Shown: positions 1 through 64,000 of the stretch, in pieces
How positions within the stretch are numbered: the stretch's first letter is position 1
How the letters are laid out: each line of letters starts with the position of its first letter
DNA from: Alcanivorax sp.
Lineage (GTDB): Bacteria; Pseudomonadota; Gammaproteobacteria; Pseudomonadales; Alcanivoracaceae
NCBI GenBank assembly: GCA_022449455.1
Contig: JAKUPL010000004.1
Coordinates: 1-64,000 of the forward strand
Direction: 5' to 3'
DNA length: 64,000 nucleotides
Position numbers and translations under genes: made by a program
Notes under the pieces: generated by a model
Seen by the model: only the letters and a program-made list of their open reading frames with translations
What the model was told of the DNA's origin: nothing
Database searches by the model: none

Positions 1-102
1 GTGGACATCCTGGTGGAGCTGGGCCGCCGCCGCATGGTCGGTGGCCAGGAAGACATGATCGTCGACGTCGCCCTGGATATGTTGAAGAAGGAACAAGCCT
101 GA
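1..102 (+). CDS. dmpG: 4-hydroxy-2-oxovalerate aldolase, C-terminal end only
   Basis: Partial gene entering from the left edge; only the last 33 codons and the stop are present. The visible residues include the [20 protein letters not shown] stretch typical of the C-terminus of DmpG/BphI-type aldolases, which split 4-hydroxy-2-oxovalerate into pyruvate and acetaldehyde at the end of catechol meta-cleavage. The stop overlaps the next start by one base (TGATG), so it is co-transcribed with the decarboxylase gene. The family call rests on the short tail plus the dmpH-dmpI neighbours. Confidence 0.8.
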
Positions 103-890
103 TGAGCCTGAACAAAGAGACCATTGCCAAGCTGGCGGAGCACCTGGAGAACGCGGAACGCAACGCCCATGACGTGACCAAGGTGACCGATGACTATCCC
201 GACCTGGATATCGCCGCCGCCTATGACGTGCAGTGGGAGATCCGCCGCCGCAAGATCGAGCGCGGCAGTCGTGTCATCGGTATGAAGATGGGGCTGACCT
301 CCCGCTCCAAGATGGAGCAGATGGGCGTGGACACCCCGATCTACGGCTTTCTGGTCGATTACTTCGAAGCGCCGGAGTCCAGCGCCATCGCCGTGGACGA
401 ACTGATCCATCCCAAGGTGGAGGCGGAGATCGCGTTCTTCACCAAAGCGCCGCTGCGCGGCCCGGGCTGTCATGTGGGCGCGGTTCTGGCAGCCACCGAC
501 TTTGTGCTGCCGGCGGTGGAGATCATCGATTCCCGCTACCGGGATTTCAAATTCGACCTGCCCAGTGTGATTGCCGATAACGCCTCTTCCTCGCGTTTTG
601 TCACCGGCGGCCAGCCGCGTGGGGTGGACGGTCTGGATCTGCGCAACCTGGGCGTGGTGCTGGAGAAGAACGGGGAAGTGGTGGCCACCGGTGCCGGTGC
701 CGCGGTGCTCGGACACCCGGCGGTCAGCATCGCCATGCTCGCCAATATGCTTGGCGAGCGTGGCGAGGAAATTCCCGCCGGCAGTCTGCTGCTCTCCGGC
801 GCCATTACCGCCGCGGTGGCGGTGGACAAGGGCGACAATGTGTCGCTGCGCGCGCAGGGCCTGGGCGCCTTTTCCACCCGTTTCGTCTAA
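102..890 (+). CDS. dmpH: 4-oxalocrotonate decarboxylase (2-oxo-3-hexenedioate decarboxylase)
   Basis: Protein of 262 residues, the usual length for DmpH/XylI. It decarboxylates the oxalocrotonate branch intermediate of catechol meta-cleavage to 2-hydroxypenta-2,4-dienoate in the cytoplasm. Conserved stretches of the hydratase/decarboxylase family are visible: GMKMGLTS near residue 60, HPKVEAEIAF near 105, VEIIDSRYRDFKF near 140 and GAGAAVLGHP near 205. The related hydratase DmpE is the main alternative, but the position between dmpG and the tautomerase gene and the overall pattern favour DmpH. It starts one base inside the dmpG stop. Confidence 0.9.
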   Translation: MSLNKETIAKLAEHLENAERNAHDVTKVTDDYPDLDIAAAYDVQWEIRRRKIERGSRVIGMKMGLTSRSKMEQMGVDTPIYGFLVDYFEAPESSAIAVDELIHPKVEAEIAFFTKAPLRGPGCHVGAVLAATDFVLPAVEIIDSRYRDFKFDLPSVIADNASSSRFVTGGQPRGVDGLDLRNLGVVLEKNGEVVATGAGAAVLGHPAVSIAMLANMLGERGEEIPAGSLLLSGAITAAVAVDKGDNVSLRAQGLGAFSTRFV

Positions 891-912
891 TCCATCAGAG
901 AGAGGCACCGTC

Positions 913-1104
913 ATGCCCATCGCCACCATCCAGATCATGGAAGGCCGTGACAAAGCCGCCAAGGAAAGGCTGATCAAGGAAGTCACCGATGCCATTTGTT
1001 CGAGCATCGGCGCGCGCCGGGAAGCGGTGCGTATCGTTCTGCAGGAAGTGCCCAAGTCTCATTGGGGCATTGGCGGCGAGACCGCCGAAGCGCTTGGGCG
1101 ATGA
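913..1104 (+). CDS. dmpI: 4-oxalocrotonate tautomerase
   Basis: A 63-residue protein, the standard size of 4-OT subunits. It begins Met-Pro-Ile, so removal of Met exposes the catalytic amino-terminal proline, and it carries the PKSHWGIGGE stretch of meta-cleavage tautomerases. It isomerises 2-hydroxymuconate to 2-oxo-3-hexenedioate, the substrate of the preceding decarboxylase. The ATG at 913 follows an AGAGAG ribosome-binding site and lies 22 bases after dmpH. It looks like the last gene of the operon. Confidence 0.92.
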   Translation: MPIATIQIMEGRDKAAKERLIKEVTDAICSSIGARREAVRIVLQEVPKSHWGIGGETAEALGR

Positions 1105-1109
1105 CGAGC

Positions 1110-1127
1110 CGCCGCGTTAACGCGGCG
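1110..1127. other. 18-bp perfect palindrome after dmpI
   Basis: CGCCGCGTTAACGCGGCG lies six bases after the tautomerase stop. With no spacer it can form only a short hairpin, followed by a few T residues near 1137. It may help end the operon transcript, but it is a weak terminator at best and could be a protein-binding site. Confidence 0.4.
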
Positions 1128-1245
1128 CTCTGAAAGTTTTCCAAAGGCAAAAAACGGGAGGCCCGCCTCCAGGGCACTCCTATGCCTGAAGAAAAGCAAA
1201 AACCGACTCAACCAGAAGACCAACCGATAAAACAAAGGTGAGACC

Positions 1246-2229
1246 ATGAAAAAAACAACATTCAAAACCACGCTGATCTCTTCCGCGCTGCTGGCGTCCT
1301 CCGGCGCCTGGGCTCAGAGCGACGGCAACAAGCCGACCTTCTTCGGGGAAATGGGCATGGGCGCGCTCAAGGTGGACAGCCGCGACCTGGATACCTGGGC
1401 GTTCGACCTGACGGCCGGCTTCAAGGGGCTCTACAAGGCCAACGGCCTCAAGGTGGCCTACACCTTCAACGCCGATTTCACCGGCCCGGTCAATGACATC
1501 GACCCGCTGGTCTATACCCGTGGCGGCGATGACGACACCATCTACATTCGCAACGCCAAGGTCGTGCTGCCCACCCAATACGGCGCCTTCGTGTTCGGCC
1601 CGCGCTCCTCCAGCGGCCAGTACGGGGACCTCTACGGCGCGGTCACTGACTTCGAATACAACGAGCTGCACGCGCGCACCGGCATCAACCGGATGTTCAC
1701 CCAGGGTGACATCATCAATAACCTTCTGGCCTACGCGTCGCCCACCTTCGCTGGCTGGAAGCTGATCGTCGGCTCCTTCACCTTCAATAAATACAACGAC
1801 CGGGATATCGACGCCATGAGCTATCGGGCGCTGTATTCCAACGGTGGCTTCAACTTCGCCTTCGGCCAGGTGCTCATCTCCGACGACCAGGCCGCCACCG
1901 GTGAGGAGGAAGAACGCAATGCCGCCACCGCATCCTACCAGTGGGATCACCTGAGCCTGATGGCCACGGTGGAACAGAATGACGTGCCCGACGGCACCGT
2001 CAACGACTTCACCACCTACGCCGTGGGCGGCCGCTATCGGATCAACGACAACTGGTCCACGGCGCTCACCTACGCCGACAAGAACCATGAACTGGAAGAC
2101 CTGGACAACACCGCGGTAATCGCCCAGGTGCGCCGCCACTTTGGTTCCCAGGCCTACCTGTTCGCGGAAACCGGTCAGTACGACGAAAGCCCGTCCAACT
2201 ACGCGGTGGGCGTGAACCTGAAGTTCTGA
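1246..2229 (+). CDS. outer-membrane porin-like beta-barrel protein
   Basis: A 327-residue protein with a clear Sec signal peptide (KK-rich start, hydrophobic core, cleavage after GAWA near residue 23) and a C-terminal phenylalanine (NLKF), the signature of outer-membrane barrels. The body alternates short aromatic strands and Asp/Gly-rich loops as in general Gram-negative porins. It is downstream of the meta-cleavage genes, so it may admit aromatic substrates, but no substrate can be read from the sequence. An AAAGGTGAG ribosome-binding site precedes the ATG and a strong terminator follows. Confidence 0.78.
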   Translation: MKKTTFKTTLISSALLASSGAWAQSDGNKPTFFGEMGMGALKVDSRDLDTWAFDLTAGFKGLYKANGLKVAYTFNADFTGPVNDIDPLVYTRGGDDDTIYIRNAKVVLPTQYGAFVFGPRSSSGQYGDLYGAVTDFEYNELHARTGINRMFTQGDIINNLLAYASPTFAGWKLIVGSFTFNKYNDRDIDAMSYRALYSNGGFNFAFGQVLISDDQAATGEEEERNAATASYQWDHLSLMATVEQNDVPDGTVNDFTTYAVGGRYRINDNWSTALTYADKNHELEDLDNTAVIAQVRRHFGSQAYLFAETGQYDESPSNYAVGVNLKF

Positions 2230-2248
2230 TCATCACCGAAGTGCCATT

Positions 2249-2283
2249 GGGGCCGCCCTCTCCCGCGGCCCCGTTCGTTTTTT
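2249..2283 (+). terminator. rho-independent terminator of the porin gene
   Basis: GGGGCCGC (2249-2256) pairs perfectly with GCGGCCCC (2265-2272) across an 8-base loop and is followed by GTTCG and a run of six T. Confidence 0.9.
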
Positions 2284-2379
2284 CATCGTGGACCGGTGGC
2301 CGGGCAATGCTCTCCCACTCCGGCCTTTTCAGGTCTCCGCCCGATACCGCCGCCACGATGCTTTTTGCCTGCCCGCGGA

Positions 2380-2706
2380 TCAATCCGATGGTTGTTCTTC
2401 GTCGTCAGAGGGCAGTGCCGGTTCGAAAGCTCGCCGGTTGTCGGGCAGGGATACTCGGTCACCCACTTTCAGATCACCGTGGCGGTCGGCGCGCTTGCCG
2501 GACTCCGGGTCGATGATCGCCGCCACCTCGCCGTGGCTGAGGCCGGCGTCCCGGTCATAGGCTTCCACCCGTACGCGGATCACCCGGCCCCGATGGCGCG
2601 CGGACAGAATGCTGCCGGCGTGCGGTTCGGCGTCGATGTTCGGGTCCTTGGCGTAATAGTCGGCCACGCTGTGCGCGCCGGGGTCGTCCCAGACGATATG
2701 AGCCAT
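2380..2706 (-). CDS. hypothetical protein, 108 residues
   Basis: Small soluble protein with no signal peptide, membrane segment or motif I recognise; the middle is rich in charged residues and the C-terminus is acidic (SDDEEQ). The ATG at 2706 overlaps the glutathione transferase stop by one base (TGATG) and has GGAG seven bases upstream, so it is translationally coupled to that gene. The coupling suggests a shared stress role, but nothing in the sequence names a function. Confidence 0.6.
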   Translation of the reverse strand: MAHIVWDDPGAHSVADYYAKDPNIDAEPHAGSILSARHRGRVIRVRVEAYDRDAGLSHGEVAAIIDPESGKRADRHGDLKVGDRVSLPDNRRAFEPALPSDDEEQPSD

Positions 2707-3440
2707 CACGGTTCTCCATCCAGCTCGGGGTAATGACGGAAAATGCCGTCTTCATTGAACGGCTGGCGCCGTTCGGAATTCAGATAGGCGCGCACCCGCT
2801 CCCGTTCGCCCACCCGCGCCACCAGCGCGCCGATCTTGGGCAGGTCCTGTTCCACCTGACGCAGGGCGCGGGGAAAGGCATAGCGCAGACCGGTGACGGT
2901 CTGGAACAGGGACAGATCCACGTAGCTGTGGCGCTCGCCCACCAGGTGCTCCGCGCCCCGGGGGTTCTGCTCCAGCACCTGCTCGAAGTATTCCAGAAAG
3001 CGCGGCAGGCGATGGCGGCGGAACAGCTCGGCGCGGCGCGCGGCTTCGTCCCGCTGGTCCTCGTAGTAAAGGGAGGACGACAGCGGGTGGTGCACATCGT
3101 GGATTTCGGCGACGAAGTCGGTGAGGGTGAGTTGCAGGCCGTGGGCCCAGTCCCGCTGGTCCTCGTCCTCGTCGATCAGATCCAGACGCGGGGCCAGGAA
3201 CCGCAGGATGTTGGCGACATGGGAAATCACCCGGTCGCCGGCTTTCAGAAAGGGCGGCGCGAACGGCGGGCGCGGCGTGGCGTCGCCGCTCAGGTACATC
3301 TCCAGGGCCGGCACACCCAGGTCCTGGTCCGGGGAGCCCCGGCCCACGTCCAGGTAATCCGCGCCGGCGTCTTCCAGGGCCAGGCGCACGTATTCGCCGC
3401 GTCCCTGAATGCCCGGCCAATAGAACAGTTCGTAGCGCAT
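2706..3440 (-). CDS. glutathione S-transferase family protein
   Basis: A 244-residue cytosolic protein. The N-terminus (RYELFYWPGIQGRGEYVRLA) matches the thioredoxin-fold domain of GSTs, with the aromatic/Gly segment that contacts glutathione, and the C-terminal half is helical with the usual HSYVDLSLFQ N-capping-like segment near residue 190. It probably conjugates glutathione to electrophiles; the exact class is not clear. ATG 3440 is preferred over the adjacent GTG 3443 because it is better spaced from GGGAGA. Confidence 0.85.
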   Translation of the reverse strand: MRYELFYWPGIQGRGEYVRLALEDAGADYLDVGRGSPDQDLGVPALEMYLSGDATPRPPFAPPFLKAGDRVISHVANILRFLAPRLDLIDEDEDQRDWAHGLQLTLTDFVAEIHDVHHPLSSSLYYEDQRDEAARRAELFRRHRLPRFLEYFEQVLEQNPRGAEHLVGERHSYVDLSLFQTVTGLRYAFPRALRQVEQDLPKIGALVARVGERERVRAYLNSERRQPFNEDGIFRHYPELDGEP

Positions 3441-3512
3441 CACGGTCTCCCTGTTCGGTCCTGTCGGTCTGAAAACCGTATGACAATCGGCCGTCCCGCG
3501 TCCAGCGAGGGC

Positions 3513-4454
3513 CTAGGCCGCGCCGCCGTCGCCCTGACCGCCCTCGCAGGGTTCCGCCCAGCGCGGGTCGGCGGTGAATACGGTGTCGGTCACGGTGTTC
3601 GGGTACACCTCGGTCACCGCCCGGCGCAGCCGCTCGCGGATCGCGTCCAGCGCCGCCAGGCCGCCCTCCGGCGGGTAGTCCGCCGGCAGCACCACATGGG
3701 TCATCACATAAAGCTGGCGGCCGGGGCGCACCATGCGCACCTCCAACTGCCGCACCGGCAGGTCCGCCAGGGCCGCGTCGATGGCGGCGCGCACCGGCCG
3801 GCGCAGGGCGCGGGGCGGGGCCCGGTTAAGCAGCTCCAGCAGCGCGCCACGGGCCATGCGAATGGGCATGCCCAGGCAGAACAGCACCACCGCGATCACC
3901 AGCACCGAATCCACATAGGGCACGATCTGGTGCCAGCCCAGCCAGCGGGCCACCGGAATAAAGCAGAAGGTCAGCAGCACCGAGCCGGAAATCAGCGAGT
4001 TGATCAGCCAGTTCTCGAAATCCGCGCGCACCAGCGGCGTGTCCAGCCGCGCCCGGGCACGGTGCAGGGTCCAGGCGGTGAACGAGCAGGTCAGGGTGGC
4101 GACCAGGGCGTAAAGAATGGCCGGGCCGGCGACGATGGCACGGCCGCCGGAAAACAGCGCCAGCACCGCGTCGCCCAGGGCGAACAGGGACACACCCAGA
4201 ATCAGCAGGCCCTTGCCGGCGTTCACCAGGGACTCGAAGTAGCCGTAGCCGAACGGGAATTTACGGTCGTCCGGTTGGACGGTCAGGGCGCTGATGCGCA
4301 CCGTGACCAGCGCCACCAGGAAATAGACCAGATTGAACAGACCATCGAGAAGAATGGCCTTGGAGTGGGTAATGCTGGCGGCGGTCACCGCCGCGCTCCC
4401 CACCATCAGGGCCATCAAGGCGGACAGGATCAATACCCCGCGTTCGGTTTTCAT
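3513..4454 (-). CDS. cation diffusion facilitator (CDF) family transporter
   Basis: A 313-residue inner-membrane protein with about six membrane segments in the first 210 residues and a cytoplasmic C-terminal domain. Conserved acidic residues appear in the second (LLDGLFNL) and fifth (PYVDSVLVI) segments where CDF proteins bind Zn, Fe, Mn or Cd for proton-driven efflux. The metal cannot be inferred because the usual His/Asp pairs are only partly kept. ATG 4454 is chosen over the GTG codons upstream because of a GAGGG ribosome-binding site. Confidence 0.82.
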   Translation of the reverse strand: MKTERGVLILSALMALMVGSAAVTAASITHSKAILLDGLFNLVYFLVALVTVRISALTVQPDDRKFPFGYGYFESLVNAGKGLLILGVSLFALGDAVLALFSGGRAIVAGPAILYALVATLTCSFTAWTLHRARARLDTPLVRADFENWLINSLISGSVLLTFCFIPVARWLGWHQIVPYVDSVLVIAVVLFCLGMPIRMARGALLELLNRAPPRALRRPVRAAIDAALADLPVRQLEVRMVRPGRQLYVMTHVVLPADYPPEGGLAALDAIRERLRRAVTEVYPNTVTDTVFTADPRWAEPCEGGQGDGGAA

Positions 4455-4522
4455 CACCACCCTCGTGTCGCCGGAAACGAAAAAACGAAAGGCGATCAGT
4501 GTACCCGAACGGGGCGCGGGGC

Positions 4523-4999
4523 TCAGTCCTGGTCGTTGGAATAACCGCGATAGGCTTCCAGGGCCTTGCGCGTCACCACCGGCCCGGCGGCGCGGGCCAG
4601 AAAGCGCCGCGTGCCCGGGCTGGCGGCGATCAACACGCCGGCGGCCAGGGCGCCCACGGCCACCAGGCTGCTGTTGTCACGGGTCCAGCGCACCGCGCTG
4701 TCGCCGATCAGTGGCCGCAGGCTGTCCTCCAGCCTGGCCTCCGCCGCCGGGGTCTGGTGGCGGGACGGGGTCTCCGGTTTGGAGGCCACCGCCCGCCGCA
4801 CCAGCAGGGCCAGCAACACGGTCACCACCAGCAGGCCGAGGCCGGTGTAGAGCGACGCCAGGGGCGCGCCCACATGGGGCGCCAGCGCCAGCCACCCCGC
4901 CGCCGCGAAACACAGCAGGGTGGCCAGGCCGGTGAGCATGGCCAGCCACACCAGGGCGTTGAGGCTGAACAGGGATGAAAGAGGCCGGCGCAGATTCAT
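4523..4999 (-). CDS. putative inner-membrane protein, YqjE/holin-like family
   Basis: 158 residues with two hydrophobic hairpin segments near the N-terminus (about 15-35 and 45-67) and a third hydrophobic stretch near 112-128. The arrangement, and its place four bases after a DUF883 gene, matches YqjE-like proteins paired with YqjD/ElaB in gammaproteobacteria. Function is poorly known; the pair is associated with stationary phase and ribosome-membrane contact in E. coli. Confidence 0.55.
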   Translation of the reverse strand: MNLRRPLSSLFSLNALVWLAMLTGLATLLCFAAAGWLALAPHVGAPLASLYTGLGLLVVTVLLALLVRRAVASKPETPSRHQTPAAEARLEDSLRPLIGDSAVRWTRDNSSLVAVGALAAGVLIAASPGTRRFLARAAGPVVTRKALEAYRGYSNDQD

Positions 5000-5003
5000 G
5001 GCG

Positions 5004-5267
5004 TTATCGGCTGATCAGTTTGCCGAGCAGAATACCCACGCCGAAGGCGGCGAACACGCTGGTCAGGGGGCGTTCCTTGATGTGGGAACCCCACTCCTCG
5101 GTGTGCAGCTCGGCGCGGGCGCGCACGTCGTCCAGGTGCGCGCGGGCCTGATCGACACCGGCCTGGGCTTTCTGTTGGGAGTTGCGCTTGGCGGCCTCGG
5201 TAAGGGCGCCGAGATCGCGACGCAGTTGTTCGATGTCCTTTTTGAGCGCTTCGGTTTCCTGGCTCAT
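5004..5267 (-). CDS. DUF883 (ElaB/YqjD/CsbD-like) membrane-anchored protein
   Basis: 87 residues: a charged amphipathic coiled-coil N-terminal half (ETEALKKDIEQLRRDLGAL) followed by ERPLTSVFAAFGVGILLGKL, the C-terminal Gly-rich membrane anchor typical of the DUF883 family, whose YqjD/ElaB members tether ribosomes to the inner membrane in stationary phase. The start at 5267 is fixed by an excellent AGGAGGTGGTGAT ribosome-binding site; the longer upstream reading has none. It is first of a two-gene unit with the membrane protein at 4523-4999. Confidence 0.85.
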   Translation of the reverse strand: MSQETEALKKDIEQLRRDLGALTEAAKRNSQQKAQAGVDQARAHLDDVRARAELHTEEWGSHIKERPLTSVFAAFGVGILLGKLISR

Positions 5268-5396
5268 ATCACCACCTCCTGTCGGTTTGGATGCATACCC
5301 TTGAACAGGCCCGAGCATAGACAACCAGAGTGGGCGCTGCCTATAGACCTGGATCAGGGAACGGCCGGGAAAAGCGGGGTGAGGAGGCGTGGGAGG

Positions 5397-5420
5397 GCCG
5401 CCCGGCGCGGGCCGGGCGGC
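5397..5420. terminator. GC-rich hairpin downstream of isocitrate dehydrogenase
   Basis: GCCGCCCGGC and GCCGGGCGGC form a perfect 10-bp stem with a 4-base loop, 27 bases beyond the stop of the minus-strand dehydrogenase gene. There is no T-run on the minus side (three T on the plus side), so termination there may be partial or the hairpin may act in mRNA stability. Confidence 0.55.
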
Positions 5421-5447
5421 TTTGCAAAAGATTGCTAAAGCGTGCGC

Positions 5448-6455
5448 TCAGAGATGCTTGATCAGCTCGTCGGTGAACTCGTCGGTGGACGCGCTGCCAC
5501 CCAGGTCCGGAGTGACCACCTGGCCTTCACCCACCACATGGCGGATGGCGGCGCGCAGGCGCTCGGCTTTTTCGTTCATTTCCAGATATTCCAGCATCAT
5601 GCCGGCGCCCAGCATCAGTGCGGTGGGGTTGGCCACGCCCTTGCCGGCGATGTCCGGCGCGCTGCCGTGCACCGCCTCGAAGATGCCCCGGTGCTCACCC
5701 ACGTTGGCGCCCGGCGCCAGACCCAGGCCGCCGGTCAGGCCGGCGCACAGATCCGAAAGGATGTCGCCGAACAGATTAGTGGTGACGATCACGTCGAAGC
5801 GGTGCGGGTTCATGGCCAGCTGCATGGCGCAGTTGTCGACGATCATTTCCTCGTGCTCGATGTCGTCGTATTCCTCGGCGATGCTGCGCGCCACGTTCAG
5901 AAACAGGCCGGAGGTGGACTTCATGATATTGGCCTTGTGCACCACCGTGACCTTGCGGCGGCCCAGGCGGCGGGCGGCCTCATAGGCGAAGCGGATCAGG
6001 CGCTTGGATTCCTTGCGCGTGATCACGCTGCGCAGCTCGGCCCGTTCGCCGTCATCGCTGACCATCTGGCCTTCGCCGGAGTAGATGCCCTCGATGTTCT
6101 CGCGGATGGTGAGAATGTCCACGTTATCGTAGCGCGAGCGCACGCCCGGTATGGACAGGGCGGGGCGCAGGTTGGCGAACAGATCGAAGTGCTTGCGCAG
6201 CGTCACGTTGACCGAGCGGAAGCCCTTGCCCACCGGCGTGGTGATCGGGCCCTTCAGGGCCACCGGGTTCTTCTCGATCATGTCCAGGGTTTCCTGGGGC
6301 ACCAGATCCATGCCCTGATCGAGAGCGGTCTGGCCGGCGATGGCCCGGTCGTAGGCAAAGTCGCACTCCAGGGCGTCCAGCAGGCGCAAGGTGGCCTCTA
6401 CGATGTCGGGACCGATGCCGTCGCCGGGGATGACTGTTACGCGTGTCTGCGCCAT
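5448..6455 (-). CDS. NAD-dependent isocitrate dehydrogenase (isocitrate/isopropylmalate dehydrogenase family)
   Basis: 335 residues, matching the short homomeric NAD-type enzymes rather than the 415-residue NADP enzyme. Seen: VTVIPGDGIGPD at the N-terminus, TIRENIEGIYSGEGQ near 105-120, the catalytic KANIMK segment, TNLFGDILSDL with the metal-binding aspartates, and EAVHGSAPDIAGKGVANPTA near 265-285. It oxidises isocitrate to 2-oxoglutarate in the TCA cycle. ATG 6455 is preferred because AAGGAG precedes it and the family motif starts at once; a 34-residue upstream extension has no support. 3-Isopropylmalate dehydrogenase is less likely without leu genes nearby. Confidence 0.85.
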   Translation of the reverse strand: MAQTRVTVIPGDGIGPDIVEATLRLLDALECDFAYDRAIAGQTALDQGMDLVPQETLDMIEKNPVALKGPITTPVGKGFRSVNVTLRKHFDLFANLRPALSIPGVRSRYDNVDILTIRENIEGIYSGEGQMVSDDGERAELRSVITRKESKRLIRFAYEAARRLGRRKVTVVHKANIMKSTSGLFLNVARSIAEEYDDIEHEEMIVDNCAMQLAMNPHRFDVIVTTNLFGDILSDLCAGLTGGLGLAPGANVGEHRGIFEAVHGSAPDIAGKGVANPTALMLGAGMMLEYLEMNEKAERLRAAIRHVVGEGQVVTPDLGGSASTDEFTDELIKHL

Positions 6456-6689
6456 GGAAGAACTCCTTCGATTATCGGGTTGGATAATGGGTTGGCTGGC
6501 CTTCACCGTCGATACGACTTTCGCATCGCCGGGCGAACGGGCCGGGTCTGGGATCACCAGGAGGGCGCCAGTCTACCAGACCGGCGCCGGTTCGTGGGGC
6601 CGTGAAGGCAAGCTTCGTGCCAGAGGTTTCATAGCGCGGACTTCGGCGTCATCATATCCGGGTATTTTCGACGGGAAGGGGACGGCCTG

Positions 6690-7082
6690 ATGTGGTTATC
6701 GGTGGTGGCGATTTCGGTGGGGGCGGCACTGGGCGCCAATCTGCGCTGGCTGTTGAGTCTCGGGCTGAACGCCCTGTTTCCCGCCATTCCTCTGGGCACC
6801 CTGGCCGCCAACCTGCTGGGCGGCTGGCTGATCGGCGTGGCGTTGGGCGTGTTCGCCGGCCTGCCGTCGCTGACGCCGGAGTGGCGCCTGCTGGTGGTGA
6901 CCGGCTTCCTGGGCGCGCTCACCACCTTCTCTTCGTTCTCCGCCGAGATGTTCATCAATCTGCAGGCCGGCCGCTGGGGCCTGGCGGCGGCGGGCATCGC
7001 CGCCCATGTGGTGGGGTCCCTGTGCATGACCGGGCTGGGCCTGGGCATGGTGGCCCTGGCCCGGCACTGGCTGGCACGCTGA
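6690..7082 (+). CDS. crcB: fluoride exporter CrcB/Fluc
   Basis: 130 residues with four hydrophobic segments, the size of a single-domain Fluc subunit. Signature segments are present: [24 protein letters not shown] and [14 protein letters not shown], the last holding the central sodium site and pore phenylalanines. It forms dual-topology dimers that export fluoride. I see no fluoride riboswitch upstream. It is single-gene and converges with the AraC gene, whose stop is only three bases away. Confidence 0.93.
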
Positions 7083-7085
7083 ACC

Positions 7086-8057
7086 TCAGGCGCGGGCGGT
7101 CTCCGGATACTCGCCGCGCAGCTTGACCACGTCCGCCCGTGGCGGGTTGCCAAACAACCGGCTGTATTCGCGGCTGAAATGAGACGGGCTCTCATAGCCC
7201 ACCCGGAAGCTGGCGGTGGCCGCCTCCAACCCCTCCGAGAGCATCAAACGACGCGCCTCGTGCAGGCGCAGCTTCTTCTGAAACTGCAGCGGCGACATGC
7301 GCGTGACCTGTTTGAAACTGTGGAACAGGGACGACTCGCTCATGTTCGCCATGTCCGCCAGTTCGCGCACCCGCAACGGCTCGGTGAAGCGGTCCTTGAG
7401 CACCGCGATCACCTTGGAGACCCGGTGGGCCTGGGTGTCGGCCACCGCGAACTTGCGCATCTTCGGACCGATTTCGCCGACCAGAGCCCGATAAAGAATC
7501 TCGCGCCGGGCCAGGGGCGCCAGCACGCGGGCATCCCGAGGATTGTCCAGCAGTGACACCAGCCGCAGCACCGCCTCCACCATGCTCTTTTCCGCCTGGG
7601 CCTGACCGAGCCCGCAACTGCAGGCGCTGTTGGGGTCGTTCGGGTCGTCCGGCTCCAGCAGTTCCTCGCCCAGCTCCAGCAGCAAATCGGTCACTTCCTG
7701 GGATTCCACGCTGATCTTCACCCCCAGATAGGGGCGTTCCGGGCTGGCGTCGGTGACCTTGCCGAGCACCGGCAGGTGCACCGAGGACACCAGGCAACTG
7801 AGGGGGCCGTAATGAATCTCCCGGTCACCCAGCCATACCGTCTTGCCGCCCTGGGCGATCAGACAGAAGGACGGGTCGTACACCGAGGAGCCCATGCAGC
7901 TGGTGGTGGTGTTGGCGCGCACCAGCTCCAGGCCGGGGATGGCGGTGGCGTTGAGGCCCTCATCCGGGGCCCATTTCTGGATCTGGCGGGCCAGAGTTTT
8001 CGCCAATTGGTCCAGGTCGGTGTCGGGCAGATGATCGACAGGGGGGCGGGCAGTCAC
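7086..8057 (-). CDS. AraC-family transcriptional regulator (AraC_N type)
   Basis: 323 residues: an N-terminal cupin-like effector domain (YDPSFCLIAQGGKTVWLGD near 60-80) of the AraC_N family and a C-terminal double helix-turn-helix (RVRELADMANMSESSLFHSF near 235 and FRVGYESPSHFSREYSRLFG near 290). It starts at GTG 8057, set by GGAGGA six bases upstream; a TTG start 13 codons further out lacks one. It is divergent from the RND pump operon across a 372-base gap, so control of that pump or of itself is plausible but unproven. Confidence 0.88.
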   Translation of the reverse strand: MTARPPVDHLPDTDLDQLAKTLARQIQKWAPDEGLNATAIPGLELVRANTTTSCMGSSVYDPSFCLIAQGGKTVWLGDREIHYGPLSCLVSSVHLPVLGKVTDASPERPYLGVKISVESQEVTDLLLELGEELLEPDDPNDPNSACSCGLGQAQAEKSMVEAVLRLVSLLDNPRDARVLAPLARREILYRALVGEIGPKMRKFAVADTQAHRVSKVIAVLKDRFTEPLRVRELADMANMSESSLFHSFKQVTRMSPLQFQKKLRLHEARRLMLSEGLEAATASFRVGYESPSHFSREYSRLFGNPPRADVVKLRGEYPETARA

Positions 8058-8429
8058 GGGAACGTCCTCCGATTGCGGGTCGAACGATGGTGGCAACGCA
8101 AAGTGGCGAGTATACGCCCGTATTCAGCGGCTTCCATGACAAAAAGCCGAAAGCTTGCAGAATTGGGCAAGCACCGCGCAGGAACGGGCAACCCCTCCCC
8201 GGGATGCCCTGAAACGGGGCCCGTCGTGCCGGCGCCTGTGCGGCCTTGCGGTATTCCCTCTACAGGATCAGGCAAGTAAGCGGCAGGAACTCGATAACGC
8301 CGCGTCGGCGCCCGCCGCTACAGTACGCCTCCATAACACCCCTCTCGGAAGAACAAACGCTTCGGGCTTGACCTGAACTTAAGTTGAGGAATTACCGTTC
8401 ATCGCTTAACGCATACGGAGTAACACACC
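8058..8429. other. 372-base divergent intergenic region
   Basis: Lies between the AraC gene (minus) and the RND operon (plus). The right third holds the SoxR-like promoter described separately. In the middle, around 8200-8260, are short GC-rich inverted pieces but no convincing gene, no tRNA and no other clear promoter. Confidence 0.6.
8368..8398 (+). promoter_or_regulatory. SoxR-box-like promoter of the RND pump operon
   Basis: TTGACC (8368-8373) and TACCGT (8393-8398) are separated by 19 bases, the long spacing of MerR-family promoters. The spacer region contains CCTGAACTTAAGTTGAGG (8372-8389), an 18-bp near-palindrome that matches the E. coli soxS SoxR box CCTCAAGTTAACTTGAGG at 15 of 18 positions. 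SoxR is known to control the RND pump mexGHI-opmD in Pseudomonas aeruginosa. No soxR gene is in this window. Confidence 0.6.
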
Positions 8430-9662
8430 ATGGAAAATCTTAACGACGCTCCGGCGGCGGGCGCGGGCCTGTACTGGGGGCTGGCCACGCTGCTGATGGC
8501 TGCCCTGCTGGTCCTGGCCGGCTGCGACGCCCGCGGTGAAGCGGACGCCGCCGCCGCGCCGCCGGCGCCGGAGGTGGACGTGGCCCGGGTTCTGGTGGAA
8601 CCGGTGACCCTCTGGGAAACCTTCACTGGTCGGGTGGAAGCGCCGCAGACGGTGCAGCTGCGCCCCCGCGTCAGCGGCTATATCGATGAAGTGGCGTTCG
8701 AGGAAGGCGAACTGGTGGAGGCCGGCGCGCTGCTGTTCCGCATTGATCCGCGTCCCTATGAGGCCCGGGTGCGCGCCGCCAAGGCATCCGTGAGCCAGGC
8801 TCGCAGCCAGCGTCAGCTCGCCGAAGGCGAAGCCGGCCGGGCCCGCAAGCTGCTGGACGCCCGCGCCATCTCCCGGGAAGAGTACGATCAGCGTCAGGCG
8901 GCGCTGCTCAACGCCCGCGCCCTGGTGGACGAGGCCGAAGCGGCCCTGGCCAGCGCCGAACTCGACCTGCAATACACTCGTATCACGGCGCCGGTGGCCG
9001 GTCGCGCCGGCCGTGCCCTGGTCACCAAGGGCAACCTGGCCAGCGCCGACCAGACCCTGCTGACCACGGTGGTGTCCGTGGACCCGCTGCACGTCTATTT
9101 CGACAGCAACGAGTCCGACGCTCTGGGCGCGCAGAGCCTGCTGCAAGAAAGTCTGCTGCAAGAGGGAAAGAGCGCGCCGCTGCGCATCGGTCTCACCGGC
9201 GAGAGCGGCTTTCCCCACTCCGGCACCCTGGATTTCGTGGACAACCGGCTGAACCCGGACACCGGCACCCTGCGTTACCGGGCGGTACTGCCCAACCCGG
9301 ATGGTATTTTTAAACCGGGCCAGTTCGCCCGCGTGGAAATGCCGGTGGCCCGGCTCGAGCAGGCGGTGCTGATCAACCGCAAGGCGGTGATGGCCGACCA
9401 GGCACGGCGCTTCGTCTATGTGGTCGGCGACGACAATACCGTGGCCCGCCGGGCGGTGGTCACCGGTCGCGAAGTGCACGACCTGATCGTGGTCCGCGAA
9501 GGCGTGAAGTCCGGCGACCGGGTGATCGTCAACGGTACCCAGAAGGTGTTCGCCCCGGGCCAGCCGGTGGCGCCCAACCCCATTGCCATGGTGCGCCCGC
9601 CGGCGCCGGTGAAATCGCCAACCGCTGATCCCCGCTTCAGGCACTTAACCCCAGGCACTTAA
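8430..9662 (+). CDS. RND efflux periplasmic adaptor (membrane fusion lipoprotein, MexE-like)
   Basis: 410 residues. The N-terminal hydrophobic segment ends in the lipobox LVLAGC (Cys32), so the mature protein is a lipoprotein. Then follow the lipoyl half-motif (VQLRPRVSGYIDEVAFEEGE, about 75-95), a coiled-coil hairpin (about 110-180, rich in Ala/Arg/Glu), the second lipoyl half and the beta-barrel. It links the RND pump to the outer-membrane channel. The stop at 9660 lies in a 14-bp tandem repeat that has altered the C-terminus (see findings). ATG 8430 follows CGGAG. Confidence 0.9.
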   Translation: MENLNDAPAAGAGLYWGLATLLMAALLVLAGCDARGEADAAAAPPAPEVDVARVLVEPVTLWETFTGRVEAPQTVQLRPRVSGYIDEVAFEEGELVEAGALLFRIDPRPYEARVRAAKASVSQARSQRQLAEGEAGRARKLLDARAISREEYDQRQAALLNARALVDEAEAALASAELDLQYTRITAPVAGRAGRALVTKGNLASADQTLLTTVVSVDPLHVYFDSNESDALGAQSLLQESLLQEGKSAPLRIGLTGESGFPHSGTLDFVDNRLNPDTGTLRYRAVLPNPDGIFKPGQFARVEMPVARLEQAVLINRKAVMADQARRFVYVVGDDNTVARRAVVTGREVHDLIVVREGVKSGDRVIVNGTQKVFAPGQPVAPNPIAMVRPPAPVKSPTADPRFRHLTPGT

Positions 9663-9666
9663 CCCC
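9639..9666. repeat. 14-bp tandem duplication at the 3' end of the adaptor gene
   Basis: AGGCACTTAACCCC occurs twice head-to-tail (9639-9652 and 9653-9666). The second copy supplies the TAA stop. Removing one copy would extend the frame to a TGA overlapping the ATG of the pump gene (ATGA at 9721-9724). Confidence 0.9.
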
Positions 9667-9720
9667 AGGGAGCGACGCACAGGCGGCGGACATTGGTCCG
9701 CCGTTCAGGAGCCCTTTGTC

Positions 9721-12700
9721 ATGAACTTCTCCCGTTTTTTCGTGGACCGGCCGATTTTCGCCGCGGTGCTGTCCATCATCATTTTCGCGGTGGGGGCGAT
9801 TTCCATACCCAACCTGCCGATCAGTGAGTACCCGGAGGTGGTGCCGCCTTCGGTGCTGGTGCGCACCGTCTACCCGGGCGCCAACCCCAAGGAGATCGCC
9901 GAGACCGTGGCCACGCCGCTGGAGGAAGCGATCAACGGCGTCGAGGACATGATGTACTTCAAGTCCGTGGCCGGTTCCGATGGCGTGCTGCAGATGACCA
10001 TCACCTTCCGCCCCGGCACCAACGCCGAGGACGCCACGGTGCGCGTGCAAAACCGCGTCAGCCAGGCGTTGGCGAGGCTGCCGGAAGCGGTGCGTCGCCA
10101 GGGCGTGACCACCCAGAAGCAGTCGCCCACCTTCTTGATGGTGGTGCATCTGGTGTCCCCGGACGCCCGCTACGACACCCTGTATCTGCGTAACTACGCC
10201 CGTCTGCACGTGCGCGACCAGCTGGCGCGCATCAGCGGTGTCGGCGAAGCGCAGATCTTCGGCGGCGGCGACTACGCCATGCGCGCCTGGCTGGACCCGG
10301 AGCGCATCGCCGCCCGTGGCCTCACCGCCGGGGGCGTGGTGGAGGCCATGCGCGAACAGAACGTGCAGGTGTCCGCCGGCCAGATCGGCGCCGAACCGAT
10401 GCAGGACAGCGACTTCCTGACCCTGATCAACGCCAAGGGGCGTCTGACCAGCGAACAGGAATTCGGTGACATCGTGCTCAGGGCCGGCGACGACGGCGAG
10501 ATTCTGCGCCTGCGCGATGTGGCGCGGTTGGAGCTGGGCGCCGGTGACTACACCCTGCGCGCGCGGCTGGACGGCCAGGACGCGGTGGCCATCGGCATCT
10601 TCCAGGCCCCCGGCGCCAACGCCCTGGACATTCGCGAGCAGGTGGTCGCCACCATGGACGAACTGTCCGAGCGCTTTCCCGAAGGCGTGGAGTACCGCAC
10701 CGTCTACGACACCACCATTTTCGTCAGTGATTCGATCCGCTCGGTGATCCAGACCCTGCTGGAAGCGATACTGCTGGTGGTGCTGGTGGTGACCCTGTTC
10801 CTGCAGACCTGGCGGGCGTCCATCATTCCGTTGCTGGCGGTGCCGGTGTCGGTGGTGGGCACCTTCGCGGTGCTGTACCTGCTGGGCTACTCGATCAATA
10901 CGCTGACCCTGTTCGGGCTGGTGCTGGCCATCGGCATCGTGGTGGACGACGCCATCGTGGTGGTGGAGAACGTGGAGCGGAACATCGAGGAGGGCCTGAC
11001 CCCGGTGGCCGCCGCCCATCAGGCGATGAAGGAAGTGTCCGGCCCGATCGTGGCCATCGGCCTGGTGCTGTGCGCGGTGTTCGTGCCGATGGCGTTTCTG
11101 TCCGGCGTCACCGGTCAGTTCTACCGCCAGTTCGCGGTGACCATCGCCATTTCCACGGTGATTTCCACGATCAACTCGCTGACGTTGTCGCCGGCCCTGG
11201 CGGCCCGCCTGCTGCGGCCCCATGACGCGCCCCGCGACCGGCTCACGCGCGTGATCGACGCCCTGTTCGGCTGGCTGTTCCGTCCGTTCAACCGCTTCTT
11301 CAACAAAAGCTCCGACAAGTACCAGGGCGCGGTGTCGCGCAGCCTGCGCCGTCGCGGCGCGGTATTCGTGATCTACCTGGTGCTGCTGGCCGGCACCGGC
11401 GCGCTGTTCAAACTGGTGCCGCCGGGCTTTATCCCGATCCAGGACAAACAGTACCTGGTGGCCGGGGTGAAGCTGCCCGAGGGCGCGTCCCTGGACCGCA
11501 CCGACGCGCTGCTGCGTCAGGTCACCGACATCGCCATGGACATCGACGGCGTGGAGCACGCCATTTCGTTCCCGGGCCTGAACGCGCTGCAGTTCACCAA
11601 CACCTCCAACACCGGCCTGGTGTTCCTGACCCTGGCGCCGTTCGGCGAGCGGGCGCTCAGCGCCGAGCAGATCAACGCCCAGATCGCCGCCCGGATCGGC
11701 GGGCTCAAGGACGGCATCGCCTTTTCGTTCATGCCGCCACCGATCCAGGGGCTCGGCAACGGCTCCGGCTATCAGTTGTTTATCGAGGACCGGGACGGGC
11801 TGGGCTATGGGCCGCTGCAGGAGGCGGTCACCGCCTTCCAGGGGGCGGTGATGCAGACCCCGGGGATGAGCTACCCGATCACCAGCTACCAGGCCAACGT
11901 GCCGCAGCTGGACGCCGAGGTGGACCGGCTCAAGGCCAAGGCCCAGGGCGTGGCGGTCACCGATCTGTTCATGACCTTGCAGACCTACCTGGGCTCCACC
12001 TACGTGAACGACTTCAACCAGTTCGGGCGCACCTGGCAGGTGATCGCCCAGGCCGACGCCTCCTACCGCGACAGCGTCGAGGACATCGCCCGGCTGCGCA
12101 CCCGCAATAACCAGGGCGAGATGGTGCCGATCGGTTCCATGGTGGAGGTGCGGCAAAGCTTCGGCCCGGACCCGGTACTGCGCTTCAACGGTTACCCGGC
12201 GGCGGATCTGGCCGGTGAGGCGGACCCGCGGGTGCTGTCGTCCGCCCAGGCGATGAGCGCGCTCACCGACATCGGGGAGCGGGTGCTGCCCGCCGGCGTG
12301 GACTTCGAGTGGACCGACCTGAGCTATCAGCAGCACACCCAGGGCAACGCCGCGCTGGTGGTGTTTCCGCTGGCGGTGCTGCTGGTGTTCCTGGTGCTGG
12401 CGGCGCTGTACGAAAGCTGGACCCTGCCGCTGGCGGTGATCCTGATCGTGCCCATGTGTCTGCTGTCGGCGCTGGTGGGCGTGTGGCTGATGGGCGGTGA
12501 CACCAACATCTTCGTGCAGGTGGGCCTGGTGGTGCTGATCGGTCTGGCCTGCAAGAACGCCATTCTGATCGTGGAGTTCGCCCGTGAACTGGAACTGCAG
12601 GGGCGCGCTACCGTGGACGCGGCGCTGGAAGCCTGCCGTCTGCGGCTGCGCCCGATCATCATGACCTCGATCACCTTCACCGCCGCCGTGGTGCCGCTGG

Positions 12701-12906
12701 TGCTGGGCCATGGCGCCGGCGCTGAAGTGCGCCAGGCCCTGGGCGTGGCGGTGTTCGCCGGCATGCTCGGTGTGACGCTGTTCGGGCTGTTCCTGACGCC
12801 GGTGTTCTATGTGGCCCTGCGCAAGCTGGCCGGCCCGCTGAAACACGCCCATCCCTCAACAATGGAAGGCGAAGCCCATGGCGCGCCGGGAGAAACCCAT
12901 GCGTAA
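9721..12906 (+). CDS. RND multidrug efflux transporter (MexF-like, HAE-1 family)
   Basis: 1061 residues, the usual length. It has the classic RND layout: membrane segment 1, large periplasmic loop, segments 2-6 with the proton-relay aspartates in GIVVDDAIVVVENVERN near 405, a second periplasmic loop, and segments 8-12 with the conserved lysine in GLACKNAILIVEFA near 945. It exports drugs or organic compounds by proton antiport from the inner membrane. Similarity along the N-terminus (FFVDRPIFAAVLS, PISEYPEVVPP) is closest to the MexF branch. It is the second gene of adaptor-pump-channel. Confidence 0.93.
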   Translation: MNFSRFFVDRPIFAAVLSIIIFAVGAISIPNLPISEYPEVVPPSVLVRTVYPGANPKEIAETVATPLEEAINGVEDMMYFKSVAGSDGVLQMTITFRPGTNAEDATVRVQNRVSQALARLPEAVRRQGVTTQKQSPTFLMVVHLVSPDARYDTLYLRNYARLHVRDQLARISGVGEAQIFGGGDYAMRAWLDPERIAARGLTAGGVVEAMREQNVQVSAGQIGAEPMQDSDFLTLINAKGRLTSEQEFGDIVLRAGDDGEILRLRDVARLELGAGDYTLRARLDGQDAVAIGIFQAPGANALDIREQVVATMDELSERFPEGVEYRTVYDTTIFVSDSIRSVIQTLLEAILLVVLVVTLFLQTWRASIIPLLAVPVSVVGTFAVLYLLGYSINTLTLFGLVLAIGIVVDDAIVVVENVERNIEEGLTPVAAAHQAMKEVSGPIVAIGLVLCAVFVPMAFLSGVTGQFYRQFAVTIAISTVISTINSLTLSPALAARLLRPHDAPRDRLTRVIDALFGWLFRPFNRFFNKSSDKYQGAVSRSLRRRGAVFVIYLVLLAGTGALFKLVPPGFIPIQDKQYLVAGVKLPEGASLDRTDALLRQVTDIAMDIDGVEHAISFPGLNALQFTNTSNTGLVFLTLAPFGERALSAEQINAQIAARIGGLKDGIAFSFMPPPIQGLGNGSGYQLFIEDRDGLGYGPLQEAVTAFQGAVMQTPGMSYPITSYQANVPQLDAEVDRLKAKAQGVAVTDLFMTLQTYLGSTYVNDFNQFGRTWQVIAQADASYRDSVEDIARLRTRNNQGEMVPIGSMVEVRQSFGPDPVLRFNGYPAADLAGEADPRVLSSAQAMSALTDIGERVLPAGVDFEWTDLSYQQHTQGNAALVVFPLAVLLVFLVLAALYESWTLPLAVILIVPMCLLSALVGVWLMGGDTNIFVQVGLVVLIGLACKNAILIVEFARELELQGRATVDAALEACRLRLRPIIMTSITFTAAVVPLVLGHGAGAEVRQALGVAVFAGMLGVTLFGLFLTPVFYVALRKLAGPLKHAHPSTMEGEAHGAPGETHA

Positions 12907-14335
12907 CCTTTCCCTCCTCGGCGCGGCGCTGCTGATCAGCGCCTGCGCCGTGGGGCCGGACTACCAGGCCCCGGAACCGGGCGCCCCGGACCGCTTCACC
13001 CAGGCCCTCGACGACGCCTCGTTCGAGGCTGAGGAGCGCCGCTTCTGGACCGGTTTCCAGGATCCGCTGCTGGCGCAATTGATTGAGCAGGCACTGGACG
13101 CCAACCAGGATCTGCGCGCGGCGCTGGCCCGGCTGGATCAGGCCGGCGCGCTGCTGCGCGGCGCCCGTGCCGACCAGTATCCGACCCTCAGCGCCAATGG
13201 TTCCGCCGGTGAACAGTATCTGGCGGAAGTGGAACGGATGGACCCGAACCAGGAGCGGGTCACCCGCTACCAGGTCAATGCCGCCGCCCGCTGGGAACTG
13301 GACCTGTTCGGCCGCCTGCGCCGTGGCCGCGAGGCGCGCCAGGCGGACCTGGACGCCGCGGGCGCCGACCTGGCCACCCTGCAGGTGGCGCTGGTGGGCC
13401 GGTTGGCCAGCGACTACTTCGAGTTGCGCGGGCTGCAGCAGCAGTTGGTGGTGGCCCAGCGCAATGTGCGCAACCAGAGGGAGTCCCTGGATATCGTGGC
13501 GGCGCGCCTGGACGCCGGGCGCGGTACCGAGTTCGACCGGGTGCGCGCCCGCGCCCGGCTGGACGCCATCCGCGCCACCCTGCCGGACCTGGAGGCGGGC
13601 ATCCGCGAGCGCATGTACCGCATCGCCGTGCTCACCGGCCAGACTCCGGGCGCCCTGGTGGGGCAACTGACGTTGCCGGGGCCGCTGCCGGAGAGCCTGC
13701 CGGCGATTCCGGTGGGCAGCCCCGGTGACGCCCTGCGCCGGCGCCCCGACATCCGCGCCGCCGAGCGGCGGCTGGCCGCCGCCACCGCGCGCATCGGCGT
13801 GGCCACCGCCGATCTGTTCCCGAGCTTCAGTCTGGACGCGCTGATCGGTTCGGTGGCGGCGGATTCCTCCGATCTGTTCAGCGGTCCGGCGGAGTCCCGC
13901 GCGGTGGCCCTGGGGGTGGACTGGACCTTCCTGGATTTCGGCGGCGTGCGCAGCCGTATCGACGCCGCCGACGCGGCCAGCCGCGCGGCCCTGGCGGACT
14001 ACCGGCAGACCGTGCTGGAGGCGCTCGCCGAAACCGAGACGCAATTGGTGCGTTATCAGCGCGCCGGGGTGCGCAGCGCGCGGCTGGAAGACGCCGCCGA
14101 GGCCGCCGGCCGGGCGGCGGAGCTGGCCCGCGCCCGCTATGAGCAGGGCTACATCGGCTACTTCGAGGTGCTGGCCGCCGAGCAGGAGTTGATCGATACC
14201 CGCGACAATCTGATCGTGAGCCGTACCGCCGAAACCCTGGCCATGGTGGGCATTTACCGGACGCTGGCGGGGGCGCCGTTGCCCGCATCGGAAAATGAGA
14301 AGGAAGCCGTTGAGGCGGTACCGGCGGGAGGGTAA
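12899..14335 (+). CDS. RND efflux outer-membrane channel lipoprotein (OprN/NodT family)
   Basis: 478 residues from ATG 12899, which overlaps the pump stop by eight bases and follows GGGAGA. The signal peptide ends in LLISAC, a lipobox (Cys16), followed by AVGPDYQAPEP typical of NodT-family channels. Two OEP repeats with long coiled coils cover about 60-250 and 270-450, including RRRPDIRAAERRLAAA near 280. It completes the tripartite pump by forming a TolC-like trimer. Confidence 0.92.
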   Translation: MRNLSLLGAALLISACAVGPDYQAPEPGAPDRFTQALDDASFEAEERRFWTGFQDPLLAQLIEQALDANQDLRAALARLDQAGALLRGARADQYPTLSANGSAGEQYLAEVERMDPNQERVTRYQVNAAARWELDLFGRLRRGREARQADLDAAGADLATLQVALVGRLASDYFELRGLQQQLVVAQRNVRNQRESLDIVAARLDAGRGTEFDRVRARARLDAIRATLPDLEAGIRERMYRIAVLTGQTPGALVGQLTLPGPLPESLPAIPVGSPGDALRRRPDIRAAERRLAAATARIGVATADLFPSFSLDALIGSVAADSSDLFSGPAESRAVALGVDWTFLDFGGVRSRIDAADAASRAALADYRQTVLEALAETETQLVRYQRAGVRSARLEDAAEAAGRAAELARARYEQGYIGYFEVLAAEQELIDTRDNLIVSRTAETLAMVGIYRTLAGAPLPASENEKEAVEAVPAGG

Positions 14336-14427
14336 TTTGACCGCGTTTGCTCCACCCAGGACCGCTCAGAGGTAGTTTGCCGGGGCGGGTAAATCGTTAT
14401 GAAGAAGGAGTGTTCGTCAGGGGTGGT

Positions 14428-15276
14428 ATGCGCGGTGTGGTGGTGGGTTTGGGATTGCTGCTGATGGCGGCCACGGCGCGGGCGGACGATGCTTTGATCG
14501 CTTCGGTAAAGCAGGTAGAGAGCGATCTGCAGGCCCGGGTCGGGGTGGCGATAACCGACACCGACAGTGGGCGGCGCTGGGCGTACCAGGCCGATCAGCG
14601 GTTCCCGTTCGCCAGTACCTTCAAGGTGCTGGCCTGCGGCGCCCTGCTGCACAAGGTGGACGCCGGCGAGGAACGCCTGGACCGGCGCGTTCATTACAGC
14701 CGCGACGATCTGGTGGCCTACTCGCCGACCACCGAACGGCACCTGGAAGACGGCATGACCCTGGCCGCCCTGTGCGAAGCGACCATCACCCTGAGTGACA
14801 ACACCGCCGCCAATCTGGTGCTCCATGCCATCGGCGGCCCCGCCGGGCTGACCGCCTTTCTGCGCGGCAGCGGCGACACCGTGACCCGACTGGATCGCTA
14901 TGAACCGGCGTTGAACGAAGCCACCCCCGGCGACCCGCGCGACACCACCACGCCCGAGGCCATGTTGGAAACCCTGCGCACGCTGCTGTTCGGTGACGTC
15001 CTGAGCCGCGCCTCGCGGCGGCAACTGCGGGACTGGATGAAGGCCGACCCGGTGGCCGACGACCTGCTGCGCGCCGGCGTGCCGGACGACTGGACCGTGG
15101 CCGACAAAACCGGCGCCGGCGAGCACGGTTCCCGTGGCATCATCGCCGTGATGTGGCCGCCGGGCCACGGCCCGGTACTGGCGGCCATCTATCTCACCGA
15201 AACCGACGCCACCCTGGCCCGGCGCAACGCGGCCATCGCCGACATCGGCAAGGCGCTGGCCACCGTACTCCCCTGA
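14428..15276 (+). CDS. class A serine beta-lactamase
   Basis: 282 residues with a signal peptide cleaved after TARA (about residue 19). All class A motifs are present: STFK with the nucleophile Ser63 and Lys66, SDN at 123-125, the omega-loop glutamate in RYEPALNEA (Glu159), and KTG at 227-229 followed by AGEHGSRG. It hydrolyses beta-lactams in the periplasm. ATG 14428 is chosen because the signal peptide starts there; an upstream GTG (14410) is possible. It lies 92 bases after the channel gene on the same strand, so read-through from the pump operon is possible. Subclass cannot be set. Confidence 0.9.
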   Translation: MRGVVVGLGLLLMAATARADDALIASVKQVESDLQARVGVAITDTDSGRRWAYQADQRFPFASTFKVLACGALLHKVDAGEERLDRRVHYSRDDLVAYSPTTERHLEDGMTLAALCEATITLSDNTAANLVLHAIGGPAGLTAFLRGSGDTVTRLDRYEPALNEATPGDPRDTTTPEAMLETLRTLLFGDVLSRASRRQLRDWMKADPVADDLLRAGVPDDWTVADKTGAGEHGSRGIIAVMWPPGHGPVLAAIYLTETDATLARRNAAIADIGKALATVLP

Positions 15277-15292
15277 CCGTCGGCGCCCGCCA

Positions 15293-15320
15293 TGGACCCG
15301 GCGGGTGTTGGCCTTATAAT
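15293..15320 (+). promoter_or_regulatory. sigma-70-like promoter of the TetR gene
   Basis: A perfect TATAAT -10 box at 15315-15320 with a weak TGGACC -35 match at 15293-15298 (16-base spacer), 39 bases upstream of the TetR start. Confidence 0.6.
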
Positions 15321-15358
15321 GAGCGGCCGTGATTCTTCGGCGACCACCTCGGGGGCCC

Positions 15359-15931
15359 ATGAACGACAATCGTACCCGGCTGCTGCGCGCGGCCGCGGAT
15401 CTGTTCGCCCGCAAGGGCTTCCACGCCACCGGCATGAGTGACCTGGAGAAGGCCACCGGCCTGGGGCGCAGCTCCCTGTATCATTATTTCTCCAACAAGG
15501 AAGAAATGCTGTTCGAGATCACCACCCGCTATCTGCGCGAGTTGGTGGCGCTGGGGGAGCGGCTGCTGGACGAGGAGATGCCCGCCGAACAACGGTTGCG
15601 CCGCTTTTCCCGGGCGGTGATGCGCAGCGTCGCCGACGATCTGTCGGAGCTGACCGTCTGTTTCCGCGAGATGCACGCGGTCACCGGCGACAACCGGCAG
15701 GCGCTGCTGGACCTGCACCGCCAGTACGAGGTGGTGTGGGCGCGCATTCTGAGCGCGGGCTTCGACAGCGGCGAGTTCGAGCAGACCGATGCGTTGTCGG
15801 TGAAGGCGGTGCTGGGCATGCACCACTACAGCTATCTGTGGCTGCGCCCGGATGGCCATCGCAGCCCGGAGGCGATCGCCGAATCGTTCTGCGATCTGAT
15901 ACTGAACGGCCTGAAAAGCCCCGACGCTTAG
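15359..15931 (+). CDS. TetR-family transcriptional regulator
   Basis: 190 residues. The N-terminal helix-turn-helix is clear: LLRAAADLFARKGFHATGMS, then LGRSSLYHYFSNKEEMLFEI near 40-60. The C-terminal ligand domain is undetermined. ATG 15359 is preferred over a GTG ten codons upstream. It is upstream and in the same direction as the acetoacetate/thiolase operon, and two matching 16-bp palindromic sites lie in between, so it probably represses that operon in response to an acyl-CoA or keto-acid signal. Confidence 0.87.
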   Translation: MNDNRTRLLRAAADLFARKGFHATGMSDLEKATGLGRSSLYHYFSNKEEMLFEITTRYLRELVALGERLLDEEMPAEQRLRRFSRAVMRSVADDLSELTVCFREMHAVTGDNRQALLDLHRQYEVVWARILSAGFDSGEFEQTDALSVKAVLGMHHYSYLWLRPDGHRSPEAIAESFCDLILNGLKSPDA

Positions 15932-15972
15932 ACCCTTTCGCTTTTAGATCTCCTTCCTTTATCGCTTTTTGA

Positions 15973-15988
15973 TGTACCAAACGGTACA
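15973..15988. promoter_or_regulatory. TetR operator candidate, copy 1
   Basis: TGTACCAAACGGTACA is a perfect 6+6 palindrome with a 4-base centre, 42 bases after the TetR gene stop. It matches copy 2 (16187-16202) at 13 of 16 positions. Confidence 0.6.
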
Positions 15989-16186
15989 GGCGACTTCTTC
16001 TTCAGCCCGGTGATTCCGGGCGCTTCAGAGCTTCCATTGGTAAAGACGATGGCGTTCTGTTCTCTCATTGCTTTTCCTTATTTTTATTGAAAATCAGTGG
16101 CTTGCCGCTATTTGGCGGCACCAGGTCACGGTATTGATCAACGGCGGGGCCGGGCTTTACAGCGACCGACCGGTCATTCTAGTGTA

Positions 16187-16202
16187 TGGACCAGTCGGTA
16201 CA
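16187..16202. promoter_or_regulatory. TetR operator candidate, copy 2
   Basis: TGGACCAGTCGGTACA, a degenerate version of copy 1, 80 bases upstream of the transporter start and next to another palindrome, GACCGGTC (16168-16175). The location fits control of the operon promoter. Confidence 0.55.
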
Positions 16203-16281
16203 GTCCTGGTTTTCGAGGACGGCCGACCGCAACGAGAGCGTTCGAATAATAAAACCGACACGACAGGTGGAGGACAACAAC

Positions 16282-17634
16282 ATGCTGCAGGCCGCCGGCG
16301 CGATATGCGCGCGCGTTTCCCGTCAATTCATTCCCAATCCTTTTATCTTCGCCATCCTGCTGTCCGCGGTGGTGTATCTGCTGGGCATCGTCATCACCCA
16401 CCAAAGCCCGGCACAGATGGTCGGCCATTGGTACGACGGCTTCTGGAATCTGCTGCAGTTTTCCATGCAAATGGTGGTGATCCTGCTGTTCGGCTATGTG
16501 CTGGCCAGCTCGCCGCCGGTGCGCCGGGCGGTGCGCCGCGCCGCCGCGTTGCCACGCAGCGCCGGCCAGGCGGTGATGCTGGTCACGGTGCTGGCGGTGG
16601 TGTTCGGCTTTCTGAGCTGGGGCCTGGGCCTGATCGTCGGCGCCATCGCCGCCCGCGAGGTGTGCAGCCAGGCCAAGGCCCGTGGCATCAAGGTGCACTA
16701 TCCGCTGGCCGCCGCCGCCGGCTTCTCCGGGCTGATCATCTTCAACTTCGGGCTGTCCGCGTCGGCGCCGCTGCTGGTCAACACCCAGGATCATTTCCTG
16801 ATCGACCAGATCGGGCTGATTCCGGTGTCCGAGACCATCTTCTCGCCCGCCAATCTGATCACCTTCCTCGCCTATCTGATCATCATTCCGCTGATCTACC
16901 GGGCCATGCACCCGAACCCGGACGACGTGCAGGAAGTGAGTGACGATGAAGCGGAGCCCGAGGCACGGAGCGAGGCGCGCCAGGAAGACGGCGAGACCAC
17001 CCTGGCGGAGAAGCTGGAAAACGCCGCCATTCTTAACTGGATGCTGGTGATCCCCGGCCTCGGCTATCTGGTCTGGCACTTCTACAGCAACGGCTTCGAC
17101 CTGAACCTGAACCTGGTCAATTTCGCCCTGCTGGTGTTCGGCCTGATCGCCTACCGCACGCCGATGGCCTATGTGAACGCCATCGACGACGGCATCCGCG
17201 CCTGCGGCCAGATCGTGCTGCAGTTTCCGCTGTACGCGGGAATCATGGGCATGATGGCCGGCTCCGGGCTGGTCACCGTGTTCGCCAACTGGCTGGTGTC
17301 GATCTCCACGCCGGGCACCTTCCCGCTGCTGGCCATGATCAGCGCCGGGGTGGTCAACCTGATGGTGCCGTCCGCCGGCGGCCAGTGGGCGGTGCAGGGG
17401 CCGCTGCTGATCCAGGCCGGCCAAAGCCTGGGCGTGGACAACGCGGTCACGGTGCTGGCGTTCGGTTACGGCGACCAGCTCACCAACGCCATCCAGCCCA
17501 TGTGGATGCTGCCGCTGCTCGGCGTCACCGCTCTCAAGGCCCGCGACGTGGTCGGCTACACCGCGGTGATGATGCTGTTCGCGTTCGCCATCTTCGGCCT
17601 CGGCATTACCGTGCTGCCGCCGCTGTTCGGCTGA
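16282..17634 (+). CDS. atoE: short-chain fatty acid transporter (AtoE family)
   Basis: 450 residues with about twelve membrane segments and the pattern of SCFA_trans/AtoE proteins, for example IPNPFIFAILLS at the N-terminus, GAIAAREVCSQAKARGIKVHY near 125-145 and NLMVPSAGGQWAVQGPLL near 355-375. It takes up acetoacetate or short fatty acids. ATG 16282 is set by AGGTGGAGGAC; a longer reading upstream runs through operator copy 2 and is rejected. First gene of an operon that continues with acetoacetyl-CoA synthetase and thiolases. Confidence 0.87.
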   Translation: MLQAAGAICARVSRQFIPNPFIFAILLSAVVYLLGIVITHQSPAQMVGHWYDGFWNLLQFSMQMVVILLFGYVLASSPPVRRAVRRAAALPRSAGQAVMLVTVLAVVFGFLSWGLGLIVGAIAAREVCSQAKARGIKVHYPLAAAAGFSGLIIFNFGLSASAPLLVNTQDHFLIDQIGLIPVSETIFSPANLITFLAYLIIIPLIYRAMHPNPDDVQEVSDDEAEPEARSEARQEDGETTLAEKLENAAILNWMLVIPGLGYLVWHFYSNGFDLNLNLVNFALLVFGLIAYRTPMAYVNAIDDGIRACGQIVLQFPLYAGIMGMMAGSGLVTVFANWLVSISTPGTFPLLAMISAGVVNLMVPSAGGQWAVQGPLLIQAGQSLGVDNAVTVLAFGYGDQLTNAIQPMWMLPLLGVTALKARDVVGYTAVMMLFAFAIFGLGITVLPPLFG

Positions 17635-17665
17635 GTTTTCCCTGAGAAAAAACAGGAGTGCATCA

Positions 17666-19630
17666 ATGAGCTACACGGACAACCTGGCGCCGCTGTGCTG
17701 GACGCCCACCCCGCAACAGGCGGCGGACACGCAGATCGCGCGCTTCGCCCGGCAGGTGGGTCTGGAAGGTGCCGGCTACGCCGACCTGCATCGCTACTCG
17801 GTGACCTGCCTGGAAGACTTCTGGGCCGAGTTCTGGCGCTTCGCCGCGCCCCTGGCCAGCGACTACGATCAGGTGCTCAGCCGGGACGGCGAGGCACGCA
17901 TGATCGGCGCGCGCTTCTTTGTCGGCGCGCGCATGAACTTCGCCGAGAACCTGCTGGCCGGGGACGATGCCGACATCGCCGTGATCGAAACCGGCGAGGA
18001 CGGCGTCGGCCGCGAGGTGACCCTGGCGCAATTGCGCGAGCGGGTGGCCGGCGCCCAGCAGGCGCTGCGGGCACTGAACGTGGGCGAGGGCGACCGGGTC
18101 GCCGGGCTGATGCCCAACACCCTGGATACCCTGGTGCTGGTGCTGGCCACCGCCTCCATCGGCGCCATCTGGTCGGCCTGCGCGCCGGAGTTCGGCGTTA
18201 ACGGGGTGCTCGACCGCTTCGGCCAGATCGAACCCAAGGTGCTGGTGGCGGTGCCGCGCTACCGCTACAACGGTCGCGAGCACGACATCGGCGAGCGGGT
18301 GGCGGAGATCGCCAATAAACTGAACGTGGCGCACCTGCTGCTGTGCGGCGACGGCGGGGCGCCGGGCGCCCACGTCCCCGGTCAGCGGTTGGACGAGCTG
18401 GCTCGGGGCGCGCCGGCCCGGCCGGACTATGTGGCGCTGCCGTTCAACCATCCGCTCTATGTGATCTATACCTCCGGCACCACCGGGTTGCCCAAGTGCA
18501 TCGTGCACAGCGCCGGCGGCACTCTGATCACCCATCGCAAGGAGCACATGCTGCACTGCGACATCGGCCCCGGTGACCGTGTCCTCTATTACACCTCCAC
18601 CGCCTGGATGATGTACCACTGGATGATCACCGCCCGCGCCAGCGGCGCCACCCTGGTGCTCTATGACGGCGCCGCCCTGCCCAAGCGCGACGGCGCCCTG
18701 GACCACGACATCCTGTGGCGCATCGCCGCCGAAACCGGCACCACCCACTTCGGCACCAGCCCCAAGTATCTGTCGTTGCTGGAGCAGGACGGCCGCCGGC
18801 CCGGCGACCACCATGATCTGTCCGCCCTGCGCATGGTGATGAGCGCCGGCGCGCCGCTCACCGAGGAAAATTTCCGCTGGGTCTATGATGCCGTGAAGGC
18901 GGACCTGTGCCTGGCGTCGATCTCCGGCGGCACCGAAATTATGGGCTGCTTCGTGATGGGCAACCCGGCGGGGCCGGTGCGCGCCGGCGAGATTCAGGTG
19001 CCGGCTCTGGGCATGGCCATGGCCATGCTCGACGAACGGGACATTCCGGTGCTGGGCCGCCACGGAGATCTGGTGTGCACCGAACCGTTCCCGTCCATGC
19101 CCCTGGGGTTCTGGGGCGACGATGGCTGGCAGCGTTATCTGGACACCTATTTCGGCGAGCGCGCCGACATCTGGACCCACGGCGATGTGGCCCGCTTCAC
19201 CGCCAGCGGCGGCATCGTCATCACCGGACGCAGCGACACCCTGCTCAAGCCCGGTGGCGTGCGCATGGGGCCCTCGGAAATCTACCGGGTGGTGGAGGCT
19301 CTGGACGGGGTGGAGGATTCCCTGGTGATCGGCTACCCGGCGGAGGGCGGCGACATGGATCTGTGGCTGTTCGTGGTCACCGGTCCGGAGCAGGCCATGG
19401 ACGACGCCCTGGAAGAACGGATTCGCGCGTCGCTGCTGCGCGAGGCGTCGCCGCGCCATGTGCCCAAACGCATCTTCCCGGTGCCGGAAATTCCCTACAC
19501 CCTGAACGGCAAGAAAGTAGAGAAAGCGGTGCTGCAACTGCTCACCGGCAAGCCGGTGAAAAACAAAGGCTCGCTGCTTAATCCGGATTGCCTGGATGAG
19601 TTCGTGGCGGTGGCGGAGGTCCGGGCATGA
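17666..19630 (+). CDS. aacS: acetoacetyl-CoA synthetase
   Basis: 654 residues, right for acetoacetate-CoA ligase. It has an ACAS_N domain at the start, the ATP-binding loop YTSGTTGLPKCIVHSAGG near 270, GGTEIMGCF near 420 and the adenylate-forming C-terminal hinge and lysine (GRSDTLLKPGGVRMGPSEIY near 520). The LPKCIVH variant is typical of acetoacetate rather than acetate ligases. It converts acetoacetate, CoA and ATP to acetoacetyl-CoA, which the thiolase two to three genes downstream can cleave. RBS CAGGAG; it overlaps the next gene by four bases. Confidence 0.9.
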   Translation: MSYTDNLAPLCWTPTPQQAADTQIARFARQVGLEGAGYADLHRYSVTCLEDFWAEFWRFAAPLASDYDQVLSRDGEARMIGARFFVGARMNFAENLLAGDDADIAVIETGEDGVGREVTLAQLRERVAGAQQALRALNVGEGDRVAGLMPNTLDTLVLVLATASIGAIWSACAPEFGVNGVLDRFGQIEPKVLVAVPRYRYNGREHDIGERVAEIANKLNVAHLLLCGDGGAPGAHVPGQRLDELARGAPARPDYVALPFNHPLYVIYTSGTTGLPKCIVHSAGGTLITHRKEHMLHCDIGPGDRVLYYTSTAWMMYHWMITARASGATLVLYDGAALPKRDGALDHDILWRIAAETGTTHFGTSPKYLSLLEQDGRRPGDHHDLSALRMVMSAGAPLTEENFRWVYDAVKADLCLASISGGTEIMGCFVMGNPAGPVRAGEIQVPALGMAMAMLDERDIPVLGRHGDLVCTEPFPSMPLGFWGDDGWQRYLDTYFGERADIWTHGDVARFTASGGIVITGRSDTLLKPGGVRMGPSEIYRVVEALDGVEDSLVIGYPAEGGDMDLWLFVVTGPEQAMDDALEERIRASLLREASPRHVPKRIFPVPEIPYTLNGKKVEKAVLQLLTGKPVKNKGSLLNPDCLDEFVAVAEVRA

Positions 19631-20781
19631 GCCACTGGGACTGCGCCATCGCCGGCATCGCCGAGCTCACGCCCACGCGCCGCACCGAGGGCGAAACCAC
19701 CCTGGGCATGATCGCCCGGGTGAGCGCGGAAGCGGTGGCCGACGCCGGCCTGGAGCCGGCCGCCATCGACGGCCTGCTGGTGGGCCCGCAGGTGGGCGAG
19801 ACGCCCCAGCACGTGCCGGCCACGGTCAGCGAGTACCTGGGCCTGCGGCCCACCATGAGCAATGTGGTGGACCTGGGCGGCGCGTCCGGCGCCGGCATGG
19901 CCTGGCGGGCGGCGGCGGCGATCAACGCCGGCATGTGCGAGGCGGTGCTGTGCGTGCTGGCCAATACCCGCGAGCCGACGCCGCCGCGCTCGCCCAACCG
20001 CAACCCGATCCGCGAGTTCGATGTGCCGTTCGGCGCCTCCGGCGCCAACGCCGCCTACGCCATGATCGCCCAGGCGCACATGCATCATTACGGCACCACC
20101 AGCGAGCAGCTGGCCACGGCGGTGGCGGCCCAACGGCGTAACGCCGCCCGTCATCCACAGGCCATTTTCCGTGATGCGCCGATCACCGTGGACGATGTGC
20201 TCCACTCACCCTGGGTGGCGGAGCCGCTGCGCTTGCTGGAAGTGGTGATGCCCTGCGCCGGCGGCGCCGCCTTCGTGGTCACCTCGGCGCGCCGCGCCAG
20301 GACCCTGCGCCAGCCGCCGGTGCTGTTGGCCGGCGCCGGCGAAAAGGTCACTCATCGCGCCATTTCCGGGGCGCCGGACCTGCTCTCCGGTCCGCTCAAA
20401 CCGGCCATGGCGCGGGCCTTCCAGCAGGCCGGCGTGGACGCCGGGCACATGGACCTGCTGTCGCTGTACGACTGCTACAGCATCATGCTGGCGGTGACCG
20501 TGGAAGACGCCGGCCTGTGCCCGCCGGGGCAGGGCGGCCCCTGGCTGGCGGCCCATGACCTGAGCGCGGAGGGCGACCAGCCGCTCAACACTCACGGGGG
20601 CCAGCTGTCGTTCGGCCAGGCGGATCTGGCCGGCGGCATGTCGCACATCATCGAGGCGGTACGGCAACTGCGCCACCAGGCCCACGGCCGGCAGATCGCC
20701 GACGCCCGCCACGCCCTGATCACCGGCAATGGCGCCACCATGAGCGAAGCCACCGCTCTGGTGCTGCGCCGGGAGGACTGA
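19627..20781 (+). CDS. thiolase-superfamily protein of the SCP2/lipid-transfer type, without the usual active-site cysteine
   Basis: 384 residues with a thiolase fold: VADAGLEPAAIDGLLVG near 40-55 and NTHGGQLSFG near 322. At the place of the nucleophilic Cys of classical thiolases it reads DLGGASGAGMAW, and the C-terminal CxG motif is LITGNGAT, so the two catalytic cysteines are missing. Such SCP2-thiolase-like proteins usually act together with a DUF35 OB-fold protein, which is the next gene. It may be a retro-aldolase/thiolase partner or a carrier; the substrate is unknown. Confidence 0.75.
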   Translation: MSHWDCAIAGIAELTPTRRTEGETTLGMIARVSAEAVADAGLEPAAIDGLLVGPQVGETPQHVPATVSEYLGLRPTMSNVVDLGGASGAGMAWRAAAAINAGMCEAVLCVLANTREPTPPRSPNRNPIREFDVPFGASGANAAYAMIAQAHMHHYGTTSEQLATAVAAQRRNAARHPQAIFRDAPITVDDVLHSPWVAEPLRLLEVVMPCAGGAAFVVTSARRARTLRQPPVLLAGAGEKVTHRAISGAPDLLSGPLKPAMARAFQQAGVDAGHMDLLSLYDCYSIMLAVTVEDAGLCPPGQGGPWLAAHDLSAEGDQPLNTHGGQLSFGQADLAGGMSHIIEAVRQLRHQAHGRQIADARHALITGNGATMSEATALVLRRED

Positions 20782-20783
20782 CC

Positions 20784-21209
20784 ATGACCATCGCCAAACC
20801 CGGCCCCCAGGCCAGTCCGCTGTCGCAACCGTTCTGGGACGGTTGCCAGGAGCGCCGCCTGCGCCTGCAGTACTGCCCGGATTCCGGACAGTGGGTGTTC
20901 TATCCCCGGGCCCTGGACCCGCACAGCTGGTCGACCCACCTCCAATGGCGTGACGCCAGCGGACGGGGCACCGTGGCCTCGTTCATCGTGGTGCACAAGC
21001 CCGGCCACCCGGCGTTCCAGGACGAGGTGCCCTACGTGGTGGCGCTCATCGACCTGGAAGAGGGACCGAGAATGCTCTCCAACGTGGTGGGCTGCGCGCC
21101 GGAGCAGGTGCGCATCGGCCAGGCGGTGCGCGTGCACTGGGTGGAGCAGGGCGGTGAAGTGCTGCCCAAATTCGTTCCCGAAGAGTTCGCTCACAAGGAG
21201 AAAGACTGA
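20784..21209 (+). CDS. DUF35 OB-fold protein, partner of the thiolase-like protein
   Basis: 141 residues with the rubredoxin-like/OB-fold layout of DUF35 (ChsH2-C type): SQPFWDGCQERRLRLQYCPD with a degenerate zinc ribbon (one Cys of the usual four is evident), then GRGTVASFIVVHKPGHPAF and the beta-barrel. These proteins bind acyl-CoA and form complexes with SCP2-type thiolases or MaoC hydratases. It begins two bases after the thiolase-like gene and overlaps the true thiolase start by one base, so the three are translationally linked. Confidence 0.82.
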   Translation: MTIAKPGPQASPLSQPFWDGCQERRLRLQYCPDSGQWVFYPRALDPHSWSTHLQWRDASGRGTVASFIVVHKPGHPAFQDEVPYVVALIDLEEGPRMLSNVVGCAPEQVRIGQAVRVHWVEQGGEVLPKFVPEEFAHKEKD

Positions 21210-22384
21210 TGGACGCCAATCTTGAACCGGTGCTGCTGGACGGCATCCGCACGCCGTTCGGCCGCTATCTGGGTGCCCTGGCGTCGGTGCCGGCGCGCGC
21301 GCTCAGTGCCGCGCCGGTGGCCGAACTGATTCGCCGCTATCCGGCTTTCCAGCGCGCCGATGGCGTACTGCTCGGTCAGGTACTGCAGGCCGGCCAGGGG
21401 CAGAACCCGGCCCGTTTGATCGCCGCCGAGGCCGGCGTCGACTGGCGGGTGCCGGCGCTGACCCTGAACAACGTTTGCCTGGCCGGCCTGGCCAGCGTCG
21501 CCGATGCCTCCCGACGTATCCGCCTGGGCGAGGGCCGGCGCTATATCGTCGGCGGCGGCGACTCCATGAGCCGCGCGCCCCACGCCCGGCTGATGCGCCA
21601 GGCGGAACGCCGCCCCGGCGAGCTGGCGTTTACCGACATCATGATGAATGACGGCCTTTGGTGTTCGCTCACCGACGAAGGCATGGGCCCGCTGTCTGAA
21701 CGCGCCAACCGGGATCTGGGCATCCGGCGTCCGGAGCAGGATGCCTACGCCGCCGCCTCTCACCAACGCGCCGCCGCCGGCGTGGAAAGCGGCTTCTTTG
21801 ACGGGGAGATTCTGCCGTTCGACAACGGCTCGGCGCGGCTGGATCGGGACGAGGGCATTCGCGCCGACAGCAGCGAAGAGAAACTGGCCGGGCTGCGCGC
21901 CGCCTTCGAGGAGGGCGGCACCATCACCGCCGGCAGCGCCTCGCAAATGACCGACGGCGCCTCCGCCGGCCTGGTCTGTTCCCTGGCCGAGGCGGAGGCC
22001 GCCGGCGTCACGCCTCTGGGCCGGATCCGCGCCTGGGCAGAAGTGGCCGGGCCGGATAACACCCTGCATCTGAAACCCGCCGCCGCCATCGAGCAAGCGG
22101 TGGCCCGCGCCGGTCTGCAACTGGGCGACATCGATGTGTTCGAGATCAACGAGGCGTTCGCCGCCGTGGTGATCGCCAGTTGCCGGCACCTGGATCTGCC
22201 CGCCGACAAGGTCAATGTGAACGGCGGCGCCATCGCGCTGGGCCACCCGCTGGGCGGCACCGGTTTCCGGTTGCTGCTCACCGCCGCGCGGGAACTGCGC
22301 CGCCGCCAGGGCCGCTACGCCGTGGCCTCGCTGTGCGGCGGTGGCGGCCAGGGCTACGCGGTGGTGCTGGAACGACTTGCCTGA
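21209..22384 (+). CDS. acetyl-CoA acetyltransferase (thiolase)
   Basis: 391 residues, full length. Catalytic residues are all present: Cys90 in LNNVCLAGLAS, the NEAFA segment near 315, the histidine in GGAIALGHPLGGTG near 340 and the second cysteine in SLCGGGGQG near 373. It cleaves 3-ketoacyl-CoA, presumably acetoacetyl-CoA made by the upstream ligase, to acetyl-CoA. It differs from the upstream thiolase-like gene in being catalytically complete. Confidence 0.92.
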   Translation: MDANLEPVLLDGIRTPFGRYLGALASVPARALSAAPVAELIRRYPAFQRADGVLLGQVLQAGQGQNPARLIAAEAGVDWRVPALTLNNVCLAGLASVADASRRIRLGEGRRYIVGGGDSMSRAPHARLMRQAERRPGELAFTDIMMNDGLWCSLTDEGMGPLSERANRDLGIRRPEQDAYAAASHQRAAAGVESGFFDGEILPFDNGSARLDRDEGIRADSSEEKLAGLRAAFEEGGTITAGSASQMTDGASAGLVCSLAEAEAAGVTPLGRIRAWAEVAGPDNTLHLKPAAAIEQAVARAGLQLGDIDVFEINEAFAAVVIASCRHLDLPADKVNVNGGAIALGHPLGGTGFRLLLTAARELRRRQGRYAVASLCGGGGQGYAVVLERLA

Positions 22385-22417
22385 ACAACACCGAATCATG
22401 AACGAAAAGGAGTACCC

Positions 22418-22879
22418 ATGAGCGCCAACGATCAATCCAAGGCCGTCAACGGCTGGACCGAGACCCGTCACGGCATGCCCCGCGAAGGTCAGATCGCCGA
22501 ACGCAAAAAGGACGTCAGCGAAAAAGACATCGAGCTGTTCAGCGAAATGAGCGGCGACTACAACCCGCTGCACACCGACAAGGCGGCGGCGGAAGCCTCC
22601 CGCTTCGGCGGCCTGATCGTGCAGGGCGGGGTGACCACCGGCATTCTCAACGCGGTGGTGGCCGAGGACCTGCCCGGCCCGGGCAGCGTGTTCCTTAGTG
22701 TGGAATGGAAATTCTCCAAGCCGGTGTACGTGGGCGACACCATCACCGGCCGGGTGGAAGTGCTCAATGTGCGTGAGGACAAGCCGTTCTGCACCATCCG
22801 CACCACCGTGGAAAACCAGAACGGTGAGGTGTGCATCAGTGGTGAAGCGGTGACCTACACCGCCGCGCTGCCACGATGA
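22418..22879 (+). CDS. MaoC-like (R)-specific enoyl-CoA hydratase
   Basis: 153 residues with a single hot-dog fold and the MaoC/PhaJ catalytic motif: SGDYNPLHTDKAAAEASRFG near residues 45-65, with Asp and His of the hydratase dyad, followed by GGLIVQGGVTTG. It hydrates 2-enoyl-CoA to (R)-3-hydroxyacyl-CoA. AAAAGGAG precedes the ATG. It overlaps the MFS gene by four bases. Confidence 0.87.
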   Translation: MSANDQSKAVNGWTETRHGMPREGQIAERKKDVSEKDIELFSEMSGDYNPLHTDKAAAEASRFGGLIVQGGVTTGILNAVVAEDLPGPGSVFLSVEWKFSKPVYVGDTITGRVEVLNVREDKPFCTIRTTVENQNGEVCISGEAVTYTAALPR

Positions 22880-24090
22880 ACAGGCTGGATCCGGCCACCG
22901 TTATTCGCCGTGATCCGCGCGGCTGCTGGCGGGGACTGACGATCCTCGCCGGCGCCATGTTGCTGGGCATGACCACCTGGTTTTCCGCCACCGCGGTGGT
23001 ACCGCAACTGCGCGAGCTGTGGTCACTGACGCCGGGCCAGTCGGCGTGGATGACGATCAGCGTGCAGCTCGGCTTCGTGGCGGGCGCGCTGGGCTCGGCG
23101 CTGTTCAACCTGGCCGACCTGATCCCGCCCCGGCGGCTGATGCTGTTCGGTTCCCTCGGCGCGGCGCTGGCCAATCTGCTGCTGCTCACCGAACCCGGGG
23201 TCACTGGCGCCATGCTGCTGCGTGGGCTGACCGGCCTGTTCCTGGCCGGCGTTTATCCGCCGGCGATGAAGGCCATGGCCACCTGGTTCAAGGTCAAACG
23301 GGGCACCGCCCTGGGCATCATGGTGGGCGCGCTGACGCTGGGTTCCGCCACCCCCCATCTGGTCAATGGCCTGGGCGGGCTGGACTGGCGGCTGGTGATC
23401 GTGGCCACCTCGGTGCTGACTTTGGCCGGCGGCCTGATCGCCGAGTTTCTGGGCAGCGACGGCCCGTTTGATTTTCCGCGCGCGCCGTTCAACCCGGGCC
23501 AGGCGCTGCGGGCGTTCTCGGACCGGCCGGTGCGGCTGGCGTCGATCGGTTACTTCGGGCACATGTGGGAGCTGTACGCCATGTGGGCCTGGTTCTCGGT
23601 GTTCATCACCCAGGTACTGCGCAACGACGGTTGGGCGGAGCCCGGCGGCACCGGCGCGCTGCTGGCGTTTCTGGTGATCGCCATCGGCGCGGTGGGCTGC
23701 TGGGTGGGCGGCGAACTGGGCGATCGCTGGGGGCGTGGCAACACCACCTCGGCGGCGATGATCGTGTCCGGCGCCTGCGCCCTGCTGATCGGTTTTCTGC
23801 ACAGCGCGCCGCTGCCCCTGGTGCTGCTGGTGGGCCTGGTGTGGGGCTTCGCGGTGGTGGCGGACTCGGCGCAGTTCTCCACGGTGATCACCGAGTTGGG
23901 CGATCAACAATACGTGGGCACCGCCCTGACCCTTCAACTGGCCATCGGCTTCGTGCTGACGGTACCGACCCTGTGGTTGATTCCGGTGGTACAGAACGCC
24001 TGGGGCTGGCCGGCGGCGTTCGGGCTGCTGGCCATCGGGCCGGTGGTGGGCACCATCGCCATGCAGAAGCTCAAGGAATACGAGCGCTAA
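22876..24090 (+). CDS. major facilitator superfamily transporter
   Basis: 404 residues with about twelve membrane segments and no large soluble domain. It has MFS features such as the short basic loop after segment 2-3 (DLIPPRRLMLFG) and the RGxxxxxxG-like segment in LLRGLTGLFLAGVYPPA, as in the oxalate/anion antiporter branch. As last gene of the operon it may import the keto-acid substrate or export a by-product. Substrate not predictable. Confidence 0.82.
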   Translation: MNRLDPATVIRRDPRGCWRGLTILAGAMLLGMTTWFSATAVVPQLRELWSLTPGQSAWMTISVQLGFVAGALGSALFNLADLIPPRRLMLFGSLGAALANLLLLTEPGVTGAMLLRGLTGLFLAGVYPPAMKAMATWFKVKRGTALGIMVGALTLGSATPHLVNGLGGLDWRLVIVATSVLTLAGGLIAEFLGSDGPFDFPRAPFNPGQALRAFSDRPVRLASIGYFGHMWELYAMWAWFSVFITQVLRNDGWAEPGGTGALLAFLVIAIGAVGCWVGGELGDRWGRGNTTSAAMIVSGACALLIGFLHSAPLPLVLLVGLVWGFAVVADSAQFSTVITELGDQQYVGTALTLQLAIGFVLTVPTLWLIPVVQNAWGWPAAFGLLAIGPVVGTIAMQKLKEYER

Positions 24091-24113
24091 CTCGCGAAAA
24101 AGATTATGGTTCG

Positions 24114-24138
24114 GCGCGGCGCGAGTCGCGCTTTTTTT
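24114..24138 (+). terminator. rho-independent terminator after the MFS gene
   Basis: GCGCG (24114-24118) pairs with CGCGC (24127-24131), followed by seven T (24132-24138). It lies between convergent genes, the MFS gene and marR, and overlaps the end of the latter. Confidence 0.75.
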
Positions 24139-24571
24139 AACTTTCCTCCCGCAGGTTATCCAACATCCGGTTACCGGTGGCGATAAAGGCGTCCACCTCC
24201 TTTTTCGGGATGCCTCTCAGCAGCGTTTTCCTGACCTCGTCCTCCGCCTCCTGAATGCGCGTCATCAACCCCTGACCGGTTTTGCTCAGCGCCAGCAACT
24301 GGCTGCGGCGGTCCTCCGGGTTGGGACTGCGGGTGACCAGGTCCATGGCCTCCAGCTCCTTGATCACCCGGGTGATCTGCGCCTTGTCGCGGCCGGTGCT
24401 GGCGGCGATGCGCTGGGCGGTACAGGCGGGTTGGCGCGCGATCATTTGCAGCAGACGCACGTGCATGCCGTTCAGCGGCAAGTCGTAGTCGCGGATCGCC
24501 CGTTTGCTGTTGGCCTTGAACTGGAAGGCCAGTTGCCAGAGCACCTGGCGGATATCGGCTTGGTGTGGCAT
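24137..24571 (-). CDS. MarR-family transcriptional regulator
   Basis: 144 residues with the winged helix of MarR proteins: TAQRIAASTGRDKAQITRVIKELEAM near 52-77, then LVTRSPNPEDRRSQLLALSKTG, the characteristic wing with the DxRS-like signature. It is divergent from the siderophore-interacting protein gene; palindromes between them suggest it controls that gene and itself. Confidence 0.9.
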   Translation of the reverse strand: MPHQADIRQVLWQLAFQFKANSKRAIRDYDLPLNGMHVRLLQMIARQPACTAQRIAASTGRDKAQITRVIKELEAMDLVTRSPNPEDRRSQLLALSKTGQGLMTRIQEAEDEVRKTLLRGIPKKEVDAFIATGNRMLDNLREES

Positions 24572-24595
24572 GGGTGTCGGTTGCGTTGTGATTGA

Positions 24596-24624
24596 TTGAC
24601 AAAGTCAACCAGTGGATTTATGGT
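24596..24624 (+). promoter_or_regulatory. promoter and MarR operator for the siderophore reductase gene
   Basis: TTGACA (24596-24601) and TATGGT (24619-24624) have a 17-base spacer. The -35 box is inside a perfect palindrome TTGACAAAGTCAA (24596-24608). A looser second copy, TTGATATTGTCTA (about 24623-24635), overlaps the -10 end. This is the geometry expected for repression by the divergent MarR protein. Confidence 0.6.
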
Positions 24625-24683
24625 TGATATTGTCTACTAATTGCCGGGGCGCCACAAGCGCCCCGTTTTCCGTGAGGTGACCC

Positions 24684-25469
24684 ATGCCCAGACCCGCGCC
24701 CCGTATCCTGGAGGTGCTGCGCACCGAGAACCTGACCCCGAACATGAAACGGGTGGTGCTCGGCGGCGGCGACCTGAGCGATTTCCCCGAAGGCCACGAA
24801 AGCGCCAATTTCAAACTGCTGATTCCCAAGCCCGGCCAAACGGACATCGCCCTGCCGCCGTTCAATGACACCCCGGACCAACACAAACCCTCGGTCCGGA
24901 CCTATACCCTGCGCCGGTTTGATGGTGAGCGCGGCGAGGTGATCGTGGACTTCATGATGCACGCCGACCATGGGCCGGCCTCGGGCTGGGCCGCCGCCGC
25001 CCGACCCGGCGACCGCATCGGCTTCGCCGGCCCCGGGGCGCCCAAGCTGGTGGATTTGGAGGCCGACTGGTTTCTGTTCGCCGGCGACATGTCGGCGCTG
25101 CCCGCCATCGGCGCCAACATCGAGCGGCTGCCGGCCCACGCCCGCGGCTACGCGGTACTGGACGTCCTCGATCCCGCCGACCAGCAGCCGCTGCCGTTTC
25201 CGGACGGCATCCAGGTCACCTGGCGGGTCAATCCCTACCCGGAGCAACCGGCGGTGGGGCTGGTGGACACGGTGCTGGCGTTGCCCTGGCTGGACGGCTC
25301 GCCGGCGGTCTGGGTGGCCGGTGAAAGCGGCGCCGTACGCGCCCTGCGCCGCTACTTCACCCAGGAACGCCAGGTGGAACGACGCCGCCTCTACGCCAGC
25401 GGCTACTGGCAGATCGGCCTCACCGAGGACCGCCACCAGATCGAAAAGCGCAAAGAAAAGGAAGGATGA
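24684..25469 (+). CDS. siderophore-interacting FAD-dependent ferric reductase (SIP/ViuB family)
   Basis: 261 residues. The FAD-binding motif RTYTLRRFDGER lies near residue 73, preceded by the SIP N-terminal barrel (LTPNMKRVVLGG), and the SIP C-terminal domain carries VWVAGESGAVRALRRYF near 210-228. These cytoplasmic enzymes release iron from ferric siderophores by reduction. RBS GTGAGGTG. Single gene with its own terminator; the TonB receptor set ten kilobases away could supply its substrate. Confidence 0.87.
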   Translation: MPRPAPRILEVLRTENLTPNMKRVVLGGGDLSDFPEGHESANFKLLIPKPGQTDIALPPFNDTPDQHKPSVRTYTLRRFDGERGEVIVDFMMHADHGPASGWAAAARPGDRIGFAGPGAPKLVDLEADWFLFAGDMSALPAIGANIERLPAHARGYAVLDVLDPADQQPLPFPDGIQVTWRVNPYPEQPAVGLVDTVLALPWLDGSPAVWVAGESGAVRALRRYFTQERQVERRRLYASGYWQIGLTEDRHQIEKRKEKEG

Positions 25470-25594
25470 AGGAACCGGAAAGGCCGTGGCAGGATCGGGC
25501 AAGGAACGCGCGCGAACCGGCTATCGCTCCCGGCCCGGGGGCACCGATACTGAACGCCACGATACAGACATGTCGTGATCCATTCTTACCCCCA

Positions 25595-25620
25595 GGGCCA
25601 CGGACGGCCCGCTCTTTTTT
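25595..25620 (+). terminator. terminator of the siderophore reductase gene
   Basis: GGGCC (25595-25599) and GGCCC (25606-25610) with a 6-base loop, followed by GCTC and six T (25615-25620). Confidence 0.75.
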
Positions 25621-25631
25621 CCTTTCTTCCG

Positions 25632-26108
25632 TCAGGCCCCGCAGCACTTCTTGAATTTCTTGCCACTGCCACAGGGGCAGGGTTCGTTGCGCCCCGGCTT
25701 CAGGTTGCTCACCGTGCTGTCGCCGTCCAGATAGAACCAGTGGCCGCTCTCGCGCACGAAACGGGAGCTTTCCTCCAGCACTGAAAACCCCTTACCGCGC
25801 CGGCGCAGGGCGCGAAAATGCACCCGGCCCCGGTCGCCGTCGGCGTCGCTGCTCAGCACGGTAAGCCCCAGCCAATCGTCGCCGTCGTCCAGCATCAGAC
25901 CGGTGGGGCGGGTGTCGGGATGCCAGCTGCGGGCCACATAGGTGGTGTCGTTGCGTACGAAGGCACTGTAGCGCGAGCGCATCAGGGCCTCCGGCGTGGG
26001 CGCGGGCTCGCCGCGATGCAAGGGCGCGCAGCAGTCCTCATAGGGCCGGTCGGAGCCGCAGGGACAGGCGTCGGAAGGGATCGGATTTCGGGGGTCGGTA
26101 TCGGTCAT
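25632..26108 (-). CDS. YchJ-family protein with two SEC-C zinc motifs
   Basis: 158 residues. Cys-rich SEC-C motifs are at both ends: [13 protein letters not shown] near residues 15-27 and [13 protein letters not shown] at the C-terminus. In between is the NTF2-like YchJ domain ([14 protein letters not shown] near 42). This matches the UPF0225/YchJ family of unknown function; SEC-C motifs bind zinc and are also found at the end of SecA. Confidence 0.9.
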
Positions 26109-26251
26109 GGGGCGCTATTCTGCCAGAACCGGAAAATTTCGCCTCCGGTGTGTTGAATATTTCGAGCGCTCGCTCTATTTTTGATGGGCGTTGAGAAAAA
26201 CAATCGCGGCATCGCACGGACCTGGCAGAACCTCAGAGGTCGGTAATCGCC

Positions 26252-27880
26252 ATGAACGATAAATACAACAACGACAAATACCGGAACGGGCTGGACAGGA
26301 ACGCGGCCAACTACGCGGCGCTGACGCCCCTGTCTTTCCTGCGGCGCTCGGCCACCGTGTTTCCCGACAAGGTGGCGGTGATCGACGATGACATGACCCT
26401 GGACTACCGCACCTTCCTGGCCCGCTGCCGCCGGCTGGCGGCGGCGTTGGCGCAAAGCGGGGTGGGGCCCGGTGATACCGTGGCGGTGCTGGCGCCGAAC
26501 GGCCATGAACTGCTCGAGGCCCACTATGGCGTGGCCCTGGCCGGCGCCGTGCTGAACGCGCTCAACAGCCGCCTGGACGGTGCCAGCCTGGGGTTCATCC
26601 TGGACCATGGCGAGGCCCGGGTGCTGATCTACGACAGCGAATACGAAGCGGTGATCAAGGACGCCCTGGCCGGCCTGGTGACACCGCCGCGGACCGTCGC
26701 CATCGAGCGCGACGGCGGCCCCGCCAGCCTGGACGGCCCGCGCTACGAAGCCTGGTTGGACGCCGCCGGCGACCCGGGCGACTGGCGCGCGCCGACGGAC
26801 GAGTGGGACGCCATCACCCTCAACTACACCTCCGGCACCACCGGCAATCCCAAGGGCGTGGTCTACCACCATCGCGGTGCTTACCTGGCGGCCATGAGCA
26901 ACGCCATGGCGTTCGAGATGAACGCCGACACCGTCTACCTGTGGACCCTGCCCATGTTTCATTGCAACGGCTGGGGCTACACCTGGGCGATCACCGCCGT
27001 GGGTGGCACCCATGTGTGCCTGCGCAAGGTGGACGCGGACCTGATCTACCGACGCATGGAAGAGCACGGAGTGACCCATCTGTGCGGCGCGCCGGTGGTG
27101 CTCAACATGCTGCTGGCGGACATGGATCAGCGTGGCCGGGCGTTGAGCCGGTCGGCCCGTTTCGCCCTGGGCGGCGCGGCGCCGCCCAGTTCGGTGATCC
27201 GCAAGGCCGGTGAGCTGGGCTTCGACATCACCCATCTCTATGGCCTGACCGAAACCTTCGGCCCGGCCACCCTGTGCGTGCCGCAACCGGACTGGGCGGC
27301 GCTGCCCACCGAGCAACTGGCCGGGCGCATGGCCCGTCAGGGGGTGATCAACTTCGCCGTCAACGACGCCCGGGTCTACGACCACGATCGCCGCCGGGTG
27401 GCGCCGGCGGACGGCGAGACCCTGGGCGAGATCCAGCTGCGCGGCAACACCCTGATGAAGGGCTATCTCAAGAATCCGGAGACCACCGCCGAGGCGTTCC
27501 GTGATGGCTGGTACAACACCGGCGACCTGGCGGTGATGCACCCGGATAACTACATCGAGATCAAGGACCGCGCCAAGGACGTGATCATTTCCGGCGGCGA
27601 GAACATCTCCAGCCTGGAAGTGGAGGAAGTGCTTTATCAGCACCCGGGCGTCTCGGAGGCGGCGGTGGTGGCCATGGCCGATGAGAAGTGGGGCGAGGTG
27701 CCCTGCGCCTTTATCGACCCGCGCCCCGGCCCGGAGCTGGACCTGGACGAACTGATCGGCTTTTGCCGGGAGCGGCTGGCCGGCTTCAAGATTCCCCAAA
27801 AGGTGGTGCTGGGCGCGCTACCGAAAACCGTGACCGGGAAGATTCGCAAGAACGTGCTGCGCGACCGCCTGGCCGGTTAG
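26252..27880 (+). CDS. fatty acyl-CoA synthetase (AlkK-like AMP-forming ligase)
   Basis: 542 residues, typical of medium-chain AlkK-type ligases. Adenylate-forming motifs are present: YTSGTTGNPKGVVYHHRG near residue 192, YGLTETFGPA near 330, GWYNTGDLAV near 418, KDVIISGGENISSLEVEE near 440 and the catalytic lysine in PKTVTGKIRKNVL near the C-terminus. It activates a carboxylic acid with CoA. The Liv-type transporter genes that follow on the same strand suggest that an imported acid is activated on entry; in a hydrocarbon degrader this may be a fatty or aromatic acid. Confidence 0.88.
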   Translation: MNDKYNNDKYRNGLDRNAANYAALTPLSFLRRSATVFPDKVAVIDDDMTLDYRTFLARCRRLAAALAQSGVGPGDTVAVLAPNGHELLEAHYGVALAGAVLNALNSRLDGASLGFILDHGEARVLIYDSEYEAVIKDALAGLVTPPRTVAIERDGGPASLDGPRYEAWLDAAGDPGDWRAPTDEWDAITLNYTSGTTGNPKGVVYHHRGAYLAAMSNAMAFEMNADTVYLWTLPMFHCNGWGYTWAITAVGGTHVCLRKVDADLIYRRMEEHGVTHLCGAPVVLNMLLADMDQRGRALSRSARFALGGAAPPSSVIRKAGELGFDITHLYGLTETFGPATLCVPQPDWAALPTEQLAGRMARQGVINFAVNDARVYDHDRRRVAPADGETLGEIQLRGNTLMKGYLKNPETTAEAFRDGWYNTGDLAVMHPDNYIEIKDRAKDVIISGGENISSLEVEEVLYQHPGVSEAAVVAMADEKWGEVPCAFIDPRPGPELDLDELIGFCRERLAGFKIPQKVVLGALPKTVTGKIRKNVLRDRLAG

Positions 27881-27931
27881 CCACGGGACAAAACATACGA
27901 CAACAACACTGATAAAAAGAGAGGACCCGTC

Positions 27932-29155
27932 ATGCAACTGCTCAAACCCGCACGACTCCTGATGACGCTGGTGGCCGTTACCGGCCTGGCCGGCGCCCCC
28001 GCCTGGGCGGACGACGATCCGATCCGCATCGGCGCCATCTATATTCTGTCCGGCAGCGCCGCCAACTACGGCAAGTTCGCCCAGCAGGGCATTCAACTGG
28101 CCATCGACGAAATCAACCAGGATGGCGGCGTGATGGGCCGCGACCTGGAAGTGATCACCGAGGACAGCCAGGGCAAGGCATCGGTGGCGATCCAGGCGGC
28201 CCGCAAGCTGGTTTACCAGGATCAGGCCGACGTGCTGATGGGGCTGGACAGCTCCGGCGTGGCCCAGGGCCTGGTGCCGGTGATGCCGGAACTGAAGAAG
28301 CCGCTGATCATCACCCACGCCGCCACCCCGGACGTGACCGGCAAACTCTGTAACGCCTACACCTACCGGATCAGTAACAACGTGGCGCAGAACATGAAGG
28401 CCGCCGCCATCATCGCCGGGGAAACCGGCGCCAAACGCTGGACCACCATCGGCCCGGACTATGCGTTCGGCCATCAGTCCTGGGAGTTTTTCGGCAAGGC
28501 GCTCAAGGAAGCCAACCCGGACGTGGAGCTGATGAGCGACACCGCCTTCCCGCGCTTCGGGGCCGAGGACTTCACCCCGTTCATCAATGGCGTAATGGCC
28601 GCCAAGCCGGATGGCGTGCTGATCTCGGTGTGGGGCGGCGACCTGGTCAACTTCGTACGCCAGGCCAACAACCTGGGCTTCTTCGAGCAGGACATGGAAA
28701 TCATGTTCACCGTGGGCGCCGCCACCGAGGTGCTGTCCGCCTTGGGTGAGCAGATGCCGGAAGGCGTGTGGCTGTCCACCCGCTACTGGTACGACGGCTT
28801 CGACAACGACGTGAACAAGCGCTTCGTCAGTGCCTACATCGATCGCTACGGCGTGCCGCCCAGCTACAACGCGGAAGGCGCCTACGCGGCCGTATACGCC
28901 TACAAAAAAGCCATTGAGAGCGCCGGTTCCACCGACGGCGACAAACTGGCGCAAACCCTCAGCGGCATGAGCCTGGACGCGCCCAACGGCACCATCGCCT
29001 TCCGCGCCGGCGACCATCAGGCGCTGGTCGGTCCCAACTGGGGCAAGTCCGGCCCGATGAACGAGAAGCACGGCATCCGCACCCTGGCGGACCTGCGCAT
29101 CCTCGACGGCGAGAAGGTTTCCCGCACCATCGAGGAAACCGGCTGCCAGCTCTGA
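27932..29155 (+). CDS. branched-chain amino acid-type ABC transporter, periplasmic binding protein (LivK-like)
   Basis: 407 residues with a signal peptide cleaved after PAWA (about residue 26). The mature protein has the Peripla_BP_6 pattern: IRIGAIYILSGSAANYG, then AIDEINQDGGVMGRDLEVITED near 55-75. Homologues in ligase-linked clusters often bind aromatic or fatty acids rather than amino acids, so the substrate is open. RBS GAGAGGAC. First gene of a five-gene ABC system. Confidence 0.88.
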   Translation: MQLLKPARLLMTLVAVTGLAGAPAWADDDPIRIGAIYILSGSAANYGKFAQQGIQLAIDEINQDGGVMGRDLEVITEDSQGKASVAIQAARKLVYQDQADVLMGLDSSGVAQGLVPVMPELKKPLIITHAATPDVTGKLCNAYTYRISNNVAQNMKAAAIIAGETGAKRWTTIGPDYAFGHQSWEFFGKALKEANPDVELMSDTAFPRFGAEDFTPFINGVMAAKPDGVLISVWGGDLVNFVRQANNLGFFEQDMEIMFTVGAATEVLSALGEQMPEGVWLSTRYWYDGFDNDVNKRFVSAYIDRYGVPPSYNAEGAYAAVYAYKKAIESAGSTDGDKLAQTLSGMSLDAPNGTIAFRAGDHQALVGPNWGKSGPMNEKHGIRTLADLRILDGEKVSRTIEETGCQL

Positions 29156-29166
29156 ACACCCTGATG

Positions 29167-29186
29167 CCGCCGGCCCCGGCCGGCGG
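29167..29186 (+). other. intra-operon hairpin after the binding-protein gene
   Basis: CCGCCGG (29167-29173) and CCGGCGG (29180-29186) form a 7-bp stem with a 6-base loop just after the binding-protein stop. No T-run follows. Such stems commonly protect the binding-protein mRNA and lower expression of the permease genes. Confidence 0.6.
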
Positions 29187-29220
29187 TTCCCTTCCCTGAA
29201 TTCCGTGTTACGGGGGTGTC

Positions 29221-30093
29221 ATGTCCGGCTTTGGCGCGGCTTTACTCAATAGTCTGGATATCGGCCTGCTGCTGTTCGTGATCGCGGTGGGTCTGAACAT
29301 CGTGTTCGGCGTGCTCAACGTGATCAATTTCGCGCACGGCGCGCTGTATATGCTCGGGGCCTATCTGGCCTATACCCTGATCAATCTGGTCGGTCTGTCG
29401 TTCTGGCCCACCTTGCTGCTGGCGCCGCTGGGCGTGGCGGCGGTGGCGGTGCTGATCGACCGGCTGGTGCTGCGGTTCATCTATCAGCGCGATGTGGCGG
29501 ACAGTCTGCTGCTGACCTTCGCGCTGCTGCTGATCATCAACGAATCGGTGCGCTCCATCTGGGGCTCCGGCATCCACGTGGTGGAACCGCCGCCGATTCT
29601 GCAGGGCACCGTGCGTGTGTTTGGCGGGCCCAGCTATCCGATTTACAGCCTGTTCGTGATTCTGGTGGGGCTGCTGTTGTTGGCCGGTCTCTGGTATCTG
29701 TTCAACCGCACCCGGGTGGGACGCATCATGCGCGCCGCCGCCCTGGACCGGGACATGGCGGAAGCGTTGGGCATCAACACCAAGCGCGTGGTCACTGGCG
29801 TGTTCGCCTTCGGTGCCTGGCTGGCGGCGGTGGGCGGCGCGGTAGCGGCTCCCATGCGCGCCATCGACCCGGGCATGGGCGACAAGATCATTATCGAGTC
29901 CTTTATCGTGGTGGTGATCGGTGGTCTGGGCAGTTTCCCCGGCGCGCTGATCGGTGCCCTGGCGCTGGGCCTGATGCACGGCTTCGGCGGGCGCTATATG
30001 CCCGAGATCAACATGCTGCTGCCGTTCGTGGGCATGGCGCTGGTGCTGCTGTTCAAACCCACCGGCATCATGGGCAAGGGGGCCACCGCATGA
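29221..30093 (+). CDS. branched-chain-type ABC transporter permease (LivH-like)
   Basis: 290 residues with about eight membrane segments. LivH features: NVINFAHGALYMLGAYLAY near 35-55, GRIMRAAALDRDMAEALGINT near 165-185 (the EAA-like loop contacting the ATPase) and VVIGGLGSFPGALIGALALG near 225-245. It forms the pore with the next gene product; the two overlap by four bases. Confidence 0.92.
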   Translation: MSGFGAALLNSLDIGLLLFVIAVGLNIVFGVLNVINFAHGALYMLGAYLAYTLINLVGLSFWPTLLLAPLGVAAVAVLIDRLVLRFIYQRDVADSLLLTFALLLIINESVRSIWGSGIHVVEPPPILQGTVRVFGGPSYPIYSLFVILVGLLLLAGLWYLFNRTRVGRIMRAAALDRDMAEALGINTKRVVTGVFAFGAWLAAVGGAVAAPMRAIDPGMGDKIIIESFIVVVIGGLGSFPGALIGALALGLMHGFGGRYMPEINMLLPFVGMALVLLFKPTGIMGKGATA

Positions 30094-31034
30094 AACAGAC
30101 GATTCTGCTCGGCGCGCTGCTGGTGGCCCTGATCGGGCTGGTGGCGTTGCCCTGGTTCGCGCCGTATTTCTATATTTTCATCGTCACCGAAATCCTGATC
30201 ATGGGGTTGTTCGCCGCCAGTTTTAATCTGGTGTTCGGCTATACCGGCATGCTCAGTTTCGGCCACGCGGCGTTCTTCGGCGTCGGCTGCTATGCCACCG
30301 CCATGACCTTGCTGCATCTGAAATGGCCATTTCTCTATTGCCTGGTGCTGTCGGTGGGCGCCGGCGCGCTGCTGGCGCTGGTGATCGGCTTTTTCAGCGT
30401 GCGCCTCAACGAAGTGTATTTCGCCATGCTGACCCTGGCGTTCGGCATGATGGTGTTCTCGGTGGCCCATCACTGGCGTTCGGTGACCAACGGCAGCGAC
30501 GGCATCGCCGGCTTCACCCTGGGGGACTTCGGCCTGGGGCTCGACCTGACACTGGGTAACCCGGCGGTCTACTACCATGTGGTGCTGGTGTTCGTGGTGG
30601 TGGCCGCGGCGGTGCTCTATCTGATCGGTCGGTCCTCGTTCGGCATGATCCTGCAGGCGATCCGTCAGAACCCGGAACGGGTGGCGTTCTGTGGCCTCAA
30701 TGTGCGCAGCTACCGGCTGGCCGCCTTTACCCTCGGCGGCGCCTTCGCCGGCCTGGCCGGCGGCCTGATGGCCCCGTTCCTGCGCGTGGCCAGCCCGGAA
30801 ATGCTGCACTGGTCCACCTCGGCGGAACCGGTGCTGATGTCGATCCTGGGCGGCACCGGCTATTTTCTCGGCCCCTTCGTGGGCTCGGCCATGTTCATCC
30901 TGCTGGAGACCTGGATCACCAGCATCACCCAGGCGTGGATGCTGTTCCTCGGCATCGTGCTGGCGCTGATGGTGATGTTCTTCCGGCGTGGCCTGCTGGG
31001 CACCTTCCTCGACTGGTGGCTGGAGCGAAAATGA
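30090..31034 (+). CDS. branched-chain-type ABC transporter permease (LivM-like)
   Basis: 314 residues, hydrophobic, with LivM signatures: FNLVFGYTGMLSFGHAAFFG near 45-65, YFAMLTLAFGMM near 108, LQAIRQNPERVAFCGLNVRSY near 188-208 and LGGTGYFLGPFVGSA near 255. It pairs with the LivH-like permease. The stop overlaps the ATPase start by four bases (ATGA). Confidence 0.92.
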   Translation: MKQTILLGALLVALIGLVALPWFAPYFYIFIVTEILIMGLFAASFNLVFGYTGMLSFGHAAFFGVGCYATAMTLLHLKWPFLYCLVLSVGAGALLALVIGFFSVRLNEVYFAMLTLAFGMMVFSVAHHWRSVTNGSDGIAGFTLGDFGLGLDLTLGNPAVYYHVVLVFVVVAAAVLYLIGRSSFGMILQAIRQNPERVAFCGLNVRSYRLAAFTLGGAFAGLAGGLMAPFLRVASPEMLHWSTSAEPVLMSILGGTGYFLGPFVGSAMFILLETWITSITQAWMLFLGIVLALMVMFFRRGLLGTFLDWWLERK

Positions 31035-31810
31035 GCGAACCGATTCTGAGCATCCAAGACCTGACCAAGCATTTCGGCGGCAACGCCGCGGTGTCCGGCA
31101 TCACCCTGGACGTACAGCCCCGCGAGACCCTGGCCATTATCGGCCCCAACGGCGCCGGCAAGACCACCTTCTACAATATGGTGTCCGGCCGCATGACGCC
31201 CACCCGTGGCAAGGTGCTGCTGGACGGCCGGGACATCACCGGCCTGCCGCCGCATCGCATCAGCCGCCTGGGCGTGTCGCGCTCGTTCCAGATCAACAAC
31301 ATCTTCACCGAGATGACGGTGCGCGAGAACGTGGAAGTGGCGCTGGCGGCGCTGCATCACCACAGCCGCCGCTGGTTCAACCTGGCGTCCCGCGACACCG
31401 TGCTCCAGGAAGAAGCCCAGGCGCTGCTGGACCGGCTGTCCATCGGCGGGCTGGCGGAGCGCCGCGCCGGCGTGATCAGCTACGGCGACAAGCGCCTGCT
31501 GGAAATCGCCGTGGTGCTGGCCACCCGGCCGCGTCTGGTGTTGCTGGATGAACCCACCGCCGGCATGACGCCGGATGAAACCCGCCGCGTCACCGGGCTG
31601 GTGAAATCCCTGGCCGACAGCGGCGACTACACCTTCCTGATCACCGAGCACGATATGGAGGTGGTGTTCAGCCTGGCCGACCGCATCCTGGTGATGCACC
31701 GGGGCGAGGCGCTGGTGGTGGGCACGCCGGAGGAGGTGCGCCGCCACCCGGAGGTGCGGCGCGCCTATCTGGGAGAAGAAGACGAAGAACAACAGGAGGC
31801 CGGCGCATGA
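31031..31810 (+). CDS. branched-chain-type ABC transporter ATP-binding protein (LivG-like)
   Basis: 259 residues. Walker A GPNGAGKTT near 38, the LivG-type Q-loop/insert (SRSFQINNIFTEMTVREN near 85-100), a degenerate signature (ISYGDKRLLEIAVVLA), Walker B LVLLDEPTAGMTPDE near 160-175 and the H-loop histidine in ITEHDMEVVF. ATG 31031 overlaps the permease gene; the longer upstream reading lies in the permease and is rejected. Confidence 0.92.
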   Translation: MSEPILSIQDLTKHFGGNAAVSGITLDVQPRETLAIIGPNGAGKTTFYNMVSGRMTPTRGKVLLDGRDITGLPPHRISRLGVSRSFQINNIFTEMTVRENVEVALAALHHHSRRWFNLASRDTVLQEEAQALLDRLSIGGLAERRAGVISYGDKRLLEIAVVLATRPRLVLLDEPTAGMTPDETRRVTGLVKSLADSGDYTFLITEHDMEVVFSLADRILVMHRGEALVVGTPEEVRRHPEVRRAYLGEEDEEQQEAGA

Positions 31811-32511
31811 TCCTTCAACTTGATGACGTGCACACCTACTACGGCGAGAGCCAGGCCCTGCAGGGCGTGACCCTGGCGCTCAACGAGGGTGAGACCGTGT
31901 GCCTGCTGGGGCGCAACGGCGCCGGCAAAAGCACCACCCTGAAAAGCATCGTGGGGCTGACGCCGCCGCGCCGGGGCACGGTCACCTGGCAGGGCCGCGG
32001 CATCACCCGCCTGGCGCCGCACCGCATCGCGCGGCTGGGCATCGGCTATGTGCCGGAGGATCGGCGCATCTTTCCCGGCCTGAGCGTGCGCGAGAACCTG
32101 GACGTGGCGGACCGGCGCGGCCCCGGCGGCGAGAACGCCTGGAGCGTGGAACGGATTTTCGACGAGTATCCGATGCTGGCGGAACTGGCTGACCAGGACG
32201 GCGCCACCCTGTCCGGCGGCCAGCAGCAGATGCTGGCGGTGGCCCGTTCGCTGATGATCGAACCGCGCCTGCTGCTGCTGGACGAGCCCAACGAAGGGCT
32301 GGCGCCGGTGATCGTGCAGCAGATCGGACGTTTAATCGATGATCTGTCGCGCACCACCACCATCCTGTTCACTGATCAGAGCGTGCACTTTGCCCTCAAG
32401 CACGCCGACCGCGCCTACATTCTGGAAAAAGGCCGGGTGGTCCACGAGGCGCCCAGTGCCGAGCTGAAACAGGACGTGGACACCCAGAACCGTTTCCTGT
32501 CGGTCGCTTGA
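31807..32511 (+). CDS. branched-chain-type ABC transporter ATP-binding protein (LivF-like)
   Basis: 234 residues. Walker A GRNGAGKST near 36, signature LSGGQQQMLAVARSL near 138, Walker B LLLLDEPNEGLAPVI near 157-171. The LxxNEGLAP form of Walker B is diagnostic of LivF. It is last in the transporter operon, overlaps LivG by four bases and is followed by a terminator. Confidence 0.93.
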   Translation: MILQLDDVHTYYGESQALQGVTLALNEGETVCLLGRNGAGKSTTLKSIVGLTPPRRGTVTWQGRGITRLAPHRIARLGIGYVPEDRRIFPGLSVRENLDVADRRGPGGENAWSVERIFDEYPMLAELADQDGATLSGGQQQMLAVARSLMIEPRLLLLDEPNEGLAPVIVQQIGRLIDDLSRTTTILFTDQSVHFALKHADRAYILEKGRVVHEAPSAELKQDVDTQNRFLSVA

Positions 32512-32530
32512 GGGCCGGCGGCGAATCGGC

Positions 32531-32565
32531 GGCGGGGTTTGGTGCAACCGGCCCCGCCTCTTTTA
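32531..32565 (+). terminator. terminator of the Liv-type operon
   Basis: GGCGGGG (32531-32537) pairs perfectly with CCCCGCC (32552-32558) and is followed by TCTTTTA. Confidence 0.82.
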
Positions 32566-32596
32566 TACTCACCGCTTTTCAGCCCATTGACGGCCC

Positions 32597-33283
32597 ATGA
32601 TCACCGATTACGACGCCTTTAAAGTGGACCTGCGTCTGTCCAAGGAAGACATCTGCCGGGAGCTGTTCCGGCAGAACCAGGACAAGATTCGCATCAAGAA
32701 AGAAGCGGTGGCGGTGCGCAATTTGGTGCGAATCATCGATTCCACCCTGCGCCTGGCCAACTCCAAAGGCTTCCACGCCATGACCCTGCGCGACCTGTGC
32801 GCCGACTCCGGCCTCAGCATGGGCGGGCTGTACGCCTATATCCGCAACAAGGACGACCTGATCCATCTGATCCAGAGCCACGGCATTCTGCTCACCCGCC
32901 AGACTCTGCTCAGCCACACCCGGGAGATCGCCGACCCTCGGGACAAGCTGTTCACCGCCATCCAGGCGCACCTTTATCTCAGCGAGATCATGCGCGCCTG
33001 GTTCTACTTCTCCTACATGGAAGCCAAAAGTCTGCCGGAGAAAGAGAAGCGGGATGCCGTCGCCATCGAACGGGAAGTGGAAGACATCTTCCGTGCCATC
33101 ATCGAGGAAGGCATCGCCGCCGGCGCCTACCGCGACGTCAACGCCCGCTTGCTCGCCTCGCTGACCAAGGCGATGCTGCAGGACTGGTACCTCAAACGCG
33201 GCAAATACCGGGAACAGAAAATCTGCGTGAACCATTACGCCGAGGTGATCCGCGACGTGCTGGAGTGCTATCTGAATTCGTAG
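32597..33283 (+). CDS. TetR-family transcriptional regulator
   Basis: 228 residues with an N-terminal extension of about 40 residues before the helix-turn-helix (GFHAMTLRDLCADSGLSMGGLYAYIRNKDDLIHLI near 55-90). The DNA-binding part is typical TetR. It follows the ligase/ABC cluster after the terminator and is the obvious candidate regulator of it, perhaps sensing the CoA product. The stop codon sits in a hairpin shared with the convergent gene. Confidence 0.85.
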   Translation: MITDYDAFKVDLRLSKEDICRELFRQNQDKIRIKKEAVAVRNLVRIIDSTLRLANSKGFHAMTLRDLCADSGLSMGGLYAYIRNKDDLIHLIQSHGILLTRQTLLSHTREIADPRDKLFTAIQAHLYLSEIMRAWFYFSYMEAKSLPEKEKRDAVAIEREVEDIFRAIIEEGIAAGAYRDVNARLLASLTKAMLQDWYLKRGKYREQKICVNHYAEVIRDVLECYLNS

Positions 33284-33307
33284 GCGTGGTGGAAGCCACC
33301 GCGCCTA
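33281..33307. terminator. hairpin carrying the stop codons of two convergent genes
   Basis: TAGGCG-T-GGTGG (33281-33292), a 3-base loop, and CCACC-G-CGCCTA (33296-33307) form a 12-bp stem with one T-G pair. The first TAG ends the plus-strand TetR gene, and the mirrored CTA is the TAG of the minus-strand flavin reductase-like gene. No T-run follows, so it may act as a bidirectional transcript end or RNA-stabilising structure. Confidence 0.65.
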
Positions 33308-33931
33308 CCGGGTTTTGGGACGATACATCTGGAAGCGGGTCGCCTCGTTGACGGTGAAATAATCCGCCGGGCCGCCGGCGCGCAGGATCGGCTCGGCGGC
33401 GGCGGTGTCGTAGACGCCGTCCTTGAGAAGGTGCCGGGCGATGTGCACGCCCACCACCTCACCCAGCACCAGCCAGGTGTCGGTGTCGGTGCCGTCGGCG
33501 CCGGTCAGGCGCAGTACCTGGCTGAGGCGGCATTCGAAGGACACCGGGGTTTCCTTCACCCGGGGCACGTCGATGATCCGCGACGGCTCCGGCGTCAGAC
33601 CACTCAGCTCGAATTCATTCACTTCCGGTGCCACCGCCGCGCAGCTCTGGTTCATGGCCTCCGCCAGGGGGCGGGTGGCCAGGTTCCAGCCGAATTCCCC
33701 GGTGGCCTGGATGTTGCGCACGCTGTCCTTGTAGCCGATGCTGGCGAAGCCGACGATCGGCGGCCGGTAGTTGAAGGCGTTGAAGAAACTGTAGGGCGCC
33801 AGGTTGAGCACGCCGTCCGGGCTGTTCGAGGAAATCCAGCCGATCGGGCGGGGCGCCACCAGGGCGTTGAAGGGATCGTGGGGCAGGCCGTGGCCTTGCG
33901 CGGGCTGATAGAAATGAATGTCGTCGCTCAT
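33305..33931 (-). CDS. flavin reductase-like FMN-binding protein
   Basis: 208 residues with the split beta-barrel of the flavin_reduct/DIM6-NTAB family: ALVAPRPIGWISSNSPDGVLN near 25-45, LAPYSFFNAFNYRPPIVGFAS near 45-65, and NLATRPLAEAMN. The PRPIGWISS segment binds FMN. It probably reduces flavin or serves as an oxidoreductase partner; physiological substrate unknown. Confidence 0.87.
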   Translation of the reverse strand: MSDDIHFYQPAQGHGLPHDPFNALVAPRPIGWISSNSPDGVLNLAPYSFFNAFNYRPPIVGFASIGYKDSVRNIQATGEFGWNLATRPLAEAMNQSCAAVAPEVNEFELSGLTPEPSRIIDVPRVKETPVSFECRLSQVLRLTGADGTDTDTWLVLGEVVGVHIARHLLKDGVYDTAAAEPILRAGGPADYFTVNEATRFQMYRPKTR

Positions 33932-33991
33932 GGGGGCATGCTACCGCAGGCGGTAACGCGCGGGCCAGAAGTGACGTGAGCGGAAGCCGCT

Positions 33992-34052
33992 CGCGGTTGG
34001 ACGGCCGCTCCTACAGATAGGTGGTTCCGGTAGGAGCGGTCGTCCGACCGCG
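33992..34052. repeat. paired REP-like elements (inverted pair)
   Basis: Two 23-base arms (33992-34014 and 34030-34052) face each other around a 15-base centre and match at 20 of 23 positions. The core GTAGGAGCGGTCGTCCGACC carries its own internal palindrome, as in Pseudomonas-type REP sequences. They lie between the flavin reductase-like gene and the TonB receptor gene. Confidence 0.8.
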
Positions 34053-34061
34053 ATGCCAGCT

Positions 34062-36377
34062 CTACCAGCGGTAGGTGACGGTGGCGGTGTAGGTGCGCTC
34101 CTGGCCGTAGAAGCATAGGTAGGTGCAGGTGGCGTAGTCCTCGTCCGTGAGGTTTTGCACGTTGAGCGCCAGCCGCCAGTCGTTGAGCCAGTAGCCGACC
34201 AGAGCGTCGTACACGGTGTAGTCCGGCACCCGCACGGTATTGCCCAGGTCGAAGCTGGAGCCGATATAGCGGGCGCCCGCGCCCACGTTCAGATTGCTGA
34301 GCGCGCCGCCGAAGCGGTAGTCCGCCCACAGCGAGGCGCTGTGCTCGGGCACGGCGCCGGGCTCGTTGCCTTGGTTGCCGTTGTTGCTTTTGGTGACCTC
34401 CGCGTTGGTGTAGGCGTAGCCGGCGATCAGGCTGAGGCCATTGTCGAACTCCGCCCGGGCCTCCAGCTCCGCGCCCCGGGAGCGGACTTCACCTTCCTGA
34501 ATTTGCGGGCCGCCGGTCGGGGCCGTGGTGAGAACGTTCTGTTGGGTAAGGTCATAGACCGAGAGGGTTGCCGACAGATTGCGGTTATCCGGGGCGTAGC
34601 GCAAACCGGCTTCGTACTGCTCGCCTTCGGTGGGGTCGTAGTTGACGCCGGTACTGCTTTCCACCGGTTCGAAGGACTGCGAGTAGCTCAGGTAGGGCGC
34701 CCAGCCGTTATCGAACAGGTACACCAGGCCCGCCCGGCCGGTGAAGGTGCTGTCGTCGTAGGTGGTCGCGCGGTCGCCGGTGAGCCGGTCGCGCTGCTCG
34801 TTATCGAAGCGGTCGTAGCGGCCACCCAGCAGAATCACCCAGCGGTCGTCCACCTTGATGTGATCCTGGGCGTAGAACCCGAGTTGCTGGTTATCGGATT
34901 CATAGTCGGTGATCGGAGCGTTGCCCAACACCACCGGCGACCCGTAAACCGGCGCGTACAGATCCAACGGTGCGACGGTGCCGCTGTATTGCTCGCGGGC
35001 AAAGCTCTGCTCGTTGTAGTCCACGCCGAACAGCACGGTGTGGCGCACCCGGCCCAGGTCGAAGATGCCTTCGAGCTGGTTGTCCAGGCTCCAGCTGTGG
35101 TTGTCGTCCTGGCGGGCGTAGGCGCCGCGCGTAACGGTGCGCTGGTCGGCGGCATAACCGCCGACGAAGATGTCGGCGTAGTCGGCGTCGGCGGTGAAAT
35201 AGAGCGCGTTCTGCCGGAACGTCCAGTTATCGCTGACGCGATGGTTGAGCAGGTAGCCCAGGGTGTAGCTCTCGGAGACGAACTCGTTGAAGCCCGGCTC
35301 GCCGGTGAAGCGGTCCCGGTCGATGCGGCCATTGGGGTTGGGCTGCACGGTGCCGGCGGCGGGCAGGCCGTAGACGTAGGTGGTGTCGTTCTTCTGGTAG
35401 GTGGCGAACACCGTCAGGCGGGTGGCGTCGGTGGGCTGCCAGGACAGCGCGCCCTGCAGGAAGTCCCGGTCGTCGGGAATGTGGTCCACCATGCTGTCGC
35501 TGTCCCGGGTCAGCCCGGTGACCCGATAGGCAAGGGCACCGTCGTCGGTGAGCGGACCGCTCACGTCCGCCGCCAGTTGGCGGCGGTCATGGCTGCCGCC
35601 CTGCAGCCGGATCTCACGCAGCGGCTCCCGGGTGGGCAGTTTGGTGACCATGTTGACCACGCCGCCGGGGGCGGCGGCGCCATACAGAATGGAAGCCGGC
35701 CCGCGCAGCAGCTCGATGCGCTCCATGCCGTAGGGCTCCACGGTGGTGCTGAAGGTGTTGCGGGCCAGCTTGGCGCCGTTCAGGTAGAACGGGCTGGACC
35801 CGGTCACGTTGAAGCCGCGAATCTGCAGGCCATCGCTGGTGGTGCTGTTGGCACCGCCGGTGAGCGACTGCACGCCGGGGGTGTAGGCCAGGGCCTGGTC
35901 CAGGGTCTGGGCGTTCTGGTTCTCGATCTGCTCGCGGGTCACCACCGACACCGACTGCGGGGTTTCCTTCAGCGCCACGTTGCTCTTGGTGGCGGTGATG
36001 CTTTGCCGGGCCACATAGCCGTACACCGGCGCCAGCCCGGCGCGCTTCGCCTCGCCGTTCACCTCCACCGCCTCCAGGGTGTTGCCCTGCTCCAGGATCA
36101 CGCTGTCGTCGCCGGTCACCCGGAAGCTCACGTCGGTGCCGGCCAGCAGCAGCCGCAGAGCATCCAGCGGCGCGTAGTCGCCGTTCAGCGCCGGCGCCCG
36201 GTGGCCGCGCAGCAGGCCGGCGTCACCGCCGATGGTCAGCCCGGTCTGGCGGGCCAGTTCGGTGACCGCCTGATCCAGTGGCTGGGCGGGCAGGTCGAGG
36301 GGCGCGGCGCCGACGGGCATCGCCAGGGTGGCGATCAGGCAGGCACCGGCCAGCCGCGGGGTCGGAAAAGAAGGCAT
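34062..36377 (-). CDS. TonB-dependent ferric-siderophore receptor with signalling domain
   Basis: 771 residues. Signal peptide cleaved near PVGAA (about 22-25), then an STN signalling domain (PLDQAVTELARQTGLTIGGD near 30-50, through about 100), a plug (ETPQSVSVVTREQIENQNAQ near 148) and a 22-strand barrel ending in aromatic YRW. The STN domain marks it as a transducer that speaks to the FecR protein encoded upstream. ATG 36377 follows AGGAGACG; the longer upstream frame overlaps fecR and is rejected. It imports an unknown ferric siderophore; no biosynthesis genes are near, so probably a xenosiderophore. Confidence 0.93.
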   Translation of the reverse strand: MPSFPTPRLAGACLIATLAMPVGAAPLDLPAQPLDQAVTELARQTGLTIGGDAGLLRGHRAPALNGDYAPLDALRLLLAGTDVSFRVTGDDSVILEQGNTLEAVEVNGEAKRAGLAPVYGYVARQSITATKSNVALKETPQSVSVVTREQIENQNAQTLDQALAYTPGVQSLTGGANSTTSDGLQIRGFNVTGSSPFYLNGAKLARNTFSTTVEPYGMERIELLRGPASILYGAAAPGGVVNMVTKLPTREPLREIRLQGGSHDRRQLAADVSGPLTDDGALAYRVTGLTRDSDSMVDHIPDDRDFLQGALSWQPTDATRLTVFATYQKNDTTYVYGLPAAGTVQPNPNGRIDRDRFTGEPGFNEFVSESYTLGYLLNHRVSDNWTFRQNALYFTADADYADIFVGGYAADQRTVTRGAYARQDDNHSWSLDNQLEGIFDLGRVRHTVLFGVDYNEQSFAREQYSGTVAPLDLYAPVYGSPVVLGNAPITDYESDNQQLGFYAQDHIKVDDRWVILLGGRYDRFDNEQRDRLTGDRATTYDDSTFTGRAGLVYLFDNGWAPYLSYSQSFEPVESSTGVNYDPTEGEQYEAGLRYAPDNRNLSATLSVYDLTQQNVLTTAPTGGPQIQEGEVRSRGAELEARAEFDNGLSLIAGYAYTNAEVTKSNNGNQGNEPGAVPEHSASLWADYRFGGALSNLNVGAGARYIGSSFDLGNTVRVPDYTVYDALVGYWLNDWRLALNVQNLTDEDYATCTYLCFYGQERTYTATVTYRW

Positions 36378-36445
36378 GAAGCGTCTCCTGTTGAGGCCTT
36401 TTACCTTCCATGACCGGCGAGGGAACAAATCGGGCAGAAAAAAAT

Positions 36446-37342
36446 TCAGCGACCGCCGACCCATACCGCATAGGCGGTCAGCCGATGCACCCGCACCGGC
36501 AGGGCATCGGCCAGCACCGCCAGGGCCCGGTCGCTGTCGTCGGCGGGCAGCACGCCGGTGAAGTGCAGGCCCTCCGGCAGTGACGGGCTGGCCAGCAGCC
36601 ACCCGGGGCGGTGCCGGCCCAGTGCGTCGAGCACCCGGCTCAGCGGCGCATCGTTGAACACCAGCCGGCCCCGGCGCCATTCAAAGCCGCCCGGTGGCAG
36701 CGCCGCCGGCGGGCTCACCGTGCGGCGGGTGAGGGTGGCGCCCTGGCCGGCCCGCAACACCCGGGCGGCGGAGGGACGGCCGGCCGGGGTGACCCGCACC
36801 GAGGATTCCTTCACCGCCACCCGGGTGGCGCTGTCCACCAGCCGCACGCTGTACTCGGTGCCCAGGGCCTCGGCGAGGCCATGGCGGGTGACGATCTGGA
36901 ACGGCCGGTTGGGGTCCTTGGCCACCCGGGCGAACACCCGGCCCCGCAGCAAGTGCACCCGGCGCAGGTCGGCGTTGAGATCCAGGCGCACGGCACTGCC
37001 GGCGTCCAGAGTCAGGCGGCTGCCGTCCTCCAGGTCGATCACCAGGCGCTCGCCGGCGCCGGTGTGGGCGTCACCGCGCCACAGCGTCCACGGCAGCTGC
37101 CAGGCGATCAGGCCGATCAGCAGCCACAGCACCCAAAGACCGGGCCGTGCCCGGCGCGGCGGGTCGGCGTCCAGGCCGTTCCACAGCGTTTGCATCTGGC
37201 GGAACAGGGTGCGGTGCCGCTCGTCCTGGTCCTGCCAGGCCTGGCAACGGCGCTCCAGCTCCGCCCGGTCCCGGCCATCGGCCTGGTGCAGGGCCACCAC
37301 CCAGTCCGCCGCCTGGTCGCGCAATGCCGCCCGCTCACTCAT
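36446..37342 (-). CDS. FecR-family anti-sigma/sigma regulator
   Basis: 298 residues. Cytoplasmic N-terminal domain with FecR motif residues (RDQAADWVVALHQ, WQDQDERHRTLF near 30-42), one membrane segment at about 75-92 (LWVLWLLIGLIAW), and a periplasmic FecR domain (GERLVIDLEDGSRLTLDAGS near 102-122) that contacts the receptor STN domain. ATG 37342 overlaps the sigma gene stop by eight bases. Confidence 0.92.
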   Translation of the reverse strand: MSERAALRDQAADWVVALHQADGRDRAELERRCQAWQDQDERHRTLFRQMQTLWNGLDADPPRRARPGLWVLWLLIGLIAWQLPWTLWRGDAHTGAGERLVIDLEDGSRLTLDAGSAVRLDLNADLRRVHLLRGRVFARVAKDPNRPFQIVTRHGLAEALGTEYSVRLVDSATRVAVKESSVRVTPAGRPSAARVLRAGQGATLTRRTVSPPAALPPGGFEWRRGRLVFNDAPLSRVLDALGRHRPGWLLASPSLPEGLHFTGVLPADDSDRALAVLADALPVRVHRLTAYAVWVGGR

Positions 37343-37913
37343 GCCGGGCACCCTGTTCCAGGGCGTCATAGAGCCGCTCGTGGCAGTGTGCCAGGCAGCG
37401 GGCCAGATACTGTTTGACGCTGCTTTCGGAGACGCCCAGCCGCTCGCCGATGGCGCGATAGCCGAGGCCGTCCAGCCGCGCCAGCAAAAACGCCCGGCGC
37501 GGTTTCTCCGGCAGTTCCTCCAGCAGCAGATGCAGAACCCGGGAGAGCAGATCCCGGGCGCCCACCACCTGCTCCGGCCCGCGTCGATCCCGACCCTCCA
37601 GCAACACCGCCACGCTGTGCAGCGCCTCGCGCTCGATGCGCTGGCGCTGGTTGCGGTTGATCAGCAGGCGGCTGGCGATCACCAGCAGATAGGCACGGGG
37701 CTCCACCAGCTGTGGCGGCGCGCCGGTGATCAGGCGGACGAAGGTATCGTGGGAAAGGTCGGCGGCGTCCTGAGGGCAGAGCAGCTTGCGCCGCAGCCAG
37801 TTGAACAGCCAGCCGTGGTGTTGGTGATAGAGCAGACCGATGTCCGGGCCGCCACCGGGCAACGCCGCGGGCCGCGCCCGGCGCGCGGACAATGACATCG
37901 ACCGGTCTGACAT
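37335..37913 (-). CDS. ECF sigma factor (FecI-like)
   Basis: 192 residues with region 2 (FNWLRRKLLCPQDAADLSHDTFVRL near 37-62, in place of the DAEDLVQE motif) and region 4 (LPEKPRRAFLLARLDGLGYRAIGERLGVSESSVKQYLARCLAH near 135-175). It directs RNA polymerase to the receptor gene when the ferric siderophore signal arrives through receptor and FecR. ATG 37913 follows GAGGGG. A Fur box overlaps its promoter. Confidence 0.93.
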   Translation of the reverse strand: MSDRSMSLSARRARPAALPGGGPDIGLLYHQHHGWLFNWLRRKLLCPQDAADLSHDTFVRLITGAPPQLVEPRAYLLVIASRLLINRNQRQRIEREALHSVAVLLEGRDRRGPEQVVGARDLLSRVLHLLLEELPEKPRRAFLLARLDGLGYRAIGERLGVSESSVKQYLARCLAHCHERLYDALEQGARHE

Positions 37914-37934
37914 GAAGGCCCCTCGCCCCGTTCT

Positions 37935-37957
37935 TGATAATGAAAACAATTATCATT
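37935..37957 (-). promoter_or_regulatory. Fur box upstream of the ECF sigma gene
   Basis: TGATAAT (37935-37941) and ATTATCA (37949-37955) are perfect inverted arms with a 7-base centre. The 19-base core AATGAAAACAATTATCATT is close to the Fur consensus GATAATGATAATCATTATC. It lies 22-44 bases upstream of the sigma start, which implies iron repression of the whole signalling set. Confidence 0.85.
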
Positions 37958-38031
37958 AAACGGGGCGGGAGAGGCAAGCAAGCGGTGCGCCGGCGGCGCC
38001 CTGCCGAGGTGGCGCCAGCCGGTGGTCGGTG

Positions 38032-39234
38032 TCAGCTGGCCGCGATCTTCGCCGGCGCGTCGCCGTACTGGATGCCGTACTTGCGGATCAGCTTGTCGCG
38101 CTTGGCCGGGTCGAAGTTGATGTTGCGCGCGTCGTAGCCGGCGTGTTCCAGCAGACGCTTGTCCATCACCTTGTACCAGAGCGGCGGGAAGTAGCTGATA
38201 AAGAACATGCCGAAGTAGCCGTTGGGCAGGGTGGGCAGGTTCTCGAAATGGCGCAGGCTCTGGTAGCGCCGGGTCGGGTGGGCGTGGTGGTCGGAATGCC
38301 GCTGCAAGTGGAAGGTGGCCCAGTTGGAAAACATGTGGTTGCTGTTCCAGCTGTGATACGGCTGGGTGCGCTCGTAGCGGCCGCTGGCGGTTTTGTGGCG
38401 CAGCAGGCCGTAATGCTCGATGTAGTTGGCGGAGGTCAGCTGGAAGGCGCCCCAGAAGGCGGTGCCCAGAATGTAGGGCAGCAGGCCGATGCCGAAGATC
38501 GCCAGCACCAGACCCCAGGCCACGGCGGTGATGATGGCCGGCTGGATGATCTCGTTCTCCAGGGACCAGACCGACTTGCCTTGGGCTTCCAGGCGTTCCT
38601 TCTCCAGGCGCCAGGCCCGTTTGGCGGCGCCGGGGATTTCCCGCAGCACGAACTTCCAGATGCTCTCGCCCATGCGCGAGGAGGCCGGATCCTCCGGCGT
38701 GGCCACGTCTTTATGGTGGCCCTTGTTGTGCTCGATGAAGAAGTGACCATAGGCGCAGGGAGCCAGCACGAACTTGGCCAGCCAGCGCTCGCCCTTGCCC
38801 TTCTTGTGGCCCATCTCGTGGCCCAGGTTGATGCCCACGCCGCAGGTGCCGCCGATCAGGTAGATCATCGCCAACACCCCGTACCAGGGCAGATCCTGAG
38901 TGCCCACGAACCAGGCGCCGAAGAACCAGGCGCCCCAGATCAGCGGCACCAGGGCATAGGTCACCCAGCGGTAATACGGGTCCGCCTCCAGCTGCGGCAC
39001 GATCTCTTCCGGCGGATTGCTCAGGTCCTCGCCGATGATCATGTCCAGCACCGGCACCGTCAGGTAATAGAACACCAGCGGCAGCCACAGCATCCAGGCG
39101 TTGTCGGTGGCGAAGTAGAGCGCCGGGCCCACGAACACGATCGCCGGCACGAAAATGGAGGTAAACCACAGCTTACGCTTGCGGTCCCGGTACACGACCC
39201 CGGAGGGCCCGGTGAAGACGCCTGCCTTGCTCAT
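38032..39234 (-). CDS. alkB: alkane 1-monooxygenase (integral-membrane AlkB)
   Basis: 400 residues, six predicted membrane segments. All di-iron histidine boxes of AlkB are seen: HEMGH at 139-143, EHNKGHH at 168-174, NYIEHYG near 270 and LQRHSDHHAHP near 308. It hydroxylates medium- or long-chain n-alkanes at the terminal carbon with electrons from rubredoxin; no rubredoxin gene is adjacent. Single gene, divergent from an AraC regulator. RBS GCGAGG. Confidence 0.95.
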   Translation of the reverse strand: MSKAGVFTGPSGVVYRDRKRKLWFTSIFVPAIVFVGPALYFATDNAWMLWLPLVFYYLTVPVLDMIIGEDLSNPPEEIVPQLEADPYYRWVTYALVPLIWGAWFFGAWFVGTQDLPWYGVLAMIYLIGGTCGVGINLGHEMGHKKGKGERWLAKFVLAPCAYGHFFIEHNKGHHKDVATPEDPASSRMGESIWKFVLREIPGAAKRAWRLEKERLEAQGKSVWSLENEIIQPAIITAVAWGLVLAIFGIGLLPYILGTAFWGAFQLTSANYIEHYGLLRHKTASGRYERTQPYHSWNSNHMFSNWATFHLQRHSDHHAHPTRRYQSLRHFENLPTLPNGYFGMFFISYFPPLWYKVMDKRLLEHAGYDARNINFDPAKRDKLIRKYGIQYGDAPAKIAAS

Positions 39235-39381
39235 AGTGGCCTCGCTGTTGTTATTCGTCGTTGGGATTGATCCATGGAAACAGAATGTCTCCTCCGGACC
39301 TTGCGAAGCACCGAGTAAGGTGGCAATAAATCGTCATAAAGTGACAGCCGTACGCGGCAACCGGCGAACAAGGACAGCCCC

Positions 39382-40425
39382 ATGGCCGACACCGACCGTC
39401 TGCGCCCCGCCATCCATCCGGTCTACCCCCGGCTGATGTGTGCCTATTTGCATGAGAAGGGCTTCAGCAACGAGGCCATCTTCGACGGCACCCGGCTGCA
39501 GTGGGAGCAACTGCTCGGCGAGCACCGCTACCTGAGCCTGGAGCAGGTGTCGCGCCTGGAACGGCGCGCCGTGGCACTGACCGGCCAGCCCTGGCTGGGT
39601 CTGGAAATCGGCGCCGCCACCTCGGTGTCCGCCCACGGACCGCTGGGCTACGCGGTGATCTCGGCGCCGGATCTGCGCGCCGTGCTCAAGGTGGTGACCC
39701 GCTTCGTGGCGGTGCGCTTCCAGCTGGTGTCGCTCACCTTCGAGGAGGACGAACGGGAAGGGCGGCTGACCCTCTACGAGAAGGTGGATCTGGGGGAGAT
39801 GCGGGAATTCAACGCCGGCTCGATCCTGGCCACTTACTTCCAGCTGGTGGACACGGTCACCTCCCGGCGGCTGCGCGACGCCCGTATCCAGGTGCCCTTC
39901 GCGGCGCCGCCCTGGGCGGACCGTTACAGCGAGCGGCTGGGCTGCCCGGTGACCTTTGGCGCGGAGCACCTGACCATCACCCTGCCCAAGGCGGTGCTCG
40001 ACACCCCCTGCCTCACCGCCGACCCGGGCCTGCACCGCACCGCCCTGCGGGACTGCGAGCACCAGCTCAAGCAACTGCAAAGCGGCGGCCCGCTCAGCCA
40101 GCGCATCGGCATCGAACTGCTCGACGGTGACGGCCACTACCCGTCACTGGAAGACATGGCCGAGCGCTTCGCCATGTCGCCGCGAACCCTGATCCGCAAG
40201 CTCAAGGCGGAAGGCACCCGCTACCAGGAACTGCTCGACGACGTGCGCGGCGAACTGGCCGCCTGGTACCTGCTGGAAACCACGGTGCCGGTGGAACGCA
40301 TCGCCGAACGGCTGGGCTACCAGGACCCCTCCAATTTCAGCCGCACCTTCCAGCGCTGGTTCGGCGTCACGCCCCGGGCCATGCGTCAAAGCGCCAACAA
40401 AAACCGCTCCAACGCGAACACGTGA
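39382..40425 (+). CDS. AraC-family regulator, probable control of alkB
   Basis: 347 residues with an arabinose-binding-like N-terminal domain (LGLEIGAATSVSAHGPLGYAVI near 73-95) and a C-terminal AraC helix-turn-helix pair (LEDMAERFAMSPRTLIRKLKAEG near 257-279 and VERIAERLGYQDPSNFSRTFQRWFG near 303-328). It is divergent from alkB across 147 bases, the typical arrangement for AraC activators of alkane hydroxylases in Acinetobacter and Alcanivorax. The last 40 bases overlap the convergent chaC gene. Confidence 0.88.
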   Translation: MADTDRLRPAIHPVYPRLMCAYLHEKGFSNEAIFDGTRLQWEQLLGEHRYLSLEQVSRLERRAVALTGQPWLGLEIGAATSVSAHGPLGYAVISAPDLRAVLKVVTRFVAVRFQLVSLTFEEDEREGRLTLYEKVDLGEMREFNAGSILATYFQLVDTVTSRRLRDARIQVPFAAPPWADRYSERLGCPVTFGAEHLTITLPKAVLDTPCLTADPGLHRTALRDCEHQLKQLQSGGPLSQRIGIELLDGDGHYPSLEDMAERFAMSPRTLIRKLKAEGTRYQELLDDVRGELAAWYLLETTVPVERIAERLGYQDPSNFSRTFQRWFGVTPRAMRQSANKNRSNANT

Positions 40426-40946
40426 TCGTCCTCCGCCCCCAGATCCCGCAGCGCCTCGGCCAGGTTCAACAGATAATCCCGATTCGGCCCGCTAGGCCCA
40501 TGGCTCCCGGCAATCTGCCGCGCGATCGCCGCCTCGGACGCCGGGCCCAAAAACGCCGCGTTGTCCTCCGTGGCGATGTACACCAGCCCCTCCTCGTGCC
40601 CGCCATCGGCGAACGTCATCGGCGTGGAAAACCGCAAATAGCCGTTCTTCTCCCGCACATCCAGATGATCGAACACCGCCGGCGCCACGCGATACGCCAT
40701 GCCCGCGCACACCGTCCCCGGGCTCTCCACCAGCGTCAGCACCCGCCCCGGCGATTGCGGCGTCCCCCGGTGATCGTGGGACCCCTGCCAGAACCGCCGC
40801 GCCCAGCCGCGAATGCTCGCCGGCCGCCGCTCCAGATAGGGGAAATCCGCCTTGAAAATCAGCGACCCGTAACCGAACAACCAGACGCTCTCGCGCCCGC
40901 TCAGATCCTGCCGCTGCTTATTGATCTCGATGGTATTGAATGACAT
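40386..40946 (-). CDS. chaC: ChaC-like gamma-glutamylcyclotransferase
   Basis: 186 residues. The ChaC substrate-binding motif VWLFGYGSLIF is near residue 22-32, followed by the RRPASIRGWARRFWQGSHDHRG segment (given here in parts) and GMAYRV near 87; a catalytic glutamate is in REKNGYLR near 100. These enzymes cleave glutathione to 5-oxoproline and Cys-Gly. ATG 40946 is chosen because the family motif follows; a much longer reading frame upstream is the antisense of pdxH. Confidence 0.87.
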   Translation of the reverse strand: MSFNTIEINKQRQDLSGRESVWLFGYGSLIFKADFPYLERRPASIRGWARRFWQGSHDHRGTPQSPGRVLTLVESPGTVCAGMAYRVAPAVFDHLDVREKNGYLRFSTPMTFADGGHEEGLVYIATEDNAAFLGPASEAAIARQIAGSHGPSGPNRDYLLNLAEALRDLGAEDDHVFALERFLLAL

Positions 40947-41069
40947 GCGCCCAGGATAACGAATCCCGGCCTGGCCCGCCGCCGCCCCCACCCTTGACCC
41001 CAAACAAACAACACCTCCTAGCATTTCCGCTACAATCCCCATACCACGAACAAACCCACAAGGGCCCCC

Positions 41070-41699
41070 ATGAAAGACGTACGCCAGGAATACTACGCCC
41101 CCGGCCTCACCGAAGCCGACCTGCTGGCGGACCCGGTGGAACAGGCCCGCCGCTGGGTCGACCAAGCCATCGACGCCGACCTGCCCCTGGCCAACGCCAT
41201 GACCCTGGCCACCGTCTCCGCCCACGGCCGCCCCTCCAGCCGCGTGGTCCTGCTCAAAGGCATCGAGGACGGCGGCTTCGTCTTCTTCACCCACCACGAC
41301 AGCCGCAAAGGCGAGGACATCGCCGCCAACCCCAACGTCTCCTTCGTCATGCTCTGGGGCCCCTTCGACCGCCAGCTCATCGTCAACGGCCGCGCCGAAA
41401 AACTCCCCGCCCAACAGGCCCGCGACTACTTCGCCACCCGCCCCCGGGGCAGCCAGCTCAGCGCCGCCATCTCCCCGCAAAGCCGCCCCACCACCCGCGA
41501 ACAACTGGAAGCGGACATGGCCAGTCTCGCCGAGCAATACCCGGAAGGCGAAATCATCCCCATGCCCGACACCTGGGGCGGCTACCGCATCACCCCGGAA
41601 GAAATCCAGTTCTGGCATGGCCGGCCGAGTCGCCTCCACGACCGTTTTCGTTATCTGAAGCACGGTACCACCTGGACTCGGGAGCGCCTCGCACCCTGA
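41070..41699 (+). CDS. pdxH: pyridoxamine/pyridoxine 5'-phosphate oxidase
   Basis: 209 residues, standard length. FMN- and PLP-binding motifs of PdxH are clear: RVVLLKGIEDGGFVFFTHHD near 55-74, SRKGEDIAANP, RPRGSQLSAAISPQS near 127-142 and the C-terminal WHGRPSRLHDRFRY near 178-192. It oxidises pyridoxine or pyridoxamine phosphate to PLP with FMN. Single gene with its own terminator overlapping the stop. Confidence 0.95.
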   Translation: MKDVRQEYYAPGLTEADLLADPVEQARRWVDQAIDADLPLANAMTLATVSAHGRPSSRVVLLKGIEDGGFVFFTHHDSRKGEDIAANPNVSFVMLWGPFDRQLIVNGRAEKLPAQQARDYFATRPRGSQLSAAISPQSRPTTREQLEADMASLAEQYPEGEIIPMPDTWGGYRITPEEIQFWHGRPSRLHDRFRYLKHGTTWTRERLAP

Positions 41700-41712
41700 G
41701 GCGTTCCCTTTT
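41685..41712 (+). terminator. terminator of pdxH
   Basis: CGCCTC (41685-41690) pairs with GAGGCG (41698-41703) across a 7-base loop that includes the stop codon region; TTCCCTTTTC follows. Confidence 0.6.
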
Positions 41713-41749
41713 CGGCGGGCTCGCTCGCACCACACCCCTCTCGCGCGTT

Positions 41750-41772
41750 GTAGGAGCGGCTTCAGCCGCGAT
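41750..41772. repeat. single REP element
   Basis: GTAGGAGCGGCTTCAGCCGC and the following GAT match the classic Pseudomonas REP sequence with its internal GCGGCT/AGCCGC hairpin. It lies between pdxH and the broken integrase gene. Same family as the pair at 33992-34052 but with a different loop half. Confidence 0.85.
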
Positions 41773-41877
41773 CAGCCTCTTAAATAACCATCAACCCCTC
41801 CATTTCAAAGAAGCAGCCGGCGATTCGCCTGGCCTGTAAAGACGCCCTAAAACGGCGCCGCGAACTGACCCCGTAAC

Positions 41878-42300
41878 CCGCAACCCGGCGCCACAGATCA
41901 AAGAGACGATGAGTTTATGTGGCGCCGGCAACCGATCTATAACCGCCATCGCTTCGTTATGATTCAGAACAACGGGTAGTTTTGGAGGGCGCCTCACCCT
42001 GGAAATATTCTGGATGTCGCCCAGCGGCACCTTGATCACGTGGCGATATAGAAACACCGGAGCGTTCAACGCCTGATTCTGTGTGGCGGCCGCTACGCCT
42101 CTCTTCGTCGCAAGCCAAGTCAAAAAGGCCGAAACTTCTGGCTCCGACATTTCAGCGGGGTGGCGCAGCTTGTGGAACCGAATGAAATAGCGAATCCAGT
42201 ACCAATAAGTCTTCTCGGTCCGTGGGCTGTAATGGCGCACCCGAATGGCATCGCGAAACTGATCATGGAGCCTTGGGCGCCTGTCACTATCCGTGTGCAT
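41878..42300 (-). pseudogene. truncated integron integrase
   Basis: The first 141 codons encode the N-terminal part of an IntI-type tyrosine recombinase: RVRHYSPRTEKTYWYWIRYF near 20-40, FHKLRHPAEMSEPEVSAFLTWLA near 43-66, and RPPKLPVVLNHNEA, ending at LICGAGLR, which holds the first catalytic arginine. After that the frame runs 28 unrelated codons to a stop at 41791. The box II His-x-x-Arg, the nucleophilic tyrosine and the IntI-specific insert are absent, so the enzyme cannot recombine. ATG 42300 follows AGGAAA. Integron integrase is preferred over a phage integrase because of the attI/attC-like sites at the 5' side. Confidence 0.82.
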
Positions 42301-42315
42301 GGCTACTTTCCTGTG

Positions 42316-42331
42316 CTGTCCATATGGACAG
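42316..42331 (-). promoter_or_regulatory. LexA box upstream of the integrase remnant
   Basis: CTGTCCATATGGACAG is a perfect 16-bp palindrome matching the LexA consensus CTGT-N8-ACAG, 15 bases upstream of the integrase start. SOS control of integron integrases through LexA is well established. Confidence 0.8.
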
Positions 42332-42497
42332 CATCATGGCAATTGGGAAATGAAGAAGTCAAGCGAACAGGGACAGGCAACGCGGCAGCGTTTGTAACCT
42401 GTTGAGTTTTCTGGTTTTATTCGGTGCAGTAAAAAAACTATAAAGTGATATGACGCTGGCGCGTTCATTGGATATTCGAGCCGGCGTCCTAATACCT

Positions 42498-42504
42498 GTT
42501 GGGC
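42498..42504 (+). other. integron crossover core (attI-like site)
   Basis: GTTGGGC fits the GTTRRRY core at which cassettes insert. It lies on the promoter side of the integrase remnant and directly before the cassette gene. Secondary integrase sites of attI could not be verified. Confidence 0.6.
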
Positions 42505-42554
42505 TTCACAAACAGGGCGTATAGTGGGTGACTCTCAACCAGAGGAGACATGCC

Positions 42555-42857
42555 ATGGTCAAAGTCGCACTGTTCGTTCGCTTGGAAGCAAAGCCCGGAA
42601 AAGAGAAAGAAGTAGAGCAGTTTCTGCTGGGCGGGCTTCCGCTAGTCCAAGCGGAGCCTGCCACTACTGCATGGTTTGGCATTCGTTTGGGGCCATCCAC
42701 GTTCGGCATTTTTGACGCCTTTCCCGATGAGGCAGGCCGTCAGGCTCATCTTGCCGGCAAGGTTGCCGCGGCCCTCATGGCCCAGGCAGGCGACCTTTTT
42801 TCTACACCGCCGTCCATCGAGAAGGTTGACGTTCTAGCGGCCAAGCTGCCTGGTTAG
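42555..42857 (+). CDS. integron cassette protein with antibiotic-biosynthesis-monooxygenase (ABM) fold
   Basis: 100 residues. The N-terminal VKVALFVRLEAKPGKEKEVEQFL and the FGIFDAFPDEAGRQAHLAG segment near 53-70 match small ABM/YgiN-like ferredoxin-fold dimers, which act as cofactor-free quinol oxygenases or similar. ATG 42555 follows GAGGAG with seven bases spacing; an upstream GTG is rejected. Start 50 bases after the attI core and an attC-like site just after the stop make this a classic one-gene cassette. Confidence 0.75.
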   Translation: MVKVALFVRLEAKPGKEKEVEQFLLGGLPLVQAEPATTAWFGIRLGPSTFGIFDAFPDEAGRQAHLAGKVAAALMAQAGDLFSTPPSIEKVDVLAAKLPG

Positions 42858-42861
42858 TGAA

Positions 42862-42939
42862 GCCCAACAAGGCACTCCAGCCGACCGTTTTGCCTTCGCT
42901 TCGCTACGGCAAAACGCCGGCTGAGTTTGAGCGTTAAGA
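42862..42939 (+). other. attC-like recombination site of the cassette
   Basis: Starts with GCCCAAC (RYYYAAC core, 42862-42868) and ends with GTTAAGA (42933-42939), one base off GTTRRRY. In between are imperfect inverted arms CAGCCG/CGGCTG and a strong inner pair GTTTTGCC (42887-42894) / GGCAAAAC (42908-42915), giving the folded structure expected of attC. Length 78 bases is in range. Confidence 0.75.
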
Positions 42940-42965
42940 GGCCCCGAGATATTTTGGGGCCTCTT
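42936..42965. terminator. strong hairpin between attC and the SymE-like gene
   Basis: AAGAGGCCCC (42936-42945) and GGGGCCTCTT (42956-42965) form a perfect 10-bp stem with a 10-base loop. It is 11 bases beyond the stop of the minus-strand toxin gene and can end transcription in both directions; the stem ends in A/T pairs on each side. Confidence 0.75.
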
Positions 42966-42976
42966 CTTGTAGGTCC

Positions 42977-43177
42977 TTAGCGGCTGCAATCTCGAACGAT
43001 GGAAAGTCGTCCATCCTCAACGCTGATGGATACCGGCGTATCCACGGCAAAGCCGGCTAGCTCCAGCCAGATGCCTTTTAGAAGAATGAACGGGGCGATG
43101 CGATTTCCGCCGGATGGAGTGCTTTTTAGAGTATAGTCCCAGTGGCCTCGGCGGACCTTGAGGGTACGCTTATTCAT
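42977..43177 (-). CDS. SymE-like type I toxin
   Basis: 66 residues. The segment PFILLKGIWLELAGFAVDTP followed by VSISVEDGRLSI matches the C-terminal SpoVT/AbrB-like domain that defines SymE toxins (LKGxWLxxAGF signature). In E. coli, SymE is an SOS-induced RNA-targeting/nucleoid-condensing toxin held down by LexA, the antisense RNA SymR and Lon. ATG 43177 follows AGGAGC. It is transcribed opposite to the cassette gene. The protein is shorter than E. coli SymE (113 residues), lacking most of the N-terminal part. Confidence 0.8.
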   Translation of the reverse strand: MNKRTLKVRRGHWDYTLKSTPSGGNRIAPFILLKGIWLELAGFAVDTPVSISVEDGRLSIVRDCSR

Positions 43178-43305
43178 AGTGGTGCTCCTATTGTGCAATT
43201 TCTAGGTTGCGTAAATAGGGCGGTCGGGAGGCTAGAAACAGCAACAGGTACTGCTCCGACTATTTCCTGCAAGCAGGTGTTGTATTCGCCGGACCTCCCG
43301 GCCAT
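43174..43305 (-). CDS. possible 43-codon leader peptide overlapping the SymE-like start
   Basis: An ATG at 43305 opens a frame of 43 codons whose TGA overlaps the toxin ATG (ATGA). The ribosome-binding site is weak (GGGATG). The peptide resembles nothing I know. Its value lies in the coupling: ribosomes ending here could restart on symE. It may be chance. Confidence 0.3.
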   Translation of the reverse strand: MAGRSGEYNTCLQEIVGAVPVAVSSLPTALFTQPRNCTIGAPL

Positions 43306-43326
43306 TACATCCCGGATTTCGGGTAT

Positions 43327-43358
43327 AAAAAAGCCGCAATCGTTCCGGGGTGCGGCTT
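43327..43358 (-). terminator. minus-strand intrinsic terminator or attenuator in the SymE leader
   Basis: AAGCCGCA (43351-43358 read on minus) and TGCGGCTT (43331-43338) form a perfect 8-bp stem with a 12-base loop, and on the minus strand the stem runs straight into TTTTTTAT. It lies between the second LexA-like box and the toxin gene. Confidence 0.7.
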
Positions 43359-43414
43359 CGCCCGCCTGTTGGAGTTTCTAGGCTCCAATCAAAAAGTCTA
43401 CTTGGATTTTTGTA

Positions 43415-43430
43415 CTGTCAATATGGACAG
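43415..43430. promoter_or_regulatory. second LexA-like box
   Basis: CTGTCAATATGGACAG fits CTGT-N8-ACAG and differs by one base from the box in front of the integrase remnant. It is 238 bases upstream of the SymE-like start. Its centre ATATGGACAG is identical to the other copy, so it may be a duplicated integron promoter piece. Confidence 0.65.
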
Positions 43431-43556
43431 TGTGGTCCGCGCGGCCTTTGAGAAAGAGCGCGCAGTGCGGTTCGAAAGAAGCGCCGGCGGATCGGGTAGC
43501 ACACCCGGTATTTAACAGGGCGCGGCTCTGGATCTGCCCCCGTAGGCGCCGAGGCC

Positions 43557-43682
43557 ATGCAACTGGTGGTGCGAGTTGCTAGCGGGCTCGTAATGCTCGT
43601 CTTGATCGGTATCCTGGGTGGATTGATCGGGTGCTTGCTCTCCGCTCGCGTGAAGGCCGAGTTCGAACCTGAATGTGAATGA
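43557..43682 (+). CDS. small single-pass membrane protein, 41 residues
   Basis: Hydrophobic core LVMLVLIGILGGLIGCLL spans most of the peptide, flanked by Arg/Lys (VRVASG before, SARVKAEFE after), as in a membrane anchor. The ribosome-binding site is poor. It sits 41 bases before the lipoprotein gene on the same strand. Not recognised; coding status uncertain. Confidence 0.4.
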   Translation: MQLVVRVASGLVMLVLIGILGGLIGCLLSARVKAEFEPECE

Positions 43683-43723
43683 CTTGCCCCTCCAGCCACG
43701 GGCTGGGTTTTCAAGGAGGAATG

Positions 43724-44299
43724 ATGATCTCTTTTCCCTGGCGTGCGGCTCGGCTTTCCAGTGCTTTGGCCGCCTGTGCTCTGGCCCTCACCCTGATGAC
43801 CGGGTGCTCGGACTCGTCCTCGGAGGCCGGCTCGGAGCCGGCGCCCGAGTCCTCGCCCAAGGCTCCGGCCGATACGGCAACCCAGGAGCCGGCGGCCCCT
43901 TCCGGGGAAACCACCGGAGGTGACGGTTCGGCGATCACGCTCAATGCCCTGACGGCGGAAGATATGCGCCAGGCGGACCTTCCCGGCGAATTGGGGTGCC
44001 AGTTCACCACGGAGGATGGGCAGGTGCTGTTGATCGCCATGGGCAATGTGGCGTCTTCGGAACCGGCCCGGGGCGTGGTCAAGGTGGCCGCCCACGTGGA
44101 ACCCGTGTCGGCGCCTGGTGGCTTCGACGGCCTCACGGACTCCCCGACGTTCAATGGCAAGGGCAAGACGGTTCGCATCCAGGTCACCGGCGAACCCACC
44201 GAAGGCGGCGAGTCTCCGCCACGGCCGGCCACCTTGACCTATGACCGGGCCGATGGCGCGGAGCGGGCCTGGCCGGGCGAGTGGCGGTGCGGACCCTAG
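43724..44299 (+). CDS. putative lipoprotein of unknown function
   Basis: 191 residues. The signal peptide ends in LTLMTGC, a lipobox, followed by a Ser/Glu/Pro/Ala-rich linker of about 45 residues and a globular C-terminal domain (about 85-191) with GELGCQFTTEDGQVLLIAMG and a C-terminal WRC near the end. ATG 43724 (second of two adjacent ATGs) follows AAGGAGGA. A wrecked paralogue of the same architecture lies at 45211-45448. No known domain recognised. Confidence 0.72.
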   Translation: MISFPWRAARLSSALAACALALTLMTGCSDSSSEAGSEPAPESSPKAPADTATQEPAAPSGETTGGDGSAITLNALTAEDMRQADLPGELGCQFTTEDGQVLLIAMGNVASSEPARGVVKVAAHVEPVSAPGGFDGLTDSPTFNGKGKTVRIQVTGEPTEGGESPPRPATLTYDRADGAERAWPGEWRCGP

Positions 44300-44311
44300 C
44301 GTAAGGACGCT

Positions 44312-44345
44312 AACGCGGGTTTTCGCCGGCAAAAAGCGTTTTTTA
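44312..44345 (+). terminator. weak terminator candidate after the lipoprotein gene
   Basis: AACGC (44312-44316) and GCGTT (44336-44340) with a T-run to 44344; the stem is short and the loop long, with a nested CCGGC-like pairing. A second small stem AGCGT/ACGCT (44298-44311) overlaps the stop codon. Confidence 0.35.
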
Positions 44346-44400
44346 GCCAGTCATAGAGGCCCTTTGCCAGCCGGCGGTTGAATAAAATCAATGGGTTATG

Positions 44401-44413
44401 GTGGTCCGACCCC
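44401..44413. repeat. 13-bp dispersed repeat GTGGTCCGACCCC, copy 1
   Basis: Identical to 47525-47537. The two copies bracket the DJ-1/ATPase/ParD-like region, and the second overlaps the 3' end of the GntR gene. Confidence 0.6.
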
Positions 44414-44483
44414 GGATGCTCGGCCATATGCCTGTTCGATGATTGCTGAAATAGACATGTTCGACCCACTGGAGGAAATCAGG

Positions 44484-45182
44484 ATGAGGAGTCTGGGCTT
44501 TATAGGAAAGGTATCGTTATTGATTGTCGTTGCCCTTTATTCATTGCCTTCATTCGCCGCGGATAAGCGAATCGGGATTTTGGTTTACGACAAGGTGCTG
44601 AGCAGTGATGTGACGGCCCCCGCCGAGGTTTTTGGCGTGGCCACGAGAAAATCGTGGTTCTCGGAGTACGAAGTACTATTGATTGGCGTGGACCCTGACA
44701 AATCGGTTGTCACGACGGAGGAAGGTATACGGCTGACGGTCGACAAAACGATTTATGATGCTCCCAAACTGGATGCGCTGATTGTGACCAGTTCGTATGT
44801 AATGGACAGTCTTTTTGAAAACAGGGATCTGACAAAATTCCTGAAGGCGCAAGCGAAAGACGTCTCCTGGTTGGCGAGCAATTGCTCCGGTGCCTTTTTG
44901 TACGCTCATGCGGGACTTCTGGATGGCTATACAGCGACGACTTGGGCCGGCGGTGAGAAACAGCTGCAGCGCGAATTCCCGAAAATCAACGTGATCGAGG
45001 ATCGTAATGTGGTTGTTGATCGCAACAGAGTCTCCAGCAACGGTGGGATTCCGTCGTATCAGGGCGCGTTGGTCCTTCTGGCGCTGATGAGTAGCGAGCG
45101 AAAGGCGAAAGCGGTATTTGAAACCATCCAACTTAATCGTCTTATTTCGTGGACGGACGTAACCCGGTATTTACCGGAATAA
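44484..45182 (+). CDS. exported DJ-1/PfpI-family protein
   Basis: 232 residues with a Sec signal peptide (KVSLLIVVALYSLPSFA, cleavage about residue 26). The mature part is a GATase1-like fold with the nucleophile-elbow cysteine in LASNCSGAFLYAHAGLL near 128-145 and an N-terminal KRIGILVYDKVLSSDVTAPA resembling the effector domain of AraC/GATase1 proteins such as FtrA. Function in the periplasm unknown (possible isonitrile hydratase-, glyoxalase- or protease-like chemistry). Start fixed by GGAGGA. Its lower GC and AT-rich codons differ from the neighbours, suggesting transfer. Confidence 0.8.
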   Translation: MRSLGFIGKVSLLIVVALYSLPSFAADKRIGILVYDKVLSSDVTAPAEVFGVATRKSWFSEYEVLLIGVDPDKSVVTTEEGIRLTVDKTIYDAPKLDALIVTSSYVMDSLFENRDLTKFLKAQAKDVSWLASNCSGAFLYAHAGLLDGYTATTWAGGEKQLQREFPKINVIEDRNVVVDRNRVSSNGGIPSYQGALVLLALMSSERKAKAVFETIQLNRLISWTDVTRYLPE

Positions 45183-45210
45183 CGATGCCTGTGAAAAACC
45201 AAGGAATAGC

Positions 45211-45448
45211 ATGGGGTTTTCAAAAAGACAGAGATGCCATAGTGGCATCTTGGCCGTCATTGTCCTGGTGCTGATGGCATGACGGCGTCGCCCACCACCT
45301 TTCTCGGCAAGGGCAAACGGCTCATGTCTGGGTCATCGGCGAGCCCGCCGAAGGCGGCGAGTCCCCGCCACGGCCGGCGACGTTGACCTACGACCGTGCC
45401 GATGGCGCACAACGGACCTGGACGGGCCAGTGGCGGTGCGGGCCCTGA
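45211..45448 (+). pseudogene. remnant of a lipoprotein paralogue
   Basis: An AAGGAA ribosome-binding site and ATG 45211 start a signal peptide (MGFSKRQRCHSGILAVIVLV) that stops at TGA 45280 where a lipobox cysteine should be. After it comes out-of-frame sequence that, across one frameshift near 45330, encodes the same ending as the intact lipoprotein at 43724-44299: IGEPAEGGESPPRPATLTYD, then RADGAQRTWTGQWRCGP. So the linker and most of the domain are deleted. A palindrome AGATGCCA-TAG-TGGCATCT (45232-45250) lies in the signal region. Confidence 0.8.
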
Positions 45449-45452
45449 GATC

Positions 45453-45992
45453 ATGAACCGGAGGTTCGTGGTCACCGGCGGGCCCGGCGGCGGCAAGACC
45501 ACCCTGCTCAATGCTCTGGCGGCACGCGGGTATCGGGTTATGCCGGAGACCGCCCGGCGCATCATCAAGGCGCGGCGGGCCGAAGGTCTGCCGTCCCGGC
45601 CGGATGCGGCCTCCTTCGCCCGGCAAATTCTCGCCGCGGATGTCGAGCAGTATCATTCCGTGGCGCACCAGGACGGTTCGGCCTTCTTCGACCGCGGCGT
45701 GCCGGACGCGCTTTATATGCTGGATCTGGCGGGCGCGATTACCGAGGCGGAGGCGGCCGATCTGGTGCAGCGCTTTCCCTACAACCACACCGTGTTCCTC
45801 CTGCCTCCCTGGAAGAAAATCTATGGCACCGATGCCGAACGGGATCAGACCTTCGATGAATCCGTGGCGGTGTTCGAGGGGATGAAGCGCTGGTATTCAC
45901 GGTGGGGGTATCAGACGATCCAGGTGCCGCGCGTCTCCATTGAGGCGCGTGTTCTGTTTGTTCTTGAGCACACGGCAGGGCGCGAATCATGA
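45453..45992 (+). CDS. AAA_28-type P-loop ATPase/kinase
   Basis: 179 residues. Walker A VTGGPGGGKTTLLNAL near 7-22, then RGYRVMPETARRII typical of the AAA_28 family, and FFDRGVPDALYML near 78 as Walker B-like segment. These are small NTPases/kinases related to NadR kinase domains; targets unknown. The ATG is five bases after the pseudogene stop. It overlaps the next gene by four bases (ATGA), implying a two-gene unit. Confidence 0.8.
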   Translation: MNRRFVVTGGPGGGKTTLLNALAARGYRVMPETARRIIKARRAEGLPSRPDAASFARQILAADVEQYHSVAHQDGSAFFDRGVPDALYMLDLAGAITEAEAADLVQRFPYNHTVFLLPPWKKIYGTDAERDQTFDESVAVFEGMKRWYSRWGYQTIQVPRVSIEARVLFVLEHTAGRES

Positions 45993-46261
45993 CGCTTAAA
46001 TACGTTTCGCTGATCCAAGACGGTGTGCTCCGCACCGGCGATTCACCAGAACGTACTTTTTCCTATCACGACGAGGCCGATCTTGTGCATCTGGTGAAGC
46101 GGATGGTTGAGCAGGAGTACGCGTTCGCGGATGCGCCGGCGGGCTGGCCGCCGGCGGCGGTGCTGCAAGACCTTCAGGACCGAGGCGATCTGAATTTTTC
46201 GTTTACGGCCGTTATCTGGTCGGGGCCCGGGCAATACCGAACCTACCGGGTGGAGCCATGA
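45989..46261 (+). CDS. hypothetical protein, 90 residues
   Basis: Soluble, mixed alpha/beta-looking protein with two aromatic-rich ends (LKYVSLIQDGVLRTGDSPER at the start, FTAVIWSGPGQYRTYRV at the end). No recognised domain. Coupled to the AAA_28 ATPase by a four-base overlap, so the pair probably works together. Confidence 0.6.
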   Translation: MTLKYVSLIQDGVLRTGDSPERTFSYHDEADLVHLVKRMVEQEYAFADAPAGWPPAAVLQDLQDRGDLNFSFTAVIWSGPGQYRTYRVEP

Positions 46262-46346
46262 CGGCATGTGACGCTGCTTCGCCTCCAACGGGTTGCCGAG
46301 AAGCGAGCGATGAGGCGGAGCGCCCTGTTGCGGCCTGAGATGTGAA

Positions 46347-46376
46347 TATATATGATTTGTATACGTTTCATATATA
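46347..46376 (+). promoter_or_regulatory. palindromic operator upstream of the ParD-like gene
   Basis: TATATATGA (46347-46355) and TCATATATA (46368-46376) are perfect 9-bp inverted arms separated by 12 bases that themselves contain GTATAC. It ends ten bases before the start codon. Autoregulation by the ribbon-helix-helix product is likely; the AT-rich arms may also hold the -10 box. Confidence 0.65.
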
Positions 46377-46386
46377 GAGCCAACCC

Positions 46387-46593
46387 ATGGGCATCGTAAA
46401 GATCAACGACGACCTCCACGAGGAGATCCGCAAGGCCAGTTCGGTGATGGTGCGTTCCATCAACGCCCAGGCCGAGTTCTGGATCAAAATCGGCATGCTG
46501 GCGGAGGCCAATCCGGAGCTGTGCTTTTCCGAGATCGTGCGCGAGCAGTTGAAACTGGCCGAGGTGGATGTAAGGCGGGTGGCCGGTGGCTGA
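46387..46593 (+). CDS. ParD-like ribbon-helix-helix protein
   Basis: 68 residues matching the ParD_like family: MGIVKINDDLHEEIRKASSV, then RSINAQAEFWIKIGMLAEANP, a ribbon-helix-helix DNA-binding fold with an extended C-terminus. The family is often found directly before a type I methionine aminopeptidase gene, as here. It may be an operon autoregulator rather than a true antitoxin. Overlaps the next gene by eight bases. Confidence 0.8.
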   Translation: MGIVKINDDLHEEIRKASSVMVRSINAQAEFWIKIGMLAEANPELCFSEIVREQLKLAEVDVRRVAGG

Positions 46594-47377
46594 CGCGATT
46601 CTGAAGACCGAGGCCGAGCTGGCGCTGATGCGCGAATCCGGGCGGCTGCTGGCATCGGTGTTCGCGTATGTGGACGGTTGGATGGCGGCGGGGCTCTCCA
46701 CTCTGGAGATCAACGACCGGGTGGAGCGTTACATCGTCGATGAGCTGGGCGCCCGCCCGGCCAGCAAGGGGCAGTACGGCTTCGAGTATGTGCTCAATAC
46801 CTCGGTGAATCAGGTGGTGTGCCACGGCGTGCCGTCGGCGAAGAAGGTCCTTAAATCCGGCGATATCATCAACGTGGACATCACCCTGGAGAAGGGCGGC
46901 TTTATCGCCGACTCCAGCAAGATGTATCTGATAGGCAAGGTCTCGCCCCACGCGCGGCGGCTTGTCGACGCCACCTATGAGGCCATGTGGACCGGCATCC
47001 GTGCGGTCCGGCCCGGCGCCACCCTCGGTGATGTGGGGCATGCGATTCAGACCCACGCGCAAAGCTACGGCTATTCCGTGGTCCGCGAGTATTGCGGCCA
47101 CGGCATCGGCCGTGAAATGCACGAAGCCCCGCAGGTTCTCCATTACGGCCAGGCCGGCACCGGCACCGTGCTGCGCGAGGGCATGACTTTCACCATCGAG
47201 CCGATGATCAATCAGGGCAAGGCGGCGGTGCGCACCCTGCCTGACGGCTGGACCGTGGTCACCCGCGACAAACGCCTGTCCGCGCAATGGGAGCACACCA
47301 TCGCGGTGACGGCGGACGGCTTCGAGGTGCTGACGCTGCGGGACGAAGAGCGCTTTCGGTTAGCCGATGGCGAGTGA
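46586..47377 (+). CDS. map: type I methionine aminopeptidase
   Basis: 263 residues starting at GTG 46586 inside the previous gene. Metal ligands and substrate-binding residues of MetAP are visible: the histidine in VVCHGVPS near 82, the aspartate in NVDITLEKGG near 98, Asp in FIADSSKM, the GHGIGREMHEAP segment near 170-182, the glutamate in FTIEPM near 204, and WEHTIAV near 236. It removes initiator methionine. Such an accessory copy beside a ParD-like gene is probably additional to the housekeeping map. Confidence 0.9.
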   Translation: MADAILKTEAELALMRESGRLLASVFAYVDGWMAAGLSTLEINDRVERYIVDELGARPASKGQYGFEYVLNTSVNQVVCHGVPSAKKVLKSGDIINVDITLEKGGFIADSSKMYLIGKVSPHARRLVDATYEAMWTGIRAVRPGATLGDVGHAIQTHAQSYGYSVVREYCGHGIGREMHEAPQVLHYGQAGTGTVLREGMTFTIEPMINQGKAAVRTLPDGWTVVTRDKRLSAQWEHTIAVTADGFEVLTLRDEERFRLADGE

Positions 47378-47429
47378 TTGAATCCTGCCGTCGCCCAGTT
47401 CGAAGACGTAGCGCCGGGTGCCCTACTGG

Positions 47430-47517
47430 CCGGTTAGAGCGAGTTATTGGCGGTGAAAAGGCCCTTCTAACCGGTCTTGGACGCTGTTTCTGAAAGCAAA
47501 AACTTTAAGAAACAGCG
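47430..47517. repeat. two consecutive inverted repeats between map and the GntR gene
   Basis: CCGGTTAGA (47430-47438) pairs with TCTAACCGG (47466-47474), then CGCTGTTTCT (47482-47491) pairs with AGAAACAGCG (47508-47517); the second can extend internally by four pairs. Neither has a T-run. They end three bases before the GntR stop and probably serve convergent transcript ends. Confidence 0.6.
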
Positions 47518-47519
47518 GG

Positions 47520-48227
47520 TTACTGTGGTCCGACCCCAGAGCCAGAGGCGCGGGCTTCGTGGAGCATGTGCAGGGTGATCTTGCGGACTTCGTTGCGGCT
47601 GGCTTCGATGTGGGCGCGCAGCAGCAGCTGGGCCTGGTCCACCCGGCGGTGGGCGATGGCGTCGAGGATGGCGGCGTGTTCCTGGTAGGTGGCGTCGATG
47701 CGCGGCGGTTTGGTGAAGTCCAGGCGGCGGATGATGCGCAGGCGCTCGGTGAGGTCGTGGTGGATGCGCGCCATTTCCTGGTTGCCGGCGGCTTCCACCA
47801 GAATTTCATGGAAGCGTTCGTCCAGGGCCGAGACCGGGCCCACCCGTTGTGGGCGGTCTTCCTTGGGCGTGCTCCACAGTGCGGTGAGCGCTTCCAGTTG
47901 CGGGGTGGGTCCGTTCTGTTCACAGAGCCGCCGCACGGCGGCGCATTCCAGCACGATGCGGACGTCGTAGAGTTCCTCGAAGTATTTGAAGTCGAAGGGT
48001 TTGACCTGCCAGCCGCTGCGCGCCAGCACCTCCACATAGTCTTCCCGTTCCAGGCGGAACAGCGCCTCGCGCACCGGCGTGCGGGAGGCGCCCATGCGTT
48101 CGGCGATTTCGTTCTCGCTGAAGCGATCACCGGGCAGCAGGCGGAAATCGAAGATGTCCTGCTTGAGCTGGCGGTAGATGCGCTCGGCCAGGTTTTCCCG
48201 AGTCTGATTTTTCAGGACCATCTTCAT
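47520..48227 (-). CDS. GntR/FadR-family regulator of the urea and amide operons
   Basis: 235 residues. Winged helix at the N-terminus (LPGDRFSENEIAERMGASRTPVREALFRLEREDYV within 30-65) and an FCD ligand domain with the metal-binding pattern (DERFHEILVEAAGNQEMARI near 137-157 and the histidine in TYQEHAAILDAI near 185). It follows urea carboxylase in the same operon (ten bases). The box TTGTATACCAG at both operon promoters is its best operator candidate. The ligand might be urea, allophanate or a related acid. RBS AAGGAG. Confidence 0.88.
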   Translation of the reverse strand: MKMVLKNQTRENLAERIYRQLKQDIFDFRLLPGDRFSENEIAERMGASRTPVREALFRLEREDYVEVLARSGWQVKPFDFKYFEELYDVRIVLECAAVRRLCEQNGPTPQLEALTALWSTPKEDRPQRVGPVSALDERFHEILVEAAGNQEMARIHHDLTERLRIIRRLDFTKPPRIDATYQEHAAILDAIAHRRVDQAQLLLRAHIEASRNEVRKITLHMLHEARASGSGVGPQ

Positions 48228-48237
48228 GGCGGCTCCT

Positions 48238-51200
48238 TCAGGCCACGTCCGTGTCGATCACCGCCACCGGGTCGCCGGCGTTGATAATGGCGCCGGGCTT
48301 GCAGTGCAGGCCGGTGACGGTGCCGGCGGCGCTGGCGGTGATTTCGAATTCCATCTTCATGGCTTCCACGATCACCAGGGTCTGGCCTTCCTGCACGGTG
48401 GCGCCTTCCTCTACCAGCAGTTTCCAGACGTTACCGCTGATCTCGGCGCTCACCAGGTGGCCGTCCACCTCGCCGATGTCGGCGCCGCCGCCGCCCAGGA
48501 TGGCGGACTCGATCTGGGCGTCCTCGTCCCGCCAGCGGGCCACTTCCTTCTGGTAGGCGGCCTGCTGGTTGTCGCGAAAGGCGACCATTTCCGGCTCGAT
48601 GTCGTCCAGGAAGCGGTGGTAATCCGCCAGTGAGAATTTCTCTTCGGTGATCTGCACCTCGAGACGGCCTTCGCGGAAGGCATCGCGCATCCCCGCCAGT
48701 TCTTCCTCACTCACCGGGTAATAGCGCACCTGATCGAAGAAGCGCAGCAGCCAGGGCTCACCGGTTTTGAACTGGCGGTTTTTGAGGTGCTTGTTCCAGA
48801 TCGGCAGGGTGCGGCCCACCAGTTGGTAGCCGCCGGGGGAGTCCATGCCGTAGATGCACATATAGACGCCGCCGATGCCCACGGTGCCCTCGGCGGTGTA
48901 GGTGCGCGCCGGGTTGTACTTGGAGGTCATCAGCCGGTGGCGCGGGTCCACCGGCACCGCGCAGGGGGCACCCAGATAAACGTCGCCCAGGCCCAGCACC
49001 ATGTAGCTGGCCTGGTAGACGATCTCCTTGACCCGCTCGATGGAATCCAGCCCGTTGATGCGGCGGATGAACTCCACGTTGTTGGGGAGCCAGGGTGCGT
49101 CGCCGCGAATGGTTTCCTGGTAGCGCTTCACCGCGTCCAGGGTGGCGCTGTCCTCGAACGCCAGCGGCAGGTGCAGCACCCGGGAGGTGACCACCATGTC
49201 GGCCACGGAGCCGATGGTGGCTTCCCGAGCCAGCAGGGTGTTCACCAGGTCGGTCTGGTGGATGACCCGGGAATCGTAGTGCACTTGCAGGCTGCGTACG
49301 CCAGGAGACAGTTCCAGAATGCCGCCCACCTTGTCGCCCTGGAGGTTTTCCATCAGGGCGTGGACGCGGAAGCGCAGGTCCAGATCCAGCACGTTATCGC
49401 CGTACTCGATCAGAATGTATTTGTCGCCGGCCTGGCGGTAGGTGATGCGCGGCGCCTGGTCGGTGGCGTCCAGTTCGGCGAGCATGGTAGGCGAAGTGAA
49501 GGCGGTTTCCGGTTTCGGCACGGCGGGCACATCGGGGGTGGCCGGTTGCAGGGTCTCGATGGCGTGATCGCGGGCTTTCTCCAACGCCAGCGCCTCGTCG
49601 AACGCCATCGGTACGAAGCGGATGCTGTCGCCGGGCTTCAACTGCCCCACCTTCCACAGCTCCGCTTTGGCGATGGTCACCGGGCACACGAAGCCGCCCA
49701 GGCTGGGGCCGTCCTTGGTGAGGATCACCGGGAAATCGCCGGTGAAGTTGACGCTGCCCACGGCGTATTCGCAGTCGTGAATGTTGGACGGGTGCAGGCC
49801 GGCCTCGCCGCCGTCGGTGCGGGTCCAGCTTGGTTTCGGGCCCACCAGGCGGATGCCCAGGCGGTTGGAGTTGTAGTGCACCTGCCAGTCGGCGCTGAAG
49901 AATTCCTCGATGGCATCCTCGGTGAAAAAGTCCGGCGCGCCGTGGGGGCCGTACAGCACCTTTATTTCCCACTGTTGCGGGTAATCCGGAATCAGCGCGG
50001 CGTCCGGCGCCGCCGGTTCATGCTCCGGGGCCGGGGTGGGGCAGCCCGCCAGTTGTGGCTGGCAGATCGACATCACGTCGCCCTTGCGCAGGGTGCGCCC
50101 GCCGTGGCCGCCGAACCGGCCGAGCACGAAGGTGGACTTGCTGCCCAGGTAGTCGGGCACATCGATGCCGTTGCGCACGGCGATATAGGTGCGGCAGCCG
50201 CTGGTCACCTTGCCGGTAACCAGGGTCTGGCCGGCCTTCACCGCCACCGGTTGCCAGAGCGCCACCGGCTCGCCGTCCAGGGTGGCGTCGCAGCCGGCGC
50301 CGGTGATCGCCATCACCGTGTCGCTGTGGAAGCGCAGGGAGGGGCCAACCAGCGTGGCCTCCAGCCCGGCGGCGCTGGCGTGGTTGCCGACGATGCGGTT
50401 GCCGATCCGGAACGCGTAGTCGTCCATGGGGCCGGACGGCGGCACGCCGATGTCCCAGTAACCGGCGCGGCCCGGGTAGTCCTGCACCGTGGTGTAGGTG
50501 CCCGGGTCGACGATCTCGAAGGCGGTGGGCGTGTACTGGAAGCTCTCCAGGTAGCGGGTGGAGACCTTGCCTTCGGCCACCGCCGGGTCGCGCAGAATCT
50601 GGCGCAGGTAGTCCAGGTTGGTGGCGATGCCGGACAGGCGGGTGGCGGCCAGGGCGTCGCGCATGTTGTCGAGGGCGGCGGCGCGGTCGGCGCCGTGTAC
50701 GATCACCTTGGCCAGCATCGGGTCGTAGTGCGGGCTCACCTCGGTGCCGGTGTCCACCCAGCCGTCCAGGCGGATGTTGTCCGGGAAGAACACTTCGGTC
50801 AGTTCGCCGGGGCTGGGCTGGAAATCCTTGAGGGCGTCCTCGGCGTAAATGCGTACTTCCATGGCGTGGCCGTCGGGCCGGTAATCCCGGTCCAGGGGCA
50901 CGCTGTCGCCGCCGGCCAACTGAAGCATCCAGGCCACCAGGTCCACGCCGAACACGGCTTCGGTGACGCCGTGCTCGACCTGCAGGCGGGTGTTCACCTC
51001 CAGGAAATAGAATTCGTCGCGCTCGTCGTCGTAGATGTATTCCACCGTGCCGGCGGATTGGTAGTTCACCGATTCGCCCAGACGCACGGCGCTGTCGTGC
51101 AGTTTTTCCCGGGTGGCTTGCGGCAGGTTCGGGGCCGGTGTCTCCTCCACCACTTTCTGGTTGCGCCGTTGCAGGGAACATTCCCGTTCGCCCAGGGCCA

Positions 51201-51864
51201 GCACCTTGCCCTGGCCGTCGCCGAAAATCTGCACTTCGATATGGCGGGCGCGAGCCACGAACCGTTCGATAAAGACGCCGGAGTCGGAGAAGAAACTTTC
51301 ACCCAGGCGCTTCACGGATTCGAACGCGGCCACCAGTTCCGCCTCGTCGTCGCAGCGGCTCAAGCCGATGCCGCCGCCACCGGCGGTGCTTTTCAGCATC
51401 ACCGGGTAGCCGATGTGGTGGGCGGCTTGTTTGGCGTCATCCAGGCTTTGCAGAAGGTCGGTGCCCGGCGCCAGCGGCACGCCGGCGGCTTCCGCCAGGG
51501 CGCGGGCCTCGTGCTTGAGGCCGAAGCGGCGCAGCTGGTCCGGGGTCGGGCCCACGAACACCACGCCCCGGGCGGCGCAGGCCTCGGCGAAGTCGGCGTT
51601 CTCGGAGAGAAAGCCGTAGCCGGGGATCACCGCGTCGGCGCCGGTGTCCTTCACCGCTTGTAGAATCAGGTCGCTGCGCAGGTAGCTCTCCGCCGCGGTC
51701 TGGCCGCCCAGGGCCACCGCCTCATCGGCGGCGGCCACGTGCTGGCTGTTGCGGTCGGCGTCGGAGTACACCGCCACCGAGGCGATGCCCAGGCTCTTGA
51801 GCGTGCGGCAGATGCGCACCGCGATCTCGCCCCGGTTGGCGATCAGGACCTTCTTCAAAGCCAT
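48238..51864 (-). CDS. uca: urea carboxylase (biotin-dependent)
   Basis: 1208 residues, full length. Order: biotin carboxylase (about 1-450; ATP-grasp loop KSTAGGGGIGLSR near 158), AHS2/KipA-like half of the carboxyltransferase (from TAFEIVDPGTYTTVQDYPGR near 478), AHS1/KipI-like half (from ITYRQAGDKYILIEYGDN near 820) and a biotinyl domain with the biotin lysine in VEAMKME near 1170. It makes allophanate from urea, bicarbonate and ATP. Some relatives use guanidine, but no carboxyguanidine deiminase genes or guanidine riboswitch are seen here, which favours urea. One base after the allophanate hydrolase stop. Confidence 0.93.
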   Translation of the reverse strand: MALKKVLIANRGEIAVRICRTLKSLGIASVAVYSDADRNSQHVAAADEAVALGGQTAAESYLRSDLILQAVKDTGADAVIPGYGFLSENADFAEACAARGVVFVGPTPDQLRRFGLKHEARALAEAAGVPLAPGTDLLQSLDDAKQAAHHIGYPVMLKSTAGGGGIGLSRCDDEAELVAAFESVKRLGESFFSDSGVFIERFVARARHIEVQIFGDGQGKVLALGERECSLQRRNQKVVEETPAPNLPQATREKLHDSAVRLGESVNYQSAGTVEYIYDDERDEFYFLEVNTRLQVEHGVTEAVFGVDLVAWMLQLAGGDSVPLDRDYRPDGHAMEVRIYAEDALKDFQPSPGELTEVFFPDNIRLDGWVDTGTEVSPHYDPMLAKVIVHGADRAAALDNMRDALAATRLSGIATNLDYLRQILRDPAVAEGKVSTRYLESFQYTPTAFEIVDPGTYTTVQDYPGRAGYWDIGVPPSGPMDDYAFRIGNRIVGNHASAAGLEATLVGPSLRFHSDTVMAITGAGCDATLDGEPVALWQPVAVKAGQTLVTGKVTSGCRTYIAVRNGIDVPDYLGSKSTFVLGRFGGHGGRTLRKGDVMSICQPQLAGCPTPAPEHEPAAPDAALIPDYPQQWEIKVLYGPHGAPDFFTEDAIEEFFSADWQVHYNSNRLGIRLVGPKPSWTRTDGGEAGLHPSNIHDCEYAVGSVNFTGDFPVILTKDGPSLGGFVCPVTIAKAELWKVGQLKPGDSIRFVPMAFDEALALEKARDHAIETLQPATPDVPAVPKPETAFTSPTMLAELDATDQAPRITYRQAGDKYILIEYGDNVLDLDLRFRVHALMENLQGDKVGGILELSPGVRSLQVHYDSRVIHQTDLVNTLLAREATIGSVADMVVTSRVLHLPLAFEDSATLDAVKRYQETIRGDAPWLPNNVEFIRRINGLDSIERVKEIVYQASYMVLGLGDVYLGAPCAVPVDPRHRLMTSKYNPARTYTAEGTVGIGGVYMCIYGMDSPGGYQLVGRTLPIWNKHLKNRQFKTGEPWLLRFFDQVRYYPVSEEELAGMRDAFREGRLEVQITEEKFSLADYHRFLDDIEPEMVAFRDNQQAAYQKEVARWRDEDAQIESAILGGGGADIGEVDGHLVSAEISGNVWKLLVEEGATVQEGQTLVIVEAMKMEFEITASAAGTVTGLHCKPGAIINAGDPVAVIDTDVA

Positions 51865-51865
51865 T

Positions 51866-53635
51866 TCATACCCCCTTGATGTAATTTCTCCAGCCCCCCA
51901 GGGCGGTGATGTCCTTGGCGTCGGGAATGGCCCAGCCTTCGCAGATAAAGCCTTTCACCCGGCGGCCGTCCTCGGTTTCCAGGGTGCCCATGCCCAGCGG
52001 GCCGGGTATCAGCGCCACGAAGCTGCCGAACTCGGTGATCGGCAATTTCCAAAGCTCGATCTCGATGGCGGCGCCGTCGTCGGCGCGGATCAGGCCGGGC
52101 TTGGGCGGCGTGGTGTTGGCCAGGGCGTACAGGCGATAGCAGGGCGCGGTGCGGGTGGTTTCCAGCAGCACGCCGTGGCGTTCGGTGAGTTGGTAATTCA
52201 GCGGCATGCCGGACAGGTGCGCGCCCACCACCGCCACGGTGACGGTGCCGTCGTCCCGGTCCTTGTCGTCCTCCGCCGCCGGCAACGCCGGTTGCTGGTC
52301 GGTGACGCCGGCCTTCCAGGGGCGGTGGCGCTGCCAGCGCCGGCCGAACTCGGCCAGGGCGGCGTCGTACCAGGCCGGACCGATCAGGGTGATGCCGGTG
52401 GGCAGGCCGTCGCCGTCACGGAAACCGCCGGGCAGGGCCAGGGCGCACATATCGAGCAGGTTGACGAAGTTGGTCCAGGTGCCGAGCTGGCTGTTGAGCG
52501 TGATCGGGTCGGCGTTCACCGCCGCGCGGGTGTAGATGCCCGGCGTGCTGGGCACCACCAGGGCGTCGATGCCGGCCATCAGCTGGTCCGCTTGCCGGCG
52601 CAGGTCCGCCAGTTGGTACTGGGCGCGGAAGCCGTCGGCGGCGCTCATGTCCCGGGCCGGGAGAATCACGTCGCGGATTACCGGCAGCAGGGCGTCCGGG
52701 TCTTCCAGCAGCGGCTCCGCCACGGTGTAGCGTTCCGCCACCCAGGGGCCCTGGTAGAGCAGGCGGGCGGTTTCATGGAGCACTTCCAGATCCATGGGCA
52801 CCAGTTCGGCGATGGTATCCAGTTCCTGCAGTTGCCGTTGCCAGGCGGCGGCGGCCTGGTCGTCACCGAACCAGGGCGTGTCCTTGGGCACGCCCAGACG
52901 CGGTTTTTCCGGCAGGGCGGTGGGCACGCCGGCGGGCGCGTGGCGGGCGTAACCGTCCTGTTCGTCGAAGCCTTTGTAGATGTCGAATACGGTTTCCGCG
53001 TCGTCCACGCTCACCGCGAACACGCTGATGCAATCCAGGGTGCGGCAGGCGGGCACCACGCCGCGGGTGCTCATGCTGCCCTTGGTGGGCTTCAGGCCGA
53101 CGATGTTGGTGAGCGCCGCCGGCACCCGACCGGAGCCGGCGGTGTCGGTGCCCAGCGCGAAGGGCACCAGCCCCAGGCTGACCACGGCGGCGGAACCGGA
53201 GCTGGAACCGCCGGTGACATAGTCGCCATTGAACGGGTTGGGCACTTCACCGTAGGGCGAACGCACGCCCACCAGCCCGGTGGCCAGCTGGTCCAGGTTG
53301 GTCTTGCCCACCAGGATGGCGCCGGCATCCAGCAGCGCCTGCACCGCCGGTGCGGTTTCCTTGGCGCTGTAAGCGTAGGCCGGGCAGGCGGCGGTGGTGG
53401 GCAGGCTGCCCACGTCGATGTTGTCCTTGACCGCGAAGGGCACGCCGTACAGAGGCAGGGCCGGATCGCTGAGTCGCTCCGCCTGGGCCAGCAGACTGGA
53501 TTCGTCGAGCAGGTGGATCCAGAGAGCCCGTTCGCTGTCCTGCAGCAGAGCGGACAGCGCCTTCATGGCGGAAACCGGCGTCAGTTTTTTGCGCCGGTAG
53601 GCGGAGCGCCATTGATCGATGGTCCAGCCAAGCAC
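51866..53635 (-). CDS. atzF: allophanate hydrolase
   Basis: 589 residues: an amidase-signature domain with the Ser-cisSer-Lys triad (Lys70 in PFAVKDNIDVG, Ser in GGSSSGSAA near 145, Ser168 in TDTAGSGR) and the C-terminal domain of about 130 residues (from VAVVGAHLSGMPLNYQL near 470) found in AtzF and urea amidolyase. It converts allophanate to two ammonia and CO2, serving both urea carboxylase and biuret hydrolysis. It starts with GTG 53635, only five bases from the operator palindrome, with GAGG inside that palindrome as ribosome-binding site. Confidence 0.93.
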   Translation of the reverse strand: MLGWTIDQWRSAYRRKKLTPVSAMKALSALLQDSERALWIHLLDESSLLAQAERLSDPALPLYGVPFAVKDNIDVGSLPTTAACPAYAYSAKETAPAVQALLDAGAILVGKTNLDQLATGLVGVRSPYGEVPNPFNGDYVTGGSSSGSAAVVSLGLVPFALGTDTAGSGRVPAALTNIVGLKPTKGSMSTRGVVPACRTLDCISVFAVSVDDAETVFDIYKGFDEQDGYARHAPAGVPTALPEKPRLGVPKDTPWFGDDQAAAAWQRQLQELDTIAELVPMDLEVLHETARLLYQGPWVAERYTVAEPLLEDPDALLPVIRDVILPARDMSAADGFRAQYQLADLRRQADQLMAGIDALVVPSTPGIYTRAAVNADPITLNSQLGTWTNFVNLLDMCALALPGGFRDGDGLPTGITLIGPAWYDAALAEFGRRWQRHRPWKAGVTDQQPALPAAEDDKDRDDGTVTVAVVGAHLSGMPLNYQLTERHGVLLETTRTAPCYRLYALANTTPPKPGLIRADDGAAIEIELWKLPITEFGSFVALIPGPLGMGTLETEDGRRVKGFICEGWAIPDAKDITALGGWRNYIKGV

Positions 53636-53639
53636 GTTC

Positions 53640-53669
53640 GCATACCTCGTTGTATACCAGTAGGTATGC
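53640..53669. promoter_or_regulatory. GntR operator of the allophanate hydrolase/urea carboxylase operon
   Basis: GCATACCT (53640-53647) and AGGTATGC (53662-53669) are perfect 8-bp inverted arms. In the centre is TTGTATACCAG (53650-53660), identical to 58686-58696. The site spans the expected transcription start and the ribosome-binding site, so binding would block expression. Confidence 0.72.
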
Positions 53670-53676
53670 CGATCAG

Positions 53677-53692
53677 TGCAAGGCCGGTGCCA
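53677..53692 (-). promoter_or_regulatory. sigma-54 promoter of the allophanate hydrolase operon
   Basis: On the minus strand TGGCACCGGCCTTGCA matches the -24/-12 consensus TGGCACG-N4-TTGCW at all but one defined position, with GG and GC exactly ten bases apart. The -12 GC is 43 bases upstream of the start codon. This implies RpoN and nitrogen (NtrC-type) control. Confidence 0.8.
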
Positions 53693-53808
53693 GCTTCCCG
53701 GCGATGCGGCGCGGTGCCAGTGTTTACGGGCGCTGGCGGTGGTTTGGTGAAAAAGCGCGGTGGTGTTCCGGGTTGGCGTTCTGCTTCATCACGGGGCGCG
53801 CGGCACTA

Positions 53809-54711
53809 TTACTGTGCGGCGTCGGCCAGTTCGCCCTTGAGGTGCTCCACGAAGCGCGCGGTGGCCACCGGCAGGGCCCGGGAGTGTTCCATGCCCAGTG
53901 TCAGACGGCCCCGGCTCAGGCCCCGATCCGCCAGCGGCAGGGCGCGCATGCCGCCGGGCAGGTGCGAGGGCGGCATGCCGATCTGAATCTGGAAGCAGAC
54001 GCCGCCGCTTTTCACCGCGAAGTTGCGCATCAGTTCGAAGGAATCCGATTCCAGCGCCGGCTCCAGGCGCAGCGAGCGGCGCGCCAGGAATTCGTCCAGC
54101 AGGGCCCGCCCGCCCAGGGACCGGTCCGGCAGCGCCAGCGGGTAGGCCACGCAATCGGACAGCCGCACCTTGTCCAGCCGGGTGAGCGGATGGTCCGGCG
54201 AGACGAAGGCGCACAGCCGCTGTTCCACGTCCATCAGGGTGCGTATCTCCGGGTCCGGCGCCGGGTTGAACACCAGCCCGATGTCGGCGCGAAACTCCTT
54301 CAGGTACCGGTACACCTCCTCGCGGCCGCAGATAAAGGTGGTGAAGCGGATTTTGGGATGGGTTTTCTGAAACGAGCAGATCGCCCGGGGCAGCAGCTCC
54401 GCCGCCATGCCCTCGATGGCGGCGATGCGCACCTCGCCGCGCCGCACGCTTTGCAGGTCCTCGATCTCCGATAGGGTGCGTTCCAGCTCCGCCATCTGCT
54501 TGCGGGCGTAGGCCACGAACAGTTCGCCGGCGGCGGTCAGGCGCACGCCCCGGGCCCGCCGCTCGAACAGGTCGGTGCCGATTTCCGCTTCGATATCCAG
54601 AATGCGGCGGTTCACCGCCGACGACACCACATTGAGCTGTTCCGCGGCTTTGCGGATCGAACCGCTGCGGGCCACGGCGTCCACATAACGAAGAAAGCGG
54701 ATGTTCTGCAT
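53809..54711 (-). CDS. LysR-family transcriptional regulator
   Basis: 300 residues. N-terminal LysR helix-turn-helix (FLRYVDAVARSGSIRKAAEQL within 6-26, VSSAVNRRILDIEAEIGTDLFER following) and a two-lobed effector domain from about 90. It is divergent from the transporter and cyanuric acid hydrolase operon, the arrangement seen for AtzR and atzDEF in Pseudomonas sp. ADP, so it is the likely activator of that operon with cyanuric acid or a related inducer. Confidence 0.88.
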   Translation of the reverse strand: MQNIRFLRYVDAVARSGSIRKAAEQLNVVSSAVNRRILDIEAEIGTDLFERRARGVRLTAAGELFVAYARKQMAELERTLSEIEDLQSVRRGEVRIAAIEGMAAELLPRAICSFQKTHPKIRFTTFICGREEVYRYLKEFRADIGLVFNPAPDPEIRTLMDVEQRLCAFVSPDHPLTRLDKVRLSDCVAYPLALPDRSLGGRALLDEFLARRSLRLEPALESDSFELMRNFAVKSGGVCFQIQIGMPPSHLPGGMRALPLADRGLSRGRLTLGMEHSRALPVATARFVEHLKGELADAAQ

Positions 54712-54730
54712 CTCGGGCTCCGTCGAATGA

Positions 54731-54751
54731 GCGATGCCGGAACGGCATCGC
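54731..54751. promoter_or_regulatory. LysR-type binding site
   Basis: GCGATGCCG-GAA-CGGCATCGC is a perfect 9-bp inverted repeat with a 3-base centre, containing ATGCC-N5-GGCAT, a T-N11-A LTTR box. It lies 20 bases from the LysR start and 112 bases before the binding-protein gene, in the divergent gap. Confidence 0.7.
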
Positions 54752-54863
54752 TATGACCAGAAAATAGCGCTGGTGGGCTGCGCTCGAAGGATTCTATCTT
54801 GCCTCGCAATGAACGCCCAGGCACGGGGCCCGGGCGTGAACAACGCGAGCAGGAGAGCTGTCC

Positions 54864-55922
54864 ATGCCACTGACCACCGCTTCGTCACCGTCCACGGGCC
54901 GTTCGCGGCCGGTGTATTTCCTTTTCGGGCTGCTGGCGGCGCTGAGCCTGGCGCTGGCTCCGGCGGCCCGCGCCGAGCGGGACATCCGCTTCACCGCCAA
55001 CTGGGCCTTCGAGGCCTCCAACGCGCCCTTCGTGCTGGCCGACCAGCGCGGCTACTTCGAGGAAGAAGGGTTGGATGTGACCGTGGACGCCGGTGAGGGC
55101 TCCTCGGCGGTGATCACGCGCATCGCCGGTGGCAGCTACCAGGCCGGCTTTGGCGACATTAATACGCTGATCGAATTCAACGCCCGCCATCCGGACAACC
55201 GCCAGCGCATGGTCTACATGATCTACAACCGGCCGCCGCTGGCGATCATCACCCTCAAGGACGCCGGCATCGAGGCGCCGAAGCAACTGGAAGGCAAGTC
55301 CATCGGCGCGCCGGCCAACGATTCCGCCTACCGCATGTTCCCGTTGTTCGCCGAGGCCACCGACCTGGACAGCGACAAAATCCGCTTTGAAAACGTGGCG
55401 CCCAATCTGCGTGAAGCCATGCTGGTGCAGGGTAAGGTGGACGCCATCGCCGGCTTCCCGCCCAGCGCGGTGCCCAACCTGCTCAAGCTGGGCATCGACG
55501 AGGACGACATCCGCATCTTCTATTACTCCGACTATGGCGTGCCGCTGTACAGCAACGGCCTGATCGTCACCGAGCGCATGATCGAGGAGGAGCCGGAGGT
55601 GGTCCAGGGCCTGGTACGCGCCACCCACCGCGGCCTCAAGGCGAGCATTGATGATCCGCTGGCCGCCGCCCAGGCGCTGCGCAAGAAGGACAGCCTGATC
55701 AACGTGGATCTGGAAGAACGCCGCATGCGCTTTTTGATCGACAACCAGCTGATCACCGAAGAGGTGAAGCAGAACGGTCTCGGCGCGGTGGACCCGGAAC
55801 GTCTGGCCGCGTCCATTGAGGTGGTGGCCGAAGCGCTGGAACTGGACAACCCCCCGGCGTCGGAACAGGTATTCGACGGTGAATTCCTGGACGCGTTGGA
55901 AGGCCGGAGCGTGGCACCATGA
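54864..55922 (+). CDS. NitT/TauT-type ABC transporter substrate-binding protein
   Basis: 352 residues with a signal peptide ending near AARA (about residue 37). NMT1/SsuA-like features: FTANWAFEASNAPFVLADQR near 42-61, GYFEEEGLDVTVDAGEGSS, and the GDINTLIEFNA loop near 97. Homologues bind pyrimidine-like, sulfonate or cyanurate-like ligands; the next gene makes cyanuric acid or barbiturate the best guess. RBS GCAGGAG. Confidence 0.85.
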   Translation: MPLTTASSPSTGRSRPVYFLFGLLAALSLALAPAARAERDIRFTANWAFEASNAPFVLADQRGYFEEEGLDVTVDAGEGSSAVITRIAGGSYQAGFGDINTLIEFNARHPDNRQRMVYMIYNRPPLAIITLKDAGIEAPKQLEGKSIGAPANDSAYRMFPLFAEATDLDSDKIRFENVAPNLREAMLVQGKVDAIAGFPPSAVPNLLKLGIDEDDIRIFYYSDYGVPLYSNGLIVTERMIEEEPEVVQGLVRATHRGLKASIDDPLAAAQALRKKDSLINVDLEERRMRFLIDNQLITEEVKQNGLGAVDPERLAASIEVVAEALELDNPPASEQVFDGEFLDALEGRSVAP

Positions 55923-56992
55923 GAACCCGTGTTCTGCGTTTTCCCTGCGCCGGGCCGGATGACCTGACGCCGCTGCGCGAGGCCCTGGCCGACGGTCGCC
56001 TGCACCCGGAACGGGTGGTGGCGGTGCTCGGCAAGACCGAGGGCAACGGTTGCGTCAACGACTTCACCCGCGCCTTCGCCACCACCGTGCTCAAGCGCTT
56101 TTTCGCCGAGCGTCTGGCGCTGCCCGAGGACACCGTGGCCGAGCGCATCGCCTTCGTGATGTCCGGCGGCACCGAGGGCGGCCTGTCACCGCACTGGCTG
56201 GTGTTCGAGGTGGACGAGACCGCCTCGCCGGCGCCGGAGCAGCCGGGATTGGCGGCGGGCATCGCCTTCACCGAAACGTTCGCGCCGGAACAGATCGGCC
56301 GTCTGGACCAGGTGCGCGCCACCGCCGCGGCGGTGCGCCGGGCCATGGCCGAGGCCGGCATCGAACGGGCCGGGGACGTGCATTACGTGCAGATCAAATG
56401 CCCGCTGCTCACCGCCGCCCGCTGCGAGCAGGCGCGCCAGCGCGGCGCCACCGTGGCCACCACCGACACCTACGAATCCATGGGCTATTCCCGGGGCGCC
56501 TCGGCCCTGGGCGTGGCCCTGGCCCTGGGCGAGGTGGACGAGCACGCGCTCAACGACGCGGCCATCTGTCATGACTTCGCCCTGTGGTCCGGCCGCGCCA
56601 GCACCTCCGCCGGCATCGAGCTGATGCGTAACGAGATCCTGGTGCTGGGCAACGCGCCGGGCTGGCACCCGGCCCTGCGCATTGGCCATGACGTGATGGT
56701 CGATGCCCTGGACGGCGAGGCGCTGGACCGCGCCCGGGCCACCTTGGGCGACGGCGAACTGGTGGCGCTGCTGGCCAAGGCGGAGCCATCGCGCAGCGGC
56801 GAAATCCGCGGCCGCCGCCACACCATGTGGGACGACAGCGACATCAACGCCACCCGTCATGCCCGCGCCCTGGTGGGCGGCGTGCTGGGCGGGCGCACCG
56901 GCGACCTGGCCCTGTTCGTGTCCGGCGGCGCCGAGCACCAGGGCCCGGACGGCGGCGGCCCACTGGCGGTGATCGTGGAGAATGGATCATGA
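55919..56992 (+). CDS. ring-opening amidohydrolase, probable cyanuric acid hydrolase (AtzD/barbiturase family)
   Basis: 357 residues, the family length, with the internal three-fold repeat. Each repeat gives a Ser/Lys pair: Lys39 in GKTEGNGCVNDFTR and Ser82 in SGGTEGG; Lys160 in YVQIKCPLLT and Ser228 in ASTSAG; Lys287 in ALLAKAEPS and Ser335 in SGGAEHQGPDGGGP. It opens the s-triazine ring of cyanuric acid to carboxybiuret, which decays to biuret; barbiturase is the alternative. Overlaps the binding-protein gene by four bases. Biuret and allophanate hydrolases encoded nearby support the cyanuric acid route. Confidence 0.88.
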   Translation: MRTRVLRFPCAGPDDLTPLREALADGRLHPERVVAVLGKTEGNGCVNDFTRAFATTVLKRFFAERLALPEDTVAERIAFVMSGGTEGGLSPHWLVFEVDETASPAPEQPGLAAGIAFTETFAPEQIGRLDQVRATAAAVRRAMAEAGIERAGDVHYVQIKCPLLTAARCEQARQRGATVATTDTYESMGYSRGASALGVALALGEVDEHALNDAAICHDFALWSGRASTSAGIELMRNEILVLGNAPGWHPALRIGHDVMVDALDGEALDRARATLGDGELVALLAKAEPSRSGEIRGRRHTMWDDSDINATRHARALVGGVLGGRTGDLALFVSGGAEHQGPDGGGPLAVIVENGS

Positions 56993-57798
56993 GCGAGGGC
57001 TTTATCGAACTGGACCAGGCCACTCTGTGCTATCCGCGCAGCGACACTCCGGCGGTGGTGGACATCTCCCTGAGCGTGCCCAGCGGCGGCAGTGTCGCGC
57101 TGGTGGGGCCCAGCGGCTGTGGCAAAAGCTCGGTTCTGCGGCTGATCGCTGGCCTGGAAACCGCCACCGGAGGCCGGGTGACCGTGGGCGGCGGCGCCCC
57201 CGGTGCCTCCCGGGGCGCGGTGGGCGTGGCCTTTCAGAAAAGCACCATGCTCGACTGGCGCACGGTGCTCGACAATGTGCTGCTGCCGTTGGAAGTGGTG
57301 AGCGGGCCCACCGGTTTCCGCGCCCGCCGCGTCGAATACCGCCAGCGCGCCCTGGCATTGCTGGAGCGCCTCGGCCTGGGCGAGTACGCCCATCGCTACC
57401 CCTGGGAAATGTCCGGCGGCATGCAGCAGCGCGCCTCCCTGTGCCGCGCCCTGATCCACGAACCGGATCTGCTGTTGTTGGACGAGCCCTTCGCCGCCCT
57501 GGACGCCTTTACCCGCGAGGATCTGTGGGGCCTGGTGCAGTCGATCTGGCGGGAGCGCCGTCCCACCACCGTGCTGGTGACCCATGACCTGCGCGAGGCG
57601 GTCTATCTGGCCGACACGGTCTACGTGTTTTCCAAGGGGCCCGGGCGCATCGTCCACCGGGAGGAGATCGGCCTGCCCCGACCGCGCACCGTGGAGGGCA
57701 CCTTCGAGCCGGCGTTCGTGGAGTACGTGCAGCGCCTGCGTGGCCACATCGTCGAGGTGCGTGAAACCGACGCCGACAAGGAGCCCGCCCATGGCTGA
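56989..57798 (+). CDS. NitT/TauT-type ABC transporter ATP-binding protein
   Basis: 269 residues. Walker A GPSGCGKSSVLRL near 39-51, signature MSGGMQQRASLCRALI near 139-155, Walker B LLLLDEPFAALDAF near 161-174 and H-loop VTHDLREAVYLAD. ATG 56989 overlaps the hydrolase stop by four bases; the longer upstream reading is inside the hydrolase gene. Confidence 0.92.
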   Translation: MSEGFIELDQATLCYPRSDTPAVVDISLSVPSGGSVALVGPSGCGKSSVLRLIAGLETATGGRVTVGGGAPGASRGAVGVAFQKSTMLDWRTVLDNVLLPLEVVSGPTGFRARRVEYRQRALALLERLGLGEYAHRYPWEMSGGMQQRASLCRALIHEPDLLLLDEPFAALDAFTREDLWGLVQSIWRERRPTTVLVTHDLREAVYLADTVYVFSKGPGRIVHREEIGLPRPRTVEGTFEPAFVEYVQRLRGHIVEVRETDADKEPAHG

Positions 57799-58549
57799 CT
57801 GGATACTCAATCGGCGGGTGCTGCCGTGGCTGGTGACCCTGGGGACCTTCCTGCTGTGGGAGGGCGTGGTGCGCGGCTTCGCCATCAAAACCTTTATTCT
57901 GCCGCCGCCGTCGCTGATCGCCACCACCCTGGCGGCCCAGTGGGAGCCGATTCTGCAGCACTCCCTGCAAACGCTGATGACCACCCTGGTGGGGCTGGCG
58001 TTGGCGGTCGGTTTCGGCGTGGTGCTGGGGCTGGCGGTGGGCGCCAGCGAGAAGGTGTACGCCGGTCTCTATCCGCTGATGGTGGCCTTCAACAGCATTC
58101 CCAAGGTGGCGCTGGTGCCGATTCTGGTGATCTGGTTCGGCATTGGCACGGTGCCGGCGATTCTTACCGCCTTTCTGATTTCGTTCTTCCCGATCGTGGT
58201 CAACATCGCCACCGGCCTGGCCACGGTGGAGCCGGAACTCAACGATCTGATGCGTTCCCTGGGTGCCAACCGCCTCACGGTGCTGCGCAAGGTGGGCCTG
58301 CCGCGCACCCTGCCGTATTTCTTCGCCGCCTTGAAAGTGGCGGTGACGCTGGCCTTCGTGGGCTCGGTGATTTCCGAAACCGTGGCCGCCAACGCCGGCG
58401 TCGGCTACATGATGATGGTGGCCGGCAGCCGCTTCGAGGTGCCGCTGGTGTTCGCCGGCCTGGTGGTGGTGGGCGCCATGGGCATCGTGCTCTACCAGGC
58501 GTTCGAGTGGTTGGAGCGTCGCCTGACCTTCTGGGCGTTCCGCGGCTGA
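57791..58549 (+). CDS. NitT/TauT-type ABC transporter permease
   Basis: 252 residues with about six membrane segments and the EAA loop (RSLGANRLTVLRKVGLPRTL near 155-175) of SsuC/TauC permeases. ATG 57791 overlaps the ATPase gene by eight bases. Last gene of this operon, followed by a terminator. Confidence 0.92.
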   Translation: MADWILNRRVLPWLVTLGTFLLWEGVVRGFAIKTFILPPPSLIATTLAAQWEPILQHSLQTLMTTLVGLALAVGFGVVLGLAVGASEKVYAGLYPLMVAFNSIPKVALVPILVIWFGIGTVPAILTAFLISFFPIVVNIATGLATVEPELNDLMRSLGANRLTVLRKVGLPRTLPYFFAALKVAVTLAFVGSVISETVAANAGVGYMMMVAGSRFEVPLVFAGLVVVGAMGIVLYQAFEWLERRLTFWAFRG

Positions 58550-58555
58550 GGCGGT

Positions 58556-58585
58556 GCGCGCCGCTGGTGCGCGGCGCGCCGTTTT
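58556..58585 (+). terminator. terminator of the cyanuric acid transport/hydrolase operon
   Basis: GCGCGCCGC (58556-58564) and GCGGCGCGC (58571-58579), perfect 9-bp stem, 6-base loop, followed by CGTTTT. Confidence 0.8.
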
Positions 58586-58630
58586 GCACACAAGCAGTGC
58601 GCCCGGCCTTGAACGGGGAATGACGATTTC

Positions 58631-58663
58631 GCCGGAAACCCCTGTTTTAAAGGCGTTTCCGGC
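58631..58663. other. inverted repeat upstream of the sigma-54 promoter
   Basis: GCCGGAAAC (58631-58639) and GTTTCCGGC (58655-58663) are perfect 9-bp arms with a 15-base spacer, ending four bases before the -24 element. No T-run. It does not resemble the NtrC consensus, so it may be a site for another regulator or an RNA structure of the previous transcript. Confidence 0.55.
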
Positions 58664-58666
58664 AGA

Positions 58667-58682
58667 TGGCATGAAGGCTGCT
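58667..58682 (+). promoter_or_regulatory. sigma-54 promoter of the BMP transporter/amidase operon
   Basis: TGGCATGAAGGCTGCT matches TGGCACG-N4-TTGCW with two mismatches; the invariant GG and GC are ten bases apart. It lies 98 bases before the first gene. Confidence 0.72.
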
Positions 58683-58685
58683 TAC

Positions 58686-58696
58686 TTGTATACCAG
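58686..58696. promoter_or_regulatory. GntR box of the BMP transporter/amidase operon
   Basis: TTGTATACCAG is identical over 11 bases to the centre of the operator at 53640-53669, and sits at the same place relative to the -12 element (start of transcription). The outer palindrome arms of the first site are not conserved here. Confidence 0.65.
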
Positions 58697-58779
58697 CATG
58701 CATTCCAGGATGCACTCCACCTTCGCGCGCCGCCCGGCGGCGCCTTCCATCCAAGGTCAGTGTTAAAGGACGCCTCATC

Positions 58780-59889
58780 ATGTCGCACATCAATCGCCGA
58801 AACTTCATCAAGGCCGCCGGCCTGCTGGGCGCCGCCGCGGCGCTGCCGTTCAACCCGCTGCGCGCGGCGCAGAAGGAAATCACCGTGGGCTTCCTGTACG
58901 TGGGCGCCCGCGATGACTTCGGTTACAACCAGTCCCACGCGGAAGCCGCCGCCCTGGTCAAGAAGATGCCCGGGGTCACCGTGGTGGAACAGGAGAACGT
59001 GCCGGAGACGGTGGCGGTGCAGCGCGCCATGGAAGCGATGATTCGCCAGGATGGCGCCAGCCTGATTTTCCCCACCTCGTTCGGCTACTTCGACCCGCAT
59101 GTGCTGAAAGTGGCGCAGCGTTTCTCCGACACCCGCTTCGCCCACTGTGGCGGCCTTTGGGAGAAGGGCAAGCACCCCATGAACGTGGGCAGCTTCTTCG
59201 GCTACATCGACGAGGGCCAGTACCTCAACGGCGTGGTGGCCGGCCATATGAGCAAGTCGGCCAAGCTCGGCTTCGTGGCCGCCAAACCGATTCCCCAGGT
59301 GCTGCGCAACATCAACGCCTTCACCCTGGGCGCGCGCTCGGTGAACCCGGACATCACCACCTCGGTGATTTTCACCGGTGACTGGTCGATGCCGGTGAAG
59401 GAGGCGGAAGCCACCAACAGCCTGATCGACAGCGGCTGTGACGTCATCACCTGCCACGTGGACGGTCCCAAGGTGCTGGTGGAAACCGCCGAGAAACGCG
59501 GTGTCATGACCTGCGGCTACCACGCCAGCCAGGCGCAGCTGGCGCCGGAAGGCTACCTCACCGGCGCCGAGTGGAACTGGGTGACGCCCTACCAGGAACA
59601 CGTCAAGGCGGCGCTCAACGGCGAGCCGATGATCAATTTCCTGCGCGGTGGCCTCAAGGAAGGCTTCGTCAAAACCTCCCCCTACGGGCCGGCGGTCAGC
59701 GCCGAAGCGAAGAAGGACGCGGACGCGGTGAAAGCGAAGATGCTGAGCGGCGACTACGTGATCTTCGGCGGCCCGCTGAAGAACAACCGGGGCGAGGTGG
59801 TGATCGCCGACGGCACCGACTACCAGCAGACCGCCGTGGAACTGGAGCGCATGGACTACCTGGTGGAGGGCGTGCGTGGCCAGCTCTGA
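58780..59889 (+). CDS. BMP-family ABC transporter substrate-binding protein
   Basis: 369 residues. The N-terminus has a twin-arginine signal (NRRNFIKAAGLLGAAAALP), so export is probably by Tat. The mature protein is of the BMP/Med type: EITVGFLYVGARDDFGYNQS near 32-51, TSFGYFDPHVLKVAQ near 107, and FFGYIDEGQYLNGVVAGHMS near 145. BMP proteins usually bind nucleosides; clusters with amidases suggest small amides, biuret or ureides. First gene of the sigma-54 operon. Confidence 0.87.
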   Translation: MSHINRRNFIKAAGLLGAAAALPFNPLRAAQKEITVGFLYVGARDDFGYNQSHAEAAALVKKMPGVTVVEQENVPETVAVQRAMEAMIRQDGASLIFPTSFGYFDPHVLKVAQRFSDTRFAHCGGLWEKGKHPMNVGSFFGYIDEGQYLNGVVAGHMSKSAKLGFVAAKPIPQVLRNINAFTLGARSVNPDITTSVIFTGDWSMPVKEAEATNSLIDSGCDVITCHVDGPKVLVETAEKRGVMTCGYHASQAQLAPEGYLTGAEWNWVTPYQEHVKAALNGEPMINFLRGGLKEGFVKTSPYGPAVSAEAKKDADAVKAKMLSGDYVIFGGPLKNNRGEVVIADGTDYQQTAVELERMDYLVEGVRGQL

Positions 59890-59913
59890 TTTTCTGCACG
59901 GCGGGAGCCCGTC

Positions 59914-61035
59914 ATGTTGAAGCCCTGGCTCGGGCGGGCGGCGGTGCTGGCGTTGCCGGCGCTGCCCACGCTGCTGGCGATGCTGACCACGGCGGTGCTG
60001 TTCATCCTGTTTCTTCTGATCCAGGGGCAGCCCGCCTGGCAGGCCGGTCCGCTGGTGTTCGAAGGCGCCTTCGGTTCCATGTTCGCCTGGGAAAACACCC
60101 TGATGCGCGCCGCGCCGCTGATGCTCACCGCCCTGTGCGTGGCGCTGCCGGCCCGCGCCGGCCTGATCATCATCGGCGGTGAAGGCGCGCTGGTGCTCGG
60201 TGGTCTGGCGGCGGCGGTGACGCCGCTGTGGCTGCCGGCGTTGCCGGCCTGGCCGATGCTGATCGCCATGGGCGTGGCGGCGATGCTGGCCGGCGGCCTG
60301 TGGATCGGGCTGAGCGGCTGGCTGCGCCAGAAGCGCGGCGTCAACGAGACCATCGGCAGCCTGCTGCTCTCTTATATCGCGCTGGCCATTTTCCGCCATC
60401 TGGTGGAGGGGCCGCTGCGCGACCCCAACAGTTTGAACAAACCGTCCACGCCGCCGCTGGACAGTGGCTATCAGATCGGCGTGATCAGCGACAGCTTCTA
60501 TGTGCACTGGGGCCTGGTGGCCGGCGTGGTGACCTGCGTGCTGGCCTGGGTGCTGGTGCGCTACAGCGTGGTGGGTTTTTCCCTGCGCATCGTCGGCGGC
60601 AACCCGCGGACGCCGCGCATGCTGGGTCTGCCGGTGGACCGTCTGGTGCTGCTCACCTGCGTGCTGGGCGGGGCCGCTGCCGGTCTGGCCGGTATGTACG
60701 AAGTCAGCGCCGTGCAGGGCAGCGCCAATACCGCGCTGATCTCCGGCTACGGCACCGCCGGCATCCTGGTGGCCTTCGCCGCCCGCCATAACCCGCTGGG
60801 CATTATCGTCTGCGCGATTCTGCTCGGTGGCCTGGAGGCCAGTGGCGGTCTGCTGCAACGGCGCCTGGGGTTGCCCGACGCCACCACTCTGATCCTGCAG
60901 GGCATTCTGTTCATCAACCTGCTGGCCTGGGAGGCGCTCACCCGCCGCACTCTGGACTGGCGCCTATGGCTGCGCGGCCACTGGATCGCGGCCCCTTCAT
61001 CCCGCGCCGGAAGCACGGAGGTCAGCCATGGCTGA
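59914..61035 (+). CDS. BMP-type ABC transporter permease 1
   Basis: 373 residues, about nine membrane segments, with BPD_transp_2 features: PARAGLIIIGGEGALVLGGL near 82-100, NETIGSLLLSYIAL near 144-157 and RIVGGNPRTPRMLGLPVDR near 226-245. It pairs with the next permease; their genes overlap by eight bases. Confidence 0.88.
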   Translation: MLKPWLGRAAVLALPALPTLLAMLTTAVLFILFLLIQGQPAWQAGPLVFEGAFGSMFAWENTLMRAAPLMLTALCVALPARAGLIIIGGEGALVLGGLAAAVTPLWLPALPAWPMLIAMGVAAMLAGGLWIGLSGWLRQKRGVNETIGSLLLSYIALAIFRHLVEGPLRDPNSLNKPSTPPLDSGYQIGVISDSFYVHWGLVAGVVTCVLAWVLVRYSVVGFSLRIVGGNPRTPRMLGLPVDRLVLLTCVLGGAAAGLAGMYEVSAVQGSANTALISGYGTAGILVAFAARHNPLGIIVCAILLGGLEASGGLLQRRLGLPDATTLILQGILFINLLAWEALTRRTLDWRLWLRGHWIAAPSSRAGSTEVSHG

Positions 61036-61948
61036 GTCGGAACTGTCGATTTTTCTGCTGGCCTTGCTGGCCGGCGCCATCCGGGTGGGCACGCCGTTCC
61101 TGTTCGTCAGCCTGGGCGAATGCCTGACCGAGAAAGGCGGGCGCATCAACCTGGGCCTGGAGGGCATTCTGGTTACCGGGGCGATGACCGGCTACGCGGT
61201 GTCCTACCTGTCCGGCTCACCCTGGTTGGGGGTGTTCGCCGCCGGCCTGTCGGGCCTGGCCCTGGGGCTGGTGCATGGAGTGATCTGCTCGTTGCCACGG
61301 GTTAACGACATCGCCTTCGGTATCGCGCTGATCCTGTTCGGTACCGGCCTGGCGTTCTTCCTGGGCAAGGATTTCATCCAGCCCAGCGCCCCCATGCTGC
61401 CGTCCATCCCTCTTGGATTCTGGAGTGACGACACCCGGGTGCGCTCGGCGCTCAACGTCAATGTGCTGTTCTTTATCGGCGTGGCGCTGGCCTTCGTGTT
61501 GCATTGGAGCCTGCGCGGCACTCGCTGGGGGCTGATGCTGCGGCTGGTGGGTGACCACGAGGACTCCGCCCAGGCGCTCGGTTACCGGGCCGCCGGGGTG
61601 CGCATCGTGGCCACCGGCGTGGGCGGCTTCCTGGCCGGCGTGGGCGGCGCCTACCTGTCGCTGTACTACCCGGGCAGCTGGAACGAAGGCTTGTCCAGCG
61701 GCCAGGGCCTGATGGCGGTGGCGCTGGTGATCTTCGCCCGCTGGCAACCGATCAACTGCCTGTGGGCGGCGTTGCTGTTCGGTGCCGCCGGCGCCGTGGG
61801 CCCGGCCCTGCAGGCCATCGGCATTGGCTGGGGCTACTACCTGTTCAACGCCATTCCCTATGTGCTGACCCTGGCGGTGATGGTGATCACCTGCCGGCCG
61901 GACCGAACCCTCAGCGGCGCGCCCGGCGAACTCAGCCTGAACCGATAA
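61028..61948 (+). CDS. BMP-type ABC transporter permease 2
   Basis: 306 residues, hydrophobic. TEKGGRINLGLEGILVTGAM near 33-52 and RLVGDHEDSAQALGYRA near 174-190 match the second permease of nucleoside-type BMP systems. Together with the ATPase that begins at 63668 it completes the importer, the two enzymes being interposed. Confidence 0.88.
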   Translation: MAESELSIFLLALLAGAIRVGTPFLFVSLGECLTEKGGRINLGLEGILVTGAMTGYAVSYLSGSPWLGVFAAGLSGLALGLVHGVICSLPRVNDIAFGIALILFGTGLAFFLGKDFIQPSAPMLPSIPLGFWSDDTRVRSALNVNVLFFIGVALAFVLHWSLRGTRWGLMLRLVGDHEDSAQALGYRAAGVRIVATGVGGFLAGVGGAYLSLYYPGSWNEGLSSGQGLMAVALVIFARWQPINCLWAALLFGAAGAVGPALQAIGIGWGYYLFNAIPYVLTLAVMVITCRPDRTLSGAPGELSLNR

Positions 61949-61970
61949 CCCGACGAGAGAAGGTATTCCC

Positions 61971-62975
61971 ATGTCCAGCGGACTCTCCGGTTTGAACAAA
62001 ACCCCCAACGGCGTGGTGATGGGGCTGGCGCAACTGGCGCTGCCCGATCCGCGCACCCGCGATCAACTCTGGCAACAGACGCAACGCGTGGTCGAGATGA
62101 TCGGCAAGGCCCGGCGCAGCATGCCGGAGATGGACCTGATCGTGTTTCCGGAATATTCCCTGCACGGCCTGTCCATGGACACCTCGCCGGACATCATGTG
62201 CGACCTGGACGGCCCGGAAGTGGCGGTGCTCAAGCAGGCCTGCGTCGATCATAAAATCTGGGGCTGCTTCTCGATCATGGAGGCCAACCCCAACGGCAAC
62301 CCGTTCAATTCCGGTCTGATCATCGACGACACCGGCGCGCTGAAACTCTACTACCGCAAGATGCACCCCTGGGTGCCGGTGGAACCCTGGGAGCCCGGCG
62401 ACCAGGGCATCCCGGTGTGCGAAGGGCCCAACGGTTCCACCCTGGCGCTGATCATCTGCCACGACGGGATGTTCCCGGAGATGGCCCGGGAGTGTGCCTA
62501 CAAGGGCGCCGAGATCATGATCCGCACCGCCGGCTATACGGCGCCGATCCGCCACTCCTGGAAGATCACCAATCAGGCCAATGCCTTCACCAACCTGATG
62601 CAGACCGCCAGCGTTTGTATGTGCGGCTCCGACGGCACCTTCGATTCCATGGGCGAGGCCATGTTCGTCAATTTCGACGGCGTGCCGCTGGTGGAAGGCA
62701 GCGGCCGCGCCGACGAAATCGTCTGCTGCGAGCTGCGCCCGGACCTGGTGCGCGAAGCGCGCGAGCACTGGGGCGTGGAGAACAACATCTACCAGTTCGG
62801 TCACCGTGGCTACGTGGCGGTGAAAGGCGGCGCCGGCGATTGCCCCTACACCTATATGCGGGATCTGGCGGCGGGCCGCTACCGTCTGCCCTGGGAAGAC
62901 AGGGTGAAACACACCGATGGCCGCGCCTTTGGTTTCGCGCCGCCGGAGCGCACTTACACGCCAGGAGAGCATTGA
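61971..62975 (+). CDS. amiF: formamidase/aliphatic amidase (nitrilase superfamily)
   Basis: 334 residues, equal in length to Helicobacter AmiF. Nitrilase triad: Glu61 in FPEYSLHG, Lys130 in YRKMHPW and Cys163 in ICHDGMFPE. Further AmiF-like segments are [15 protein letters not shown] near 101-115, [19 protein letters not shown] near 268-286 and [12 protein letters not shown]. It hydrolyses formamide or a short amide to ammonia. RBS GAGAAGG. One base before the biuret hydrolase-like gene. Confidence 0.88.
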
Positions 62976-62976
62976 T

Positions 62977-63666
62977 ATGAGCGAGCACTTCATCACCGCC
63001 GACCCTTATCCCTGGCCGTACAACGGCGACCTGCGCCCGGACAATACGGCGTTGATCGTGATCGATATGCAGACCGACTTCTGTGGTGAAGGCGGTTACG
63101 TGGACAGCATGGGCTACGACCTGTCCCTGACGCGGGCTCCCATCGAGCCGATCAAGAAGGTAATGGCGGCGCTGCGCGAACGGGGCTTTCTGATCATTCA
63201 CACCCGTGAAGGGCATCGCCCGGACCTGGCCGACCTGCCCGCCAACAAGCGCTGGCGCTCGCAACGGATCGGCGCCGGCATCGGTGACGCCGGCCCCTGC
63301 GGACGCATCCTGGTACGCGGCGAACCGGGCTGGGACATCATTCCGGAACTGGCGCCCCTGGACGGCGAGGTGATCATCGACAAGCCCGGCAAGGGCTCGT
63401 TCTGCGCCACCGACCTGGAGCTGATCCTCAATACCCGGGGCATCGACAACATCATTCTCACCGGCATCACCACCGATGTGTGCGTGCACACCACCATGCG
63501 CGAAGCCAACGACCGTGGCTTCGAATGCCTGCTGCTGGAGGACTGCTGCGGCGCCACCGACAAGGGCAACCACGACGCCGCCATCAAGATGGTGAAAATG
63601 CAGGGCGGGGTGTTCGGCAGCGTGGCCGATTCCGGCGCGCTGCTGGACGGCCTGGGAGCGATTTGA
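62977..63666 (+). CDS. biuH: biuret amidohydrolase-like cysteine hydrolase (isochorismatase family)
   Basis: 229 residues. Catalytic triad of isochorismatase-like hydrolases: Asp34 in [10 protein letters not shown] (Asp30 is the other candidate), Lys139 in [14 protein letters not shown] and Cys169 in [20 protein letters not shown] (residues given in part). The N-terminal [10 protein letters not shown] and [20 protein letters not shown] segments agree with my memory of Rhizobium BiuH, which turns biuret into allophanate; ureidoacrylate hydrolase RutB is the alternative, but no rut genes are present and the ring hydrolase and allophanate hydrolase are. RBS CAGGAGAG. Confidence 0.85.
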
Positions 63667-63667
63667 G

Positions 63668-64000
63668 ATGCGTGCGCTGAAGCTGGAAACCATCGGCGCC
63701 AGCAAAACCTTCGGCACCTTTCGGGCCCTGGACAAGGTATCGCTGACGGTGCGGGCCGGCACCGTGCACGCCCTGCTCGGCGAGAACGGCGCCGGCAAAA
63801 GCACGCTGGTGAAGGGACTGGTGGGCTATGCGCCCCTGGACGACGGCAACATTCTGGTGGACGACCGGGAATACGCGGTGCGCCTGCCCCGGGACGCGCA
63901 CGGTCTGGGCATCGGCATGGTCTACCAGCATTTCACCGTGGCCCCCGGCCTCACCGTGGCGGAGAACCTGGTGCTGGCGCGGGGCGATCTGCCGGCGCGC
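63668..64000 (+). CDS. BMP-type (nucleoside/sugar-like) ABC transporter ATP-binding protein, partial
   Basis: Starts at ATG 63668, one base after the biuret hydrolase stop, and runs off the right edge; 111 codons are seen. Walker A GENGAGKSTLVKGL near 38-51 and the Q-loop segment GMVYQHFTVAPGLTVAENL near 81-99 (typical of the twin-ATPase proteins of BMP importers, full length about 500). It would energise the permeases at 59914-61948. Confidence 0.88.
   Translation, partial: MRALKLETIGASKTFGTFRALDKVSLTVRAGTVHALLGENGAGKSTLVKGLVGYAPLDDGNILVDDREYAVRLPRDAHGLGIGMVYQHFTVAPGLTVAENLVLARGDLPAR

Follow-up and report, generated by a model that had tools for sequence, protein, structure and literature searches.

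How can operons that feed one intermediate be controlled together? This question is raised by the window analysed here, a 64,000-nucleotide (64-kb) stretch of Alcanivorax sp. DNA in which neighbouring gene sets serve to obtain nitrogen from urea, biuret and cyanuric acid. The original prediction held that two of its operons share a sigma-54 (-24/-12) promoter and an 11-bp box at the transcription start, where a FadR-type GntR protein, encoded by the last gene of one operon, would act as repressor. Judged from sequence comparison, GntR likely represses both predicted sigma-54 operons via GTATAC-centred operators beside the -12 element, and is probably released by allophanate.

Genes of the two operons

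Operon 1 is located on the minus strand. Its first gene (51866..53635) encodes an allophanate hydrolase of the AtzF type (TIGR02713, 778.7 bits, cut-off 511), the only one that the genome yielded at E<=1e-120. A urea carboxylase gene follows (48238..51864; TIGR02712, 1943.9 bits), and the last gene encodes a GntR-family regulator with an FCD domain (47520..48227). The urea carboxylase carries an Asn at position 706 (N706). A rule based on Asn or Asp that separates urea carboxylase from guanidine carboxylase is given in the accessible part of PMC12186494, and the aligned residue is Asn in all 21 chosen GntR-linked homologues and Asp in all seven riboswitch-linked ones. With N706 as the reported position, as the alignment suggests, the operon 1 enzyme would be a urea carboxylase and not a guanidine carboxylase. 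No guanidine or other riboswitch was matched in the 64-kb window at Rfam gathering scores.

Operon 2 is located on the plus strand and starts with a BMP/PnrA-like ABC substrate-binding protein with a Tat signal (58780..59889; PF02608, PF10518). It is followed by two ABC permeases (59914..61035, NF047929 with 144.5 bits, below the cut-off of 400; and 61028..61948, assigned by ORF and position alone), a formamidase-type amidase (61971..62975; NF009803, 557.4 bits, cut-off 406) and the biuret amidohydrolase BiuH (62974..63666; NF050097, 426.8 bits, cut-off 370). The start of an ABC ATPase of 510 amino acids, judged by eye from its sequence, reaches the end of the window on the same strand (63668..64000). 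Beyond the window, at about 65,197-66,268 of contig C34, a second BiuH-like hydrolase (perhaps TrtA; 241.5 bits to BiuH, below the cut-off) is followed by an AtzH-like protein (PF11533 / HpxZ NF033625). The cyanuric acid hydrolase is encoded in a separate LysR-flanked operon.

The GntR regulator

As had been predicted, the gene at the end of operon 1 encodes a FadR-type regulator: with a winged helix (PF00392, 67.4 bits) and an FCD domain (PF07729, 92 bits), the protein belongs to the FCD regulators. Its AlphaFold model (mean pLDDT 85.9) matches PmiR, VanR and TM0439. The residues D135, H139, H183 and H205, which we take to be the Asp and three His ligands of the FCD metal site, are invariant in 30 aligned sequences. 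The PhnR-type (TIGR03338, 108 bits, cut-off 271.5) and NanR (65.2 bits, cut-off 260) regulators are among the nearest named sequence models, but the scores fall far below the cut-offs, and the gene context of these FCD regulators is unlike that of GntR here. On the HutC model (TIGR02018), the protein reaches 22.5 bits against a cut-off of 220, which places it outside the HutC subfamily.

Predicted promoters and operators in the window

The predicted sigma-54 promoters are found at 53677..53692 (minus strand, operon 1), reading TGGCACCGGCCTTGCA, and at 58667..58682 (plus strand, operon 2), reading TGGCATGAAGGCTGCT. Both deviate from TGGCAYRNNNNTTGCW by a single base, and GG and GC are ten bases apart in each, as had been claimed. 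Both match 15 of the 16 consensus positions (TGGCAY-N5-TTGC context), and the element also occurs in relatives. Just downstream of these near-consensus elements, after 16 bases in operon 1 and 3 bases in operon 2, lies the 11-mer TTGTATACCAG (53650-53660 and 58686-58696). These are its only two exact matches in the whole genome (4,223,410 bases, 70 contigs), so that the exact box is not frequent, as it would have been had the prediction been wrong on this point. When one mismatch is allowed, the box occurs at 21 places in all versus 15 for the reversed control, and the motif is then not special. The combined pattern TGGC-N7-YTGC-N(4-30)-TKGTRTACMA returns exactly the two places in this genome (reversed control: 0) and 44 places versus 1 control place in 46 family genomes. 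A looser pattern (KGTATACM) gives 53 places versus 6 for the control, and in this genome again only the two.

The operon 1 box is indeed the core of a 30-bp palindrome (operator 1, 53640..53669), in which 24 of the 30 positions match their own reverse complement. Operator 1 contains three GYATRC hexamers at exact 12-bp steps (53664-53669, 53652-53657 and 53640-53645). Operator 2 (58685..58705) consists of CTTGTATACCAG (58685-58696) and a right-hand hexamer GCATTC (58700-58705); it is kept in the loci L054 and L055 with a spacer that is 1 nt shorter. In the direction of transcription, operon 1 carries the 11-mer in reversed orientation, which matters little since its core is nearly palindromic. 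If the C of GC is set as -12, the box would cover about +7 to +17 in operon 1, where the palindrome would span -3 to +27, and about -7 to +4 in operon 2. The predicted position at the transcription start thus holds only roughly.

For the nitrogen-control layer, both rpoN (488.6 bits) and ntrC (748.4 bits, C34:123978) are encoded in the genome. An NtrC-like site TGCACACAAGCAGTGCG (58585..58601, plus strand; 10 of 12 consensus positions) precedes the predicted operon 2 start by about 108 bp. Its score is reached by about 6% of random 300-bp stretches, and a similar site occurs in the close relatives L052-L055. The site upstream of operon 1 (53802..53818, minus strand) is weak, with 9 of 12 positions, a score equalled or bettered by a third of background stretches. 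NtrC-like sites with at least 10 of 12 positions are present at 33 of 51 related promoters versus 6% at random; many of these promoters are orthologous, and the background includes coding DNA.

Conservation of promoter and box

The promoter and palindrome are kept in all 33 aligned AtzF promoters (the window and 32 family relatives), six of which show a variant form, and the -24/-12 element is always found 57-60 bp before AtzF. For 27 promoters from two genera, the palindrome holds 1.76 bits per column, versus 0.72 in the preceding gap and 0.36-0.46 in the upstream flanks. This alignment was anchored on the -24/-12 pattern, and the palindrome played no part in it. In distant AtzF operons with a linked GntR, promoter and box are present in 16 of 19; as background, the rest of these loci (1.26 million strand-bases) gave 4 places, and 3.7 million shuffled bases gave none. 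Positions outside the selection are conserved as well (C at -3, G at +8, G at +12 and C at +17), based on 25 rows of which some were counted twice. Among these distant operons, the site before AtzF is absent in L139 and L153, and the sequence of L132 is cut too short. The expectation that promoter and box are conserved at orthologous operons is thereby borne out for AtzF. The distance from promoter to box is 18-19 at BMP operons and 23-33 in the distant AtzF operons, and such variation fits steric blocking better than fixed contacts.

The box does not accompany allophanate hydrolase genes in general. A class-wide control covered AtzF loci from 30 of the 39 genomes that exceeded the cut-off: promoter and box occur in two loci (this genome and G216, which has GntR) and are lacking in the other 28. 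The control is weak, since AtzF follows urea carboxylase in most of the 28 and the DNA upstream of it is then not the operon promoter.

For the second operon, the claim of conservation held in part. The box is kept together with the promoter in the four close relatives L052-L055. Among eight Burkholderiales BMP upstream regions that were read, box-like sites precede three (L127 with two mismatches and L135 with one mismatch, both scored, and L139 with a GGTATACC spotted by eye), and none was seen in the five others (L132, L134, L141, L143 and L144) despite a linked GntR. In L077, L079 and L081, BMP follows AtzD without a promoter or box of its own. The two-operon design recurs in one Burkholderiales contig, L127.

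The occurrence of the box follows that of GntR, which is present in 36 of the 46 family genomes: both are found in 35 genomes and neither in nine, with one exception each way. The exceptions are two fragmented assemblies. In G014, GntR and a truncated AtzF are on different contigs; the G025 contig breaks off within the operon, and the rest of that assembly yielded no GntR. In this table, G008 was scored as box-bearing from its aligned promoter, where the last pattern base differs, and G004 and G031 were scored as box-less, their pattern places being classed as chance. In the class-wide sample, a close GntR (E<=1e-65) occurs in just 3 of 369 genomes, this one included. In G152, where AtzF is encoded elsewhere, promoter and box (one mismatch) lie upstream of the GntR gene's own cluster. 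The 44 family pattern places comprise 35 AtzF promoters, 3 BMP promoters and 6 others, where the 35 include the urea carboxylase promoters of G042 and G043. In these two genomes, GntR accompanies urea carboxylase alone and AtzF lies beside a second urea carboxylase homologue.

Pattern places in G004, G042 (C18) and G043 (C13:1221689) fall inside ORFs and were classed as chance; those in G006 (C1) and G031 were counted as chance unread. A place in G005 (C6) precedes a family-5 peptide-type ABC transporter and was seen in one genome only. Places of the looser pattern that are conserved in G018/G019/G028 and in G022/G024 lie among ORFs where they were read (L247, L248).

The signal

Of the candidate effectors urea, allophanate and biuret, allophanate would be the best fit to the gene contexts. 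GntR adjoins AtzF, urea carboxylase or BMP/BiuH genes in 29 of 31 named loci, counted from the 34 best named loci after L156-L158 had been dropped; L157 and L158 contain none of these partner genes. Altogether, 35 of the 80 named loci were used (L126-L158, L181 and L159), and the 45 with a GntR of at most 39% identity were left out. The operons linked to GntR make or consume allophanate, and it is for this reason that allophanate is favoured as the probable inducer.

In four genomes (G001, G003, G011 and G017), the AtzF-GntR pair persists with its promoter and operator, and the GntR-linked AtzF is the only one. Their sole urea carboxylase homologue over the cut-off is riboswitch-linked, with the guanidine-type Asp. 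BiuH was not found in these four; in total, 36 of the 46 family genomes gave no BiuH (E<=1e-50). The GntR-linked AtzF is the only AtzF found in 31 of the 46 family genomes (E<=1e-120), a count that leaves out five of the 36 GntR genomes (G023 and G034 with two AtzF, G042 and G043 with AtzF elsewhere, and G014 with split contigs). As sole copy, it would also be needed by the guanidine operon that is under riboswitch control. The same applies to the present genome: a second urea carboxylase-like gene (C10) is accompanied by guanidine-I and -II riboswitches, and its operon, which shows no AtzF, would depend on the AtzF of the GntR operon.

Proposed circuit and alternative explanations

In the proposed circuit, nitrogen limitation would be signalled via RpoN together with NtrC, while GntR would cover the start-site region and block the polymerase. 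Allophanate, made by urea carboxylase and BiuH and removed by AtzF, would lift the repression. The outcome would be an AND gate that opens when the cell is nitrogen-starved and substrate is being degraded. This gate would span uptake, the use of urea, biuret and cyanuric acid, and the only AtzF found in the genome. Being encoded at the end of operon 1, GntR would limit its own synthesis as well.

The varied gene contexts also allow a circuit in which GntR works at both promoters with urea, biuret or another compound as its ligand instead of allophanate. This is rather unlikely, though a serious alternative, given that GntR adjoins substrate-specific genes, urea carboxylase in some genomes and BMP/BiuH in others. 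However, the GntR neighbourhoods of G001, G003, G011, G017, L130 and L131 yielded no urea carboxylase, and BiuH was not found in the many genomes noted above; no single substrate suits all contexts, whereas allophanate is common to them. The mode of action could differ as well. GntR-superfamily regulators can act as activators, and an activating or dual role at these sites is conceivable but improbable: the operator spans the predicted start-site region at a varying distance from the -12 element, and activation of sigma-54 promoters normally proceeds from enhancers that lie upstream.

At operon 1, the palindrome might instead form a hairpin in the leader RNA that controls translation. Judged by eye, its right arm shares bases with a GAGG that may bind the ribosome, and the 30 bases would give an 8-bp stem if transcribed whole (z -1.33). 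But the start predicted from the -12 element removes this stem, and the folding is then no better than that of shuffled sequences (z -0.45); for this reason the hairpin was rejected. As the operon 2 box lies across and upstream of the predicted start, and the box tracks GntR across genomes, RNA control is very improbable. It is hardly credible, too, that the boxes belong to the LysR regulator encoded beside operon 1 (53809-54711). Among upstream genes, this LysR gene is the closest, and it stands between the two operons, but LysR homologues occur in just 7 of 35 fetched relatives versus the box in 34, and the LysR/AtzD-operon divergent promoter has a separate palindrome. LysR was rejected because the box persists in relatives that lack it. 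Repression by GntR with release by allophanate is the preferred reading.

Comparison with known systems

The closest known circuit, as far as described in the accessible part of PMC12977541, is that of HutC at the sigma-54 hutU promoter of Pseudomonas. HutC is a local repressor of the GntR superfamily, induced by the pathway intermediate urocanate; the DNA region that it protects overlaps the sigma-54 site of an NtrC-activated operon, and its operator has the form TGTA-N2-TACA (PMC12977541). The half-sites resemble TGTATACA here, but the present operator lacks the N2 spacer and has outer hexamers at 12 bp. HutC is a member of the GntR/HutC subfamily, unlike the FCD-bearing GntR. Moreover, two operons here feed one intermediate.

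In Pseudomonas sp. ADP, nitrogen control also governs the use of cyanuric acid (atzR-atzDEF), where a sigma-54 promoter is combined with a local regulator. This regulator, AtzR, is of the LysR type and activates atzDEF. The second layer here is instead a putative repressor of the GntR type that would act on other operons.

The neighbourhood itself is in print. According to the accessible parts of PMC13296017 and PMC12625717, Ectopseudomonas has an atzF-uca tandem next to a GntR gene and, elsewhere, a second uca under a guanidine riboswitch, and in ammonia oxidisers a gntR-family regulator occurs on biuH-bearing contigs with bmpA-nupABC, trtA and atzF. In those parts, the gene is named without operator, promoter, target set or effector. 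Operons with guanidine-I/II riboswitches and guanidine carboxylase also produce allophanate, but there the ligand is sensed by RNA, unlike the protein sensing proposed for GntR (PMC12186494, accessible part). In the NtrC-regulon table of Burkholderia cenocepacia, a gene annotated as urea carboxylase stands at -6.0, which is read as lower without NtrC (PMC5491218). It may be of the guanidine type, since its flanking genes are urea carboxylase-related transporter genes, and no GntR is named beside it in the accessible part of that report.

What is new here, as measured against the accessible parts of PMC13296017 and PMC12625717, is the putative operator, the proposed target set and the probable signal of a regulator otherwise just named as a neighbour of atzF-uca or biuH. 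A long-annotated operon is thereby turned into a testable circuit. A wider proposal, tentative and slightly short of an even chance, is that GntR senses allophanate in proteobacteria, with a scattered distribution among the Beta- and Gammaproteobacteria. A single FCD repressor, accompanying operons for AtzF, urea carboxylase or biuret, would gate RpoN promoters and tune the urea, biuret, cyanuric acid and, via the sole AtzF, guanidine routes by their common intermediate, so that a protein switch would be tied to riboswitch-controlled guanidine use. If allophanate is the ligand, GntR could serve as a sensor for the breakdown products of fertilisers and triazines. For the bacteria themselves, the circuit would explain how those that route urea, biuret, cyanuric acid and guanidine via AtzF match this enzyme to its feeders.

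Two operons with a predicted sigma-54 promoter and the same box

The original prediction placed a sigma-54 promoter and the same 11-bp box, TTGTATACCAG, in front of two operons, and this was borne out. Operon 1 (minus strand) encodes allophanate hydrolase (AtzF), urea carboxylase and the regulator GntR (47520-48227). Operon 2 (plus strand) encodes a BMP-type binding protein, two permeases, a formamidase, biuret hydrolase (BiuH) and an ABC ATPase. Each is preceded by a near-perfect -24/-12 element (53692-53677, minus strand, and 58667-58682, plus strand, respectively), followed by an exact copy of the box (53650-53660 and 58686-58696). Exact copies are rare, as these two are the only ones in the 4.22-Mb genome (70 contigs). 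Going by how its nearest GntR matches are named, the source organism groups with Alcanivorax/Alloalcanivorax. One-mismatch copies are hardly commoner than the reversed control (21 versus 15 genome-wide). The joint pattern of promoter and box occurs at two places in this genome versus none for the reversed control, and at 44 places versus one over the 46 family genomes. The observation is real, and comparison among relatives supports its reading as shared control by GntR and RpoN.

The region between the operons holds a LysR gene and a divergent transporter/cyanuric acid hydrolase operon. The palindrome between these two (54731-54751, GCGATGCCG-GAA-CGGCATCGC) is likely a LysR site. A similar sequence, GATGCC-N-TAACGGCATCGC, precedes AtzD in three loci from relatives (L077, L079, L081).

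Conservation of the operon 1 promoter

GntR is single-copy in 36 of the 46 family genomes. Regions were retrieved from 35 relatives, 32 of which contain AtzF, giving 33 promoters with that of the window. The expected conservation at orthologous operons was found here: the -24/-12 element lies 57-60 bp upstream of AtzF in all 33. In two relatives without AtzF in the region (L078, L080), promoter and box precede urea carboxylase instead; in the third (L056) the sequence ends within the operon. Since the alignment was anchored on a -24/-12 pattern, conservation of the element itself is partly due to selection, while the palindrome around the box was unselected. In 27 promoters from two genera, this palindrome averages 1.76 bits per column, compared to 1.04 for the -24/-12 spacer, 0.72 for the gap before the palindrome and 0.36-0.46 for the upstream flanks. 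In six more promoters the palindrome takes a variant form, centred on GTGTAC and with other outer arms. The AtzF upstream regions of genus g2 relatives (e.g. L059, L062, L065) share a similar AT-rich sequence, approximately TTAATTATTGTAAAAACA, some 25-45 bp ahead of the -24 element.

Distant relatives and the form of the operator

The analysis used 34 of the 80 loci from a named-genome scan, those whose GntR shares 46% identity or more (L126-L158, L181), together with L159. Promoter and box were found within 200 bp upstream of AtzF in 16 of the 19 distant loci with a clear AtzF, including members of Moraxellaceae, Acinetobacter, Pectobacterium, Erwinia, Pseudomonas, Marinobacter, Marinimicrobium, Oceanobacter, Amantichitinum and Bordetella. 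They are absent upstream of AtzF in L139 and L153, and in L132 the sequence ends too soon upstream. Elsewhere in these loci the background is four such places per 1.26 million strand-bases. The core motif served as selection criterion, making its conservation here circular. Conservation extends to positions outside the selection, namely those of the outer hexamers and the C/G at the flanks of CTTGTATACAAG (25 aligned rows, a few of which repeat a site already read). This makes G-N-AT-N-C-like elements on either side of GTATAC, in 12-bp steps, the most apt description of the operator.

The breadth of the system is limited, with GntR found at E<=1e-65 in 3 of the 369 genomes of a class-wide sample, the genome of the window included. 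In the second of these genomes (G216), promoter and box precede AtzF. In G152, AtzF lies inside a riboswitch-controlled guanidine operon without the box, and promoter and box (one mismatch) are found upstream of the cluster holding GntR.

Two further sites were observed. In Marinobacter nitratireducens (L159, 9908), promoter and box stand directly before a GntR gene 42-43% identical, which suggests autoregulation of this distant homologue. In G005 (L117, 6493-6521), they precede a family-5 peptide-type ABC transporter operon (TGGCATGAGGTTTGCA, TTGTATACAA), a possible extra regulon member.

The second operon

For operon 2, the predicted conservation holds in part. The box before BMP is kept in L052-L055, with a spacer one base shorter in two of them, and is absent in L077, L079 and L081, where BMP directly follows AtzD. 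Linkage of this GntR to a BMP/BiuH operon is frequent in Burkholderiales. Across 31 named loci (L126-L155, L181), GntR adjoins BMP/BiuH in 13, urea carboxylase in 11, AtzF alone in five and none of these in two; the count omits L156, where the sequence ends early, and L157 and L158, which also lack partner genes. Eight BMP upstream regions were read. L127 and L135 have a promoter-like element (14/16) and a box with two and one mismatches, respectively; in L139, GGTATACC was spotted by eye after a 15/16 element. No box was seen in the other five (L132, L134, L141, L143, L144). The two-operon design is repeated separately in L127, where both types of promoter are present.

Operator position and probable nitrogen control

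The operator lies near the predicted transcription start in all promoters compared. The box starts 18-19 bases from the initial T of the -24 element in BMP promoters, 23-33 in distant AtzF promoters and 32-33 in most family AtzF promoters (in L138 a left-hand element is scored at 18, the full box at 30). Phased contacts are disfavoured by this variability, and GntR on the operator would rather act by blocking the polymerase. The protein belongs to the FCD family and carries its metal-site residues, and the fold predicted for it is similar to those of PmiR, VanR and TM0439.

RpoN and NtrC genes are present in the genome. NtrC-like sites (at least 10/12) were found upstream of 33 of 51 promoters, many of them orthologous and thus non-independent, versus 6% of random stretches from the same loci; in the window the site is good at operon 2 and weak at operon 1. 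The NtrC regulon of Burkholderia cenocepacia lists a gene annotated as urea carboxylase (PMC5491218), although its cluster type probably differs from operon 1.

This type of circuit is already known from HutC, which protects a region overlapping the sigma-54 site at hutU and responds to urocanate, an intermediate (PMC12977541). Earlier papers also depict gene neighbourhoods that contain a GntR of this kind (PMC13296017, PMC12625717). The open-access texts searched, in the parts available, yielded no description of the operator, targets or ligand of this GntR.

Allophanate and the encoded pathway

The urea carboxylase adjoining GntR has Asn in 21 of 21 chosen homologues, the mark of urea enzymes according to PMC12186494. 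Asp takes its place in the second copy of the genome, as in all seven riboswitch-linked copies tested. This copy belongs to a guanidine operon carrying both Guanidine-I and Guanidine-II riboswitches, the former being present in 12 of 12 family guanidine loci scanned. No AtzF was seen in this operon (G000, C10:50000-66000, L240); the one AtzF detected genome-wide belongs to the GntR operon, as in 31 of the 46 family genomes, this one counted. Urea-type urea carboxylase and BiuH were not found in G001, G003, G011 and G017, which still keep AtzF, GntR, promoter and operator. Conversely, in G042 and G043, GntR is found with urea carboxylase, and AtzF is a neighbour of the second urea carboxylase homologue. 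Allophanate is the sole compound common to all these settings, and gene context thus argues that it is probably the effector of GntR. FCD proteins often bind carboxylates, so allophanate would suit as ligand.

The guanidine operon of L240 has a sigma-54-like element of its own, which scores 14/16 and precedes the first riboswitch. In four relatives (L245, L249, L250, L251 from G018, G019, G028, G029), such an element is directly followed by TGGTATACC, a weak candidate for a GntR operator since its flanks are equally conserved; the remaining guanidine promoters read show nothing of this type.

Operon 2 continues past the window (contig C34, about 65,197-66,268) with a BiuH-like hydrolase and an AtzH-like protein. 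This hydrolase, the second BiuH-type enzyme of the operon, scores below the BiuH cut-off and is perhaps a triuret hydrolase (TrtA); TrtA is about 50% identical to BiuH (PMC7948467). As a whole, the stretch appears to encode a complete route from cyanuric acid via biuret and allophanate to ammonia, plus an entry for urea. Since BiuH is found at the curated cut-off in just 8 of the 46 family genomes, the biuret/cyanuric part counts as an optional addition.
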